Assembly: GCA_964017235.1 (NCBI GenBank) | Contig: OZ024927.1 | Span: forward strand, 48,985,293 to 49,049,292 | Direction of reading: 5' to 3' | Source of the DNA: Sabellastarte sp. h YS-2021 | Taxonomy: Eukaryota; Annelida; Polychaeta; Sabellida; Sabellidae | Length of the DNA: 64,000 nucleotides | Shown: one piece after another, positions 1-64,000 of the stretch | Position numbering within the stretch: position 1 is the stretch's first letter | Layout: every line of letters starts with the position of its first letter | The notes under the pieces: model-generated | Database searches by the model: none | What the model was told of the DNA's origin: nothing | What the model saw: only the letters and a program-made list of their open reading frames with translations | Program-made: the position numbers and the translations under genes

Positions 1-2
1 CT

Positions 3-1541
3 TGCTCCCTTGATCCATGCCCCACTCACATTGTGAAACAATGTATTGATATTCTTCTCCCTTCATTGACTAAACTGGTTAACTTGTCCCTCAAAAATGG
101 CATTTTCCCTAATCCTTTCAAACAGGCTATTGTCACACCCCTCCTCAAAAAGTCCACCCTTTCAAAAGAGGACTTGAAGAGCTATCGACCGGTGTCCGGT
201 CTTAGCTTCTTGGCAAAATTGGTTGAGCGAATTGTGGCTGCCCAAATTAGAACTCACATGGATTCTCATGATCTTGGTAACACTTTCCAGTCAGCCTATA
301 AGTTGGGGCACTCGACAGAAACTGCCTTGTTGTGCATCAAAAGTGAGATTCACTTATCTCTGTCCAAGGGCATGCCTACAGCACTAGTGCTACTCGACCT
401 GTCCGCGGCTTTTGACACTATCGATCATGACACACTCCTATCCTGTTTGTCGTCTAGATTTGGTTTTGCTGGATCGGCACTAAAATGGTTTAGATCCTAC
501 CTCCAGGATCGTTTTCAGTCAGTCAAGATTGGTTCCAGTCTTTCGAATCTGTTCAAATTCAAGTTTGGAGTCCCCCAAGGTTCTGTCTTAGGTCCTCTTC
601 TGTTTTCCCTCTACACAACACCTCTTGGTCAAGTCATCAGAAAATATACCGGAGTCCGTTACCACTTCTATGCGGACGACACTCAGCTGTTCATTCACTT
701 ATCCCCTGATGATTGTCTCAAGTCTTTTGACCGTCTTAAATCGTGTTTGAATGATATTCAGGTCTGGATGTCTGAAAACAAACTCAAGCTAAATCCTGAT
801 AAAACAGAATTCATAGTCTTTGGTGCCAAAGACAGACACATATGGCTCAGTGACTCATTTCCTGTCAATATCCTGGGTAATTGCCTCTCTCCCACAGATG
901 TTGTACGCAATCTGGGTGTTCTGTTTGATGCAAAGTTTTGTTTCACCAATCACGTAAATTCTGTTATCAAATCCTGTTTTACTTGCCTCAGGGACCTTCA
1001 TCGCATCAGGAGGTTTCTTTCTGTGGATACATCAGTGGTGATTGCAAATGCTCTGGTCAGTAGTCGTTTGGATTATTGCAATTCTCTTTTTCGAAGTTTG
1101 TCATCCCGAAATGCTACAAGGCTCCAATATGTTCAAAATGCGCTTGCACGGTTTGTCACTGGTGCTTCAAAGTACACTCACATTACATCCACCCTTAGGA
1201 CACTTCATTGGCTACCCATTAGACAATGTATTATCTTCAAAACCCTAGTTTTGGTTTATAAGTACCTCACCACTGGCCAGCCTAAGTATTTTGCACCATA
1301 TCTCCCCTTGTACAAATCTGCCATGAATACAAGACGTTCCAATCCCAAAAATTTGTTCCTTCAGGTTCCCTCTTACTGTGCTTCCATCCATAAATCAAAG
1401 GTCCATTTTAACAATAGTTTCTCATATGATTCCCCTAAGTTATGGAATGATCTTCCATATGATATACGCAGTGCTCCAAATCTCTCCAGTTTCAAAAGTC
1501 GACTCAAAACCTACCTATTTCAGAAATCATTCCCACCATAG
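3..1541 (+). CDS. LINE ORF2, reverse transcriptase and C-terminal part (5' end outside window)
   Basis: The frame is open from the window edge, so the true N-terminus lies to the left; the first in-frame methionine is not a credible start. Seen in order: a YRPVS fingers motif near nt 185, LDLSAAFDTIDH (palm motif A) near nt 400-430, GVPQGSVLGPLLF (motif B) near nt 570-600, FYADDTQLF (catalytic motif C, Tyr codon at 668) and LNPDKTEF (motif D region) near nt 790, then a C-terminal part ending FQKSFPP. These are the signatures of the CR1/L2/Jockey group of non-LTR retrotransposons. The protein would copy its own RNA at a nicked target. Both catalytic aspartates are present and no frameshift is seen within the window, so this may be a young copy. 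The endonuclease domain cannot be assessed because it lies upstream. The clade name is inferred from motif wording. Confidence 0.93.
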   Translation, partial: CSLDPCPTHIVKQCIDILLPSLTKLVNLSLKNGIFPNPFKQAIVTPLLKKSTLSKEDLKSYRPVSGLSFLAKLVERIVAAQIRTHMDSHDLGNTFQSAYKLGHSTETALLCIKSEIHLSLSKGMPTALVLLDLSAAFDTIDHDTLLSCLSSRFGFAGSALKWFRSYLQDRFQSVKIGSSLSNLFKFKFGVPQGSVLGPLLFSLYTTPLGQVIRKYTGVRYHFYADDTQLFIHLSPDDCLKSFDRLKSCLNDIQVWMSENKLKLNPDKTEFIVFGAKDRHIWLSDSFPVNILGNCLSPTDVVRNLGVLFDAKFCFTNHVNSVIKSCFTCLRDLHRIRRFLSVDTSVVIANALVSSRLDYCNSLFRSLSSRNATRLQYVQNALARFVTGASKYTHITSTLRTLHWLPIRQCIIFKTLVLVYKYLTTGQPKYFAPYLPLYKSAMNTRRSNPKNLFLQVPSYCASIHKSKVHFNNSFSYDSPKLWNDLPYDIRSAPNLSSFKSRLKTYLFQKSFPP

Positions 1542-1690
1542 CTTCTTACTACCGAACACCGGACCACCTCTCTGGGAATGACTCGGAACATGTCTAATGT
1601 CTTATGAATTATGCCTTATGAATTGGATGGTGTGCCTTAGAATCCGTTGATACGGAGATTAAGCACGTGGACAACTGATTGATTGATTTA
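1542..1690 (+). repeat. LINE 3'UTR and TGAT microsatellite tail
   Basis: A short untranslated segment follows the LINE stop codon and ends in GATTGATTGATT at about 1675-1687. There is no poly(A) tail. A short tandem-repeat tail instead of poly(A) is usual in CR1/L2-like LINEs, so this marks the 3' end of the insertion. Confidence 0.8.
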
Positions 1691-1778
1691 AATGTAACAT
1701 TCCTGGAATAATATGGTAATACACAATGCTTACAAAAAATGTTTTTTCTCAAGACTGTTGACAAAGTAATTCAGTTAT

Positions 1779-2106
1779 GAAAATAGCCAGCCTCGGCAGG
1801 TAAGAACCCCAGCCTGCAGATACAACTAAATGGGCAACAACATTGAGATTTGGGAAAATCTTAGGAACAATTTCAGTTGTAAGAAGTATACAGAATCCAC
1901 GAAATGTTGTCCGATAAAAGATTCACAGGCCATGATTTCTTACAAGTTGTTTTTATATTTTGAAGCGCTAGAACCAATTATAAGGGAGATATAAGGCCCT
2001 TTTAGCATGATGACCCTACATGACTTTGAAGCAGGGGTCAAAGGTCAAATTTGACACTTGAAGAGTATTTGCAAAACTTTGCTCCCCCCCCCCCCCCCCC
2101 CCCCCT
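1779..2106 (+). repeat. Dispersed repeat copy A (AGCCAGCCTCGGCAG family), truncated
   Basis: This stretch matches 2301-2530 nearly base for base over its first half, starting with AATAGCCAGCCTCGGCAG. It contains GGGGTCAAAGGTCA, a DR1-like direct repeat, near 2034. It ends in a run of 22 cytosines at 2084-2105, where it meets a LINE fragment. It lacks the 3' hairpin seen in copies B and C. Confidence 0.7.
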
Positions 2107-2132
2107 GGCTTGACATAAATGATGCGATGCGG

Positions 2133-2303
2133 CAGCCATTTCTCCAGGGCCCTGTCCTTGGTCCAATTCTTTTCTCTCTCTACACTAACCCAATCAGCTC
2201 AATCATTCATTCCCACTGTAGTATTAACTACCACTTTTACGCCGATGTCAATCAGTTATACATAACACTCTCACCAGCAAATTTCTCTCACTCTATACAA
2301 AAA
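2133..2303 (+). pseudogene. LINE copy 2, reverse-transcriptase fragment (5' piece)
   Basis: The translation shows GPVLGPILFSLYTNPI followed by FYADVNQLY, which aligns with motifs B and C of the LINE at 3-1541. The second catalytic aspartate of motif C is replaced (YADV for YADD), so the enzyme would be inactive. The frame continues to SIQK at 2303, where a different repeat intrudes. The same protein resumes at 3078. Confidence 0.85.
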
Positions 2304-2719
2304 TAGCCAGCCTCGGCAGGCAAGAACCCCAGGCCGCAGGTACAGCTAAATGGCAAACAACATTGAGATTTGGGAAAATCTTAGGAACAACTTCTGTTGT
2401 AAGAAGTACAGAGAATCCATGAGATGTTGTACAAAAGATTCACAGGCCATGATTTCTTACAAGTAGTTTTCATATTTTGTAGCCCTAGAAGCAATTATAA
2501 GGGAGATATAAGGCTTTTTTTGATATGATGACCCTCCTATTTGGTATTAAAGATGTGATATGGCGGTCATTTTGTTTCCGAAACAAGGACACAATTACTC
2601 TCCGACAAGCTTTCATATCCATTTACATTTTGTGCAAATCTGATGAAGCTAGCTTCAATATTTTAGTTACAGAAAATATCAAGATTTTAGAAGAAACTTT
2701 AAGACCCCGAAATTTAAGT

Positions 2720-2733
2720 GTTGCCATGGCAAC
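2720..2733. promoter_or_regulatory. Perfect X-box-like palindrome GTTGCCATGGCAAC
   Basis: A 14-bp perfect palindrome inside repeat copy B. It matches the optimal inverted-repeat site known for RFX-family winged-helix factors (two RGYAAC half-sites, no extra spacer). Binding is inference from the motif alone. Confidence 0.55.
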
Positions 2734-2869
2734 AGTTTCCACCAGACACCCCCAAAACATAGCTCTAGATCTGCTTGGGACAAACATATCCTGAAAATTT
2801 GGTGAAAATCTGTGAAGGGGTTTAGGCTGTGGAACACCACAAACATTAAGAACCGAAAATCTTAATAGT

Positions 2870-2883
2870 GTTGCCATGGCAAC
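2870..2883. promoter_or_regulatory. Perfect X-box-like palindrome GTTGCCATGGCAAC
   Basis: Second identical palindrome in copy B, 150 bp from the first and embedded in a related sub-repeat (followed by AGTTGTTACCGGAAACCC, compared with AGTTTCCACCAGACACCC at the first). The conserved core amid diverging flanks is notable. Confidence 0.55.
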
Positions 2884-3077
2884 AGTTGTTACCGGAAACC
2901 CCCAAAACGTAATCAGCTCTAGATCCTCTTGGGCTAAACATTCGCTGAAAATTTGGTGAAAATCCATGCAGGGGTTTAGGCTGTGGAACATCCACAAGCT
3001 TTATGCCCACCGCCGCCGCCGCCCGGACGGCGCAGGGGACGACTATGACCCCAGCCTTTATTGGCTGGGGTTAAAAA

Positions 3078-3955
3078 CTAAAGAAATGCCTAAACGAAAA
3101 TCAAAATTTCATGCTTACATATAAATTAAAACTGAACCCTGACAAAACCGAGTTTATTCTCATAGGCTCCCCCAAAAACCGTAAACTCCTTCCTCATTTC
3201 CCTATCGATATTTTGGGAAATCAGGTCTCACCAGCACAAAGTGTCAGTAGCTTCGGAGTGGTGTTCGACTCCAATTTCAATTTCTCAGACCATGTGTCGC
3301 AGGTCATAAAGTCCAATAGAGTTCATGCGAGAGACCTCTACAGAATTCGTCCCCTTCTAGATGTTAAAATATCAGTTCTGTTAGCAAATGCTTTGGTGAG
3401 CACTAGATTGGACTATTGCTATTCATTGTTCTTATCACTCACTAATTTTGAGTTAAGGAGACTGCAGTTAGTCCAAAACTCACTCTGCACAGTTGTCACC
3501 CGTTCCTCTAAATTCTCTCACATTACCCCTCAACTAAAAAAACTCCATTGGCTCCCAGTCAGGTACAGGGTACAATTTAAAATAGACCTCATTATGTACA
3601 AAATTCTCAACCAAGTCAACCAGTTTACCTATGAGAATTTATTCACCTGTACAACTCTTCCAGAAATACAAGGCGAAGCAGCCTCAAACTCAAGTTCTTT
3701 TTGAACTCTTTCCCCTTCAAAATAAGAAACAGTCCCTCGGTTGCATCTTTTAGGAAACACCTCAGAACCCACCTCTTCAACTCTAGTTTCCCAACCTCGT
3801 CTTCCCTTTCCATGGTCACACCCACAATTCTGGATTACTGACCCTGAACGCCCCTCGACTTTCCCTATGATAAATGATTTTTGTTTAACTAGCGTACTGA
3901 GTTCCCCTTTGTGGCGAAGATATTGCGCCTGCAAAGCAGTAGATTAGATTATATT
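3078..3955 (+). pseudogene. LINE copy 2, C-terminal piece and TTAGAT tail
   Basis: The interrupted LINE protein resumes with LKKCLNENQ and LKLNPDKTEF, then ANALVSTRLDYC and LHWLPVRYRVQFK. These align with the C-terminal half of the LINE at 3-1541 at moderate identity. A stop at about 3702 separates the final segment; FRKHLRTHLFNSSFP is still recognisable in another frame near 3750-3790. The piece ends with AGATTAGATTATATTAGATA near 3937-3957, a short-repeat tail in place of poly(A). The copy is diverged and broken. Confidence 0.85.
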
Positions 3956-4292
3956 AGATAGATTTTGTTTTCAAAACAAGGCCAAAATTACTCCCAGGCA
4001 AGCTTGCATCGCCATTTACATTTTTTGCAAATCTGACACATCTAGCTGCAATATTTTAAATTTTAATGCCGTCTATGTTGTTTTTTTATGAGAACCATAA
4101 TTTTTTACAGATATGTTTTCACAGCCATAAACATTCTCTGCACATTTAGTGAAGATATCTTCATAACTGAATGAGATATAAAGCTTGATTTAAAAATGTG
4201 ACAAATGCACATATGCATGCACACACACACACACACGCACGCACGGAAGGCGTTTCATAATCTCCCAATCCCGGCCTTGGCCGGTGAGAGAT
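3956..4292 (+). repeat. Repeat fragment ending in (AC)n and a TCTCCC hairpin relic
   Basis: The first part resembles 2566-2660 of copy B (a TTTTGTTT..AAACAAGG..AATTACTC core). It runs into an (AC)n/(ACGC)n microsatellite at about 4218-4247. An imperfect hairpin follows at 4259-4292 (ATCTCCCAATCCCGGCC / GGCCGGTGAGAGAT). The same order, ACGC microsatellite then TCTCCC hairpin, closes the large elements at 29850 and 58541, so this is probably a degraded end of that family. Confidence 0.6.
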
Positions 4293-4372
4293 GAAAATCC
4301 AACTGCAGTAACATTGGTTTAATAGCACCCCTATTTTAATTACGGAGTTTAAGGTCGAAAGGTATTTGAAGC

Positions 4373-4386
4373 GTTGCCATGGCAAC
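4373..4386. promoter_or_regulatory. Perfect X-box-like palindrome GTTGCCATGGCAAC
   Basis: Third copy of the 14-bp palindrome, in repeat copy C. It lies 600 bp upstream of the membrane-protein exon. Confidence 0.5.
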
Positions 4387-4627
4387 AGGTGTTGTCAGAT
4401 ACCCTCACAAACCTACTTGGCTGTAGATACTGTTTCGGGTAACATATCCTGAAAATTCGGTAAAATTCCATCAGTTTACGTTAAAATCCAAAAATATTCA
4501 AAGCGTTGTCGTGGCAAAAGTTGTTGCTGGATAACCTCCCAAAACTAACCAGCTCTAGGCTCAAGATAATCTTGGGGTAAAAATACCCACAACACCCACA
4601 AACTTTAAGACGAAAAATCTTAAAAGT

Positions 4628-4641
4628 GTTGCCATGGCAAC
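4628..4641. promoter_or_regulatory. Perfect X-box-like palindrome GTTGCCATGGCAAC
   Basis: Fourth copy of the palindrome. It is 255 bp from the previous one; a degenerate copy (GTTGTCGTGGCAAA) sits about midway between them. Confidence 0.5.
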
Positions 4642-4986
4642 AGTTCTTACTGGATACCCCCCAAAAGCTAATCAGCTCTAGATCCTCATGGATCTGTGCA
4701 TGGGTTTATGCTGTGGAACACTCACAAGCTTTATGCCCGCCACCGCTGCTGCTCGGACAGCGCAGGGGTGACTGTAACCCCAGCCTTTATGGGCTGGGGT
4801 TAAAAACATAACTGCAAATTTTTCACAGACTGTTTAAAAGTTCAATCAACCATTTTTCTGGCGAGTGTTTCTATGATAATGGAGTATGACACTTGGCTAG
4901 CATTTCGTCTGCCACAGTTACTCTGTTCTTATTGTATGCTACATGTTGATTTAAGTTTACATTTTTCCAATTTATCATGTTTGTAG

Positions 4987-5375
4987 AGCCTTCTAAAGAA
5001 ATTGATGACTCGGGCTACACGTCAGTAATCATGGAGGAGATTAGAATGGCCATTGCTATGGTGCTGGTCCTTATCATAGTAGGACTGTTTGGACTGATGT
5101 GCTGGGCCAAATCTAGCATTGCAAAGGCTGGTCAAAGGAAGAAACAGAATCCTCCCACTTATAAGGACGTGATAAAGAACCCAGATAAATATCCCATGAC
5201 TGTTTCCTCTGCCAGCGGCCATGCAAGGGACCAATGTGAAAGTGAGGATGTGGAAGCCAGGGTGACAGAAACAGAGATTCTTGAGCAACCAGGAACTCGT
5301 CCTCTGCCACAACAACCACAAACCATGGAATCAGACTTAGGTGATATTCTTAGGGTAGAGTTTCACTCCGATTAA
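4987..5375 (+). CDS. 3'-terminal exon of a single-pass membrane protein with a PPxY tail (unidentified)
   Basis: I do not recognise the family. The frame encodes an acidic stretch, a hydrophobic helix (about 19 residues, AIAMVLVLIIVGLFGLMCW), a basic stop-transfer patch (K, R and KK within 12 residues) and a polar tail containing PPTY. PPxY is the ligand of WW domains such as those of NEDD4-type ubiquitin ligases. An in-frame ATG exists at 4977, but the sequence just before the acidic part is a good 3' splice site: a T-rich tract, then TTGTAG ending at 4986. I therefore favour a terminal exon entered with two bases of a split codon. The orientation (short extracellular part, cytoplasmic PPxY tail) follows the positive-inside rule and is inference. 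The exon ends with TAA and is followed by polyadenylation signals. Codon structure looks coding, but no homology search was possible. Confidence 0.6.
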
Positions 5376-6060
5376 CAAAATATTGTTACAAGATTTCCAA
5401 AAATAAAGCATCATTGCACAGAGGGGAAAATGTGAACATTTCTCAGTCTAATAAGCAATAGGGGGACTATAATTTTCTGAATTTGCTAGTTGTACTTAAA
5501 AATACTGCCTTGAAAAAGACGTACATGAAATCTTGGGGAATATTTGATTTTGAGTTCTTTTTTGTGACGCTTAAACTGAATCGTTTAAGGCAATCACTAT
5601 TCAAAATAATCATTCTAATTTATAACTTTGTAATTCCTGCTGTATTAGTTTTTCCCCCAACTTCTTACGAGTTTACACAACACACCTGACAAGTTAGGAT
5701 GGACACAGATTTTCCAATGTGCCAGATTTTGTAAATTAGAGACATCTTTTATGGGTTTGTCAAATGATGCTCCAATTATGTAATGAACTTCCTTATGGTT
5801 ATGTGACAGGCAAAAGCTTGAAACCCATCCATTCACCTAGACTGTTTATTCTAAATGTTGTGTTCACCTTACTGACTTTGACAAATGTCCAGTCTGTTAT
5901 ATATTTATTGATATCAATTATTAAAGTGTATTCTGTATTTATTTGCATAACGTTTAATATTGTACTTCCATATATTTTGTTGTAAACAGAGTACACATAT
6001 TTTTAATGTATTGTATTAAATAAAATCATATAAAAGAAAATAAATGTAGTTTCAGATCCA
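5376..6060 (+). other. Probable 3'UTR of the membrane-protein gene with polyadenylation signals
   Basis: AT-rich sequence with no coding frame follows the stop codon. AATAAA hexamers lie at 5402-5407, 6019-6024 and 6039-6044. The close pair near 6020-6045 is the best candidate for the main cleavage site. The early one at 5402 could give a very short alternative 3'UTR. Confidence 0.5.
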
Positions 6061-7716
6061 GCTCGTCAACAAAGGATGCATTGGCTTCTTTCATAAATAT
6101 ACAAAGTTGTATCCTATGAAATGTTTTGGGATAACATTTCAATGTTAAATATTTCAGTCCTCAAGATGCTTCATATCATGCCATACTGTTGTGGTACATT
6201 GCATGTGGAATCCTCTATTAAAATCAGAAATTAACAATTGTGGGGAGGAGAGCTGTAACTTTTGACTTGTCTTAGGTTAAATAAGTATGCCATAAAAGTA
6301 CATAGTAACCATGGTCCTTCATTGTTTTACTTGGAGAGTTATAGAATATATACAGAGGTATTTCTCACATGTTTCCACCACTGACCAATCTAGGGATAAA
6401 GAAGACAGCGAAATGTGTGAAGTATTTATTAAAAAAATTCACTTAATCACAGCATAGAAGATTTAACTCTTGACAAAATAGTATATATTGTACACCATCA
6501 ATAAGAAAATACAAAGAGTCTGATCATTATTATTTAGTATTTGTACAAGACTCTCTTGCAAATAGCCTAAAATAAACATCAGTAGATCAAGAAATATATA
6601 TCCCTGTGAACTAATATTATGCTATTTTAAGCATCTTTTGTAAATAAATATAAGCTGTACAGCCTAAGCTACAAAATACCATGAAAACTTCCCTTGATTT
6701 ACAAAATGACAAACACTTCTAAACCTAATCAGAAATTCAATGTAGGACAAGTACAAAACAAAAATGTTTAATTTATGCCATCCACATTGTGCAACGAAGT
6801 GTTTAATTAAAAGATCATGGTGACCAAACAATTTCACAAGACTGTTACCCTTAAATGAAAATATAACTGCAGTAAAATTCAACGTTGACAGTATTTTCAA
6901 CAAAACTAGAACATGACGACTTACACTTGTGAAAATACACTCGGTTTGCACTGGAATGCTCTACTGAAGCAATATATTCACACAATCAACATCATGCATG
7001 CAATCAGCTGTTGCAGTCACAGCAAATGTTGGGGCACAAGATGGTGGCCACAGAGTAGAACAAGCCACGAATACCAACCCTATATAAGGAAGGTATTTTA
7101 TGCTATAAAGTACACACTCAACTTGGCAAGCCTATTTACCTATTGTAAAAAAATCATAGAATTAAAACTGCATTCCAATATGAAAGCAATCAAAACGGGG
7201 CTTATAAAAGTAGATGAGGAAAGTAATTGTCCTTGACCGACCATTCTAGGATTACCCGTTGAAGGAACAGTGCTTGCTTACAATGTGTCCAATAAGTTAA
7301 CAAAAACTGTTCTGAACCCAACACCTGTATATGAAGAGGAACATTGCACTATAAAACACACATTTCAAAATTTACCTGCAGGACACAAACATATGAACTG
7401 AACTTATTAAACACAATGTTCCTACTTTCAAATTATTGCCCAGGTGCAAATTCATGTATGAAGACCAGAGATGGCAAATATCTTTATATTTTAAGAAAAT
7501 AGCTGCCCAGGTGAAACTAATGCATGATCAATGATCAATGATGGCAAACATATTGCAAATAATCATGAGAACAAATCCTGTCACATCAAAACGGCATAAC
7601 CTAAAATGGTCTGCTGTGTGACATGCACTATTAAGTACAGGAATGGTGTAATCGACTTAGATTTAGTAAGCTCAAGTTTCTCCAATAAAAATCTCATGAA
7701 AATATACTGTGTAAAT
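6061..7716. other. AT-rich region, no gene recognised
   Basis: No open frame here resembles a known protein and no terminal repeats were recognised. It separates the polyadenylation signals from the DIRS relic. Confidence 0.4.
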
Positions 7717-8369
7717 TTGCAAATTTAGTAAGTAAATTAAATTTTTAAAAGTTAATACCTTACCTAATGGACAATTAGCTATATTGTCCGTGCAAGCCCA
7801 GGCCAAACACCAGAAAAATAGGTTTTGTGTCTCCACCAACAGGACCAGCTAGGTTTCATGCAGAACTTCCTTCCTGGCTACTGAACGTGACATCATAGCA
7901 TCTTTTTCGTTCGTATAACCTTAGATGACCCCTGCTAAGATGAAAGCAGGGTCGGTTGGGATGGCCTCTCCTGTCCATTAGTAAGGTATTAACTTATAAT
8001 AATTTAATCTACTTATTAAATTTGCAATTTTATTGTGTTAATAGATCCTAACTAATAGACATTTAGCTAAAATAACTACCGATTGGAAGGTGGGTAGCTT
8101 AAAGAGATATTAGTGGTCTCAGGGGGACATCAGCTGGTCCCACTGGTCGATTACCAGTGGATTGGTGGCTAGCACTGACCAAATTTGCTTCCCCCGTTTT
8201 AACAGACCTCCTGTGAGGTAGGGGGAACGGAGGTATGAGTTGAGTCCCTGGAGAGACCCTCTTTGGAAGGATGAGGAATCTAGTTGGTAGCATTGGGCAG
8301 GGCACCACCACCTTGAAGACCCCGCTGGGCAAGATGGCAGGCTGCCTACTTGTAGGAATCACCTAATAG

Positions 8370-8700
8370 TGGATCTGCTGGGCAGCCAAAATCAGGCAAA
8401 GATGAAAGAGATTTGAATCAGCCCAGGCCACATATTTCAAGTAAAACTGTGTAAAGGTCTTGTGTGATTTCCAGTGACAGGCTGATAACAACTGTTCTAA
8501 GGAAACTCGGGCTTTAACCTGAGTTTGAGTACGGGCCTCTTGATCAGAGAGCTCATATCATACGATCATGGTCTGCTTCATCTATGATGAGATAGTGGTA
8601 GGAGAGATGTTTTTGTCAACACCTTTCTTGAACTAGACAAAGACCAGTTCTTTGTTCTGCCTGAGGTCTGAGGTCCTATCCAGGTCGTAGCACACAGTAT
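8370..8700 (-). pseudogene. DIRS relic: tyrosine recombinase C-terminal remnant
   Basis: Nucleotide sequence closely parallels 15800-16160, the catalytic C-terminus of the intact recombinase, including the segment complementary to the CHWKSHNTFTQFYL motif (GTAAAGGTCTTGTGTGATTTCCAG). A deletion removes part of the region around the HxxR motif. The remnant is non-functional. Confidence 0.8.
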
Positions 8701-9480
8701 AAGCTACTAGGGTCTGTGTATAATGGAGACAAGTTTGGTTTGGTGGGATTTGGCTCTAACCAACCAATCATCTAGGTACTGGTGGATTCTTATAGGTTGA
8801 GATTTGAATTGGTAGGACAGTCCCTAGATGAAAAAATGCAGGTATTTCTGGGACTGTGGGTTTATTGGGATATGGAAGAAAGTATCCTTGAAATCTATGG
8901 ACATCACCCATTCACCGGTCTGCATGGAAGTCCTTCTGCTTTCTGCTGATTCCATGTTGAATTATTCTAACTTCAAAAACTTGTTCAGAGTGCTCAGATC
9001 TAGGATAGTTCTACACTTGTTGGGTTTTGTAACCAAGAACAGACTGTTGAAGAAAGCCAGAGATGTTTGACTTTTGACTTTTTCTATTGCTTGCTTCTAC
9101 ATAAGTGCATGTAATGCCTCCATCAGGTAGCTGTTCCTGAGGGATGTACTTAGTCACTTATGATTAGTGGAGACATGGTCAAAGATGGTAGGTTCAGGAA
9201 GGGGATGGTGTAGCCTTCCTTGCAGATTCTTATGACCTTGGGACTGGTCCCTAGGGCATCCCATGTTCTCCAAAACTGGTGAAGTCTGGCCCCTACAGTC
9301 AGATTTTGAACAGTGTAAACATTGGAGACAGATATGACAGAAGACAACTGATCTACATAGGAAAGACCTTTCACAAATTTTATTGCTTTCACATTGGGCC
9401 TTATGCCTTGCTTCTCTGGCTACCTGGCAACAAATGGTACATGACTCACAGCGATACAATTTACATTTAAAGTCTGGCAA
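8700..9480 (-). pseudogene. DIRS relic: reverse-transcriptase N-terminal remnant with overlapping Cys-rich frame
   Basis: Parallels 18080-18880 of the intact element. In the RT frame VGARLHQFW and EGYTIPF survive, matching VGARFQHFW and EGYPLPF. In a second overlapping frame a cysteine-rich stretch (CERSFLC..VVFCHICLQCLHC) survives, matching CERCFLC..VLCPTCNKCQKC in the intact copy. The RT catalytic core (YLDD) region is at the deletion edge. Confidence 0.8.
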
Positions 9481-9639
9481 TAAACAAAACTGTTCACAAA
9501 AGTAACTGTCCTTTAAGCTCTCTCCACAAAACCCAGTCACACAGTAATTATAATTTACAAGAACTCTTGACACTTGCCGGTTGCTGGGAGTTCAAATTCC
9601 GTTACTTGGTGATAACCCATATACAACTGGACACCCCTA

Positions 9640-10345
9640 ACATGACAGTCTCCCTGTAGTTCTGTTCTTTTCAGAGCTGCTGATCCGGTTCTTGGGTGAG
9701 CACACTGGTCTCATAATCAGAAACTTAACCCTCCTATGCAAAGCTAGTTGGTCATAGCTGACTGGTCTGCTGTATGTCCATATCATCCTCTGAGTCTGGT
9801 GCCTGGTATGAGGATTGACCGGTAGCTGAGGTAGAAGGCAATATCTTGTCAATGGTAGGAGGTCAGTGTCTGCTGTACTGGCCAGACTGGTGGGAGGATG
9901 GAATGGCTGGTTTTAAGTGATAGTACCAGTTATTGACTGCTTTACCAGTGACACAACAATATGCTGGAAAGTAGGATGACTGCTAGGTTGACTTGTCTGA
10001 GGCTGGTTGACCAGTTGAATAGTTGAACAGTATGAGAGCTTCCACGCGGGATAAACTCTTGGACCATTTACAGTCCAATGCCTACCGAATCTTCTTTAAA
10101 GCTGGCTTTAGAAGAGGTAGATTTCTTCTAATCTTTTGTTCTGTAGCACTTGCTGTCTTGGGTAAGCTGAACTACCTTGTCTGACACTTTCTGACACTTT
10201 ACTGTCGACCTGCTCTAGGATCAGAATGCTGTCTGGATCTACTAGGGAGGGGCTGACTGTGTGTTTCTTATCAGATTTCTTTTCTTTTCTCGCCTTATAA
10301 ATTGGTGTTGATAATTGTTGAACCTGGTCACTTGTTAGCACATTT
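9640..10345 (-). pseudogene. DIRS relic: gag remnant
   Basis: The right-hand part translates to LTSDQVQQLSTPIYKARKEKKSDKK, aligning with LTEDQRLQLSTPSYRIKKEKRELKK of the intact gag. The region is shorter than the intact 2.1-kb gag and is broken. Confidence 0.75.
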
Positions 10346-10778
10346 CAGTACTTACAGTCTTGTTTGTTCACACAAGGGTTAGAACCCTTTCTTTTTCCCC
10401 CCAACAAGGCTCACACCTACTGTGCTGGTCGAAGGCAGCCATAATGTGTGAAGATGCACCTCGTTTTTGTCCTTAAGATGCCATGATTAATATCCTAACT
10501 TCTATACCAATATTTTCAGAATAAAAGGCTTTGAACAGAATTATTTTATAAATTCTTTTGACTTTCGAGAGATTTCCAAGATGTGTCTGAACTGCACATA
10601 CTCCAAATGAAAAAGATGTTCTTTAGCCAAGAAGGAAGTACCACACACCACCTAGCGACTGAGGGTGACCTAGCCAGTCCTGCAGGTGGAGGTGTCTTTT
10701 TCTGGTGTTTGGCGGGACCGGCTTACGCTGGCGATAGAGCTAATCGTCTATTAGGTAAGATGTATTAACGCAATAAAA

Positions 10779-11556
10779 TTAAAATTTTCACAGGGGTCTC
10801 TCTTTCATTATTCAGCAAACGTTCATTAAAAGTGAAAACTAAATACTTGTGCAATTTTAAATTTAGTATTGATCTCCTACCCAGAAGCTGATTGTGGGTG
10901 ACAATTAACTAAGGTGAATTCCTTAAAATCTGAAAATATAAAGGTTTAATTTTCTATTATACGTTAACATTTGTCATTTTATCAGGGAATAAATACTGAA
11001 TTTCCAACAATATGAACAATTTACTTGAACAACAGGGAGATCAAGTTTTATTCATTATTAACAAACATCAAAACAAATACAGTACTGAAAGCCTCAGTAA
11101 TTACTATCACATGGCATTTACTAGAATATAAACTTGTTTACAAACACTGAATCTATTCCACATAATTCTTTTTAGATAAGATTCAACAAATAAAATGTTT
11201 TAACTTGCTACATATGTACATTTACACATTTTTTACACACTACCTACATAAATTATTTTTTTTTACAAGAATAAATGCAACTAAATGAAAAATATAACTA
11301 GATATTATGTCTCAACGCAGTGTATCCCCTGACGGGACATGGTTGAAGCGTGACATACAGAGTATTATGGTTGACACAAATATACCCCTGTGGGGAGGGG
11401 GCCTAAGTGTTTATGGGAGCAACTTGTACTGACACTAAGTAAACAAAATGTTTGCTTAATGAAAGATAAAAATGTAACTTGACCTAGCGCATCAGAGAAC
11501 TGATGCAAATTGTATCACCAGAAAGAAAACTCACCAAAGCCAATCAAGCATCACTT
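10779..11556. other. AT-rich spacer, nothing recognised
   Basis: No coding frame, tandem repeat or terminal repeat was recognised between the DIRS relic and the 147-bp array. Confidence 0.4.
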
Positions 11557-12545
11557 AACCTTGAAGGAGGAGCCCAAGGTGAAATCTGACTGCATCAAAA
11601 AATTCTTAGCCCATGATTTCCAATAGGTTGGTGTGACATAGCAAACCTCTAGAACATGAATAAGTGAGTTATAAGCACTTTTAATTTTGGCCTTGAAAGA
11701 AGGGCCAAAGGTCAAATCTGATCACATCAAAAGATTCCTTGCACATGATTTCCTATAGGATGGTTTCACATTATAAACCTCTAGGACCAAGAAAAAGCAA
11801 TTTATAAGCACTTTTAGATTTTGCTATCCTCGTTTGACCTCGAAGGAAGGGCCCAAGGTCAAATCTGACCACATTAAAAGATTCCCAGCCCATGATTTCC
11901 TATAGGTTGGTTTCACATTGCAAACCTCTAGGACCAATAATAAGCGAGCTATAAGCACTTTCATGTTTGGGTATCCTTGTTTGACCTTGAAGGAGGGGTC
12001 CAAGGTCAAATCTGACCACATGAAAAGAATCTTAGCCCATGATGTCCTATAAGTTGGTTTACCATCCCAAACCTCTAGGACCAATAATAAGCGAGTTATA
12101 AGCACATTTAGGTTTGGCTATCCTCGTTTGACCTTAAAAGAGGGGCCCAAGGTCAAATCCGATCACACTAAAAGATTCCCAGCCCATGATTTCCTATAAG
12201 TTGGTTTACCATTCCAAACCTCTAGGACCAATAATAAGCGAGTTTTAAGCACTTTTAGGTTTGGCTATCCTCATTTGACCTTGAATGAGGGGTCCAAGGT
12301 CACATCTGACCACATCAAAAGATTCCCAGCCCATGATTTCCTATAAGTTGGTTTACCATCCCAAACCTGTATGACCAATAATAAGCGAGTTGTGAGCACT
12401 TTTAGGTTTGGCTATCCTTGTTTGACCTTAAAGGAGGGGTCCAAGGTCAAATCTGACCACACCAAAAGATTGACAGCCAATGATTTTCTATAGGTTGGTT
12501 TACCATTCCAAACCTCTAGGACCAATAATAAGGGAGATATAAGCA
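11557..12545 (+). repeat. Tandem array, ~147-bp monomer, about seven copies
   Basis: The landmark CCCATGATTTCCTATA-GTTGG recurs at about 11890, 12036, 12183, 12330 and 12477, a period of 146-147 bp, with two more diverged copies upstream (about 11608 and 11746). Each monomer carries GGTCCAAGGTCAAATC (nuclear-receptor-like half-sites) and ACCAATAATAAGCGAGTTATAAGCAC. The same monomer recurs at 38810-39330 and 42540-43110. Confidence 0.9.
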
Positions 12546-13463
12546 CTTTTCACGACTGACAAAGAAATGCCCGTGGCGGCCATCTTGTTTTTCAAAATGA
12601 GGCCAAAAATATTTCCAGTTAAGATTTTGTAATGTGGAACATATTCTGCGAATTTGAGATCTCTACCTATAATACCCTTTGCTCTAGAGGGCCAACAAAA
12701 GTCCTTGCTTTTAGTCGAATAAATGTCCCTGGCGGCCATCTTGTTTTTCAAAATGAGGCCAAAAATATTCCCAGGCAAGATTTTATGGTTATGAATATAT
12801 CCCGTAAATTTGAAAAGGATAGCTATAATATTTTTTTTGTTAGAGTGGTAACAGCCAATAATAAAGGAGGTATATGGCCTCACAGTCTTATATAGGCATA
12901 TACATGCAGTTAAAGGTACCATGTTGAGTCATTTTAGCAGGCCTAAGGTGACCTTGAAAACAATAGCCAAGGTCAACAAACTGGATGCTGGTACTCCATC
13001 ATGTACTCAACCTCCAAGGTCATTTTCAATAGTTTCCGTGCAATATAGTCAGCATTAAGTGTGAAAATATCTCCAAAAAGGCCAAAAAATGGTCTCAGTG
13101 AGGTACTTTGGCGGTCTGTGGATGACCTTCAATAAAGAGCTTCAAGGTCAAATTTCTGCATGCTTACAGAGGAAATATATATGTATTATATATACCACCC
13201 ATAGGATGATCTAACTTTCTGTATATGAGAACTGGGCCAAAATGTGAAAAAAATCTGACCTTTAAGAGGCCACCAGTGACCTTGAAATTGAAGGTCAAGG
13301 TCACAAAACAATAGCGTTCGTGGCATTGCCCATATATACCCAGATACCAAATTTGAAAGGTCTAACTAAAATATTTTTTATGTTATCACGTCCAAAAGGA
13401 AATCTCTGCGGCGGCGGCATGACCGTACTGAATCCTAGTATCCCCAACTTTCGTCCGGGAATA
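12546..13463 (+). repeat. Repeat body following the 147-bp array, ending in a GGC-rich segment and hairpin
   Basis: Contains two sub-repeats carrying GCGGCCATCTTG (12576-12587 and 12732-12743) and several AGGTCA half-sites (for example TGACCTTGAAATTGAAGGTC near 13272). It ends with GCGGCGGCGGCATGAC and a degenerate TATCCCC..CGGGAATA hairpin at about 13439-13463. That end matches those at 30971, 32929 and 36592, so this is probably the left part of a family-iii element (see hairpin entries). Confidence 0.65.
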
Positions 13464-13555
13464 CAATAATATGAGTCTATTAACAATGCAGAGATAAGAT
13501 GAAACAATACAAAAACTACAGCTGCAGTCCAATATTTACAATTCTCAAGCATCAA

Positions 13556-13800
13556 GCGTCCACAACTCTATCATTCCCAACCACTTACTCTTAACAGATA
13601 AAATGCACATTGTATAAATAGAACTTACACAGAATGATGGGGGTGAATAAGCACACAGTCTTAACAATTGATTAATTTAGTCTAGTGGCCAAAGCTCTGT
13701 CACTCCCAACTACTTACTCCTAACAAATAATATACACATTAAACTTACACTGAATGGTTGTGGTGAATAAGCACATAATCTTAATGGATTAATTAGGGTT
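13556..13800 (+). repeat. ~120-bp direct duplication
   Basis: The segment with CCCAACCACTTACTCTTAAC..GGTGAATAAGCACACAGTCTTAA at 13575-13665 recurs as CCCAACTACTTACTCCTAAC..GGTGAATAAGCACATAATCTTAA at 13707-13782. It is a two-copy tandem duplication with moderate divergence. Confidence 0.75.
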
Positions 13801-14006
13801 TAATGTCACTTATTGCACACTGTATAGGTATATCACAATGGATAGTTCAAGGATTGGAGGAAAACAATATGCATGCTCGTGAGTCAACCATCGAACATTG
13901 CCAAGCAACTACTAACTTTCTCACTTCAGGTTAAGGTGAGATTCAAACTCCTAGCTTGAAAGGTGGGAGGCAAGTGTCTTACCAACAGCATCACCAAGCC
14001 CTCTGT
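13800..14006 (-). mobile_element. tRNA-derived SINE-like fragment
   Basis: On the minus strand the sequence from about 14004 reads GGGCTTGGTGATGCTGTTGG, then TAAGACACTTGCCTCCCACC, then GAGTTTGAATCTCACC. The spacing and wording resemble pol III box A (TGATGCTGTTGG) and box B (GTTTGAATC) of a tRNA-like head. A body of about 130 bp follows and ends near GGTTTAATGTCACTTATTGC (plus strand), a wording common in metazoan SINE tails. No acceptor stem can be folded, so it is not a functional tRNA. Confidence 0.5.
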
Positions 14007-14629
14007 ACATTCCTTCTGAAAATGCATTGAACTGCAAAATACACGACCCCATTTCAGACTCCATTCTCTATTTTCGCCTGTAGTACAGTAATTTAGGAAA
14101 CAACAAAGTATTTTACTTGTTTGATTGTAACCCTGAGAGGAGCCACCAAGAAAGAAATAGTTTGAAGAAATGTGGCCTGTAACTCAATAAATTATGGATG
14201 GCAGCTGAATTGCCTGTGTGTTTACACTGGCACGAATACAATGGTATAAATGTTGATGAAATAAATGTCACTGGAACATTGTGAACCAAATACTACTCTA
14301 TTATAGGGGCTATATGACACAGACATAACTACTTCCGCAAAATGTATTCTTTTACTCAAAATATTTTTATAATGCTAAAAATACCAGCAAAGTCTCTATT
14401 ATATGAACTTTTACCACAATGAACATAACATTTTATAAACTAAGTTTAAACCTCCCCAACATATGACCTGCTGACTTAAACCAATAATTACTTATTTTTT
14501 AACCTTTTGTTATCCAAACTAACTAGAGGAATGCTTTTGCTGACAAAAGTGAAGCATCCCTGAAAGTTTAAAATGCTTTGTGGTTTTAATAAGCATGATG
14601 TAAAACTAAGAATGCACAAAACTGCGCCG

Positions 14630-15111
14630 TATGCTTTCCCAATACCTCTTAATACATTCTGAAGCTATAAAAGCAGCTATTTATGACCCCAGTTTGGCCC
14701 ATGGGGGGGGGGGGGGGGGGGGGGGTAAAACTGACTGGCTATTTAGACTCTCCACATATGCTTTCCCAATACCTCTTAATACATTCTGAAGGTATAAAAG
14801 CAACAATAAAGGAGATATAAGGCAAAACTCCAAAGCAACTATTTTATGACCCCAGTTTGACCCATAAGGGGGGGTCGGGGGATAAAACTGACCAGCTATT
14901 TAGATTCTCCACATATGCTTTCCCAATACCTCTTAATACATTCTGAAGCTATAAAAGCAACGATAAAGGAGATATAAGGCAAAAACTCCAAAGCAGCTAT
15001 TTATGACCCCAGTTTGACCCATAAGGGGGGCCGTGGGGTAAAACTGACCGGCTATTAAGACTCTCCACATATGGTTTCCTATTACCTCCCAGAACATTTT
15101 ATGGCTCTAAA
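14630..15111 (+). repeat. Tandem array of ~155-bp units with a poly(G) run
   Basis: CCCAATACCTCTTAATACATTCTGAAG recurs at about 14638, 14766 and 14924. Units contain TTTATGACCCCAGTTTGACCCATAAGGGGGG; in the first unit the G tract has expanded to more than 20 Gs (about 14703-14725). The first interval is shorter because about 28 bp (CAACAATAAAGGAGATATAAGG region) is missing. The DIRS element begins immediately after the last unit. Confidence 0.85.
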
Positions 15112-15490
15112 TTGCAAATTTAATAAGTAAATTAAATTTTTATAAGTTAATACCCTATCCAATGGACAATAGCTTATCCGGTCGGCGCAGACCGGCCCGC
15201 CAAACGTCAGAAAAAGACGTCCTGTGTTTCCACCGGCCAGGCCGGCCCAGTCCTGTGCACTCGCCAGGTGGCGTGTAGTACTTCCTTCCTGTCTAGACAG
15301 CGTGACGTCATAGCATCTTTTTCGTTGTCTAAACCTATTGGACCCCTAGTAAGCTGATAGCGGGGTCGGAGGGAGGGTCTTGTGTGTCCATTGGATAGGG
15401 TATTAACTTATAAAAATTTAATTTACTTATTAAATTTGCAATTTTATTGTGTTAATACATCCTATCCAATGGACAATAGCTGAATAACTA
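15112..15490 (-). repeat. DIRS 3' terminal repeat plus internal complementary region
   Basis: The first ~62 bp (TTGCAAATTTAATAAGTAAA...) reappear inverted at about 15388-15444, making a long hairpin whose loop is the inverted terminal repeat. Directly beyond, 15445-15490 restates in complement the right end of the element (TTTTATTG..GTTAATACATCC). The relic at 7717 and the element at 45627 have exactly the same layout with different sequence. Confidence 0.9.
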
Positions 15491-15782
15491 CCGCTTGGTC
15501 GGCGGGTAAGTTACTAGGGATTAAAGTTGAACTTATGTCCGAGATTATAAACATCTCTACTTCAGCCTGGGTGGACCTTGAAGTCAAAAGGCACCCTTAA
15601 GGCTATGGTCGAATATCATCATCCGGTTGTCCGGAATGGAACCGAGGTAGGGGAAGAGAGGGATGAGTTCAATCCCATAAAATAACACCTCCTGGAGGAA
15701 GTACGTGAGAGATTTTTTTTTTTTTTTTTTTTTTGTTTGTTCTTAACTAAATCTGCTATATATACAAATATACAGATCTCCT
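15491..15782 (-). other. DIRS non-coding 3' segment with poly(T) tract
   Basis: Lies between the recombinase stop codon and the internal complementary region. It contains a run of about 22 T at 15713-15734 (A-run on the coding strand) and no open frame. Confidence 0.6.
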
Positions 15783-18700
15783 CTAGGTACCAGTCTGTTG
15801 GTGGATCTGCTGAGCAGCCACAACCGGTCCAAGATGGTAGAGCTCTGAATCAGCCCAGGCCACATCCTTCAGGTAGAATTGGGTGAAGGTATTATGAGAT
15901 TTCCAGTGGCAGGCTGCTAAGATCTGTTCTAAGGAAACTCCCGATTGGAAAGCCTTAGAAGCCGCAAAGGCCCTGACATCATGAGCTTTAACTTGATGTA
16001 GGGTGTGGGCCTGATGATCAGAGAGCTCATAGCATAGGATCACAGTTTGCTTGATCCATGAGGAGATAGTGGCAGGGGAGATGTCTTTGTCGAAACCTTT
16101 CTTGAAGGAGACAAAGACTAACTCCTTGTGTTGCCTGAGGTCTGAAGTCCGGTCCAAGTAGTAGCGCAGTGCTCTGATTGGACAGAGGGATCTGTCAGAC
16201 TTGAGGGATTTATCTAGAGTAGGAGCCAGGGCTGGTATGACCACTGGGGCTACACTCTGTGGACCCTCCTTGGCCAGCTGATTCTTAGAGAGAAAGCTGG
16301 GGGATGGAAAAAGAGACACCTTAGACCAGTCCGACTGGTGTCTGATGTTTTTATGCTGCCATGCGTGGATTTCACTCCGTCTTTTGCCAGAGCCCAGGGC
16401 CAAAAGGAAGACAGCCTTGAAGGTCACATGCTTCAGAGACGCCTCCCTAAGTGGTTCGAAGGGAGCCTTTGTCAGCTGGTGTAGTACCAGGGAAAGGTTC
16501 CAGGAGGGTATCCCCCTCCGCCCTTTGGGTCTGTCTCTGTGGAAACTTTCCAAGAGACGAGTGAGGTTATCATTTTTGCTGATATTGATAGATGTGTCAC
16601 CCAGTTTATCGGCAATGGCAGATCTGTATCCATCAATGGTGCTGGGCTGTAATTTCTTGTCCTCAAAGAGGTACATTAGGAAGTCAGCTACTGACTTTAC
16701 AGGTGGTGACCTGAAGTCCACCTGATTAGTGTCGCACCACTTTGTAAAAATGGTCCACTTTGCCTCATAGACTGATCTGGTTGACTTTCTTTGAGGAGCC
16801 TCAATTCTTGCTGCCACTGCCTCAGAGAAGCCCTGTTCTTTGATTTTTGTGGCTCTAGGAGCCAGGCATGGAGATTTAGATTTGTCAGATTTCTGTGAGG
16901 GATCTGACTGAAGGGCTGTGTTAGCAGACTGGGCAGGTTGGGTAGGCTGAGAGGGACCTGGCTGGACATGTTCACTAGGTCCCAAAACCAAGGCATGTTG
17001 GGCCACCCCGGGGCAATCAGAATGAGTCTGTTGCACGGGGAGTCCAGTAGCTTCTCCACCACTTTGCCCAATATGGCGGTCGGTGGGAAGGCGTATGCAT
17101 CCAGATCGTCCCATGGCAGGGTGAGAGCATCCACTGCTATAGCCAGGGAGTCCGGTACCGGAGAGACAAACTGAGGTAACTTGTGGTTGAACCTCGTGGC
17201 AAATAGGTCTATTTGAGGCCGGTGCCATTGATTGCATAGTTGTTAGAAAACTTCCGGAAGGAGGGACCATTCTGTTTGGATTGTCTGACCCAGCCTGGAT
17301 AGCTTGTCGGCTATCACATTTAAATGGCCTGGGATGTGTCGGGCTTTTAGAGTCACTTGTCTCTGGGAGCACCAGGTCAAGATTCTCCATAGTAGGGCAC
17401 ACAGTGGGCCCGACCTCATGCCTCCTTCCTTGTTTATATAAGCTACCACTGTAGTGTTGTCGGTTGCCACCAGAACCATTTTGTCTACACAAAGGTTTTG
17501 AAACTCTTTGAGGGCCAGGAAGACCGCTTTGAGTTCTAGATAATTTATGTGCAGTTTGCTTTCTGGCACCGACCAGGTCCCTCTTGCAGTGAACTCGTTT
17601 AAGTGAGCGCCCCACCCTTCTTTTGATGCGTCTGTAAATATCTGCAGAGCATGTCTTACTGGGTGTAGTGGTTGGCCTTGAAGCACATTGTCTTCCTCTA
17701 ACCACCATTGTAAGTGGGGGTGCAGGGACCTTGGTAGGGGGATAATCTTCTCTAGAGATTCTGGTACCCTCCAATTGTTCTTGAGATGCCACTGTATGGG
17801 TCTCATGTGTAGTCGGCCGAGGTGAACCTGTTTTTCTGTGGCTGTTAGTAGGCCTATCAGGGACATGAACTGTCGGGCCGGACAGGCCGGTAACGACAGG
17901 AGTAGATGTATCTTGTCCTGAAGGCTTTGCCACCGGTCCGGTGTAGGTCTGACCCGACCGGACCTGAGGTCGAACTGGTAACCTACAAAGTCGAAGATCT
18001 GTTTGGGTTCCAGCTCTGATTTCTCCAAATTCACCAGCCAACCTAGGTCCTGGCACATTTTGATCAGGACTTGGGTATGGTGGAGACAAGTTTTGCGGGA
18101 TTTGGATCTCACCAACCAGTCGTCTAGGTACTGGTGGATTCTTATACCCTTGTGTGTGGCCATCAGTTTCACCTCCTTTGCGACCACAGTAAACTCCAAG
18201 GGGGCTGTGGACAGGCCGAACGGCAGGGCCTTGAACTGGTATGTTAGCCCTTGGACGTGAAATCTCAAATATTTCCTGGATTGTTCCTGTATTGGAATAT
18301 GGAAATAGGCGTCCTGAAAGTCTATGGATGTGACCCATTCCCCTTGTTGGAGTGATGACCTGATGGTTTCCGGTGTCTCCATCTTGAATTTCTCCACCTT
18401 GAGGAAGAGATTTAGTTTGCTCAGGTCTAGGATAGGTCTCCACCTGTTGTTTGGTTTCGGAACTAGAAATAGCCGGTTGAAAAACCCTAGGGACTTTTGA
18501 TTTTGAACTAGTTCCACTGCATTTTTGTCGATAAGTTGATGTAATGCCTCCATCAGGTAGCTGTCCCTGTGAGGATTGACATAGCAACTTACGACTGTGG
18601 GATATCTTGTGAGCCTGGGTCGAATCCGGAAGGGGAGGGGGTAGCCCTCTTTCAAAATATGAGTAACCTTCGGACCGGCCCCTAGCTCCAGCCAAACTTT

Positions 18701-19001
18701 CCAAAAGTGTTGGAATCGAGCCCCTACAGGATAAGTTGTGACAACATTTCTGACATTTGTTACAGGTTGGACATAAGACAATTGAGTGACACAAGAAACA
18801 CCTTTCACATATTTTACTGTATGATTCTTTTGAAAAGGATGACAACCTGCTACCCCGGGACTTATTTCTTTCTTTTGCGAAAGCCCGGGGGCAGTATGAG
18901 CATGGTTCACAACATTTAATTTTACAAAAGTGTCTTTGTATTGTCTGTGATCTGTAACTGGGCTCCCGGCCAGCAGTCCTTCCTGTGATTTGAGAACACA
19001 T
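15783..19001 (-). CDS. DIRS tyrosine recombinase ORF (C-terminal catalytic domain; long overlap with pol)
   Basis: The frame of 1072 codons is open throughout. Its last ~340 residues are a tyrosine recombinase: an N-terminal SAM-like core-binding part (RSVYEAKWTIFTKWC.., LQPSTIDGYRSAI), then catalytic Arg in GKRRSEIHAW (R874), HDVR (H1007, R1010), HW (1032-1033) and nucleophile Tyr in FTQFYL (Y1043). All R-H-R-H/W-Y positions are present. It would integrate a circular DNA intermediate. Residues 1-~580 overlap the RT/RNase H frame; residues 30-92 form a cysteine-rich cluster (about nine Cys, CERCFLC..CPTCNKCQKC). The start at 19001 is only a convenience, since the recombinase proper may start near 16850 or be made from an internal or fused message. 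The frame is the same as gag, two codons after the gag stop. Confidence 0.9.
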   Translation of the reverse strand: MCSQITGRTAGREPSYRSQTIQRHFCKIKCCEPCSYCPRAFAKERNKSRGSRLSSFSKESYSKICERCFLCHSIVLCPTCNKCQKCCHNLSCRGSIPTLLESLAGARGRSEGYSYFERGLPPPLPDSTQAHKISHSRKLLCQSSQGQLPDGGITSTYRQKCSGTSSKSKVPRVFQPAISSSETKQQVETYPRPEQTKSLPQGGEIQDGDTGNHQVITPTRGMGHIHRLSGRLFPYSNTGTIQEIFEISRPRANIPVQGPAVRPVHSPLGVYCGRKGGETDGHTQGYKNPPVPRRLVGEIQIPQNLSPPYPSPDQNVPGPRLAGEFGEIRAGTQTDLRLCRLPVRPQVRSGQTYTGPVAKPSGQDTSTPVVTGLSGPTVHVPDRPTNSHRKTGSPRPTTHETHTVASQEQLEGTRISREDYPPTKVPAPPLTMVVRGRQCASRPTTTPSKTCSADIYRRIKRRVGRSLKRVHCKRDLVGARKQTAHKLSRTQSGLPGPQRVSKPLCRQNGSGGNRQHYSGSLYKQGRRHEVGPTVCPTMENLDLVLPETSDSKSPTHPRPFKCDSRQAIQAGSDNPNRMVPPSGSFLTTMQSMAPASNRPICHEVQPQVTSVCLSGTGLPGYSSGCSHPAMGRSGCIRLPTDRHIGQSGGEATGLPVQQTHSDCPGVAQHALVLGPSEHVQPGPSQPTQPAQSANTALQSDPSQKSDKSKSPCLAPRATKIKEQGFSEAVAARIEAPQRKSTRSVYEAKWTIFTKWCDTNQVDFRSPPVKSVADFLMYLFEDKKLQPSTIDGYRSAIADKLGDTSINISKNDNLTRLLESFHRDRPKGRRGIPSWNLSLVLHQLTKAPFEPLREASLKHVTFKAVFLLALGSGKRRSEIHAWQHKNIRHQSDWSKVSLFPSPSFLSKNQLAKEGPQSVAPVVIPALAPTLDKSLKSDRSLCPIRALRYYLDRTSDLRQHKELVFVSFKKGFDKDISPATISSWIKQTVILCYELSDHQAHTLHQVKAHDVRAFAASKAFQSGVSLEQILAACHWKSHNTFTQFYLKDVAWADSELYHLGPVVAAQQIHQQTGT

Positions 19002-19207
19002 TGATTGTCATTTATAGGACTGCTGGCCCTTGGCTGGTCGCGAGGAGTAGTAAGATGATTTGCCCCTGCCTCTCTTGCTTTGTCCTCTGTATCCCACATT
19101 TTTCCAAGCTGGACGATCCGGCTTTTTATTGTCTGGTCGCTTTTCAGGTCGCTCATATGGGTGGAAGCGAGCTTTTTTCCCGGTGTGAATCTGTCCTTTC
19201 GATTCAA
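16697..19207 (-). pseudogene. DIRS pol: reverse transcriptase-RNase H, with one in-frame stop
   Basis: Residues ~160-400 (numbered from the ATG at 19207) are the RT: VGARFQHFW, PILDLSKLN, TSIDFQDAYFHIPI, LPFGLSTAP and the catalytic YLDD at 360-363. Residues ~520-640 are RNase H with FTDASKEGWGAHL (D526), YLELKAV (E558), ATDNTTVVAYINKEGG (D583) and HIPGHLNVIADKLSR (D634). The frame meets TAA at 17243-17245 but stays open in the same frame to 16699. That tail contains DLFATRF, LPWDDLDAYAFPP and LILIAPGWPNMPWFWDLV, which is usual downstream of RNase H in these elements and occupies the position of the methyltransferase-like domain of DIRS1; no DPPW-type motif is seen. The first ~125 codons overlap gag and are probably not translated in this frame. 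Labelled broken because of the stop. Confidence 0.9.
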
Positions 19208-21128
19208 AGGCGGCTATGTCCTGCTCTGCCTGCTTTAAGGCTTCTTCTGGGAAAAGTGTAGACATGTTAAGCGGACCTGTACGGAGAGCAGCCAAGGTGT
19301 CCGGCTTAATACCAGGTTTGAGGTGAGATAGGTATGCATCCCTCCTGGTGAGTGTGGAGTTGGCCACTGTAATGAAGACAAAATCAGTAAGATGTTCAAA
19401 GGTCCTGGCCATAGCTTGGGTGATACCCGAGTTAAAATCCAGGAGGAACTGCAATTCCTCAGCAGCACCAGAGACCTTGGATGAAGATTTTCCCTTACTA
19501 AGATCCAACTTAATGGCTTTTAACTGTGATCTCATATTGTCCTGCACTTTGTTCAGACACCTATTGAATGCTGCGGCCTGATTGCACATGGTGGATGCTT
19601 CGCGGGCTGCCTTCTCCCAGCGTCGTAGATTGTCCTGAGAGATCTGACGCGAAGGGGGAGGGGTGGAGGCAATACCTGCTGCTCTGGCAATCCTGCTGTA
19701 GGTGCTGTTCACTTTGGCTGAGTCGGTATACCAAGAAGACAGTGACTTGCCAGAAGCGGACTTTTGTGGGTCAGATGCCAAACCGTACCATTTCTGCTGT
19801 GATCTGGCTGGTCGTATAAATTGGTCTTTCAGTAAACCACCCGCCTCTGAGCTGCGAGACGGGTAGCCTTCTACCAAGGTCAAGTTAAGTTTACCCATTT
19901 TTTTGCACAGCCACTCATCCGTAGGCATTTTGACCAACACCTTCCCTGTGGGTTGAGTCCTTGGGCCAGCAAAGGGGTTGTCGTCCGATGTAGATGTTGT
20001 GGTATCAATATCCGGAATGTCTGTCCACCCCATGTAGGACCTGATCCCCCTCATAGTCTCCCTGTAATTCTGATCCTCTGAGAGGGTCTGGTCGGGATCA
20101 GTCACAGTGTCATCCGGGTCGTTGTCGGACACCTCCCCTTCGTCTACGAAGATATCCACTGGGGGTCGGTCGGAAAACTCAGATTCGGAATCAGTGTCCA
20201 TGGAAGCTGAGTCATGTTTGCCGGCCGGTGCTGAGGACGATTTACTGGAGGCCTGAAGAAAAGGTGAGCCGGTCCCAGGTACATCTGACAGTTGGTCGGT
20301 GTTTGTTTTGTCCTGAGGCAATTTGCTGGTCGATTGGACCTTGGAGCCAATCTGAGAGACACCCTGCAAATCTGAAGATTTCTTGACAGTAGATGAAAGC
20401 GATTTGTCCGTTGCCTGTCTCTGAGGAGAGTGGTCGGTGCTGGACAAATCTGAGGTTGGTAGTTTTTCAGCCGGTCGGATGAAAGGTTCTGAGGATTTAA
20501 CTACACCAACTGGTGGGGTGTGCGTCGGTGTGATCTTAACCGGAGCAAAGGTCGGTTCTTGATTATCCAAGGTTTTTGCAATGAGGAGAGCTTCTAGTCT
20601 ATTAAACCTCTCCGACCATTTAAGGTCTAACTTGTCAATCCGGGAATCTGCTGCGGATTTGTGAGCTTGAGGTGGCGATTTAGAAGGCTTTCCTTCAGCA
20701 GTCTTGTGTTTAGCGGAAGATTTCTTTTCCTGGGATTCTGTTTTCTTCTTTTTCTTTTCAGAACTCAAACCCGGGGATTTGACTACCCCTTGGGCGTCCA
20801 CAGCTCCCACTACCGTCACTGAGGACGGGTCGATGAGAGAGGAACTAGCTGAGTCTTTGTTTGGTGTATCAGAAGATTTCTTAAGCTCTCGCTTTTCCTT
20901 TTTAATCCTATAACTAGGAGTGGACAACTGTAAGCGTTGGTCCTCTGTGAGGGAGTTGCAAGCAGGGCAGTCATTATGTGAAATACAAGGATCTAAGCCT
21001 TTACTTTTTTCTCTACATCTAGCGCAGAAACTATGGCTGTCGAAACTGGCCATAATGTGACCACAGCTCCCGTGTTTCTGGCTAGGAGAAGACATAATGT
21101 ACTGAAAAGATGTGAAAATAAGATACAA
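19008..21128 (-). CDS. DIRS gag-like protein
   Basis: An open frame of 706 codons. A more natural start is the ATG at 21095 (MSSPSQK). Near the N-terminus is a putative zinc-binding cluster: C22, H24, H32, C35, C38, C48, C54, C57 (CGHI..FDSHSFCARC..PCISHNDCPAC). The middle is long, polar and Ser/Lys/Asp-rich. A helical region follows (about 500-640, LRRWEKAAREASTMCNQAAAFNR). The C-terminus is basic and Gly/Arg-rich (GYRGQSKRGRGKSSYYSSR), typical of a nucleic-acid-binding tail. It is the first gene of the element and presumably forms the ribonucleoprotein particle. It ends with TGA at 19008-19010, followed two codons later by an in-frame ATG. Confidence 0.85.
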   Translation of the reverse strand: MYLIFTSFQYIMSSPSQKHGSCGHIMASFDSHSFCARCREKSKGLDPCISHNDCPACNSLTEDQRLQLSTPSYRIKKEKRELKKSSDTPNKDSASSSLIDPSSVTVVGAVDAQGVVKSPGLSSEKKKKKTESQEKKSSAKHKTAEGKPSKSPPQAHKSAADSRIDKLDLKWSERFNRLEALLIAKTLDNQEPTFAPVKITPTHTPPVGVVKSSEPFIRPAEKLPTSDLSSTDHSPQRQATDKSLSSTVKKSSDLQGVSQIGSKVQSTSKLPQDKTNTDQLSDVPGTGSPFLQASSKSSSAPAGKHDSASMDTDSESEFSDRPPVDIFVDEGEVSDNDPDDTVTDPDQTLSEDQNYRETMRGIRSYMGWTDIPDIDTTTSTSDDNPFAGPRTQPTGKVLVKMPTDEWLCKKMGKLNLTLVEGYPSRSSEAGGLLKDQFIRPARSQQKWYGLASDPQKSASGKSLSSWYTDSAKVNSTYSRIARAAGIASTPPPSRQISQDNLRRWEKAAREASTMCNQAAAFNRCLNKVQDNMRSQLKAIKLDLSKGKSSSKVSGAAEELQFLLDFNSGITQAMARTFEHLTDFVFITVANSTLTRRDAYLSHLKPGIKPDTLAALRTGPLNMSTLFPEEALKQAEQDIAAFESKGQIHTGKKARFHPYERPEKRPDNKKPDRPAWKNVGYRGQSKRGRGKSSYYSSRPAKGQQSYK

Positions 21129-21214
21129 ACGTTCTATGACACTCCCACAACAATGTTATATAACTTCCGAAACACTTCTTGAAGATAACTTGACAAATTC
21201 CAAAATATAAATTC

Positions 21215-21442
21215 ACTCTCAAATTTTCGTGTACACAGGGCACGCGCCAAACGAAAAAAGATGCTATGACGTCACGCTGTCTAGACAGGAAGGAAGTACT
21301 ACACGCCACCTGGCGAGTGCACAGGACTGGGCCGGCCTGGCCGGTGGAAACACAGGACGTCTTTTTCTGACGTTTGGCGGGCCGGTCTGCGCCGACCGGA
21401 TAAGCTATTGTCCATTGGATAGGATGTATTAACGCAATAAAA
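21215..21442 (-). repeat. DIRS 5' inverted terminal repeat
   Basis: Reads on the plus strand from AACGAAAAAAGATGCTATGACG to GTCCATTGGATAGGATGTATTAACGCAATAAAA and is the inverse of 15148-15334. It should contain the element's promoter; no TATA box was identified with confidence. Confidence 0.9.
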
Positions 21443-22768
21443 TGCAATACTTAAGAAGCTAATAGGGGGGTTGACCTAAATTTAAGGCTTTCAGATTGGA
21501 AGGTGTCAGAAAATCACTCGTAAATGAGACATTTTTCAAGGGATTGCTCCCAAAATCTAATCAGCTCACGTTTTCAATAGTATGAACAGGTGTGTCAAAT
21601 TATAAGGCTGTGTAGCATGTAGTTTTTCCTGAACTGCGATGATGGGGGGGGTGTACTTCAAAAAAATTGTTTTGATCATGTGACCTTCATAAAGGTCAAA
21701 GGTCAAATTTAAGCATGCAGAAAAATTTTCCCACATCTAAGTTATGTAACTGCCAAATATGGTTTGAAACCTTCTAATAATAAGGGAAATATTCAAGGGA
21801 GACCATAATGCGGCAGCGGCGGTGGCGGCGAGGAAACTGAGGCGAAAACAAATAAGCGCCCATTCAGGGACGCTTAATTATTACACTTCCAGCAAGTTTA
21901 GATAAGAGGTACCACTGTATTGCTACCACAAATAGGATCTTCTGTTTCCTAAAAAGTCATTCACATTTCTAGCATCACTTCAGTAATTTGTGTCACCACC
22001 TCTGCTCACTTGTGTTCATTCTTTCCACAGGAAACAAGTTTCTTAAATTTTTTTTATTTCTATAGAATGACATGCTGCCACTTTTAAGTGTGTTAAATCT
22101 CTAAATTTACTAAGCTATGAAAGTTTATTATTTAGATAAGGACCGCAGATACTAGAGTAAATTTTTATAGCACAAATGAATTCTAATCAACATTTTTGTT
22201 GTGTGGCCAAACTTTGATGAAGTTTATGTTCATTGTTAACCACCCATTTGATATGTAGACTGCTTGTACTATTCCTCCATAAATAATATACTACAACTTC
22301 AAGTGATATGCAAGTAGGTATACAGACCTGCAGTATGAGACTGTTTCAACCCCATTATGACCAGGTGGATTGCTTTACTTTGTGATCAGGTTAATCTGTC
22401 ACTCTCCATAAGGGTGAAAAATGTGTCTTCATTTTAAATAGACACATCAATATCTGACATCAGAATCTTACTAATTTCATCTGAGAATTTAAGATCAATA
22501 AGGTTACTTCAGATTTTCTAAATGGATGAACTCAAAAAATAGTGTAAATGTGGCACATAAAGAATCAGTACATTGTCACATCGACATGAAAGGGTAAAAG
22601 GAATGAAAATTTGTAAGGCACTCTTAACATGCGATTTTAAATCAACCATCCACAGCAGAACCTTTAATACTTAAAGCTGGTAAACCAAACCACTGAATGA
22701 ACTTTCATCAAAGTAGAACTGAATGGAAACTAAAATAAAAACAATACAAGCATTCTGACGCATGCATT
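21443..22768. other. Repeat remnant with receptor-like half-sites, then AT-rich spacer
   Basis: TGACCTTCATAAAGGTCAAAGGTCA at 21681-21705 combines an everted and a DR1-type direct repeat of AGGTCA. GGCAGCGGCGGTGGCGGCG at about 21812 and an imperfect hairpin (AAGCGCCC..GGGACGCTT, about 21854-21875) mark the end of a dispersed repeat. From 21890 to 22768 nothing was recognised. Confidence 0.5.
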
Positions 22769-22869
22769 TATCTCCCGCCGTATAAATTAGACGTCCTAAA
22801 GATAGTGGAATATAAATTTTCCTGCGAGATGGAGGCACATGTAGAAGTGACAAGTTTAATGTTTGATTG

Positions 22870-23890
22870 CAATACTTTTAAAGACAAAAGGCATTTACTC
22901 ATTTTAGTAGCTATTACTTTGCCATCCAAAGAGCTACAGTTCTGCCACTTCATTATGCAGATCAACTCAGAGTAGGGAAGCACGTCTTTAGAAGAAATAG
23001 CCTATCTGTACTACTTTTAGAGATACAAGACATTTACTTATTTTAGTGGCTATTACTCTGCCATCTAAAGAGCTACAGTTCTGCAACTTCACTATGTGGT
23101 AGATCACCCAAAAGTAGGTGAATGACTTATTTAGAAGAAATTGCCCACCTGTAATACTTTTAGAGACTAGACCAAGGATGCATCTGTGGCCAGATGCAAA
23201 ATGTATCCACCGGCAAAGGCAAAAGTAGCTATTACTCAGCTATGGCACGAGCTAGAGGTCTGAAATTTTAGTATGTTATAGCTGACCCAAAAGTAGGTGA
23301 ATAACATATTTGCACAAAATTCTCTAAATGCAATAGTTTTCAAGTTACAAGTGATTTTACTCATGATGGAAGTTAGTGAAAAGCCCAAAAGTAGCTATTA
23401 CTCACTTAGCTATTCAGATAGACACCCAAGTTACTCACCATGTTGTTGCTATGGAAAAAGTAGGTGAATGACATATTTTAACAAAATGCTCTAAATGTAA
23501 TACTTTTCAAGTTATAAATGATTTAGTGTTGAGTAAGAACTTCAAAGTAGCTATTACTCCGCTATGCAATGAGCCACAGGTCTGGAATTTTACTATGTTA
23601 TAGCTGCCTCAAAATAGGTGAATAACATACTGAAACTAAATAATGTAAATGCAAAAGTTTTCAAGTTATAAGTGATTTACCCAACAGTGATAACCTAAAA
23701 GTAGTTATTATTCAGCTATGCCATGAGCTACAGGTCTGAAATTTTACTATGTTATAGCTGACCCAAAAGTAGCTGCATAACATATTTGCACAAAGTGCTC
23801 TAAATGCAGTACTTTTCAAGTTATAATTGATTTAGTGCATGATTTAATTAATTTTAATGTATTAAAATTTATTTTAAAAATTCATAAAAA
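22870..23890 (+). repeat. Diverged satellite monomers of the 133/155-bp superfamily
   Basis: About six or seven units built on AAGTAGGTGAATAACATATT..CTAAATGCAATAGTTTTCAAGTTA..AGTAGCTATTACTCAGCTATG. They are more divergent than the arrays that follow and resemble the 155-bp monomers at 39640-44800. Confidence 0.8.
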
Positions 23891-26800
23891 AACTTAAGCA
23901 TGTGAAACTTCTCCAAAATGTAGGTGAATGAGTTATTTGAGAAATACTGGCTATCTGCAATACTTTTAGTGATAATAGGCATTTACTTATTTTGAGTAGG
24001 TGAGTAATTAGCTACAGGTCTGAAACTTCACCAAGTGAAAGCTGTCCCAAAAGTAGGTGAATGACTTATTTGAGAAAAATTGGCTATCTGCAATACTTTT
24101 AGAGATAATTAGCATTTACTCATTTTGAGTAGGTGAGTAATTACCTACAGGTCTGGAACTTCACCATGTGAAGGCTATCCGCAATACTTCTAGGGATAAT
24201 TAGCATTTACTCATTTTGAGTAGGTGAATAATTAGCTACGGGTCTGAAACTTCACCAAGTGATGGCTCTCCCAATAGTAGATGAATGAGTTATTTGAGAA
24301 AAATTGGCTATCTGCAATACTTTTAGAGATAATTAGCATTTACTCATTTTGAGCAGGTGAGTAATTAGCTATGGGGCTGAAACTTCACCATGTGAAAGCT
24401 CTCCCAAAAGTAGGTGAATGAGTTATTTGAGAAAAATTGGCTATCTGCAATACTTTTAGAGATAATTAGCATTTACTCATTTTGAGCAGGTGAGTAATTA
24501 GCTATGGGTCTGAAACTTCACCAAGTGAAAGCTCTCCTAAAAGTAGGTGAATGAGTTATTTGACAAAAAATGGCTATCTGCAATCCTTTTAGAGATAATT
24601 AGCATTTACTCATTTTGAGTAGGTGAGTAATTAGCTACAGGTCTGAAACTTCACCAAGTGAAAGCTCTCCCAAAAGTAGGTGAATGAGTTATATGAGAAA
24701 AATTGGCTATCCGCAACACTTTTAGAGATAATTAGCATTTACTCATTTTGAGTAGGTGAGTAATTACCTACGGGTCTGGAACTTCACCATGTGAAGGCTA
24801 TCCGCAATACTTCTAGGGATAATTAGCATTTACTCATTTTGAGTAGGTGAATAATTAGCTACGGGTCTGAAACTTCACCAAGTGATGGCTCTCCCAATAG
24901 TAGATGAATGAGTTATTTGAGAAAAATTGGCTATCTGCAATACTTTTAGAGATAATTAGCATTTACTCATTTTGAGCAGGTGAGTAATTAGCTATGGGGC
25001 TGAAACTTCACCATGTGAAAGCTCTCCCAAAAGTAGGTGAATGAGTTATTTGAGAAAAATTGGCTATCTGCAATACTTTTAGAGATAATTAGCATTTACT
25101 CATTTTGAGCAGGTGAGTAATTAGCTATGGGTCTGAAACTTCACCAAGTGAAAGCTCTCCTAAAAGTAGGTGAATGAGTTATTTGACAAAAAATGGCTAT
25201 CTGCAATCCTTTTAGAGATAATTAGCATTTACTCATTTTGAGTAGGTGAGTAATTAGCTACAGGTCTGAAACTTCACCAAGTGAAAGCTCTCCCAAAAGT
25301 AGGTGAATGAGTTATATGAGAAAAATTGGCTATCCGCAATAATTTTAGAGATAATTAGCATTTACTCATTTTGAGTAGGTGAACAATTAGCTACGGGTCT
25401 GAAACTTCACCAAGTGAAAGTTCTCCCAATAGTAGGTGAATGAGTTATTTGAGAAAAATTGGCTATCTACAATACTTTTAGAGATAATTAGCATTTACTC
25501 ATTTTGAGTAGGTGAGTAATTAGCTATGGGTCTGAAATTTCACCATGTGAAAGCTCTCCCAAAAGTAGGTGAATGAGTTATCTGAGAAAATTGGCTATCT
25601 GCAATACTTTTAGAGATAATTCGTATTTACTCATTTTGAGTAGGTGAGTAATTAGCTACGGATCTGAAACTTGACCATGTGAAAGCTCTTCCAAAAGTAT
25701 GTGAAGGAGTTATTTGAGAAAAATTGGCTACCTGCAATACTTTTAGAGATAATTAGCATTTACTCATTTTCAGCAGGTGAATAATTAGCTACAGGTCTGA
25801 AACTTTACCAAGTGAAAGCTCTCCCAAAAGTAGATGAACGAGTTATTTGAGAAAAGTTGTCTATCTGCAATAATTTTAGAGATAATTAGCATTTACTCAT
25901 TTTGAGTAGGTGAGTAATTAGCTACGGATCTGAAACTTCACCATGTGAAAGCTCTTCCAAAAGTACCTGAAGGAGTTATTTGAGAAAAATTGGCTACCTG
26001 CAATACTTTTAGAGATAATTAGCATTTACTCATTTTCAGCAGGTGAATAATTAGCTACGGGTCTGAAACTTCACCAAGTGAAAGCTCTTTCAAAAGTAGG
26101 TGAATGAGTTATTCGAGAAAAATTGGCTATCTGCAATACTTTTAGAGATAATTAGCATTTACTCATTTTGAGTAGGTGAATAATTAGCTACAGGTCTGAA
26201 ACTTCACCAAGTGAAAGCTCTCTCAAAAGTAGGTGAATGAGTTATTTGAGAAAAATTGGCTATCTGCAATACTTTTAGAGATGATTCGCATTTACTCATT
26301 TTGAGCAGGTGAGTAATTAGCTACGGGTGTGAAACTTCACCAAGTGAAAGCTCTTCCAAAAGTAGGTGAATGAGTTATTTGAGAAAAATTGACTATCTGC
26401 AATACTTTTACAGATAATTTGCATTTACTCATTTTGAGTAGGTGAATAATTAGCTACAGGTCTGAAACTTCACCAAGTGAAAGCTCTCTCAAAAGTAGGT
26501 GAATGAGTTATTTGAGAAAAATTGGCTATCTGCAATACTTTTAGAGATAATTCGCATTTACTCATTTTGAGTAGGTGAGTAATTAGCTATGGGTCTGAAA
26601 CTTCACCATGTGAAAGCTCTTCCAAAAGTACCTGAAGGAGTTATTTGAGAAAAATTGGTTACCTGCAATACTTTTAGAGATAATTAGCATTTACTCATTT
26701 TCAGCAGGTGAATAATTGGCTACGGGTCTGAAACTTCACGAAGTGAAAGTTCTTTCAAAAGTAGGTGAATGAGTTATTTGAGAAAAATTGGCTATCTGCA

Positions 26801-27545
26801 ATACTTTTAGAGATAATTAGCATTTACTCATTTTGAGTAGGTGAATAATTAGCTACAGGTCTGAAACTTCACCAAGTGAAAGCTCTCTCAAAAGTAGGTG
26901 AATGAGTTATTTGAGAAAAATTGGCTATCTGCAATACTTTTAGAGATGATTCGCATTTACTCATTTTGAGCAGGTGAGTAATTAGCTACGGGTGTGAAAC
27001 TTCACCAAGTGAAAGCTCTTCCAAAAGTAGGTGAATGAGTTATTTGAGAAAAATTGGCTATCTGCAATACTTTTACAGATAATTTGCATTTACTCATTTT
27101 GAGTAGGTGAATAATTAGCTACAGGTCTGAAACTTCACCAAGTGAAAGCTCTCTCAAAAGTAGGTGAATGAGTTATTTGAGAAAAATTGGCTATCTGCAA
27201 TACTTTTAGAGATAATTCGCATTTACTCATTTTGAGTAGGTGAGTAATTAGCTACGGGTCTGAAACTTGACCAAGTGAAAGCTCTCCCAAAAGTAGGTGA
27301 ATGAGTTATTTGAGAAAAATTGGCTATCTGCAATACTTTTAGAGATAATTAGCATTTACTCATTTTGAGTAATTAGCTACGGGTCTGAAACTTGACCATG
27401 TGAAAGCTCTTCCAAAAGTAGGTGAATGAGTTGAGAAAAATTGGCTATCTGCAATACTTTTAGAGATAATTCGCATTTACTCATTTTGAGTAGGTGAGTA
27501 ATTAGCTAAGGGTCTGAAACTTCACCAAGTGAAAGCTCTCAATTA
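23890..27545 (+). repeat. 133-bp satellite array with five-monomer higher-order repeats
   Basis: About 27 monomers share TGAGTTATTTGAGAAAAATTGGCTATCTGCAATACTTTTAGAGATAATTAGCATTTACTCATTTTGAGTAGGTGAG (quoted only as landmarks; key parts are GGCTATCTGCAATACTTTT and TACTCATTTTGAGTA). Private variants recur at a fixed distance. ATGATTCGCA occurs at 26281 and 26946 (665 bp). GTCTGGAACTTCACC occurs at 24151 and 24774 (623 bp, equal to five monomers less a 42-bp deletion that is also shared). The array therefore grew by copying blocks of five monomers. Confidence 0.93.
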
Positions 27546-29640
27546 GCTACAAATGAGAAAATAGCTATTACTCACTTATGGCATGCAATAGAACCCCAAA
27601 CTATGTACCATCTTATAGCTAAGGACAAAGTAGCTGAACAACATATTTTAGGCAAACACTCTAACTGCAATAGTTTTGGAGTTACAATGGCTTTACTCAA
27701 CCGTCGGAATTTGAAAGTAGCTATTACTCAGCTATCAAAGGTTCAACAGGTCTGAAACTTTACTATGTGATAGCTTACCAAAAAGTAGATGGACAACATA
27801 TTTGAAAAGATTTCCCTAACTTTAATACTTTTGAAGATATTTGACATTTACTTCTTTTGTTATTTAGCTACAAATGAGAAAATAGCTATTACTCACTTAT
27901 GGCACGCAATAGAACCCCAAACTATGTACCATCTTATAGCTAAGGACAAAGTAGCTGAACAACATATTTTAGGAAAACACTCTAACTGCAATAGTTTTGG
28001 AGATACAATGGCTTTACTCAACAGTCGGAATTTGAAAGTAGCTATGACTCAGCTATCAAAGGTTCAACAGGTCTGAAACTTTACTATGTAATAGCTTACC
28101 AAAAAGTAGATGGACAACATATTTGAAAAGATTTCCCTAACTTTAATACTTTTGAAGATATTTGACATTTACTTCTTTTGTTATTTAGCTACAAATGAGA
28201 AAATAGCTATTACTCACTTATGGCATGCAATAGAACCCCAAACTATGTACCATCTTATAGCTAAGGACAAAGTAGCTGAACAACATATTTTAGGAAAACA
28301 CTGTAACTGCAATAGTTTTAGAGATACAATGGCTTTACTCAACAGTCGGAATTTGAAAGTAGCTATTACTCGGCTATCCAAGGTGCAACAGGTCTGAAAC
28401 TTTACTATGTGATAGCTTACCAAAAAGTAGATGAACAACATATTTGAAAAGATTTCTGTAACTCTAATACTTTTGAAGATATTTGACATTTACTCCTTTT
28501 GTTATTTAGCTACAAATGAGAAAATAGCTATTACTCACTTATGGCATGCAATGGGACCCCAAACTATGTACCATCTTATAGCTAAGGACAAAGTAGCTGA
28601 ACAACATATTTTAGGAAAACACTGTAACTGCAATAGTTTTGGAGATACAATGGCTTTACTCAACAGTCGGAATTTGAAAGTAGCTATTACTCAGCTATCC
28701 ATGGTGCAACAGGTCTGAAACTTAACTATGTGATAGCTTACCCAAAAGTAGATGAATAACATATTTGAAAAGATTTCTGTAACTCTAATACTTTTGAAGA
28801 TATTTGGCATTTACTTCTTTTGTTATTTAGCTACAAATGAGAAAATAGCTATTACTCACTTATGGCATGCAATAGAACCCCAAACTATGTACCATCTTAT
28901 AGCTAAGGACAAAGTAGCTGAACAACATATTTTAGGAAAACACTGTAACTGCAATAGTTTTAGAGATACAATGGCTTTACTCAACAGTCGGAATTTGAAA
29001 GTAGCTATTACTCGGCTATCCACGGTGCAACAGGTCTGAAACTTTATTATGTGATAGCTTACCCAAAAGTAGATGAATAACATATTTGAAAAGATTTCTG
29101 TAACTGTAATACTTTTGAAGATACTTGGCATTTACTTCTTTTGTTATTTAGCTACAAATGAGAAAATAGCTATTACTCACTTATGGCATGCAATAGAACC
29201 CCAAACTATGTACCATCTTATAGCTAAGGACAAAGTAGCTGAACAACATATTTTAGGAAAACACTCTAACTGCAATAGTTTTGGAGTTACAATGGCTTTA
29301 CTCAACAGTCAGAATTTCAAAGTAGCTATTACTCAGCTATCCAAGGTGCAACAGGTCTGAAACTTTACTATGTGATAGCTTACCAAAAAGTAGATGAACA
29401 ACATATTTGAAAAGATTTCTGTAACTCTAATACTTTTGAAGATATTTGACATTTACTCCTTTTGTTATTTAGCTACAAATGAGAAAATAGCTATTACTCA
29501 CTTATGGCATGCAATGGGACCCCAAACTATGTACCATCTTATAGCTAAGGACAAAGTAGCTGAACAACATATTTGAAGAAAAAGTTGTAACTGCAATAGT
29601 TTTTGATTATGAGCCCTTTACTCCAAGTAGCTAAGATAGC
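27546..29640 (+). repeat. 321-bp tandem repeat, six and a half near-identical copies
   Basis: Copies are spaced exactly 321 bp apart (start landmarks near 27789, 28110, 28431, 28752, 29073 and 29394). Each unit is a dimer of two diverged ~160-bp sub-units: one has GAACAACATATTTTAGGAAAAC..CAATAGTTTTGGAGATAC, the other GAACAACATATTTGAAAAGAT..AATACTTTTGAAGATATTTG. Both belong to the same superfamily as the 133- and 155-bp monomers. The period is a multiple of three, so every copy shows the same 95-codon open frame; I regard that as incidental. Confidence 0.95.
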
Positions 29641-29749
29641 TATTACTCAGTTATCTTTAGGCCATAAAACCAAAAAAATTTTCGAGGGCGTGAAAATTCA
29701 TTGGGACAATTAATTTACAAAAAATCTGTAGCTGTAGTAGTTTTGGAGG

Positions 29750-29850
29750 AATCTGCGTGACTAACTAACGCACGCACGCACACACGCACGCACGCACGCA
29801 CAGGCATCATTTCATAATCTCCCTCCCGGGCTAAAGCCCGGCGGGAGATA
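29750..29850 (+). repeat. (ACGC)n microsatellite and terminal hairpin of element 1
   Basis: An ACGC/ACAC run at about 29768-29802 is followed by ATCTCCC-T-CCCGGGC, loop TAAA and GCCCGG-C-GGGAGAT (29817-29849). The right terminal inverted repeat is thus itself one arm of a hairpin. Element 2 and the relic at 4259-4292 have the same order. Confidence 0.85.
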
Positions 29851-30975
29851 ATAAGGTGCAGCAGTCACTCAGCAAAATATAAGCAATTTGCTCTAGTTCA
29901 AATTAGTTTGTACAGAATCTTACATGTTTTTCGCTAATTTGGCTTTACAGGATTGTTACTACCACATGTGATACATTTTAGTACATAACTGACATATGAA
30001 TGTCGTAAAATATGATTTGCTTTATCTGTGTCTACAATGACTACCTTTTTCTATTCAATAACAGTAACCAGACTTGGCATTTCAACACAGAATATCCCCT
30101 AATGAGACAAATTCATCACAATACACAGAGAATTGTACAAACTGATTAATAGGGATATACAGCCTTTATGGTCAGTCAACTCCATTTGACTTTGAATCAG
30201 AACTCACAAGTTAAATCCGACCTTACAAGAAGATTCCCAGCCCATTATTTCCTATAAGTTGTTTGAGCACTCCAAACTCCTGTGACCAAGAAATAAGGGA
30301 GATATAAAGCTATTTGAAAGTCCATCCAACCTTGAAGCCTGGGTGATAGTGAAGTCTGAACCCACAAAAATTGCAGCCCATCACTTCCAGTATAAGGCTT
30401 ATAATAATAAATATAAGGCTTTTGGTATAAACACCATTTCACTTTGAAACAGAGATCAAATGGTCTTTCAGGTCAAGGTACTCAATGTCAATATATTATG
30501 GTACTCTTAAGCTACATTACAAATTTGAATGGCTTCCATTGTGTATTTCCATAACTACAAGAAAAAATATTAAAAAAATATGACTAAAAATGATTCTGGT
30601 CGGGCACTTTTGCTCTCTGACTGGCCTTTGAGCTAGGAGGTAAAAGTTTTGTGGATTTGTGGGAGAATATATTTATTATACATTAAACCCGAAAATATTT
30701 CCAGCTAGAGTACATGAGAATCAGACAAGAATGTGACAAAAACACCAAAAATTGACCTCTTTAAGGCTGATTTTGACCTTGAAATTGAATGTCAAAGTCA
30801 TCAATAAATAGGTTCAATGTCCATTTCCATGTGTACCCCATTAATAAATTTGAAAGCACTAGTTCAAATAATTTTCAATTACCATGTCTGAAAGGAAATC
30901 TCTGGCATTAGTGGGGTGACATAAGAAGCTCAAAATCAATATTTCCCCAACATTCGCCCAGGGATATAATAATAT
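29851..30975 (+). repeat. Diverged family-iii repeat ending in a degenerate hairpin
   Basis: A diverged 147-bp-type unit (GATTCCCAGCCCATTATTTCCTATAAG near 30235) and AGGTCA half-sites (TGACCTTGAAATTGAATGTC near 30775) precede TTTCCCCAACATTCGCCCAGGGATATAATA at about 30944-30974. That last segment is a decayed version of the TATATCCCCGAC..GTCTGGGGATA end seen at 32929 and 36592. Confidence 0.6.
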
Positions 30976-31669
30976 TATCTGAGAAACTGACAGCAAGATG
31001 ATCACTAGCTGGACAAAGCAATACAGAGAATCAAATAGTATCACACACGACATAACCATTCAAATTAAAAAAAAAAAATAAATGTGCAGAGTTTTGTAAC
31101 ATCATTCACTTACCAACTAATAAATGACAACAATATTTCACTCTGTCAATTCGATCATGGGATTAACATCATATTAAACATTAATATCAAAATAATAACA
31201 ACAAAGTATTAATAACACAGTAATATGCCTTCCCTTGGGAATGCCTAATCAATAAATAGAGATTTACATTGTGGACTCGTATTGCCAAACACTTTCAATG
31301 ACTACATAATAAACAGAGTAACTTTTGCTTGAAAATGATACGGGCCCATGTTCCCTGACATCGTAAATTTTTATAATTCAAATATTCTTGTTCTGAGAAA
31401 AATTACTGAGAATAAACTTTTTTGAGAACTGCCATAAAACAAACAACACCATCAATTTCATCAACAGGAAAAATACCAACTCTAATTCTTATGTACACAG
31501 CTAGATTTAATAAATTTGTCATGATAGATTTCAGAATTCTCAAACATTTAGAAATTTCTAAAGCTGTTTTTTAAAGAACATTCTGAGTATTAGACTGTTG
31601 GTGAATATGGACCCTCAACAAATAACCTACATTAATAAATATATCCTTTTATCTTCCAATAATACTTTT
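30976..31669. other. AT-rich spacer, nothing recognised
   Basis: No coding frame or clear repeat was recognised; simple A/T tracts are frequent. Confidence 0.4.
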
Positions 31670-32931
31670 AAAACTAGAATGCGCCGACTCGACGCCAAAA
31701 TATCCCCAGACAGGCCATCTCTCACACCACAAGCATTCACTGGGTATTTTTTGCAGCACCCATTTTCTGTGATTCACAATTATTATAAACTATTTTTTTT
31801 TTGGTCAAACCATTTTTTTTTCATTTTTTTTTGGGGGGGGGGGGGTTAATTTTTTTAAAAAGTCCTCTGAGTGGATGATTCATGGGTCTCACATATAAAT
31901 GTCTACTTAAAGCCTTGGTTTTTGACACATGAAAAAAACAACAACATATGAATATATTCCCAGATGAGCTTTCAGCTGTATCAGGCGCATATTATGACAG
32001 TTATAGGGCTTAAAATTGGTAAAAAGTCAATAAATTGGGGGTCTGTGGGCATTTATGAGACCTTAAGGTGACCTTAAAATTAAAGTTACAGACTTTAAAT
32101 TTGGACAAGACAAACCTTTCATTTAGAAGTTATCTACTACAGTTAGAGACTTGTCCGACTTAACATTTTCAGGTTACAGGACCAAATATGTTGAAAATGT
32201 GGTAAAAGAGTCACTCGGGTGGGTGTTTATGGTCCTCATACACAGGTTAAACATCTATTTAAAGCCTTGATTTTTCTCACACGTAAACAGAACATAATCA
32301 TACATTCCCAGATGAGATTTCAGCTGTATCAGTCACATCGTTTGACAGCTTTAGGCCTTCAAAGTGGCAAAAAGTCCATAAATTGGGTCTCTGTGGGCAA
32401 TTTAGAGACTTTAAGGTGACCTTAAAATTAAAGTTACAGACTTAAAATTTTTCACAGACTTAGATAACATTTAGTAGTTATATCTACTACAGTTACAGAC
32501 ACTTTTGAGTTATTGGGGAAAATATGGGAAAAATGTCGAAAAAAACATGTAAGTATGGTCTTTATGGGCCTCAAAAACAATTTTAACCTTAACATAAAGT
32601 CTTGATTTTTGGTAAATGTAAGGATAATATAGTAATGTGTTCCCAGGTAAAATTTGATCCAGATAAGCCACATAGTCTGTGACCTAGAGGGCTTTATGTG
32701 GAAAAAAGTCAAATTTCTGACTTTAAGGTGGCCATAAGTTCTTTATTATTGGGAGTTTAAGGTCACCTTAAAATAAGGTTCCTCTCCTGACCCAAATAAA
32801 TGTGTGTGCCAAGTTTGAAGGAAATCCGTTAAAGCATTTTTGAGTTATCGCACACAAAAGTCAAAACGTATGGCGGCAGCGGGGCGACAGACGTGAAACC
32901 AATATATCCCCGACTTTCGTCTGGGGATAAA
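31670..32931 (+). mobile_element. Family-iii hairpin-ended element, copy 1
   Basis: TATCCCCAGAC at 31701-31711 is a perfect 11-bp inverse of GTCTGGGGATA at 32919-32929. Homology with copy 2 extends ~30 bp further left (ACTAGA-TG-GCC-AC-CG-CGCC), so this motif is subterminal on the left. The right end is the hairpin TATATCCCCGAC-TTTC-GTCTGGGGATA (32903-32929), preceded by GGCGGCAGCGGGGCGACAGACG. The interior holds two to three units of the ~350-bp repeat described for copy 2. There is no coding capacity. A G/T-rich low-complexity tract lies at 31797-31855. Confidence 0.7.
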
Positions 32932-33339
32932 ATAAGAAGTGAATATATAGTAATGCTGTCATACACCATCACTGATTAACATTTTTCATCGAGTAAGTTC
33001 TGATTATTTCTCTACATTTTTTTTCTCATTCAGTGTGTTACACATTTAACATTAAAAAAATTCACTTTCAGATCATTTTCGTCAGTAAAGCGACTTTTTC
33101 CACATAAGTAAACCATATACAACTATATCTCTGAAATTTCCTTTATGCAAATCTTTAATGTTCACTGTTAACGTGACTTAAAGCTCTTCACACTGTAAAA
33201 CAGGCAAAATTTATGTACACACACAAAAATAATTACACTGATACAGTCAGCTTATGGATTTATTTTGAACACACTTCATCCGCTGATTGCTTGTGTGACT
33301 CAAAATTGCAGTATATAATAATATTAAAGATAATATAAA
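32932..33339. other. AT-rich spacer, nothing recognised
   Basis: No coding or repeat signal was seen between the two family-iii elements. Confidence 0.4.
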
Positions 33340-33572
33340 AATAACTAGATTGGGCCAACCCGGCGCCAACATATCCCCAGACAGGTCATCACTCACGCCA
33401 CAGGTTTTGATCGGGAATTTTTTAAAACATAATTACCCATTATTATATGAACTTCAGCACATCAATCTACTCTGTTTATATCTCCCCAAGGAAGATGGTG
33501 TATCCCCAGACGCCGAATACATAACTCAAATTATATTTTCAATCTTCCTGCAATGATAACTCTAAACCTATT

Positions 33573-33840
33573 TTCAAAGTATTTAAATGATTGATGATTG
33601 AATGTCCATTCTAAAATAATAATCCCAAAAGAGCATATCTGTTTCTATATTTGTTGACAAATAAAATATTATTTTTAACTCAACTCATCATATTTTTCAA
33701 TCTTCCTTCAAAGTATTTAAATGATTGATGATTCAATGTCCATTCTAAAATTCATAATCCCAAAAGCGCATATCTGTTTCTATATTTGTTCACAAATAAA
33801 ATATTATTTAAAAAAAAATTATTTATATTATTATTTTATT
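33573..33840 (+). repeat. Two-copy ~135-bp tandem duplication
   Basis: TCAAAGTATTTAAATGATTGATGATT begins at 33573 and again at 33708. The copies share CCCAAAAG-GCATATCTGTTTC and ACAAATAAAATATTATTT with few differences, so the duplication is recent. Confidence 0.85.
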
Positions 33841-34449
33841 ATATTATTTTTAGAATTTGCAAATTGTTTTCAGTTATTCATTTCCTCTATACCTATATAT
33901 GTGGTCCATATATATGCAACCTAAATATGTGACACAATCTCAGTTCTGACTCCCCTTTGTGTTATATGTAATGAAGCCCACCACCTCCCACCCCTTCTCC
34001 ACACCTCTCTCACTATTACACAAGATCTGCAACCCCATTGAGTTCTTTGTTTCTCATCTGATATCATTAAATACCTTTGTTTATTTAGTGTCACTCAATA
34101 TAGCTGGAGGTCCCAGAGGTGGGTGGGGGGAATCCGGGTGGGGGATGTGGGTTGAGCATAAATGGTAAACAAACAATCTATATAAAAGGGGTACTCAAAT
34201 ACAAAAAGAATTGAGAATTTTAAGTATGTGATTATCAACTGAAATGAGTTCATAACTGTAGGAGCTGTGCCAAAATTAACTGAGGCAAGTTGAATAAAAC
34301 TGGGCTAGTTGAGGGTTACAAATCCCCTAGTTTTACTACATAAGGATATAATTTCATTAATATTGGGACTTCAAGCTCACTTAAAGTGTCCATTTTGTCT
34401 ACTTGAATATGTTTAACCAGTTTCATTTTAAAAAGTGAAAAACTCAGCA

Positions 34450-36500
34450 AGCAGAGGTATAACACACAAAAATAAGTTCTTAAAAGACTAAGATAGCCAT
34501 AACATTATTAATATTCAAAATTTAAGTAGACAGGCATTTCCTTTTAAAAATTCAAAGATTTCAGCTCTATAACCCACATAGTTTGACAGTTACTGGGCTT
34601 TAAAATGGCATAATATCCATAAATTGGGTTTCTGTGGGCATTTTACAATTGTTAAAGAGACCTTAGCAATTAAACTACAGATCTGAAACTTTTTGGGGGA
34701 CATACATAACAAACAAAAATTATATATAATACAGTTTAAGACTTGTCACACTAAGCATTTCCAAATAACAGGGCAAAATATGGAAAAAATGTCAAAAAAG
34801 GCACTTGGGCGAGTGTCTATGGCCCTCATACACAGGTTAAATGTCTACTAAAAACCTTGATTTTCGGCATATGTAAAAAGGACATAATAATGCATTCCCA
34901 GATGGGATTTCAGCTCCATCAATCACATAGTTTAACAGTTACAGGGCTTAAAGGTGGTAAAAAGTCCAAATATTGGGTCATTGTGGGCCTTTTAGAGATC
35001 TCGATGTGGCTTTCAAATTAAAGCTTCAGACTTAAAATTTGTTACATACTAAGATTACACATAGAATATGTATCTAATAAAGTTTGAAACTTCTCAGACT
35101 TACCATTTCCAAGTTACAGAGCAAAATATGTGAAAAATGTCTTAAAAGGGTCACTCAGGTGGGTGTTTAAGGTCCTCATACACAGGTTAAATGTCTACTT
35201 GAAGCCTTGATTTTTGGCACATGTAAAAAGAACATAATAATGTATTCCCAGATGAGATTTCAGCTCTATCAGTCACATAGTTTAACAGTCACAGGCCTTA
35301 AAATTGGCAAAAAGTCCAAATACTGGGTCTTTATGGGGCCTTCTAGAGACCTAAATGTAGCCTTCAAATTAAAGCTTCAGACTTAAAATTTGTCACATAC
35401 TAAGATTACACATAGAATATGCATCTAACACAGTTTGAAACTTCTTAGACTTACCATTTCCAAGTTACAGGGAAAAATATGTGAAAAATGTCTAAAAATG
35501 GTCACTCGGGTGGGGATTTATGGTCCTCATACACAGGTTAAATGTCTTCTTAAAGCCTTAATTTTTGGCACATATAAAAATAACATACTAATATCTTCTC
35601 AGATAGGATTTGAGCTCTATCAGTCACATAGTTTGACAGTCACAGGGCTTAAAAGTAGCAAAAAGTCCAAATATTGGGTCTTTGGGAGCCTTTTAGAGAC
35701 CTCAATTTGACCTTCAAAATTAAAGCTTCAGACTTAAAATCTGTTACATACTAAGATTACACACAGAATATATATCTAATACAGTTTGAAACTTCTCAGA
35801 CTTACCATTTCCAAGTTACAGGGAAAAAGATGTGAAAAATGTCTTATAAGGGTCACTCGGGTGGGTGTTTATGGCCCTGATACACAGGTTAACTGTCTAT
35901 TAAAGGCCTAAATGTTGGGGCACATATAAGAAAACACATAGATATATTCCCAGATGATATTTAACTTAGATGAGAGACATAGTTTGAAAGCTACAGTGCT
36001 TGAAAGTGGCAAAAAGTGCATAAATTGGGTCTCTGTGGGCACTTTTGAGACCTTAAGTCGACCCCTTTGGGTAAACCTACAGCCCTAAAATTTTCTACAG
36101 ACAAGGATTACATATCAAAGTTATACCTAGCGCAGTTTGAGACTCATCAGAATTATCACTTCCAAATTATAGGGCAAAATATGTGTAAAGTATAGCAAAA
36201 AATCCCTAAGTGGGGGTATTTATGGGCCTCAAACACAATTTTCTCCTCAACTTAAAGTCATGATTTTCGGCACATGTACTAAGAACATATTAATGTGTTG
36301 TCAGGTAAAATTTCAGCCAGCTGAGCATCATAGTTTGTGACCTACAGGGCTCTAAGTGGCCAAAAGTGCAATTTCTGACCTTAAGGTGGCCATAAGTTCT
36401 TTTTTACTGGGAGTTTAAGGTCACCTTAAAATAGGGATCTTCCTTTGGGCACCCTTAACATGTGTACCAAGTTTGAAAAAAAAATATTAATTTGTTTTTG
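34450..36500 (+). repeat. ~351-bp tandem array, about five to six units
   Basis: CCTCATACACAGGTTAA-TGTCTA recurs at about 34823, 35173, 35524, 35876 and (diverged) 36231. Each unit contains TTTGGCACATGTAAAAAGAACATAATAATG, TTTCAGCTCTATCAGTCACATAGTTT and CAAAATATGTGAAAAATGTC. Two or three further units are in copy 1 (31870-32900). Confidence 0.9.
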
Positions 36501-36603
36501 AGTTATCGCGTCCACAAGGAAATTTCTACGGCGGCGGCGGCGGCGCGACGGACCTGAATCCAATATATCCCCGACTTTCGTCTGGGGATATAATTACATG
36601 ACA

Positions 36604-36714
36604 TCACTGATATTCACCACGGGCTTGGTAAAACAATATATAACCAGTTTCTGAGTTTTTTTGCACGTCTGTCGTTAGTCCATAGAAATCTTCTATTCCT
36701 GAGGGCTCTATTTT
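36604..36714 (-). CDS. USP12/USP46: USP12/USP46-family deubiquitinase, last coding exon
   Basis: The minus strand reads ...TTACAG, then [30 protein letters not shown] and a stop codon TGA at 36604-36606 (37 codons including stop, phase 0). It matches the conserved C-terminus of USP12/USP46 (KIDAQAIEEFYGL..NSESGYILFYQSR), the end of the USP catalytic fold. These enzymes remove ubiquitin from substrates and are activated by the WD-repeat proteins UAF1/WDR48 and WDR20. No conspicuous AATAAA was noticed in the first 2 kb downstream of the stop, because the flank is transposon-derived sequence. Confidence 0.95.
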
Positions 36715-37928
36715 CTGTAAAAAAAAAACAAAACAGTAATTTCTTAAAGACTCATAAGAAGACTTTACTTGGTCTTTGATGTACGCAAATGCGGTTTGCT
36801 GGTACTAAATTTTTAAAATGCTGATTTATTTGATGATTAAGGTAATATGGGGAATCCCCCCATACCCTCATATTTTCAAAAGGCATTGAACATATTTCAT
36901 GGAAATATGTTTTTTCTGGGATTTTTTACCATTGAAAAATTTGAAAAGAAAACTCTTTAAAAAGCTTGGTACTGCCAAACTGCATTTGTAGCCCTCTGAT
37001 GTCTCTCCCAGTGGCCACTGAAACATATGCTATAAATTACTCATGTGTTAAAAGCAAGGTCAGCTTCAACAGGTATGAAGTGATCAATATTTTCAAAAGT
37101 CACTCTACAACGTGTAACAAACAGGGCCCGAGGAGGTACACACCCTCTACTGGGCATCTGGACCCACACATTGGCAAAATGGCAAAAAGTCCCACTGCAG
37201 ACTGTCTTGTCTTTTATGAGGACTGTGCTGGGGGTAGTGCCTAAAAATTCTCTGGATTCTCAATCTGGATTTGGATCATCCTTGAGGAGACTTGAACAAT
37301 GAGTGGACTCCATCTTGTGTGAAAATATCACCTCAATCTGATGTATTGTTTTTCGAGTTTTGTGCAAGGACAAATAAACACATGGATAAGCTTATAATAG
37401 AGCAACCCCTACACTTCGGGAAGTGAGGATTAAGTACAAATATTTTCATAGTTTATGCAAAAATTGATGTAATGTTTTTATCAAAAATAAATATATATCA
37501 GTGTTAACTTTAAGAATTAAACCAAATTGATATGTACAGTAATACAGTTATTTGTTTATTATCTTAAAACTTCACCACAAAACACCTGTGACGTTCACTT
37601 AGAACAGTGACTTATAATTACTTGACAAATTCATCACTTTTACCATTAAACATTGATTGCAGAGCATCTACATAAACACAACATATTCAAAGAACATTAT
37701 GCATGAATAAAAAAAACTTTTAATAAGCAATACAACTGCTGCTATAACTAAGTTCAGTTGTTTTACAATAAACTTAGTTTATGCTATATTTCACACATTA
37801 GAGCAAAAGCATACTACGTAATAACTTGAACAAAATTTCAGTTGCTAGTTATACTTTTATTTGGATAGACCAGTCATACTTAACAGCCAGTTATATTTAA
37901 AACTTTAACAAAATCAAAAAGTACTTAC
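36715..37928 (-). other. USP intron between the last two exons
   Basis: 1.2-kb intron with donor GTAAGT (complement at 37923-37928) and acceptor TTTTTTACAG (complement at 36715-36724). No internal feature was recognised. Confidence 0.9.
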
Positions 37929-38072
37929 ATCTACAATATCATCATCAAACAGTAACCAGAAACCATGACTTTTAACAATGCTGATGTAATGGCCTCGGTT
38001 TGGTCCACTCCCACAATGCACCACAACTGCGATCAGGTCATACATACGCTCAGAATTCACAGCATCATCAGA
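37929..38072 (-). CDS. USP12/USP46: USP12/USP46-family deubiquitinase, penultimate exon (catalytic His)
   Basis: 48 codons in phase 0: [19 protein letters not shown], then [20 protein letters not shown] and LLFDDDIVD. This is the USP histidine box; the His of GHY is the catalytic general base and the DDD belongs to the Asp-containing motif. The sequence is nearly identical to vertebrate USP46/USP12, showing strong conservation. Acceptor CGTTTCAG and donor GTAAGT are canonical. Confidence 0.97.
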
Positions 38073-38799
38073 CTGAAACGGGTCACGTAGTATTTGAAAA
38101 CAAAGCTTGGAAGTTACATTAGACCATCTACAATCCACATTTCTATTTGATTCCACTCTCCCAATTTCTACACTTTTTTGTACTTTAAAATTGAAGTAAA
38201 TTATCAGTTTCATAAAAAAAACCTAATATCCAAGCAATGCTGCTACCTCCTACGTGTGTAAATAAAAAGAGATCATACTGTTGACATTTTAAAGTGCTAG
38301 TATTATGTATAAATTTGTAATACAGAGAAAACTGTTACAAACGTAAACTGTAATGAAGGTGTTCTACGTCAGTTGTTAAGTTAAACAAGCAGTTTGAATC
38401 TGGGTCACACTTTCAAAGTATCATGTACAGTAAAAAACGTCTCTCATTCAAACATGGTACAGCTAAGGTTGCAAAGGAAAAACTGGATTAACTGATTATT
38501 GGTTATTCTGTTCATAAAACAAGAGGAGAGTGCCCGAGAACGGGCACTGTGTCAGCTGACTGAGTATTTTTGATTTGTGAAGGTAATAATGACAGGAAAG
38601 CATAATTATCAGGAAAAGTGCTGTACAGAAGTACAGTAAATGGTAATTGAACAGCATGTTCAAAAGAAATTCTGAACCTGAGAGAAGAAAAGGACAAAAA
38701 AGTTGTGCCCTGCAAATGGTATTATGAAGGAAAGTAACAAGGTAACTGTTAAAGTGTAAAGAGTAGGTTAAAACATATTTAAAGAAATACTGCAAATGC

Positions 38800-39340
38800 A
38801 GTATCCTCGTACGACCTTGAAGAAGGGGCCCAAGGTCAAATCCAACCACACAAAAATATTCCCAGCCCATGATTTCCTATAGGTTGGTTTACCATCCCAA
38901 ACCTGTAGGACCAATAATAAGCGAGTTATAAGCACTTTTAAGTTTGGCTAAAAGGTCAAATCTGACCACACCAAAAGATTCCCAGCCCATGATTTCCTAT
39001 AGGACGGTTTACCATCCCAAACCTCTAGAACCAATAATAAGCGAGTTATAGGCACTTTTAAGTTTCGCTATATTTGTTTGACCTTGAAGAAGGGGTCCAA
39101 GGTCAAATCGGACAACATCAACAGATTCCCAGCCCATGATTTCCTATATGTCTGTTTACCATCCCAAACCTCTAGGACCAATAATAAGCGAGTTATAAGC
39201 ACTTTTAAGTTTGGCCATCCTCGTTTGACCTTGAAGGAGGGGTCAAAGGTCAAATCTGACCACACCAAAAGATTCCCAGCCCATGATTTCCTACACTTGG
39301 GACCAATAATAAGGGAGATATAAGCTCTTTTCATGACTGA
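38800..39340 (+). repeat. 147-bp tandem array, about four units
   Basis: CCCAGCCCATGATTTCCTATA recurs at about 38863, 38982, 39128 and 39277, with one shortened unit. The monomer is the same as at 11557-12545, including GGTCAAATC-GACCACA and CAATAATAAGCGAGTTATA. Confidence 0.88.
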
Positions 39341-39639
39341 CAAAGAAACACCAGTGGCGGCCATCTTGTTTTTTAAAATGAGCCCAAAAATACTCCAAGT
39401 CAAGATTTTATAATGAGGAACACATCCTGCGAATATGAGATCTCTACTTATAATACCCTTTGCTCTAGAGGGCCAACAAAAGTCCTTGTTTAAAGTCGAA
39501 TAAACGTCCCTAGCGGCCATCTTGTTTTTAAAAATGAGGCCAAAAATATTCCCAGGCAACATTTTATGGTTATTAATATATTCTGCAAACTTAAGAAGGC
39601 TAGCTATAATATTTTTTTCATTAGAGCGGTAATGGTGAA

Positions 39640-42190
39640 ATCTCTCTACACACTGCGGCTATCCAGTGGATACAATGATTTACTCAATAGTGAGAACCTG
39701 AAAGTAGCTATTGCTCAGCTATGCCATGACATAGAGGTCTGCAATTTCACTATGATATAACTGACCAAAAATTATGTGAATAACATATTTAAACAAAATA
39801 CTCTAAATGTAATAGTTTTCAAGTTACAACTGATTTACTCAACAGTGATAACCTCAAAGTAGCTATTACTCAGCTATGCAATGAGCTACATGTCTGAATT
39901 TTTACTATATTATAGCTGACCCAAAAGTAGGTGAACAACATATTTAAGCAAAATACTTTAAATGCAATAGTTTTCAAGTTACAACTGATTTACTCAATAG
40001 TGAGAACCTGAAAATAGCTATTGCTCAGCTATGCCATGAGCTATAGGTCTGTAATTTCACTATGTTATAGCTGACCCAAAAGTAGGTGAACAACATATTT
40101 TAACAAAATACTCCAAATGCAATATTTTTCAAGTTACAACTGATTTTCTCAACATACAGTACCTGAAAATAGCTATTGCTCAGTTGTGCCATGAGCTACA
40201 GGTCTGTAATTTCACTATGTTATAGGTGACCCAAAAGTAGCCGAATAATGTATTTAGACAAATTTCTGTAAATGCAATAGTTTTCAAGTTATAAATGATT
40301 TACTCAACAGTGATAACCTCAAAGTAGATATTACTCAGCTATGCCATGAGCTACAGGCCTGAAATTTTACTATGTTATAGCTGACCCCAAAATAGGCGAA
40401 TAACATATGAAACAAAATACTCTAAATGCAATAGTTTTCAAGTTATAAGTGATTTACTCAACAGTGATAACCTAAAAGTAGCTATTACTCAGCTATGCCA
40501 TGAGCTACAGGTCTGAAATTTTAATATGTTATAGCTGACCCCAAAATAGGTGAATAACATATTGAAACAAAATACTGTAAATGCAATAGTTTTCAAGTTA
40601 TAAGTGATTTACTCAACAGTGATAACCTCAAAGTAGCTATTACTCAGCTATGCCATGAGCTACAGGTCTGAAATTTTAATATGTTATAGCTGACCCCAAA
40701 ATAGGTGAATAACATAATGAAACAAAATACTGTAAATGCAATAGTTTTCAAGTTATAAGTGATTTACTCAACAGTGATAACCTAAAAGTAGCTATTACTC
40801 AGCTATGCCATGAGCTACAGGTCTGAAATTTTACTATGTTATAGCTGACCCAAAAGTAGGTGAACAACATATTTAAGCAAAATACTCTAAATGCAATAGT
40901 TTTCAAGTTACAACTGATTTACTTAATAGTGAGAACCTCAAAACAGCTATTGCTCAGCTATGCCATGAGCTATAGGTCTGTAATTTCACTATGTTATAGC
41001 TGACCCAAAAGTAGGTGAATAACATATTTTACCAAAATACTCCAAATGCAATATTTTTCAAGTTACAACTGATTTACTCAACATACAGTACCTGAAAATA
41101 GCTATTGCTCAGTTGTGCCATGAGCTACAGGTCTGTAATTTCACTATGTTATAGCTGAGCCAAAAGTAGCTGAATAATGTATTTACACAAATTTCTGTAA
41201 ACACAATAGTTTTCAAGTTATAAGTGATTTACTCAACAGTGATAACCTCAAAGTAGCTATTACTCAGCTATGCCATGAGCTACAGGTCTGAAATTTTACT
41301 ATGTTATAGCTGACCCCAAAATAGGTGAATAACATATTGAAACAAAATACTCTAAATGCAATAGTTTTCAAGTTATAAGTGATTTACTCAACAGTGATAA
41401 CCTCAAAGTAGCTATTACTCAGCTATGCCATGAGCTACAGGTCTGAAATTTTACTATGTTATAGCTGACCTAAAAGTAGGTGAACAACATATTTAAGCAA
41501 AATACTCTAAATGCAATAGTTTTCAAGTTACAACTGATTTACTCAATAGTGAGAACCTCAAAATAGCTATTGCTCAGCTATGCCATGAGCTATAGGTCTG
41601 TAACTTCACTATGTTATAGCTGACCCAAAAGTCGGTGAACAACATATTTTACCAAAATACTCCAAATGCAATATTTTTCAAGTTACAACTGATTTACTCA
41701 ACATACAGTACCTGAAATTAGCTATTGCTCAGTTATGCCATGAGCTACAGGTCTGTAATTTCACTATGTTATAGCTGAGCCAAAAGTAGCTGAATAACAT
41801 ATTTACACAGATTTCTGTAAACGCAATAGTTTTCAAGTTATAAGTGATTTACTCAACAGTGATAACCTCAAAGTAGCTATTACTCAGCTATGCCATGTGC
41901 TACAGATCTGAAATTTTACTATGTTATAGCTGACCCCAAAATAGGTGAATAACATATTGAAACAAAATACTCTAAATGCAATAGTTTTCAAGTTATAAGT
42001 GATTTACTCAACAGTGATAACCTCAAAGTAGCTATTTCTCAGCTATGCCATGAGCTACAGGTCTGAAATTTTATTATGTTATAGCTGACCCAAAAGTAGG
42101 TGAATAACATATTTATACAAAATTCTCTAAATGCAATAGTTTTCAAGTTACAAGTGATTTTACTCAAGATGGTAGTTACTGAAAAGCCCA
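39640..42190 (+). repeat. 155-bp satellite array with four- and six-monomer higher-order spacing
   Basis: About 16 monomers carry CAATAGTTTTCAAGTTATAAG and GTAGCTATTACTCAGCTATG (CAATAG at 40429, 40584 and 40739: 155-bp steps). A private variant AACATACAGTACCTG occurs at 40151, 41080 and 41700, spaced 929 and 620 bp, i.e. six and four monomers. Confidence 0.92.
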
Positions 42191-42252
42191 AAAGTAGCTA
42201 TTACTCACTTAGCTATTGAAACAGACACCCAAGTTACTCACCATGTTGTAGC

Positions 42253-44812
42253 TATGAAACAAGAGGAGAGTGCCCGTGAACGGGCACTGTGTCAGATGAC
42301 TGAGTGTTTTTGATTTGTGAAGGTGATTAGAGGACAGAATAATTATCAGGAAAAGGGCTGTACAGAAATACAGTAAATGGTAACTGAACAGCAAGTTCGA
42401 AAGAAATTCCAAAGCTGACAGAAGAAAAGGATAAAAAAGTTGTGCCCTGTAAATGGTATTATGAAGGAAAATAACAAGGTAATTGTTTAAGTGTAAAAAA
42501 TAGGTTAAAACATATTTAAAGAAATACTACAAATGCAATATCCTCGTTCGACCTTGAAGAAGGGGTCCAAGGTCAAATCTAACCACACAAATACATTCCC
42601 AGCCCATGATTTCCTATGGTTTACCATTCCAAACCTCTAGGACCAATTATAAATGAGTTATAAGCACTTTTAAGCTTGGCTGTCCTCATTTGACCTTGAA
42701 GGAGGGGTCCAAAGGTCAAATCTGACCATACCAAAAGATTCCGAGCCAATGATTTCCTACGGGATGGTTTACCATCCCAAATCTCTGTCACCAATAATAA
42801 GCGAGTTGTAGGCACTTTCAATTTTCGCTATCCTCATTTGACCTTGAAGGAGGGTTCCAAGGTCAAATCGGACCATATCAACAGATTCACAGCCCATGAT
42901 TTCCTGTCTGTTTACCATCCCAAACCTCTGGGACCAATAATAAGCGAGTTATAAGCACTTTTAAGTTTGGCTATCCTTGTTTGACCTTGAAGGAGGGGTC
43001 ATTGAAGGTCAAATCTGACCACACCAAAAGATTCCCACCCCATGATTTCCTACAGGTTGGTTTATCATCCCAAACCTCTAGGATCAATAATAAGGGAGAT
43101 ATAAGCACTTTTCATGACTGACAAAAAACACCTGTGGCGGCCATCTTGTTTCTCAAAATGAGGCCAAAAATATTCCCAGACAACATTTTATGGTTATTAA
43201 TATATACATGTACTGCAAACTTAAGAAAGCTAGCTATAATTTTTTTTTTCATCAGAGCAGTAATGGTGAAATCTCTCTCTACACACTGCGGCTATCCAGT
43301 GGATACAATGATTTACTCAACAGTGAGAACCTGAAAGTAGCTATTGCTCAGCTATGCCATGACATAGAGGTCTGCAATTTCACTATGTTATAGCTGACCA
43401 AAAATTCTGTGAATAACATATTTAACAAATTACTCTAAATGTAATAGTTTTCAAGTTACAACTGATTTACTCAACAGTGAGAACCTCAAAGGAACTATTA
43501 CTCAGCTATGCAATGAGCTACATGTCTGAAATTTTACTATGTTATAGCTAACCCAAAAGTAGGTGAACAACATATTTAAGCAAACTACTGTAAATGCAAT
43601 AGTTTTCAAGCTACAACTGATTTACTCAATAGTGAGAACCTGAAAATAGCTATTGCTCCGCTATGCCATGAGCTATAGGTCTGTAATTTCACTATGTTAT
43701 AGCTGACCCAAAAGTAGGTGAACAATATATTTTAACAAAATACTCCAAATGCAATATTTTTCAAGTTATAGCTGATTTACTCAACAGTCAGTACCTGAGA
43801 ATAGCTATTGCTCAGTTGTGCCATGAGTTATAGGTCTATAATTTCACTATGTTATAGCTGACCCAAAAGTAGCTGAATAACATATTTGCACAAATTTCTG
43901 AAAATGCAATAGTTTTCCAATTATAACTGATTTACTCAACAGTGAGAACTTCAAAGTAGCTATTACTCAGCTATGCAATGAGCCACAGGTCTGAAACTTC
44001 ACTATGTTATAGCTGACCCCAAAATAGGTGAATAACATATTGAAACAAAATACTCTAAATGCAATAGTTTTCAAGTTATAAGTGATTTACTCAACAGTGA
44101 TAACCTAAAAGTAGCTATTACTCAGCTATGCCATGAGCTACAGGTCTGAAATTTTACTATGTTATAGCTGGCCCAAAAGTAGCTGAATAACATATTTATA
44201 CGAAATTCTCTAAATGCAATAGTTTTTAAGTTACAAGTGATTTTACTCATGATGGAAGTTACTGAAAAGCCCAAAAGTAGCTATTACTCACTTAGCTATT
44301 GAGACAGACACCCAACTTACTCACCATATTGTAGCTATGAAAAAAGTAGCTGAATAACATATTTTAACAAAATGCTCTAAATGCAACACTTATCAAGTTA
44401 TAAGTGATTTACTCAACAGTGATAACCTAAAAGTAGATATTACTCAGCTATGCCATGAGCTACAGGTCTGAAATTTTACTATGTTATAGCTGACCCAAAA
44501 GTAGCTGAATAACATATTTATACGAAATTCTCTAAATGCAATAGTTTTCAAGTTATAAGCGATTTACTCAACAGTGATAACCTAAAAGTAGCTATTACTC
44601 AGCTATGCCATGAGCTACAGGTCTGAAATTTTACTATGTTATAGCTGGCCCAAAAGTAGCTGAATAACATATTTATACGAAATTCTCTAAATGCAATAGT
44701 TTTTAAGTTACAAGTGATTTTACTCATAATGGAAGTTACTGAAAAGCCCAAAAGTAGCTATTACTCACTTAGCTATTGAGACAGACACCCAACTTACTCA
44801 CCATATTGTAGC
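42253..44812 (+). repeat. Composite repeat unit 2 (hairpin, 147-bp array, 155-bp array)
   Basis: Starts with the same CAAGAGGAGAGTGCCCG and hairpin (AGTGCCCG-TGAA-CGGGCACT, 42269-42288). 147-bp monomers follow at about 42540-43110, then GCGGCCATCTTG at 43137-43148, and 155-bp monomers at about 43260-44812. Compared with unit 1 it lacks one of the two GCGGCCATCTTG sub-repeats and has a shorter 155-bp array. Confidence 0.85.
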
Positions 44813-45305
44813 TATGAAAAAAGTAGCTGAACAACATATTTTCACAAAATGCTGTAAATGCAACACTTTTGAAGTTATAAGTGATTTAGTGCATGATTTC
44901 ATGAATTTTAATGCATTAAAAATTATTAAAAAAATTTATTAAAAAAAAAGTAAGACAGATCCAGGTCTCATACTCACACAAGAGAATCTACCTCTGGCCT
45001 AGTACATATATGCAAGATATGAGAGAAATCCCTGCAATAGTCACTGAGAAAATTGTGATAAAAAGTTGAAATTTTCACACTTTTGGTGGGGGTACCCCCC
45101 TTGTAATGTCTCTAGCAAACAGACGAACAGACAGATTTGCATGCCTTGAACAATTTTTCATCCTCGATAGATAAGGTATCTTTTAAAAAAAACAGCATGT
45201 CTCTAGGCCTTGTAGTTTTGGAGAAGAAGTTGTTCACGCGTACGCGTACGCCCACGCCGCAGAGTGATGACATAATGTCAGCTGACTGACAAGTCAGCTG
45301 ACATA
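44813..45305 (+). repeat. ~490-bp unit ending in a perfect hairpin, copy 1 (empty site of DIRS copy 3)
   Basis: Runs from AAAGTAGCTGAACAACATATT through TAAGACAGATCCAGGTCTCA to a hairpin with 13-bp perfect arms (ATGTCAGCTGACT, loop GACA) at 45275-45304. The following copy (from 45306) is the same unit, but it is interrupted by the DIRS element. Position 45139/45140 (GATTTG|CATGCC) is the uninterrupted version of that insertion site. Confidence 0.88.
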
Positions 45306-45626
45306 AAAAGTAGCTGAATAACATATTTTAACAAAATGCTCTAAATGCAACACTTTTCAAGTTATAAGTGATTTAGTGCATGATTTCATGAATTTTAATG
45401 CATTAAAAATTATTAAAAAAATTTATTAAAAAAAAAGTAAGACAGATCCAGGTCTCATACTCACACAAGAGAATCTACCTCTGGCCTAGTACATATATGC
45501 AAGATATGAGAGAAATCCCTGCAATAGTCACTGAGAAAATTGTGATAAACTGTTGAAATTTTCACACTTTTGGTGGGGGTACCTCCCTTGTAACGTCTGT
45601 AGTAAACAGACAAACAGACAGATTTG
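45306..45626 (+). repeat. ~490-bp unit, copy 2, left part before the DIRS insertion
   Basis: Near-identical to 44815-45139 and ends at GATTTG. It resumes at 51206 with CATGCC after the DIRS element and ends with the same 13-bp-arm hairpin near 51341-51370. Confidence 0.88.
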
Positions 45627-46859
45627 AAAAATTTTGTTGTAATTTTAATTTTTATTAGATAAATATTTACCATTTCCTGACCATTGGTATATGTTGGTGC
45701 CATCCAACTCACTGGCCAACGTTGAGAAACGTTTTAAGAAACCTTAAGAGGCCAGTGAGTGAGTGTGAACTAGCATGTCCCCCTAGTGGTCATGTGACCA
45801 CGCTAGTAAACAACCTTCATTATTTTTGTTGCAGAAAATACTCCCCTAGTACTGAATCTGCGGGGAGGTAGGGGGGGACTATCCTGGTCAGGAAATGGTA
45901 AGTATTTATCTAATAAAAATTAAAATTACAACAAAATTTTTCAATTTTATTGCGAAAAATACACTTACCATTTCCTGACCATTGCTGAATGCAGCCTTCA
46001 TGGAAGGAGGGCAGTACTAGAATATAAAGACCCAGTACACCACTCTGCACAGCTATCATACACAGCACAATCCTATAGGCATTCAGATCCAAACTCACCT
46101 CCCAGATGAGGCAGTGGAACTGTTGAGCACTACAAAACAACACAGCCTTGTTGTTGTTGTTGTTGTAGGAAGGAAGTAATCATTACAGAGACTCACTACC
46201 TAGCCTACAACTAAAACATTATGAGAAGTTTACATTGAAATTTACATGCATACAACAACATATAAACTTCCAACAGTCACCACATACCATACAGATCCCC
46301 TAAATCATAGTATGTAGTTGAAGTCCTCACAAATTGACAGTTATTGCCACAGTTGAATGCTGTATCTAAACAAACATCCAACACCCACACAGGTGACACA
46401 AATATTGGAAGTGTCATCAGCATATTGTGTAATTCCAAGTCTGAATGAAGTCAACAAATCTGCCTAATATAAAAACAGATAGTATGACAGACATACAGCT
46501 GCAAATGCATACTAAAGTATCAATATAAGTATCACGCATATACTTATAACATAAACTGTAGGACACAATATCAAAGTCTGACCACAAGCAAACCAAGCAG
46601 GTGAGACTGAAAATTGGTAAAAAAGTTATGGTTTCCAGTAACATGCATCTAAAAATTCATATACAGAAACACTATCCTAAAATCTAAAGATTCTTGCTTT
46701 GACTCGCTGCTGTTGAGAGTCAGAATTTGAATTCTCCTCAGTCAAAATGATAGTCTGCCTACAGCAAGATAAGATAGTTGACCTGAAAATATCTGCTGTA
46801 AAGCCTTCCTAACTAGGCACAGACAAGACATAATAATTCCTCATTGAATCCTTTGTCCC

Positions 46860-48070
46860 AAGTAAAAGTATTTCAAAACCTCACAAGACAAAGAGACCTA
46901 TCTTGAGTAAAACTGCTGTCCCAGTGATTGAGAGCTGGCATATCGACCGGCTTAACTGAAGTAGGCCCATCCGAAGCCAACTGAATCTTGGCTAATAAAT
47001 GGCCAGAGCCACTTGTGAGCAATACTCATTCAAAGTAAGGGAAGACAAAGCTAACGAGAATACCCTTCTTCCTTTGCCTAATGCCAAAGTCAAAAGAAAG
47101 ACCGTCTTGAAAGTTAATAACCTCCAAGAAATCTTCCCCAAAGGCTCAAAAGGCTGTCTGGTGAGACCAAACAAGACCAGAGACAAAAGGTAAAGAAGGC
47201 TTAACCTATTGGCTACTGGATTGTCTCTATAGAAATATGTCAACAATCTATACAGCTGAAGAGTTCTAGAGACTTATTCCCCTTCAAGGAAAGCAATCTA
47301 CCATTGTTATTCTGTAACCAGCAATAGTAGATGGCTTAAAATTCCTTTCCTTAAAAAAATAATTAAGGAAATTTGCTACATCTAGTAAAGTAGTATCTGA
47401 GAAGTTCACCACAAAGAAGCCTCAGATGTGCATAGATTTAACAGGTCCCACAACCAAGAACATCCACCATGACCATCATGATTCAATCATGATGAATCTG
47501 CACCTGAAGGTGGTCATCTTCTAAATCACCTGAAGAATCCTTGGCTATCCTGGTGCAATCATGATGATTCTGCACCTGTAGGTGATCATCTTGAGTCACC
47601 TGAGGAATGAGAGCCACTGGAACAAACACAAAACTGTCCAGATCCTCCCAAGAAATGAGTAATGCACCTGTTCCCCAAGCCCCACAGTCTAAGAAAGGAA
47701 ACACATACACTGGAAGCTTAAGATTCAGGTTGTTGGATACCAATGGCATAATGATTGAACTCACCAGCAAGGAAAGCCTTAAAAGGAACCTTTGTGGAAC
47801 AGATCCACCAGATCCCAAAAATAAGACATCCCTAGCCACTCTGATGCCATCCAGATGATTCTGCACCTAAATCTTGGAGTAGCCCTTCTTAATAGGTACA
47901 AAAAGAATTTTCTTGCCTTTCCTGAGATCTTTGACTTATCCAGATAACCTCTCAAGGCTCTCCCTGGACAAAGAAACCTATCTTGACCAAAGCAAGAACT
48001 AAAGAAGGTTCCAAAGCAGGAATGACTACAGGTTGCAAACCAAAGGAGCCTTAGAAGCCAAATGATTCAC
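46860..48070 (-). pseudogene. DIRS copy 3: rearranged tyrosine-recombinase remnants
   Basis: The segment 46992-47246 translates to FYRDNPVANRLSLLYLLSLVLFGLTRQPFEPLG and FKTVFLLTLALGKGRR, aligning with FHRDRPKGRRGIPSWNLSLVLHQLTKAPFEPLR and FKAVFLLALGSGKRRSE of the intact recombinase. A second stretch at about 47880-48060 parallels 16100-16250. The two recombinase pieces are in the wrong relative order and are separated by short local duplications (GATTCTGCACCTG at about 47492 and 47568), so the region is rearranged. Confidence 0.7.
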
Positions 48071-48399
48071 CTGCATCACCTGAAGAATCAAGGTCACAGG
48101 ACCAAACAAACTGTCCAGTCCATCCCAAGAAAAGTTGAAAAAGACAAGCTTGTGGTTCAAACTAGTTGCAAAACAAACCCATCATTGGTGATTGTAATCA
48201 AAGACAGATTTGATTGAACACCTGAATCAGAATAGAAGATTCAAAAGTCATCCAAAAACACATTCAATTTGAATCATCTTGACTCTCATGAACAAAGAAT
48301 TTGTTGGAATATTGTATACCCTGGGAAGTGATATGCCTGAATCTGAACCCATGGCATTCGTCCAAAGAATGATTCTTCAGATAAGGAAACACATTCCTG

Positions 48400-48720
48400 A
48401 AAGCGGGTACCTCCCTACCTGTTCAGATAGGAAACCATATATAGATAGAAATATCTGGGGAAATCAACAGATTCAGAATCCGAATCAGACCTCCAAATGA
48501 TTCTAAAGGTAGTAGCCCTGTTAATGTGGAGTCTTGACCCCTCATGATACAACAGACCACTGGCTGTTTGCTGCCATAATTGCGCATCCCAACCCTTAAA
48601 GAAAGCATCTAATAACAGAAGGAGATTGTGCTCCTTCTGATGAAGTAATGGAAGCTCCTGCAAATTGAAAAGTCGTTCCACCACTGAAGATGGAACCTGA
48701 GAACAGAAAAACTGGTACAT
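48400..48720 (-). pseudogene. DIRS copy 3: RNase H remnant
   Basis: The translation LLLDAFFKGWDAQLWQQTASGLL..SRLHINR aligns with IFTDASKEGWGAHLNEFTARGTW..SKLHINY of the intact RNase H. The catalytic TDAS is altered (LDAF). Non-functional. Confidence 0.7.
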
Positions 48721-51009
48721 TATCTGTGTATTATGTGTGGTATCTGTGGTACATTAGCAGATAGCCTTGGGGTTACCTGATAACCAAATAACCCAATGGC
48801 ACTGTTTTCTCCTATGAAGCCATACCGCCACCAAAGAAATGGCTTCCTTAGAAACCATTAGCCGGAGAAGATGTACCCTAAGGTGTAATCTGCAATCCAA
48901 ACTAAAAATCCTGGTGTATTAGCCAAGAAGTTTTTTTTTTTTTTTTTTTTTTTTATAAGCTGGTGAAACCCAATGCCTTCTACTGCAGCCATCAGGTTCA
49001 GTATCCGTTGATGCCATAGTAAAATCGAAAATAAACCATTTTCAAGCGCAAGCAATGAAATGGTCTGTACTGGTAAAGAATGATGCGTTCTTATAGATCC
49101 CACATTCTCACCATGGACTAACATAGCAAACAGGCAGTGAACCGGTGTGAATTGTCATCAACAGGGAAGTGAAGATGAGAATTGCGTGAATCCGGCTACG
49201 AAAGAATGCAACTGTAAGGAAACGAGTGGGCACACCCATTTACTTACTAGTAACAATGAATTGCGAAAATCCCAACTATGCGAAATTAAGGTACATGTAA
49301 AGGTTTATTACCTGACCTCAACTATTAGTGGTAGCCATCTCTTCCCAGCTTATCACAACCAATAAAGTGTAAAATTGTAGCGATATCACCATCTCACTGG
49401 TGTTATCGCCCTTTTGTCGATCATTCCATACACAGCTTTATGCAAACTGATGTCTCCCGCATTTTATTCATTTATTCTTAACACCCATGTCCACAAACTG
49501 CTTTAGGAACATGAATAAGCAATCCCTCATGGTACTGTTGCCTCTGTGAAAGGTAAAGAATGGTTGAAGATTATCCTCTTACTATGTTGAGATGTAAGGT
49601 GTAGAATATCTGCACTAGTGGACAAACACTACTCCTAAAGATTACTCCTAACCCCTCTAAATCTTCAGAGGAGAGTTTTGTAACAGAGTTGGAGGATTAA
49701 GTATCATAATGGGAAGAAAAGTGCCCTGGGCACTAATCCCCTTTCTAGCCATGTGTAGGAGTTTGCTCCTTCCCAGACAGAAGAAACACTATACACCTGA
49801 GATCACAAAATGAAGTTTTCCTGGACATCTGACCAAAAGTTCAGCAGGAGAAAACCTCATTAAGAGTGAAAAATGCACTTTTAATTCTACCAAACTCATC
49901 TAAGAGATAAGATAGAGAAAAGTACGACTTGTAACACTCTTGTTGAATAACAAGTTGGAGAACTGATCCCAGCACAGCCCAACAAAAAATTCCTGATCAC
50001 TGAGGACTGTAATTGCAAAAAACTCTGCACACAGCCCAAGGCAAAAAATAAACTCTGTGAGCTCCTGTTAATCCTTAGCTCCTTGAAGACGTCCTGCCAA
50101 AGGTCCTGCTAGACCACTTCAAAAAATTATCCAGGCCTTAACATGCTCTCTGTAGCAGAAACCAGAGAACCTGTACCCTGAATAATAAATTGACAATGGT
50201 TACAAGTTCATATGTACCGGTGACGGTTTCAGACCAGCTGAAAAACCGGTAAAAAATCACAGAAACAAAAGCCAAATACTGAGATGAATCACAGCTCCGG
50301 GAAACGGACAAACCGATTTCTGACCTTTTGGGAGGTATGGAAACTCGATTGTCTTCGGATGGCGTCATGCAGGTATTTTCCTCCGTGAAAAGTTCCGACT
50401 GAACCTCACCGGAGGAAAAGAACGGTGAAAAAGATCAAATCTGCATCCGGAACTTGCCCACGATGTAGTATCCAAGAAAAACAATGATGTCTGCCACCAC
50501 GGGGAATTCCAACCGGTGACCTATTCGGTAGAGCATGATGTGGTGAGATCTTTGCTACCAAACGCCTGGCTATACGAACCCGACGTGTGATAAGCTTTGT
50601 GACAATCGAATTGTCTCCATCGTTTCCTTTGTCGCCTAGCAACATGTAAACTGTCCCTGCCGGAGCTAGTATGACTGCCGACAGTTTCAGTGTTAATAAA
50701 AGAAGTAAATCTTCACAATTGCATAAAAAGGAACTCCCATATGATGTAATACGAGAGTTATGAAGAAAAAACAGGCATTCTGAGCAGCAGAAGATCTTCA
50801 TCCAGCGACAAACTTCCCTGTCGCCATTTTACAAAAAGTGGAAACAATCCATGAAAAAATGTCTACAAAAGCACTTTTCCTCTGTGCTTTTCCTCTTAAT
50901 TTGTCCTGAGAAGACATTGTCAATACAGACGTCTTATAACAGAACTCAAATCCACAAAAAGTCCAAATACTAAATAAAAATCCGAAAAGAAAATAAACAT
51001 CCACACTCT
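48721..51009 (-). other. DIRS copy 3: remaining degraded interior
   Basis: Expected to hold RT and gag. I see only broken frames, a run of 25 or more T at about 48931-48956, and near 50880 a short Lys/Arg-rich frame that could be the gag start. No catalytic motif is readable. Confidence 0.4.
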
Positions 51010-51205
51010 AGGATGGCCAACAAAAATAATGAAGGTTGTTTACTAGCGTGGTCACATGACCACTAGGGGGACATGCTAGTTCACACTCACTCACTAGCCT
51101 CTTAAGGTTTCTTAAAACGTTTCTCAACGTTGGCCAGTGAGTTGGATGGCACCAACATATACCAATGGTCAGGAAATGGTAAGTGTATTTTTCGCAATAA
51201 AATTG

Positions 51206-51374
51206 CATGCCTTGAATAATTTTTCATCCTCGATAGATAAGGTATCTTTTAAAAAAAACAGCATGTCTCTAGGCCTTGTAGTTTTGGAGAAGAAGTTGTT
51301 CACGCGGACGCGTACACCCACGCCGCAGAGTGACGACGTAATGTCAGCTGACTGACAAGTCAGCTGACATAAAA
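51206..51374 (+). repeat. ~490-bp unit, copy 2, right part after the DIRS insertion
   Basis: Continues 45306-45626: CATGCCTTGAATAATTTTTC..GCATGTCTCTAGGCCTTGTAG and the terminal hairpin with arms ATGTCAGCTGACT/AGTCAGCTGACAT (about 51341-51370). Confidence 0.88.
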
Positions 51375-51895
51375 ACCAACAACAAGAGGTTATAAGTTTA
51401 AGAGCTCTTTTCAGCAAAAGTTATGACAGATTCACAAAAGCGATTTACAGTTTTGAAGATATTTTTTAGACATTTTTAAAACCAGTTCATAATTGGTTAT
51501 CAGCTTTTTTTCAGAAACCAATTTGTATTGCAAAAATATGAAAAAAATTTGCAACTCCAGCAACAACAGAAAGTATGGTTTGTTAAAGATCAATTTATTA
51601 TATTATAAAAAAGACAGACTACATAACAGAGTGGCCTAGGGTCTGTAAAACTGAAACAGAGTTTCAGGAAATACACTCTATACTGACAAACAAAAACTTA
51701 AGACAGAATAAACCTCGTCCATGTTTAAATCATGTATTGTGAAGGTACTTATTTCCTGTAACCTACTGATTCTTTAGCAACAATCTAATATATGTATAAT
51801 CTATTCTCACATTATGACATATTTATTGTACAGAAAGTATTTCTTGTACATATCAATTAGAAATTCAATGAAAACAAGACCACTGCCGCGGTATG
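51375..51895. other. AT-rich intronic sequence, nothing recognised
   Basis: No repeats or coding signal was recognised between the hairpin unit and satellite-bearing element 2. Confidence 0.4.
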
Positions 51896-51959
51896 TATCT
51901 CCCGCCGAGTACCGCAGGGGAAGAAATACTACATTGAAATTTTTCCCCTTTGCATAGGA

Positions 51960-52570
51960 CACTGTTGTACCATCCTGCAGGTCGAAAATTCGCTTGAAAT
52001 CGCTCTATCTGTTACGCTTTTCGAGATATTGACACTTTTCCATTTTCAGCAAAAATCCAAGATGGCCGCCGAAAGTTGCGAAAAATGAAATTTTTCCCCT
52101 TTGGACAGGACACTCTTGTATCACCCTGCGGGTCAAAAATTCGCTCGAAATCGCTCTATCTCTTACGGTTTTCGAGATATTTTCCGCAAAAATCCAAAAT
52201 GGCCGCCAAAAGTGGTGAAAATCGATATTTTTCCCCTTTGCACAGGACACTCTTGTGCTACCCTTCTGGTCAAAAATTCGCTTGAAATCGCTCCATCTCT
52301 TACGGTTTTAGAGATATTCACACTTTTCCATTTTCCGCAAAAATCCAAGATGGCTGCCAAAAGTGGTGAAAATTGAAATTTTACCCCTTTGCACAGGACA
52401 TTCTTGTACTACCTTGGAGGTCAAAAATTCGCTCGAAATCGCTCTATCTCTTATGGTTTTCGAGATATTCACATTTTTTCATTTTTTTCCGCTAAAATCC
52501 AAGATGGCCGCCAAAAGTGGCGAAAATTGAAATCTTTCCCCTTTGCATAGGACACTTTTGTACTACCCTG
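51960..52570 (+). repeat. ~153-bp tandem array, about four units
   Basis: Units contain GAAATCGCTCTATCTCTTACGG, TTTTCGAGATATT and CCAAGATGGCCGCC (at about 52057, 52190, 52345 and 52498). The second unit lacks about 20 bp. A diverged relative (TTTGCTCGAAAT-TCTCTATCT) reappears at 56880-56990 and 57370-57490. Confidence 0.88.
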
Positions 52571-52850
52571 AAGGTCTAAATGCAATAGTTTTCAAGTTAC
52601 AAGTGATTTCACTCATGATGGAAGTTAGTGAAAAATCCAAAAGTAGCTATTACTCACTTATCTATTGAGATAGACACACAAGTTACTCACCATGTTGTTG
52701 CTGTGGGAAAAAGTAGGTGAATAACATATTTTAACAAAATGCTCTAAATACAATACTTTTCAAGTTATAATCGATTTAGTGCATGATTTCATTAATTTTA
52801 ATGCATTAAAAATTATTTTAATAATTCATAAAAAAACTTTAGCATGTGAA
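52570..52850 (+). repeat. 155-bp-type satellite fragments
   Basis: CTAAATGCAATAGTTTTCAAGTTACAAGTG and AAAAGTAGCTATTACTCACTTA link these units to the 155-bp class at 44200-44900. The AT-rich end (GTGCATGATTTCATTAATTTTAATGCATTAAAAATT) matches 44884-44925. Confidence 0.8.
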
Positions 52851-55800
52851 ACATCTCCAAAATGTAGGTGAATGAGTTATTTGAGAAATACTGGCTATCT
52901 GCAATACTTTTAGTGATAATAGGCAATTACTCATTTTGAGTAGGTGAGTAATTAGATATGGATCTGAAAATTCACTAATTGAAAGTTCTCCCAAAATATA
53001 GGTGAAGTGAGTTATTTGAAAAATACTGGCTATCTGCAATACTTTTAGAGATAATTCGCATTTACTCATTTTGAGTAGGTGAGTAATTACCTACAGGTTT
53101 GGAACTTCACCATGTGAAAGCTCTTCCAAAAGTAGATGAATGAGTTATTTGATAAAAATTGGGTACACACAATACTTTTAGAGATAATTAGCATTTACTC
53201 ATTTTGAGTAGGTGAGTAATTACCTACGGGTCTGAAACTTCACCATGTGAAAGCTCTTTCAAAAGTAGATGAATGAGTTATTTGAGAAAAATTGGCTATC
53301 TGCAATACTTTTAGAGATAATTCTCATTTACTCATTTTGAGTAGGTGAGTAATTGGCTATGGGTCTGAAACTTCACCATGTGACAGCTCTTCCAAAAGTA
53401 GATGAATGAGTTATTTGAGAAAAATTGACTATCTGCAATACTTTCAGAGATAATTCGCATTTACTCATTTTGAGTAGGTGAGTAATTAGCTACAGGTCTG
53501 AAACTTCAAGTGAAAGCTCTCCTAAAAGTACATGAATGAGTTATTTGAGAAAAATTGGCTATCTGCAATACTTTTAGAGATAATTCGCAGCTACTCATTT
53601 TGAGTAGGTGAGTAATTAGCTACAGGTCTGAAACTTCACCATGTGAAAGCTCTCCTAAAAGTAGGTGAATGAGTTATTTGAGAAAAATTGGCTATATGCA
53701 ATACTCTTACAGATAATTCGCAGTTACTCATTTTGAGTAGGTGAGTTATTACCTATGGGTCTGAAACTTTGCCATGTGAAAGCTCTTCCAAAAGTAGATG
53801 AATGAGTTATTTGAGAATAATTGGCTATCTGCAATACTTTTAGAGAGAATTCGCATTTACTCATTTTGAGTAGGCGAGTAAGTAGCTACGGGTCTGAAAC
53901 TTCACAATGTGAAAGCTCTTCCAAAAGTAGATGAATGAGTTATTTGAGAAAAATTGGCTATCTGCAATACTTTTAGAGATAATTAGTATTTACTCATTTT
54001 GAGCGGGTGAGAAATTAGCTACAGGTCTGAAACTTCACCAAGTGAAAGCTCTCCCAAAAGTAGATGAATGAGTTATTTGAGAAAAATTGGCTATCTCCTA
54101 TACTTTTAGAGATAATTCGCATTTACTCATTTTGAGTAGGTGAGAAATTAGCTATGGGTCTGAAACTTCACCATGTGAAAGCTCTTCCAAAAGTAGATGA
54201 ATGAGTTATTTGAGAAAAATTGGCTATCTGCAATACTTTTAGAGATAATTTGCATTTACTCATTTTGAGTAGGTGAGTAATTAGCTACGGGCGTGAAACT
54301 TCACCAAGTGAAAGCTCTCCCAAAAGTAGATGAATGACTTATTTGAGAAAAATTGGGTATCTGCAATTCTTTTAGAGATAATTCGCATTTACTCATTTTC
54401 AGTAGGTGAGTAATTACCTACGGGTCTGAAACTTCACCAAGTGAAAGCTCTCCCAAAAGTAGATGAATGAGTTATTTGAGAAAAATTGGCTATCTGCAAT
54501 ACTTTTAGAGATAATTCGCATTTACTCATTTTGAGTAGGTGAGTAATTAGCTATGGGTCTGAAACTTCACCAAGTGAAAGCTCTTCCAAAAGTAGATGAA
54601 TGAGTTATTTGAGAAAAATTGGCTATCTGCAATACCTTTAGAGATAATTCGCATTTACTCATTTTGAGTAGGCGAGTAATTAGCTATGGGTCTGAAACTT
54701 CACCATGTGAAAGCTCTTCCAAAAGTAACTTAATGAGTTATTTGAGAAAAATTGGCTATCTGCAATACTTTTAGAGATATTTAGCATTTACTCATTTTGA
54801 GTAGGTGAGTAATTAGCTATGGGTCTGAAACTTCACCATGTGAAAGCTCTTCCAAAAGTAGATGAATGAGTTATTTGAGAAAAATTGGCTATCTGCAATA
54901 CTTTTAGAGATAATTAGCATTTACTCATTTTGAGTAGGTGAGTAATTAGCTACGGGTCTGAAACTTCACCAAGTGAAAGCTCTCCCAAAAGTAGATGAAT
55001 GACTTATTTGAGAAAAATTGGGTATCTGCAATTCTTTTAGAGATAATTCGCATTTACTCATTTTCAGTAGGTGAGTAATTACCTACGGGTCTGAAACTTC
55101 ACCAAGTGAAAGCTCTCCCAAAAGTAGATGAATGAGTTATTTGAGAAAAATTGGCTATCTGCAATACTTTTAGAGATAATTCGCATTTACTCATTTTGAG
55201 TAGGTGAGTAATTAGCTATGGGTCTGAAACTTCACCAAGTGAAAGCTCTTCCAAAAGTAGATGAATGAGTTATTTGAGAAAAATTGGCTATCTGCAATAC
55301 CTTTAGAGATAATTCGCATTTACTCATTTTGAGTAGGCGAGTAATTAGCTATGGGTCTGAAACTTCACCATGTGAAAGCTCTTCCAAAAGTAACTGAATG
55401 AGTTATTTGAGAAAAATTGGCTATCTGCAATACTTTTAGAGATATTTAGCATTTACTCATTTTGAGTAGGTGAGTAATTAGCTATGGGTCTGAAACTTCA
55501 CCATGTGAAAGCTCTTCCAAAAGTAGATGAATGAGTTATTTGAGAAAAGTTGGCTATCTGCAATACTTTTAGAGATAATTAGCATTTACTCATTTTGAGT
55601 AGGTGAGTAATTAGCTACGGGTCTGAAACTTCACCAAGTGAAAGCTCTCCCAAAAGTAGGTGAATGAGTTATTTGAGAAAAATTGGCTATCTGCAATACT
55701 TTTAGAGAGAATTCGCATTTACTCATTTTGAGTAGGTGAGTAATTAGCTATGGGTCTGAAACTTCACCATGTGAAAGCTCTTCCAAAAGTAGATGAATGA

Positions 55801-56865
55801 GTTATTTGAGAAAAATTGGCTATCTGCAATACTTTTAGAGATAATTAGCATTTACTCATTTTGAGTAGGTGAATAATTAGCTACGGGTCTGAAACTTCAC
55901 CAAGTGAAAGCTCTCCCAAAAGTAGGTGAATGAGTTATTTGAGAAAAATTGGCTATCTGCAATACTTTTAGAGATAACTAGCATTTACTCATTTTGAGTA
56001 GGTGAGTAATTAGCTATGGGTCTGAAACTTCACCATGTGAAAGCTCTTGCAAAAGTAGATGAATGAGTTATTTGAGAAAAATTGGCTATCTGCAATACTT
56101 TTAGAGATAATTTGCATTTACTCATTTTGAGTAGGCGAGTAATTAGCTATGGGTCTGAAACTTGACCATGTGAAAGCTCTTCCAAAAGTAAATGAATGAG
56201 TTATTTGAGAAAAATTGGCTATCTGCAATACTTTTCGAGATACAGTAGAACCTCTATTATCCGACCCTCTATTATCCGAATTTTCAATTATCCGACCTCA
56301 AACCCACTCTCCCAACTCCATTTAAACCTGTTATTTTAGGCTTTCTATTATCCGACCTTTCTATTATCCGACCTTATTGTTACTCTCCCTAGAGGGTCGG
56401 ATAATAGAGGTTCTACTGTATTTAGCATTTACTCATTTTGAGTAGGTGAGAAATTAGCTACAGGTCTGAAACTTCACCAAGTGAAAGCTCTCGCAAAAGT
56501 AGGTGAATGAGTTATTTGAGAAAAATTGGCTATCTTCTATACTTTTAGAGATAATTCGCATTTACTCATTTTGAGTAGGTGAGAAATTAGCTAGGGGTCT
56601 GAAACCTCACTAAGTGAAAGCTCTTCCAAAAGTATATGAATGAGTTATTTGAGAAAAATTGGCTATCTGCAATACTTTTAGACATAATTAGCATTTACTC
56701 ATTTTGAGTAGGTGAGTAACTAGCTACGCGTCTGAAACTTAACCAAGTGAAAGCTCTCCCAAAAGTAGGTGAATGAGTTATTTGAGAAAAATTGGCTACC
56801 TGCAATACTTTTAGAGATAATTCGCATTTACTCATTTTGAGGAGGTGAGTAAGTAGGCCAAAGTT
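52850..56865 (+). repeat. 133-bp satellite array with 665-bp higher-order repeat
   Basis: About 30 monomers of the same family and orientation as 23890-27545. The private variant GACTTATTTGAGAAAAATTG followed by GGTATCTGCAATTC occurs at 54336 and again at 55001, exactly 665 bp (5 x 133) apart. The intervening monomers also match one to one (e.g. TAGGCGAGTAATTAGC at about 54670 and 55333). A 176-bp MITE interrupts one monomer. Confidence 0.93.
56243..56418. mobile_element. 176-bp MITE with 29-bp perfect terminal inverted repeats
   Basis: The ends are CAGTAGAACCTCTATTATCC.. and its exact inverse; the match runs 29 bp (56243-56271 against 56390-56418). TA is duplicated at 56241-56242 and 56419-56420. 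The satellite monomer reads GAGATA|..|TTTAGCATTTAC around it, and intact neighbours have GAGATATTTAGCATTTAC, so the insertion site is exact. The interior repeats CTATTATCCGACC several times. CAG..CTG ends with TA duplication fit the Tc1/pogo (Tigger-like) group. Confidence 0.93.
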
Positions 56866-58440
56866 CACCAAACCATTTTCCCCTAAGCATAGGATACTCT
56901 AGTACTACCCTGTGGTTCAAAAATTTGCTCGAAATTTCTCTATCTCTTACAGTTTGAGAGATATTTCTGATTTTTCACATTTTCACTAAAAGTAGCAATA
57001 AAGTAGCCATTACTCACTTGTACATTGAGCAACAGTTGTGAAACTTAAATATGTTACAGTTCACAAAAAAGTACATGAACAACATATTTGAGAGAAATTG
57101 TGTAGCTGCAATACTTTTGAAGATATAAGGCATTTACTCATTATGGTTATCATTAAAAATTGAAAAAGTAGCTATTACTCACTTAGCTATGGAGATACAC
57201 TTCCAAATTACTGACCATGTTGTAGCTGTGGAGAAAGTAGCTGAACATCATATTGGAACAAAATTGTGTAGCTGCAATACTTTTGAAGATATAAGCCATT
57301 TACTTATTGACAGTTAAAAGTCATATAATTATATTAGGTAAAAGCGCTATTACTCACTCAAAAGTAGGCCAAAGTTCACCAAACTTTTTCCCCCTTAGCA
57401 ATAGGATACTCTAGTACTACCCTGTGGGTCAAAAATTTGCTCGAAATTGCTCTATATCTTACAGTTTGAGAGATATTTCTGATTTTTCACATTTTCACTA
57501 AAAGTAGCAATAAAGTAGCCATTACTCACTTGTACATTGAGCAACAGTTATGAAACTTAAATATGTTACAGTTCACAAAAAAGTACATGAACAACATATT
57601 TGAGAGAAATTGTGTAGCTGCAATACTTTTGAAGATATAAGCAATTTACTCATTATGGTTATCATTAAAAATTGAAAAAGTAGCTATTACTCACTTAGCT
57701 ATAGAGATACACTTCCAAACCACTGGCCATGTTGTAGCAGTGGAGAAAGTAGCTGAACAACATATTGGAACAAAATTGTGTAGCTGCAATACTTTTGAAG
57801 ATATAAGCCATTTACTCATTATGGTTATCATTAAAAACTGAAAAAGTAGCTATTACTCACTTAGCTACGGAGATACACTTCCAAACTACTGACCATGTTG
57901 TAGCAGAGGAGAAAGTAGCCCAACAACATATTGGAACAAAATTGTGTAGGTGCAATACTTTTGAAGATATAAGCCATTTACTCATTATGGTTATCATTAA
58001 AAATTGAAAAAGTAGCTATTACTCACTTAGCTATGGAGATACACTTGCAAACTACTGACCATGTTGTAGCTGTGGAGAAAGTAGCTGAACAACATATTGG
58101 AACAAAATTGTGTAGCTGCAATACTTATGAAGATTTTAGCCATTTACTCATTATGGTTATAATTAAAAATTGACAAAGTAGCTATTACTCACTTAGCTAT
58201 GGAGATACACTTCCAAACTACTGACCATGTTGTAGCTGTGGAGAAAGTAGCTGAACAACATATTAGAACAAAATACTGTAAATGCAATAGTTTCAGAGTT
58301 ATAAGCCATATAATTATATTAGCTAAAATAGCTATTACTCACTCAAAAGTAGGCCAAAGTTCACCAAACCCCCAAAATATTGAAGAGCAAAAAAATTCAT
58401 TAGGACTTGTGATTTACCAAAAATGTGTAACTGTAGTAGT
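56866..58440 (+). repeat. 166-bp satellite array and interspersed spacer
   Basis: GTAGCTATTACTCACTTAGC recurs at about 57168, then 57680, 57846, 58012 and 58178 (166-bp steps). Units contain CATGTTGTAGC-GTGGAGAAAGTAGC and TGTAGCTGCAATACTTTTGAAGATATAAG. A larger block with AGTAGGCCAAAGTTCACCAAAC precedes it at about 56865 and 57364 (~500-bp step). The monomers share the GTAGCTATTACTCA core with the other families. Confidence 0.88.
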
Positions 58441-58458
58441 TTCAGAGAAAACTGCGTG

Positions 58459-58541
58459 ACACACGCACGCACGCACGCACGCACGTACACACGCACATGG
58501 TGCAAATTATAATCTCCCTCCGGCGAGCCGGGCGGGAGATA
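58459..58541 (+). repeat. (ACGC)n microsatellite and terminal hairpin of element 2
   Basis: Repeats of CACGCACG at about 58459-58495, then the hairpin at 58512-58540. The layout is identical to 29750-29850 in element 1, though the hairpin loop sequences differ. Confidence 0.85.
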
Positions 58542-58565
58542 AAAAGTAAAATCAGATGAACATAC

Positions 58566-58698
58566 TGTATTGAGCAACCTCAGTTCCAGTGGGAACACAA
58601 CCCTGTAGGAGAGCTTTGTGTATCGACTGAGCTGGTCCATGTACTTAAACCGCTTCAGATGCAGGGCTAGAATCTGTGGTAATCGCTTCACTCGCATT
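58566..58698 (-). CDS. USP12/USP46: USP12/USP46-family deubiquitinase, third visible exon
   Basis: One base completes an Arg codon split across the intron, then 44 codons: [44 protein letters not shown]. This is the conserved LPxILxLHLKRF segment (USP fold, ubiquitin-binding fingers/palm). Acceptor TTTGCACAG and donor GTATGT (complement at 58560-58565). The phase joins perfectly to the exons on both sides. Confidence 0.97.
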
Positions 58699-59885
58699 CT
58701 GTGCAAAGTAATTGTGACATCGTATGATAAATTCTGAATCTAAACCACTGTGATAATCAATGTGAATAACAGCCTATGTACAATGATATATCTACAGTAT
58801 ACACAATCATATCTATAGGATACTAGATATTCTGAAACTAAAACACCATCAGACCTTCCCTTCACTGTCATTCACTGCATAGTAAGGATATTTATATAAA
58901 ATGAAACTACACCAATGTGGTAATTTATTTTTCTTATATTTAGTTCAAGTTTATGTACTGATCTGCTACTGTTTTATGTTATGCAAAAGTTGAGATTTTG
59001 TACAAGGTTCAATTGTATAATGTATATGTTGCAACATGTATATATTTTGGACCTGTAAAGTTGCAACTTGTACAAGCTCCATATTTTATCAGTGGAACAT
59101 TGCTTTTCAATGAAGTTATACTTTCAAATTCAGAAAATTATAATATCTGATCTTCATGAATATCAAATTTACTGTAAACTATACAATAAGAATAAGATAA
59201 GGATGCAAACTGGTGACCCGTTTGTTTGTTTGTTGACAGTTTACTATACTTTCAATGAGTACATTTATGTTATTTTAAAAGGTGGAGTCACACTAACCTA
59301 ACTCTAGCCTGTATCTGCTCTAAGGTTTCTTTGTGTTGGTTACCTTATAATTTCTAACCAATTTTTCTTTCAAGAATTATCCCAATTTTATCTATCCCAC
59401 AAGAAAGAGATAAATAAAATTAATTCTTTTATGCAATACATCTGAATTTTAAGGCTATGTAAGGATTTTATTACTTAAAGCATGTGTCAATTACATTTAT
59501 GCATAAACTGTGATCTGTCCTTTGACGTTTTCCCTTACCCACTTGTGATCCCAGTTTACTGCAATGAGGTTAATCACATATCCTTCATGCTACAGCCAGA
59601 AAGCCACAACAAGACAGTTGATTGCATTTAGTAGATGTTTCTTACTTAACCCTTTTTAACTTTCATCTTTGAAGTGTGATTGTTATTATTAAAAGTTTTC
59701 TGACTAAATGTTATTATTAAAACTTTTCTGCATAGTGTTAAAAGAAAAAAGACCCCAGTCCACAGAACCATATCCAGATGAGAACAAAGCTAGAGTCTTA
59801 TAAGCATCAATTAGGAAGAGCCCAGATTCATGCTGAACTTAGTATTTAACATAAAAATGATACTGATGAAAATATATCATTTGTT

Positions 59886-60768
59886 AACGCTCGACGATAG
59901 GAGAGGGTTATTGTGATCAGTTTGTTTCTGTCTGTGTGTCTGTCTGTCTGTCTGTGCACCGTTTTGCCCTTATAACTCAAAAACTATAACATCAATCAAT
60001 CTCAAATTTTGTAGGCAGATATTTCATGGGGTACAGATGGATTCTTCCAAATTTGGTGTAATTTGTTTGAAAATTAAAGTCAGGAGAGAGTTTTTCTTAT
60101 TTTTAATTGGGAATACACAGTGAAACTGCTTCTCTTCATCATATACGTAAAAAATCAATATTTTTTTTTGCTTTTTGATGATGTCATTACTCAGTGATGT
60201 CACAATACAATTGTCATTGTGAGGTCACAAACCTAGCTTGTGATACCAGCTGTCTTTAAGTAAAATTATTTCTTCTCATTTTATGTCTTGAAATTCACAT
60301 AAAGATAATAAAGAGGGGGTGGTATATTCATCATTTTTATTAAATTATTATTTCTGCTTTTTATTATCTTTTTTCTTTCAATTCCTTGACAGTCCATCAC
60401 AAAAAATTACCATGCATGATTTTTACCAAGAAGTGACCTTTAAGCAATATTTTTACCTCCACCAGCAGTTTATGTTTTTGTGTGCTAATTGTTTGTCTAT
60501 TTGTCTGTTTTTTTTTGTTTTTTTGTGTGTGTGTGTGTATTCAGATTACTCCAGAACCAATAAACAGATCTTTATTAAAAAATTTGTGGGTAGGACCTGA
60601 CTGCAGGAAGAAGTTACTAAAAGAAAGATCTCAATGTATTTTTATTGACTTTAGCCTTCTACTTGATGTTTCTATGAAGATTAATTTACATGTTCAGTTT
60701 TATTTTATTGTCTTCCTTACAATACTTTATATCACTTGAGAGACTGGTCACATGGAGTCGAGCGTTTT
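59886..60768 (+). repeat. Probable dispersed repeat with inverted GCTCGAC ends
   Basis: Begins AACGCTCGACGATAGGAGAG and ends GAGTCGAGCGTTTTGCTCTC; AACGCTCGAC and GTCGAGCGTT are inverse. It contains a (TCTG)n tract near 59935-59955 and (TG)n near 60524-60538. No coding capacity. The boundaries are tentative. Confidence 0.45.
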
Positions 60769-61003
60769 GCTCTCTCTGAGTGCATCTTGTTTTAATTAGT
60801 TTAGGTTCTACATATACTAATATGATTTCTAACTGATCTTTTCAGTCTTTTATGACATTTATGTGTGGTATACAAAATAATTCATACCACATTAATGATT
60901 GATTTCTATTTAAATCTAAATTTGAATGTATCTGCTTTTTCTCCTTTCAAATTTAAAAATATTTTTAATAGTAATATATCTTCCTTGAAGCTACTGGTAG
61001 TTC

Positions 61004-61124
61004 TATTTCACTTAAGTTCTATACTAATACAGCTACTTTTTTACAGTTTGAATTAATGTATTGTATTTCACTTAAGTTCTGTACTAATATAGCTACTTTT
61101 GTACAGTTTGAATTAATGTATTGA
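61004..61124 (+). repeat. 60-bp tandem duplication
   Basis: TATTTCACTTAAGTTCTATACTAATACAGC..TTACAGTTTGAATTAATGTATTG is immediately repeated with only a few substitutions. Confidence 0.9.
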
Positions 61125-61506
61125 AAAACATTTAGGGAATTCGCAAATTCCCTCATTACATAAATTCACTGTAAAGTTGCAACTTGTACAGGCTCTTTGT
61201 GTGAGTTGCAACTTGGGTAAAATCTCACTTTGTACATAAAATATACATGTATAAATATTTATATCATTACTAAACCAATTAGCTACGTAAGTTATATTCT
61301 CATACATTCTTTGCTTAACAATATAGATATTTGCTTATACTAATTTTTGTATCACTGTCTAACACCCATTTTCTTCTAATTTTAATGCAATTTATACCAC
61401 CCCCAGCTTCTAGCTATATAAAGTGAATCAAACATTTATTTTAACTTGGGCAACATTCTATAAAATTAATTTCAAATGACTGAGCCACTCTAATACAAGT
61501 ACTTGC

Positions 61507-61667
61507 CTTTTCTGTGCTTCCTGTTTACTGCAGCACACCTCACAATAGTACTTATACTCACTACACAGAGTCTCAGTATTACTGAAGCCCAGTAGACAGT
61601 TTGTGAGGGATGTATTCTGCTCCACATTGATAGACAGGTCGAAGAAATCCTCCTCCCGAGATGAGAC
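61507..61667 (-). CDS. USP12/USP46: USP12/USP46-family deubiquitinase, second visible exon (zinc-finger half)
   Basis: Phase 0, 53 codons plus two bases: [53 protein letters not shown] and AG of a split Arg codon. CEVC is the second CxxC of the zinc-binding fingers in USP12/46; the first (CLNC) is in the preceding exon. Acceptor TTTACTGTAG. The donor is GC (AG|GCAAGT), a rare but known class. Confidence 0.97.
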
Positions 61668-62463
61668 CTACAGTAAACCAGAGTTCAGCCTTGTTGAATC
61701 AAGTCACAAGGGAGCAGGTTAAACGCCTCTATTTACACAGGAATTCCAGATAACAAGGTAACATCATCATCACAGGACTTGATGCTTAATTCTACTCATT
61801 CTTACTCAAAGTAGTCATATGACATATCAGGTTTTAGAAATATAAAATTCAGCAGTGAAAACAATCTTATAGACCAAAATGCAAAATTAACATATATTCT
61901 GTATACAATTAGCTGGCTAAAAATATCATAGAAATCTACATTTGAGAGGAAATCAAAGGAAAAAGGAGGGTACCGTGTGTATGAAGTAAAGTTTGAAAAA
62001 TTGCCTGCACTCTTTAATGCCTGAAACAGGGTCCGTAGAATACATGGAGTAACAAATGTGACAGACTAACTGATATAATGACTAAGACCTTGATGTATCC
62101 TACTGAATTGGGAAATTCAGCTTTTCTATATGAATGCATAGTTAGTGGTTTCAAAATACATTTGTTGTTACCCCATCAATTGATGAAGATGACACAAACA
62201 CATATTTATTTTTTATATTGATTACTGCATCATCACAGCTTCAGTCTAGATATTTATTGAAGTAATTGTCTATTCATATTGTCTCATGAGTAATTATCAC
62301 TGAATAAAGTTAAGTCGTAACTTTTCACTGACTAGACAATGTTTTCAAAAACCACAGGATAATATTTCACATTTCACATCTTAGAATACACGATACCCCA
62401 GGATTAGAGATCCTCGACAGTAGAGTAGACCAGAAGCAGAACACAAGAATTGGAGTGACTTAC
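61668..62463 (-). other. USP intron, 796 bp
   Basis: Donor GTAAGT (complement at 62458-62463) and acceptor TTTACTGTAG. No internal feature was recognised. Confidence 0.9.
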
Positions 62464-62624
62464 AGTTTCACAGTTGAGACACCTCATTTCATTAGTTAGC
62501 GTTCCCTGGAATATTTCATGTACCCAAGTCTTCTCATTTCTCTGGGCACTGGATGGACCATTGGGTATGTTGTTAGAATGATTGGCTTGTGCACCTTTTG
62601 CATTTTTACTGGGCAGAGGCTTCT
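62464..62624 (-). CDS. USP12/USP46: USP12/USP46-family deubiquitinase, first visible exon
   Basis: Enters with two bases of a split codon, then 53 codons: [74 protein letters not shown] is a signature of USP12/USP46, with CLNC the first zinc-binding pair. The Lys/Asn/Ser-rich N-terminal part is the variable linker of the family. The catalytic cysteine box lies in upstream exons beyond 64000; I found none between 62625 and 64000. Acceptor TTTCGCATTTACAG. Confidence 0.95.
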
Positions 62625-62647
62625 CTGTAAATGCGAAACATGGTATA

Positions 62648-62871
62648 GAGTAAGAAATCTAAAATTCGCCACATATCTGAAATTCGCCACATGTGAAAAT
62701 ACTAATAAAATAAATGAATTCAGGTGAGATTTGTTGAATGTACAGTAAATTCTGGCTTTCTGAGCTGAAAAATACCAATTTTAGACAAAAACATCATTTT
62801 CTTCATAAAATTAACTAAGGTTTTAGAGGTGGCGAATTTTAGATTCCTGGCGAATTTTAGATTTCTTACTC
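62648..62871. mobile_element. 224-bp MITE with perfect inverted ends
   Basis: The ends GAGTAAGAAATCTAAAATTC.. and its inverse match perfectly over 24 bp (26 including the flanking TA at 62646-62647 and 62872-62873). A second, subterminal copy of the AAATTCGCC motif lies on each side. The interior is AT-rich and non-coding. It sits in the USP intron, 23 bp upstream of the first visible exon's acceptor. Confidence 0.9.
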
Positions 62872-62874
62872 TAC

Positions 62875-63590
62875 TTGTATTTTCCATAAATTGACACAAC
62901 ATCATGACTACAGACAAACAAGAACAATAGCATCAGAGATGCCTGTACCCCACAGCCTGGGGAAATATTTTTCAACACTATGAAATATAGAAGTAGTGAA
63001 ATAGTACACAGATTGAGATACTTTCAGAGCACTGTCATGTAAAGATGAAGCATTAAAACAAGACAATTCAGTAAACTAAAAGTTATGAAGCTGTAAAATT
63101 TCTTAACTGGAGAATACCTGTCAATGAAAATATCACAATTATGTATGGTCGAATTACGGTTTGAATGTTTTGAATATTATCCATACATACAGATGTGGCA
63201 ATATATGCTTATATGTGGAGTTGGGGCAAAACCTGTGACTCACTTGAAGCAATACCATCTATTACAATGGGAAGTTGCAAAAGTTAAACCCTTAATGAAT
63301 TCTAGGGTTATGGAATGCAAAGAACCCATAAAATTATTTATAAGTCCAAGAAACAGAAGAAAAGTATTGCCAGGTATAGTCGAAAAACTAGTCAGCTCCA
63401 ATCCGTGCAGGGGATTGGAATGCAAAAGTAAAACCCTTAATGAATTCTAATATGACTTTAACAGTGCTTAATCTACATCAAAAGACACCCAAAGGTGCAA
63501 CAACCAAGATTCAAGTAAAAAGACATGAGAGATATAAAAGAGATAAAATAGTATCACATATCCCTGTAGAGATAAAATAGCATCAGATAT
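62875..63590. other. USP intronic sequence, nothing recognised
   Basis: No exon of the USP gene or other coding segment was recognised. GAATGCAA..AAACCCTTAATGAATTCTA is duplicated at about 63274-63304 and 63418-63448. Confidence 0.4.
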
Positions 63591-64000
63591 GCAAGATCAA
63601 AGGTTAAATCAAGGTCACACCATGACGTTGCACACCTATAACCCCTGACAAATGTCCCTACCAAATATCAACTTCCTAAACCTTATGGTTTCTGAAATAT
63701 AGCCCAGCCAAGGCATTATAGGTTAAGGTCACTACGGCAAGGTCAAAGGTCAAATCAAGGTCACACCATGACATTTTACATCTACACATCCTAGCCAATG
63801 TCCCTACCAAGTATCAATTTCCTACACCTTATGGTTGCCGAGATATAGCCCGGACAAGATTTTATAGGTTAAGGTCACTACGGCAAGGTCAAATCAAGGT
63901 CACACCATTACGTTGCACACCTACAACCCCTAACCAATGTCACTACCAAGTATCAACTTCCTATATCTTACGGTTTCCGAGATATAGCCCAGACAAGATT
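63590..64000 (+). repeat. ~140-bp tandem array running off the window
   Basis: ATCAAGGTCACACCAT recurs at about 63608, 63753 and 63892. Units contain GGTTAAGGTCACTACGGCAAGG, ACCAAGTATCAACTTCCTA and CCGAGATATAGCCC. A DR1-type AGGTCAAAGGTCA is at 63740-63752. Confidence 0.88.

Follow-up and report, generated by a model that had tools for sequence, protein, structure and literature searches.

The satellite-rich block at positions 22768-29851 of the window (the whole 64-kb stretch of DNA that was analysed) is probably, at roughly 80%, a non-autonomous Helentron of the HINE / DINE-1 / Pearl type on the minus strand. A second copy with a shared end motif, array order, microsatellite and end hairpin lies at 51896-58542 of the same window; the blocks are called copy A and copy B below. 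Near-end inverted repeats, a 5' complementary repeat, a microsatellite and central arrays, which are features of HINEs, are present in both copies.

The sequence TTATCTCCCGCCG occurs in the window at 22768-22780 on the plus strand and at 29839-29851 on the minus strand, perfect at both sites, as the earlier note had said of the 13-bp inverse pair that closes the block. In a first-order Markov simulation, 0.13 GC-rich (at least 8 of 13 positions) perfect 13-bp inverted pairs spaced 0.5-10 kb apart are expected per 64 kb and at least one was present in 7 of 60 simulated windows; on its own, the pair of copy A is only mildly unlikely. It is secured by the second copy: TATCTCCCGCCG, with up to one mismatch, occurs at exactly four sites in the 64 kb (22769, 29839, 51896 and 58530), which are the correctly paired ends of copies A and B, and four sites were reached in 0 of 100 shuffles. 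With up to two mismatches to the 13-mer there are five sites, the fifth being the other hairpin arm of copy B. Because all four sites are the ends of two blocks, a transposed unit is the most likely explanation of these blocks, rather than chance pairing. The inverted pair is perfect over 13 bp in copy A and has one mismatch over 12 bp in copy B. Tandem arrays (TRF, microsatellite included) make up 86.5% of 22768-29851, which bears out the earlier description of the block as mostly tandem arrays, and 86.7% of copy B. The parts of copy A are as follows.

22734-22767, minus strand: probable 3' tail with a weak stem-loop, beyond the 3' subTIR (A/B alignments; left limit approximate)
22768-22780, minus strand: 3' subterminal inverted repeat (subTIR), CGGCGGGAGATAA on the minus strand (motif search)
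22781-23220, minus strand: left part, largely degenerate monomers that do not align with the left part of copy B
23221-23834, minus strand: 155-type satellite units (BLAST; TRF 23457-23837, period 154)
23835-23892, minus strand: AT-rich link from the 155-type to the 133-type arrays, common to copy B and a block at 44.9 kb
23893-27540, minus strand: 133-bp satellite array with 25 full-length units and 3 partial ones (TRF, monomer table)
27543-29603, minus strand: 321-bp array (dimeric, about 160-bp), 6.4 copies (TRF)
29604-29767, minus strand: 5' module, common to copy B (alignment)
29768-29801, minus strand: (GTGC)n microsatellite, (ACGC)n on the plus strand (TRF)
29815-29851, minus strand: 5' subTIR with nested complementary repeat, hairpin TTATCTCCCGCC...GGGAGATTA (DNA fold)

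The corresponding parts of copy B are these.

51865-51894, minus strand: probable 3' tail (anchored A/B alignment; limit approximate)
51896-51907, minus strand: 3' subTIR, 12 bp identical to copy A
51939-52580, minus strand: 137-151-bp array, not seen in copy A (TRF)
52581-52836, minus strand: 155-type units and AT-rich link (alignment to copy A)
52837-56851, minus strand: 133-bp array, interrupted by a MITE at 56243-56418
56852-58308, minus strand: 166-type array with pieces of 137-type (TRF, BLAST)
58309-58461, minus strand: 5' module (alignment to copy A)
58462-58496, minus strand: (GTGC)n microsatellite (TRF)
58510-58542, minus strand: 5' subTIR hairpin (DNA fold)

Read from left to right, both copies consist of an inverted repeat, a copy-specific left part, 155-type units, the AT-rich link, the 133-bp array, a 160/166-type array, a module of about 150 bp, the (ACGC)n tract and a hairpin that holds the second inverted repeat. 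Collinear homology joins 23765-24176 to 52709-53122 (91.5%) and 29066-29855 to 57746-58546 (74%). At the left end the copies share little beyond the repeat: the 200 nt inside it do not align either (score 6.5, near the null median of 3), and the left part of copy A has internal similarity (22873-23023 and 23012-23166, 82.6% by self-BLAST). The MITE within the 133-bp array of copy B, with inverted ends identical at 23 of 23 aligned positions and TA on both sides, is one that we take, from its inverted repeat, to be Tigger-like.

The two ends of the block differ. The right end folds into a hairpin in copy A (-13.9 kcal/mol, z -4.74, 0 of 200 shuffles as good) and in copy B (-9.7 kcal/mol, z -2.63, 3 of 200 shuffles as good), in agreement with the earlier observation that this end is a hairpin arm beside an (ACGC)n tract. 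Since the nested hairpin and (GTGC)n are found at one end only, a HINE is favoured over a TA-flanked MITE. An element of the latter kind, a cut-and-paste MITE with 10-bp terminal inverted repeats TCTCCCGCC(G) and a TA target duplication that acquired satellite arrays, is unlikely; it would fit the TA that adjoins the 10-bp repeats TCTCCCGCC(G) / GGCGGGAGA at all four ends of both copies, and it is also served by unanchored comparisons, in which homology past the left repeat is not firm. However, as both copies have this TA, it may be no more than a part of the element; the earlier note was correct about its presence on both sides, but its role as a target site is indistinguishable from that of element sequence. 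A further argument against the MITE is that anchored similarity between A and B appears to pass the left repeat and not the right one, as in HINEs, and the inverted repeats, previously described as terminal, would then include a left one that is subterminal.

The extent of the element beyond the left repeat was estimated by comparing A and B outward of each subTIR. With the comparison anchored at the 3' subTIR, 174, 32, 9, 6 and 9 of 3000 random pairs were as good at 20, 24, 30, 40 and 50 nt, the similarity at 20 nt being weak; outward of the 5' subTIR the numbers were 1537, 1864, 630, 1289 and 226 of 3000. On the 3' side at 24, 30, 40 and 48 nt, 38, 17, 15 and 27 of 3000 dinucleotide shuffles and 51, 7, 16 and 20 of 3000 T-matched pairs were as good. 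When local alignment beyond the 3' subTIR was left unanchored, a score as good came from 5 of 400 random pairs, but also from 103 of 2000 pairs of T-rich sequence and from 209 of 2000 shuffles. The stem-loops predicted on the 3' side are weak, since folds as good were given by 31 and 27 of 200 shuffles and by 12% and 14% of 800 stretches of the window. Thus the left repeat is probably subterminal, with A/B similarity that seems to run 30-40 nt beyond it, a suggestive result from two copies whose outcome depends on the test. In mite HINEs the 5' subTIR is 2-4 nt from the end and the 3' subTIR about 38-60 bp from the end (PMC4067079), a spacing matched by A/B similarity beyond the 3' but not the 5' subTIR.

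Between A and B the subTIRs are identical at 12 of 12 positions at the 3' end and 11 of 12 at the 5' end, so that under the rule of at least 11 identical subTIR positions (PMC4067079) the copies belong to one HINE family. They would be assigned to different subfamilies, for which the dividing line is at least 80% identity over the 3' terminal 60 bp: the 3' terminal stretch is identical at 43 of 64 columns over 61 nt including the subTIR, with the true 3' end not fixed.

The flanks bear on a different explanation, in which a satellite domain was duplicated or rearranged segmentally without transposition and the end motif is merely part of the duplicated unit. The two copies are in the same orientation and 29 kb apart (start to start), and a third block at 38.5-45 kb holds a tandem duplication of roughly 3.7 kb with related satellites, as such a history might produce. 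On the right side, however, BLAST homology stops at 29855/58546, at most 4 nt from the right subTIRs; the 200 nt outside either end are non-homologous (scores 3 and 4, null median 3); and the outer flanks of A and B are joined by no BLAST row among the matches listed (267 self-BLAST rows were kept and those of at least 40 nt listed, leaving out rows with both sides in listed arrays). Homology that stops at the right repeats, together with unlike 200-nt flanks, favours insertion of a unit over segmental duplication, which is very improbable given also that the blocks end at inverted repeats. The proposal of the earlier note that the satellites are cargo of a mobile element thus gains from a second copy in which the ends and the order of arrays recur and the flanks lack homology over 200 nt.

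A canonical Helitron has 5' TC, 3' CTRR with a hairpin, insertion between A and T, and no inverted repeats at its two ends. The 5' hairpin end does have TC after an A, but inverted repeats are present at both ends and past the 3' stem-loop there is no CTRR, the sequence there being CTTGT in both copies; a canonical Helitron is therefore the remotest of the explanations considered, with hardly any probability.

Copy A contains no open frame longer than 95 aa, its longest stop-to-stop frames being the periodic 95-aa frames of the 321-bp array. Of 71 ORFs of at least 85 aa in the window, 14 that lie outside copy A were scanned and none matched a Helitron Rep or helicase family; the only matches were to a DIRS-type retroelement and, below cut-off, to one family of unknown function. 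One ORF of the window had no match among PDB sequences. The retroelement, which we take to be DIRS-like, is at 15109-21462 on the minus strand, with a reverse transcriptase match (PF00078), an RVT_3 match, a tyrosine-recombinase match below cut-off (PF00589) and inverted ends that are 98% identical (15146-15326/21250-21433). Another structure at 45137-51375 has inverted ends of 185 bp (45650-45831/51018-51202, 96%), outside which lie direct repeats of 173 bp (45137-45309/51203-51375, 97%), and six ORFs scanned within it had no Pfam match. At 38514-44950 each unit of a tandem duplication of about 3.7 kb opens with the palindrome AGTGCCCGnGAACGGGCACT, after which come a 147-bp-type and a 155-bp array; this is possibly another carrier with palindromic ends. 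A repeat family with units of about 351 bp, dispersed and tandem, is located at 31896-36594.

The satellites of copy A had been read as several classes. When one unit from each of nine arrays was compared, with the best of 200 letter shuffles as the cut, 19 of 21 pairs among seven units (155, 133, 160, 166 and left-part type) were above the best shuffle, the two below it being 133 versus 160b and 160b versus the left monomer. On this comparison of units, the first block carries one diverged satellite family in size variants (133-, 155- and 160-bp units), and copy B adds one unrelated family of 137 bp. None of 15 pairs that included the 147-bp unit (from the 38.9-kb array) or the copy B 137-bp unit was above the best shuffle, and the 137-bp consensus is within shuffle range of the main family. 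The family with units of about 147 bp, TTTGACCTTGAAGGAGGGG..., is unrelated to the main family where compared and is spread over the window (11558-12550, 30207-30307, 38832-39293 and 42539-43112). In copy B the junction AGTAGGCCAAAGTTCACCAAAC recurs at 56852, 57363 and 58348, and the first of these is followed by 137-type sequence (56876-56966) within a stretch of about 459 bp that is repeated from 57362; the recurrent junction suggests that one satellite was captured into another. Since related 155-bp arrays are present outside these ends, at 39.7-44.9 kb (77 to 93% identity with the copy A 155-type units among the BLAST rows listed), not all of the satellites are cargo of this element.

Between the two copies, identity is higher in the central modules than at the ends. 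The 155-type edge (194 of 206 positions), the link (93.8% over the 64 nt of 23829-23892) and the first 133-bp units are about 90-94% identical between A and B, the 5' modules about 80% (116 of 145 positions between the copy A module and 58309-58461, or 76.6% of 145 with free end gaps) and the 3' ends about 67%. The link and first 133-type units are identical at 287 of 317 positions and the 5' module and hairpin at 153 of 191, a figure that depends on gap settings; the difference is significant by Fisher's test (p = 0.001) with sites treated as independent and one pair of copies. Pieces of the copy A 321-bp unit match copy B at only 72-82%; among the 321-bp units themselves, identity of the other full units to a reference unit is 94.7-97.2%. 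Both the 155-type module and the link recur at 39.7-45.4 kb, a third context without these ends, where the link is 90.5% identical to that of copy B over 63 nt.

The history of the 133-bp arrays was examined with 52 units (56 full-length matches less 4 that belong to other unit types). The mean identity among the units of A is 0.930, as it is among those of B; between the copies it is 0.923. Same-copy nearest neighbours number 45.4, against a mean of 25.3 and a maximum of 37.3 in shuffles, an excess such as private duplications would give: the array of copy A has internal duplications at spacings of 623 bp (identical units) and 665 bp, and copy B has 665-bp-spaced duplications of its own. After near-identical units were collapsed, leaving 40, identity is 0.925 within and 0.919 between copies, and same-copy neighbours number 27.4, against a mean of 19.5 and a maximum of 28.8 in 300 shuffles. 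Within- and between-copy identities that are nearly equal after collapsing imply that most of the unit diversity is older than the split of A and B, with some same-copy likeness remaining. An independent origin of the two arrays is not supported, identity between the copies being almost equal to identity within them. The mosaic could have arisen by exchange of central arrays between carriers or by homogenisation of arrays 29 kb apart. That the cargo was swapped between carrier ends, as a semi-independent passenger that moves or is homogenised between Helentron carriers instead of being copied together with a single one, is a tentative suggestion that is on balance doubtful.

Motif scans for two satellite patterns outside the window gave no matches; a motif scan of genome contigs matched two prokaryote stretches; and the end-hairpin pattern in viral contigs matched one stretch, without a TRF array, which reads as a chance match. 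A text search of the literature for TATCTCCCGCC or GGCGGGAGATA returned nothing on this subject, judging by titles and the starts of abstracts.

As described in print, a HINE begins with a 5' subTIR and a nearby complementary repeat, continues with a microsatellite and central repeats, and closes with a 3' subTIR that is separated from the true 3' end by a palindrome (PMC4067079, PMC7492417), the inverted repeats near both ends being 11-15 bp long. The layout resembles that of Cg_HINE of Crassostrea gigas, in which the order is subTIR, inverted repeat, microsatellite, tandem repeats, subTIR and palindrome. As in the element described here, Cg_HINE has a 5' subTIR (11-12 bp) with a complementary inverted repeat after 1-12 bp, a short microsatellite mostly of 4-nt units, central arrays (consensus units of 138-181 bp), a 3' subTIR and satellites dispersed by the element (PMC7492417). 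The microsatellite is GTGC here and GTCY-like in several Cg_HINE, the elements being compared by description rather than sequence. Cg_HINE arrays average 3.6 monomers, the longest having 29.3, and 2 of 11 elements have two arrays (PMC7492417); unlike these, the present element has 25 full-length 133-bp units, 6.4 units of 321 bp and 155-type units, which form three related array types whose order is fixed and which include a link. The suggestion that a satellite-filled element of this size would be an extreme case is therefore only partly upheld: its size and three ordered array types are less usual, but long arrays and two-array elements are already on record in that oyster. Tandem repeats occupy about half of Culex HINE/DINE-1 examples, compared with about 86% here, and autonomous partners are known for the DINE-1/HINE elements of Drosophila, mites and Culex (PMC4067079). 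Pearl elements of bivalves also have Helentron-type ends and central repeats of about 160 bp, in numbers of up to six, and are likewise compared by description rather than sequence (PMC7492417, PMC11136912). The 155-type/link modules at 39.7-45.4 kb that lack these ends resemble the "standalone" and one-sided arrays that have been counted in oysters (PMC11136912).

In the proposed mechanism, the 5' end of the element would be at about 29851, with the 5' subTIR, the complementary repeat as a hairpin and the (GTGC)n tract, followed by the long run of satellite arrays, the 3' subTIR (22780-22768) and, as far as about 22734, a short tail that holds a weak stem-loop. The Rep-helicase would come from an autonomous Helentron at some other locus; it would nick the element and copy it by rolling-circle replication, and the copy would be inserted at a T-rich site, presumably between T and T and, as expected of a HINE, without target duplication, carrying the satellites along. 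Later changes of the arrays would take place on the spot, through unequal exchange and local duplication, and sequence may be exchanged with related arrays, possibly including those of other copies.

Oyster HINEs have been described as transporting satellites (PMC7492417, PMC8268682), and networks of satellites and transposons have been described in four molluscs (PMC5139131). The principle is thus already published; the cargo here is longer and more mixed than the published averages. The present element is a clear added case of multi-kilobase satellite arrays inside an apparent rolling-circle-type element, with two copies in one window and array duplications that are private to each copy; what is less usual is its size, the fixed order of its three array types and a mosaic in which the cargo is more alike than the ends. 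If the mosaic holds genome-wide, it would provide a direct way to ask whether a satellite stays with its carrier or moves from one carrier to another.
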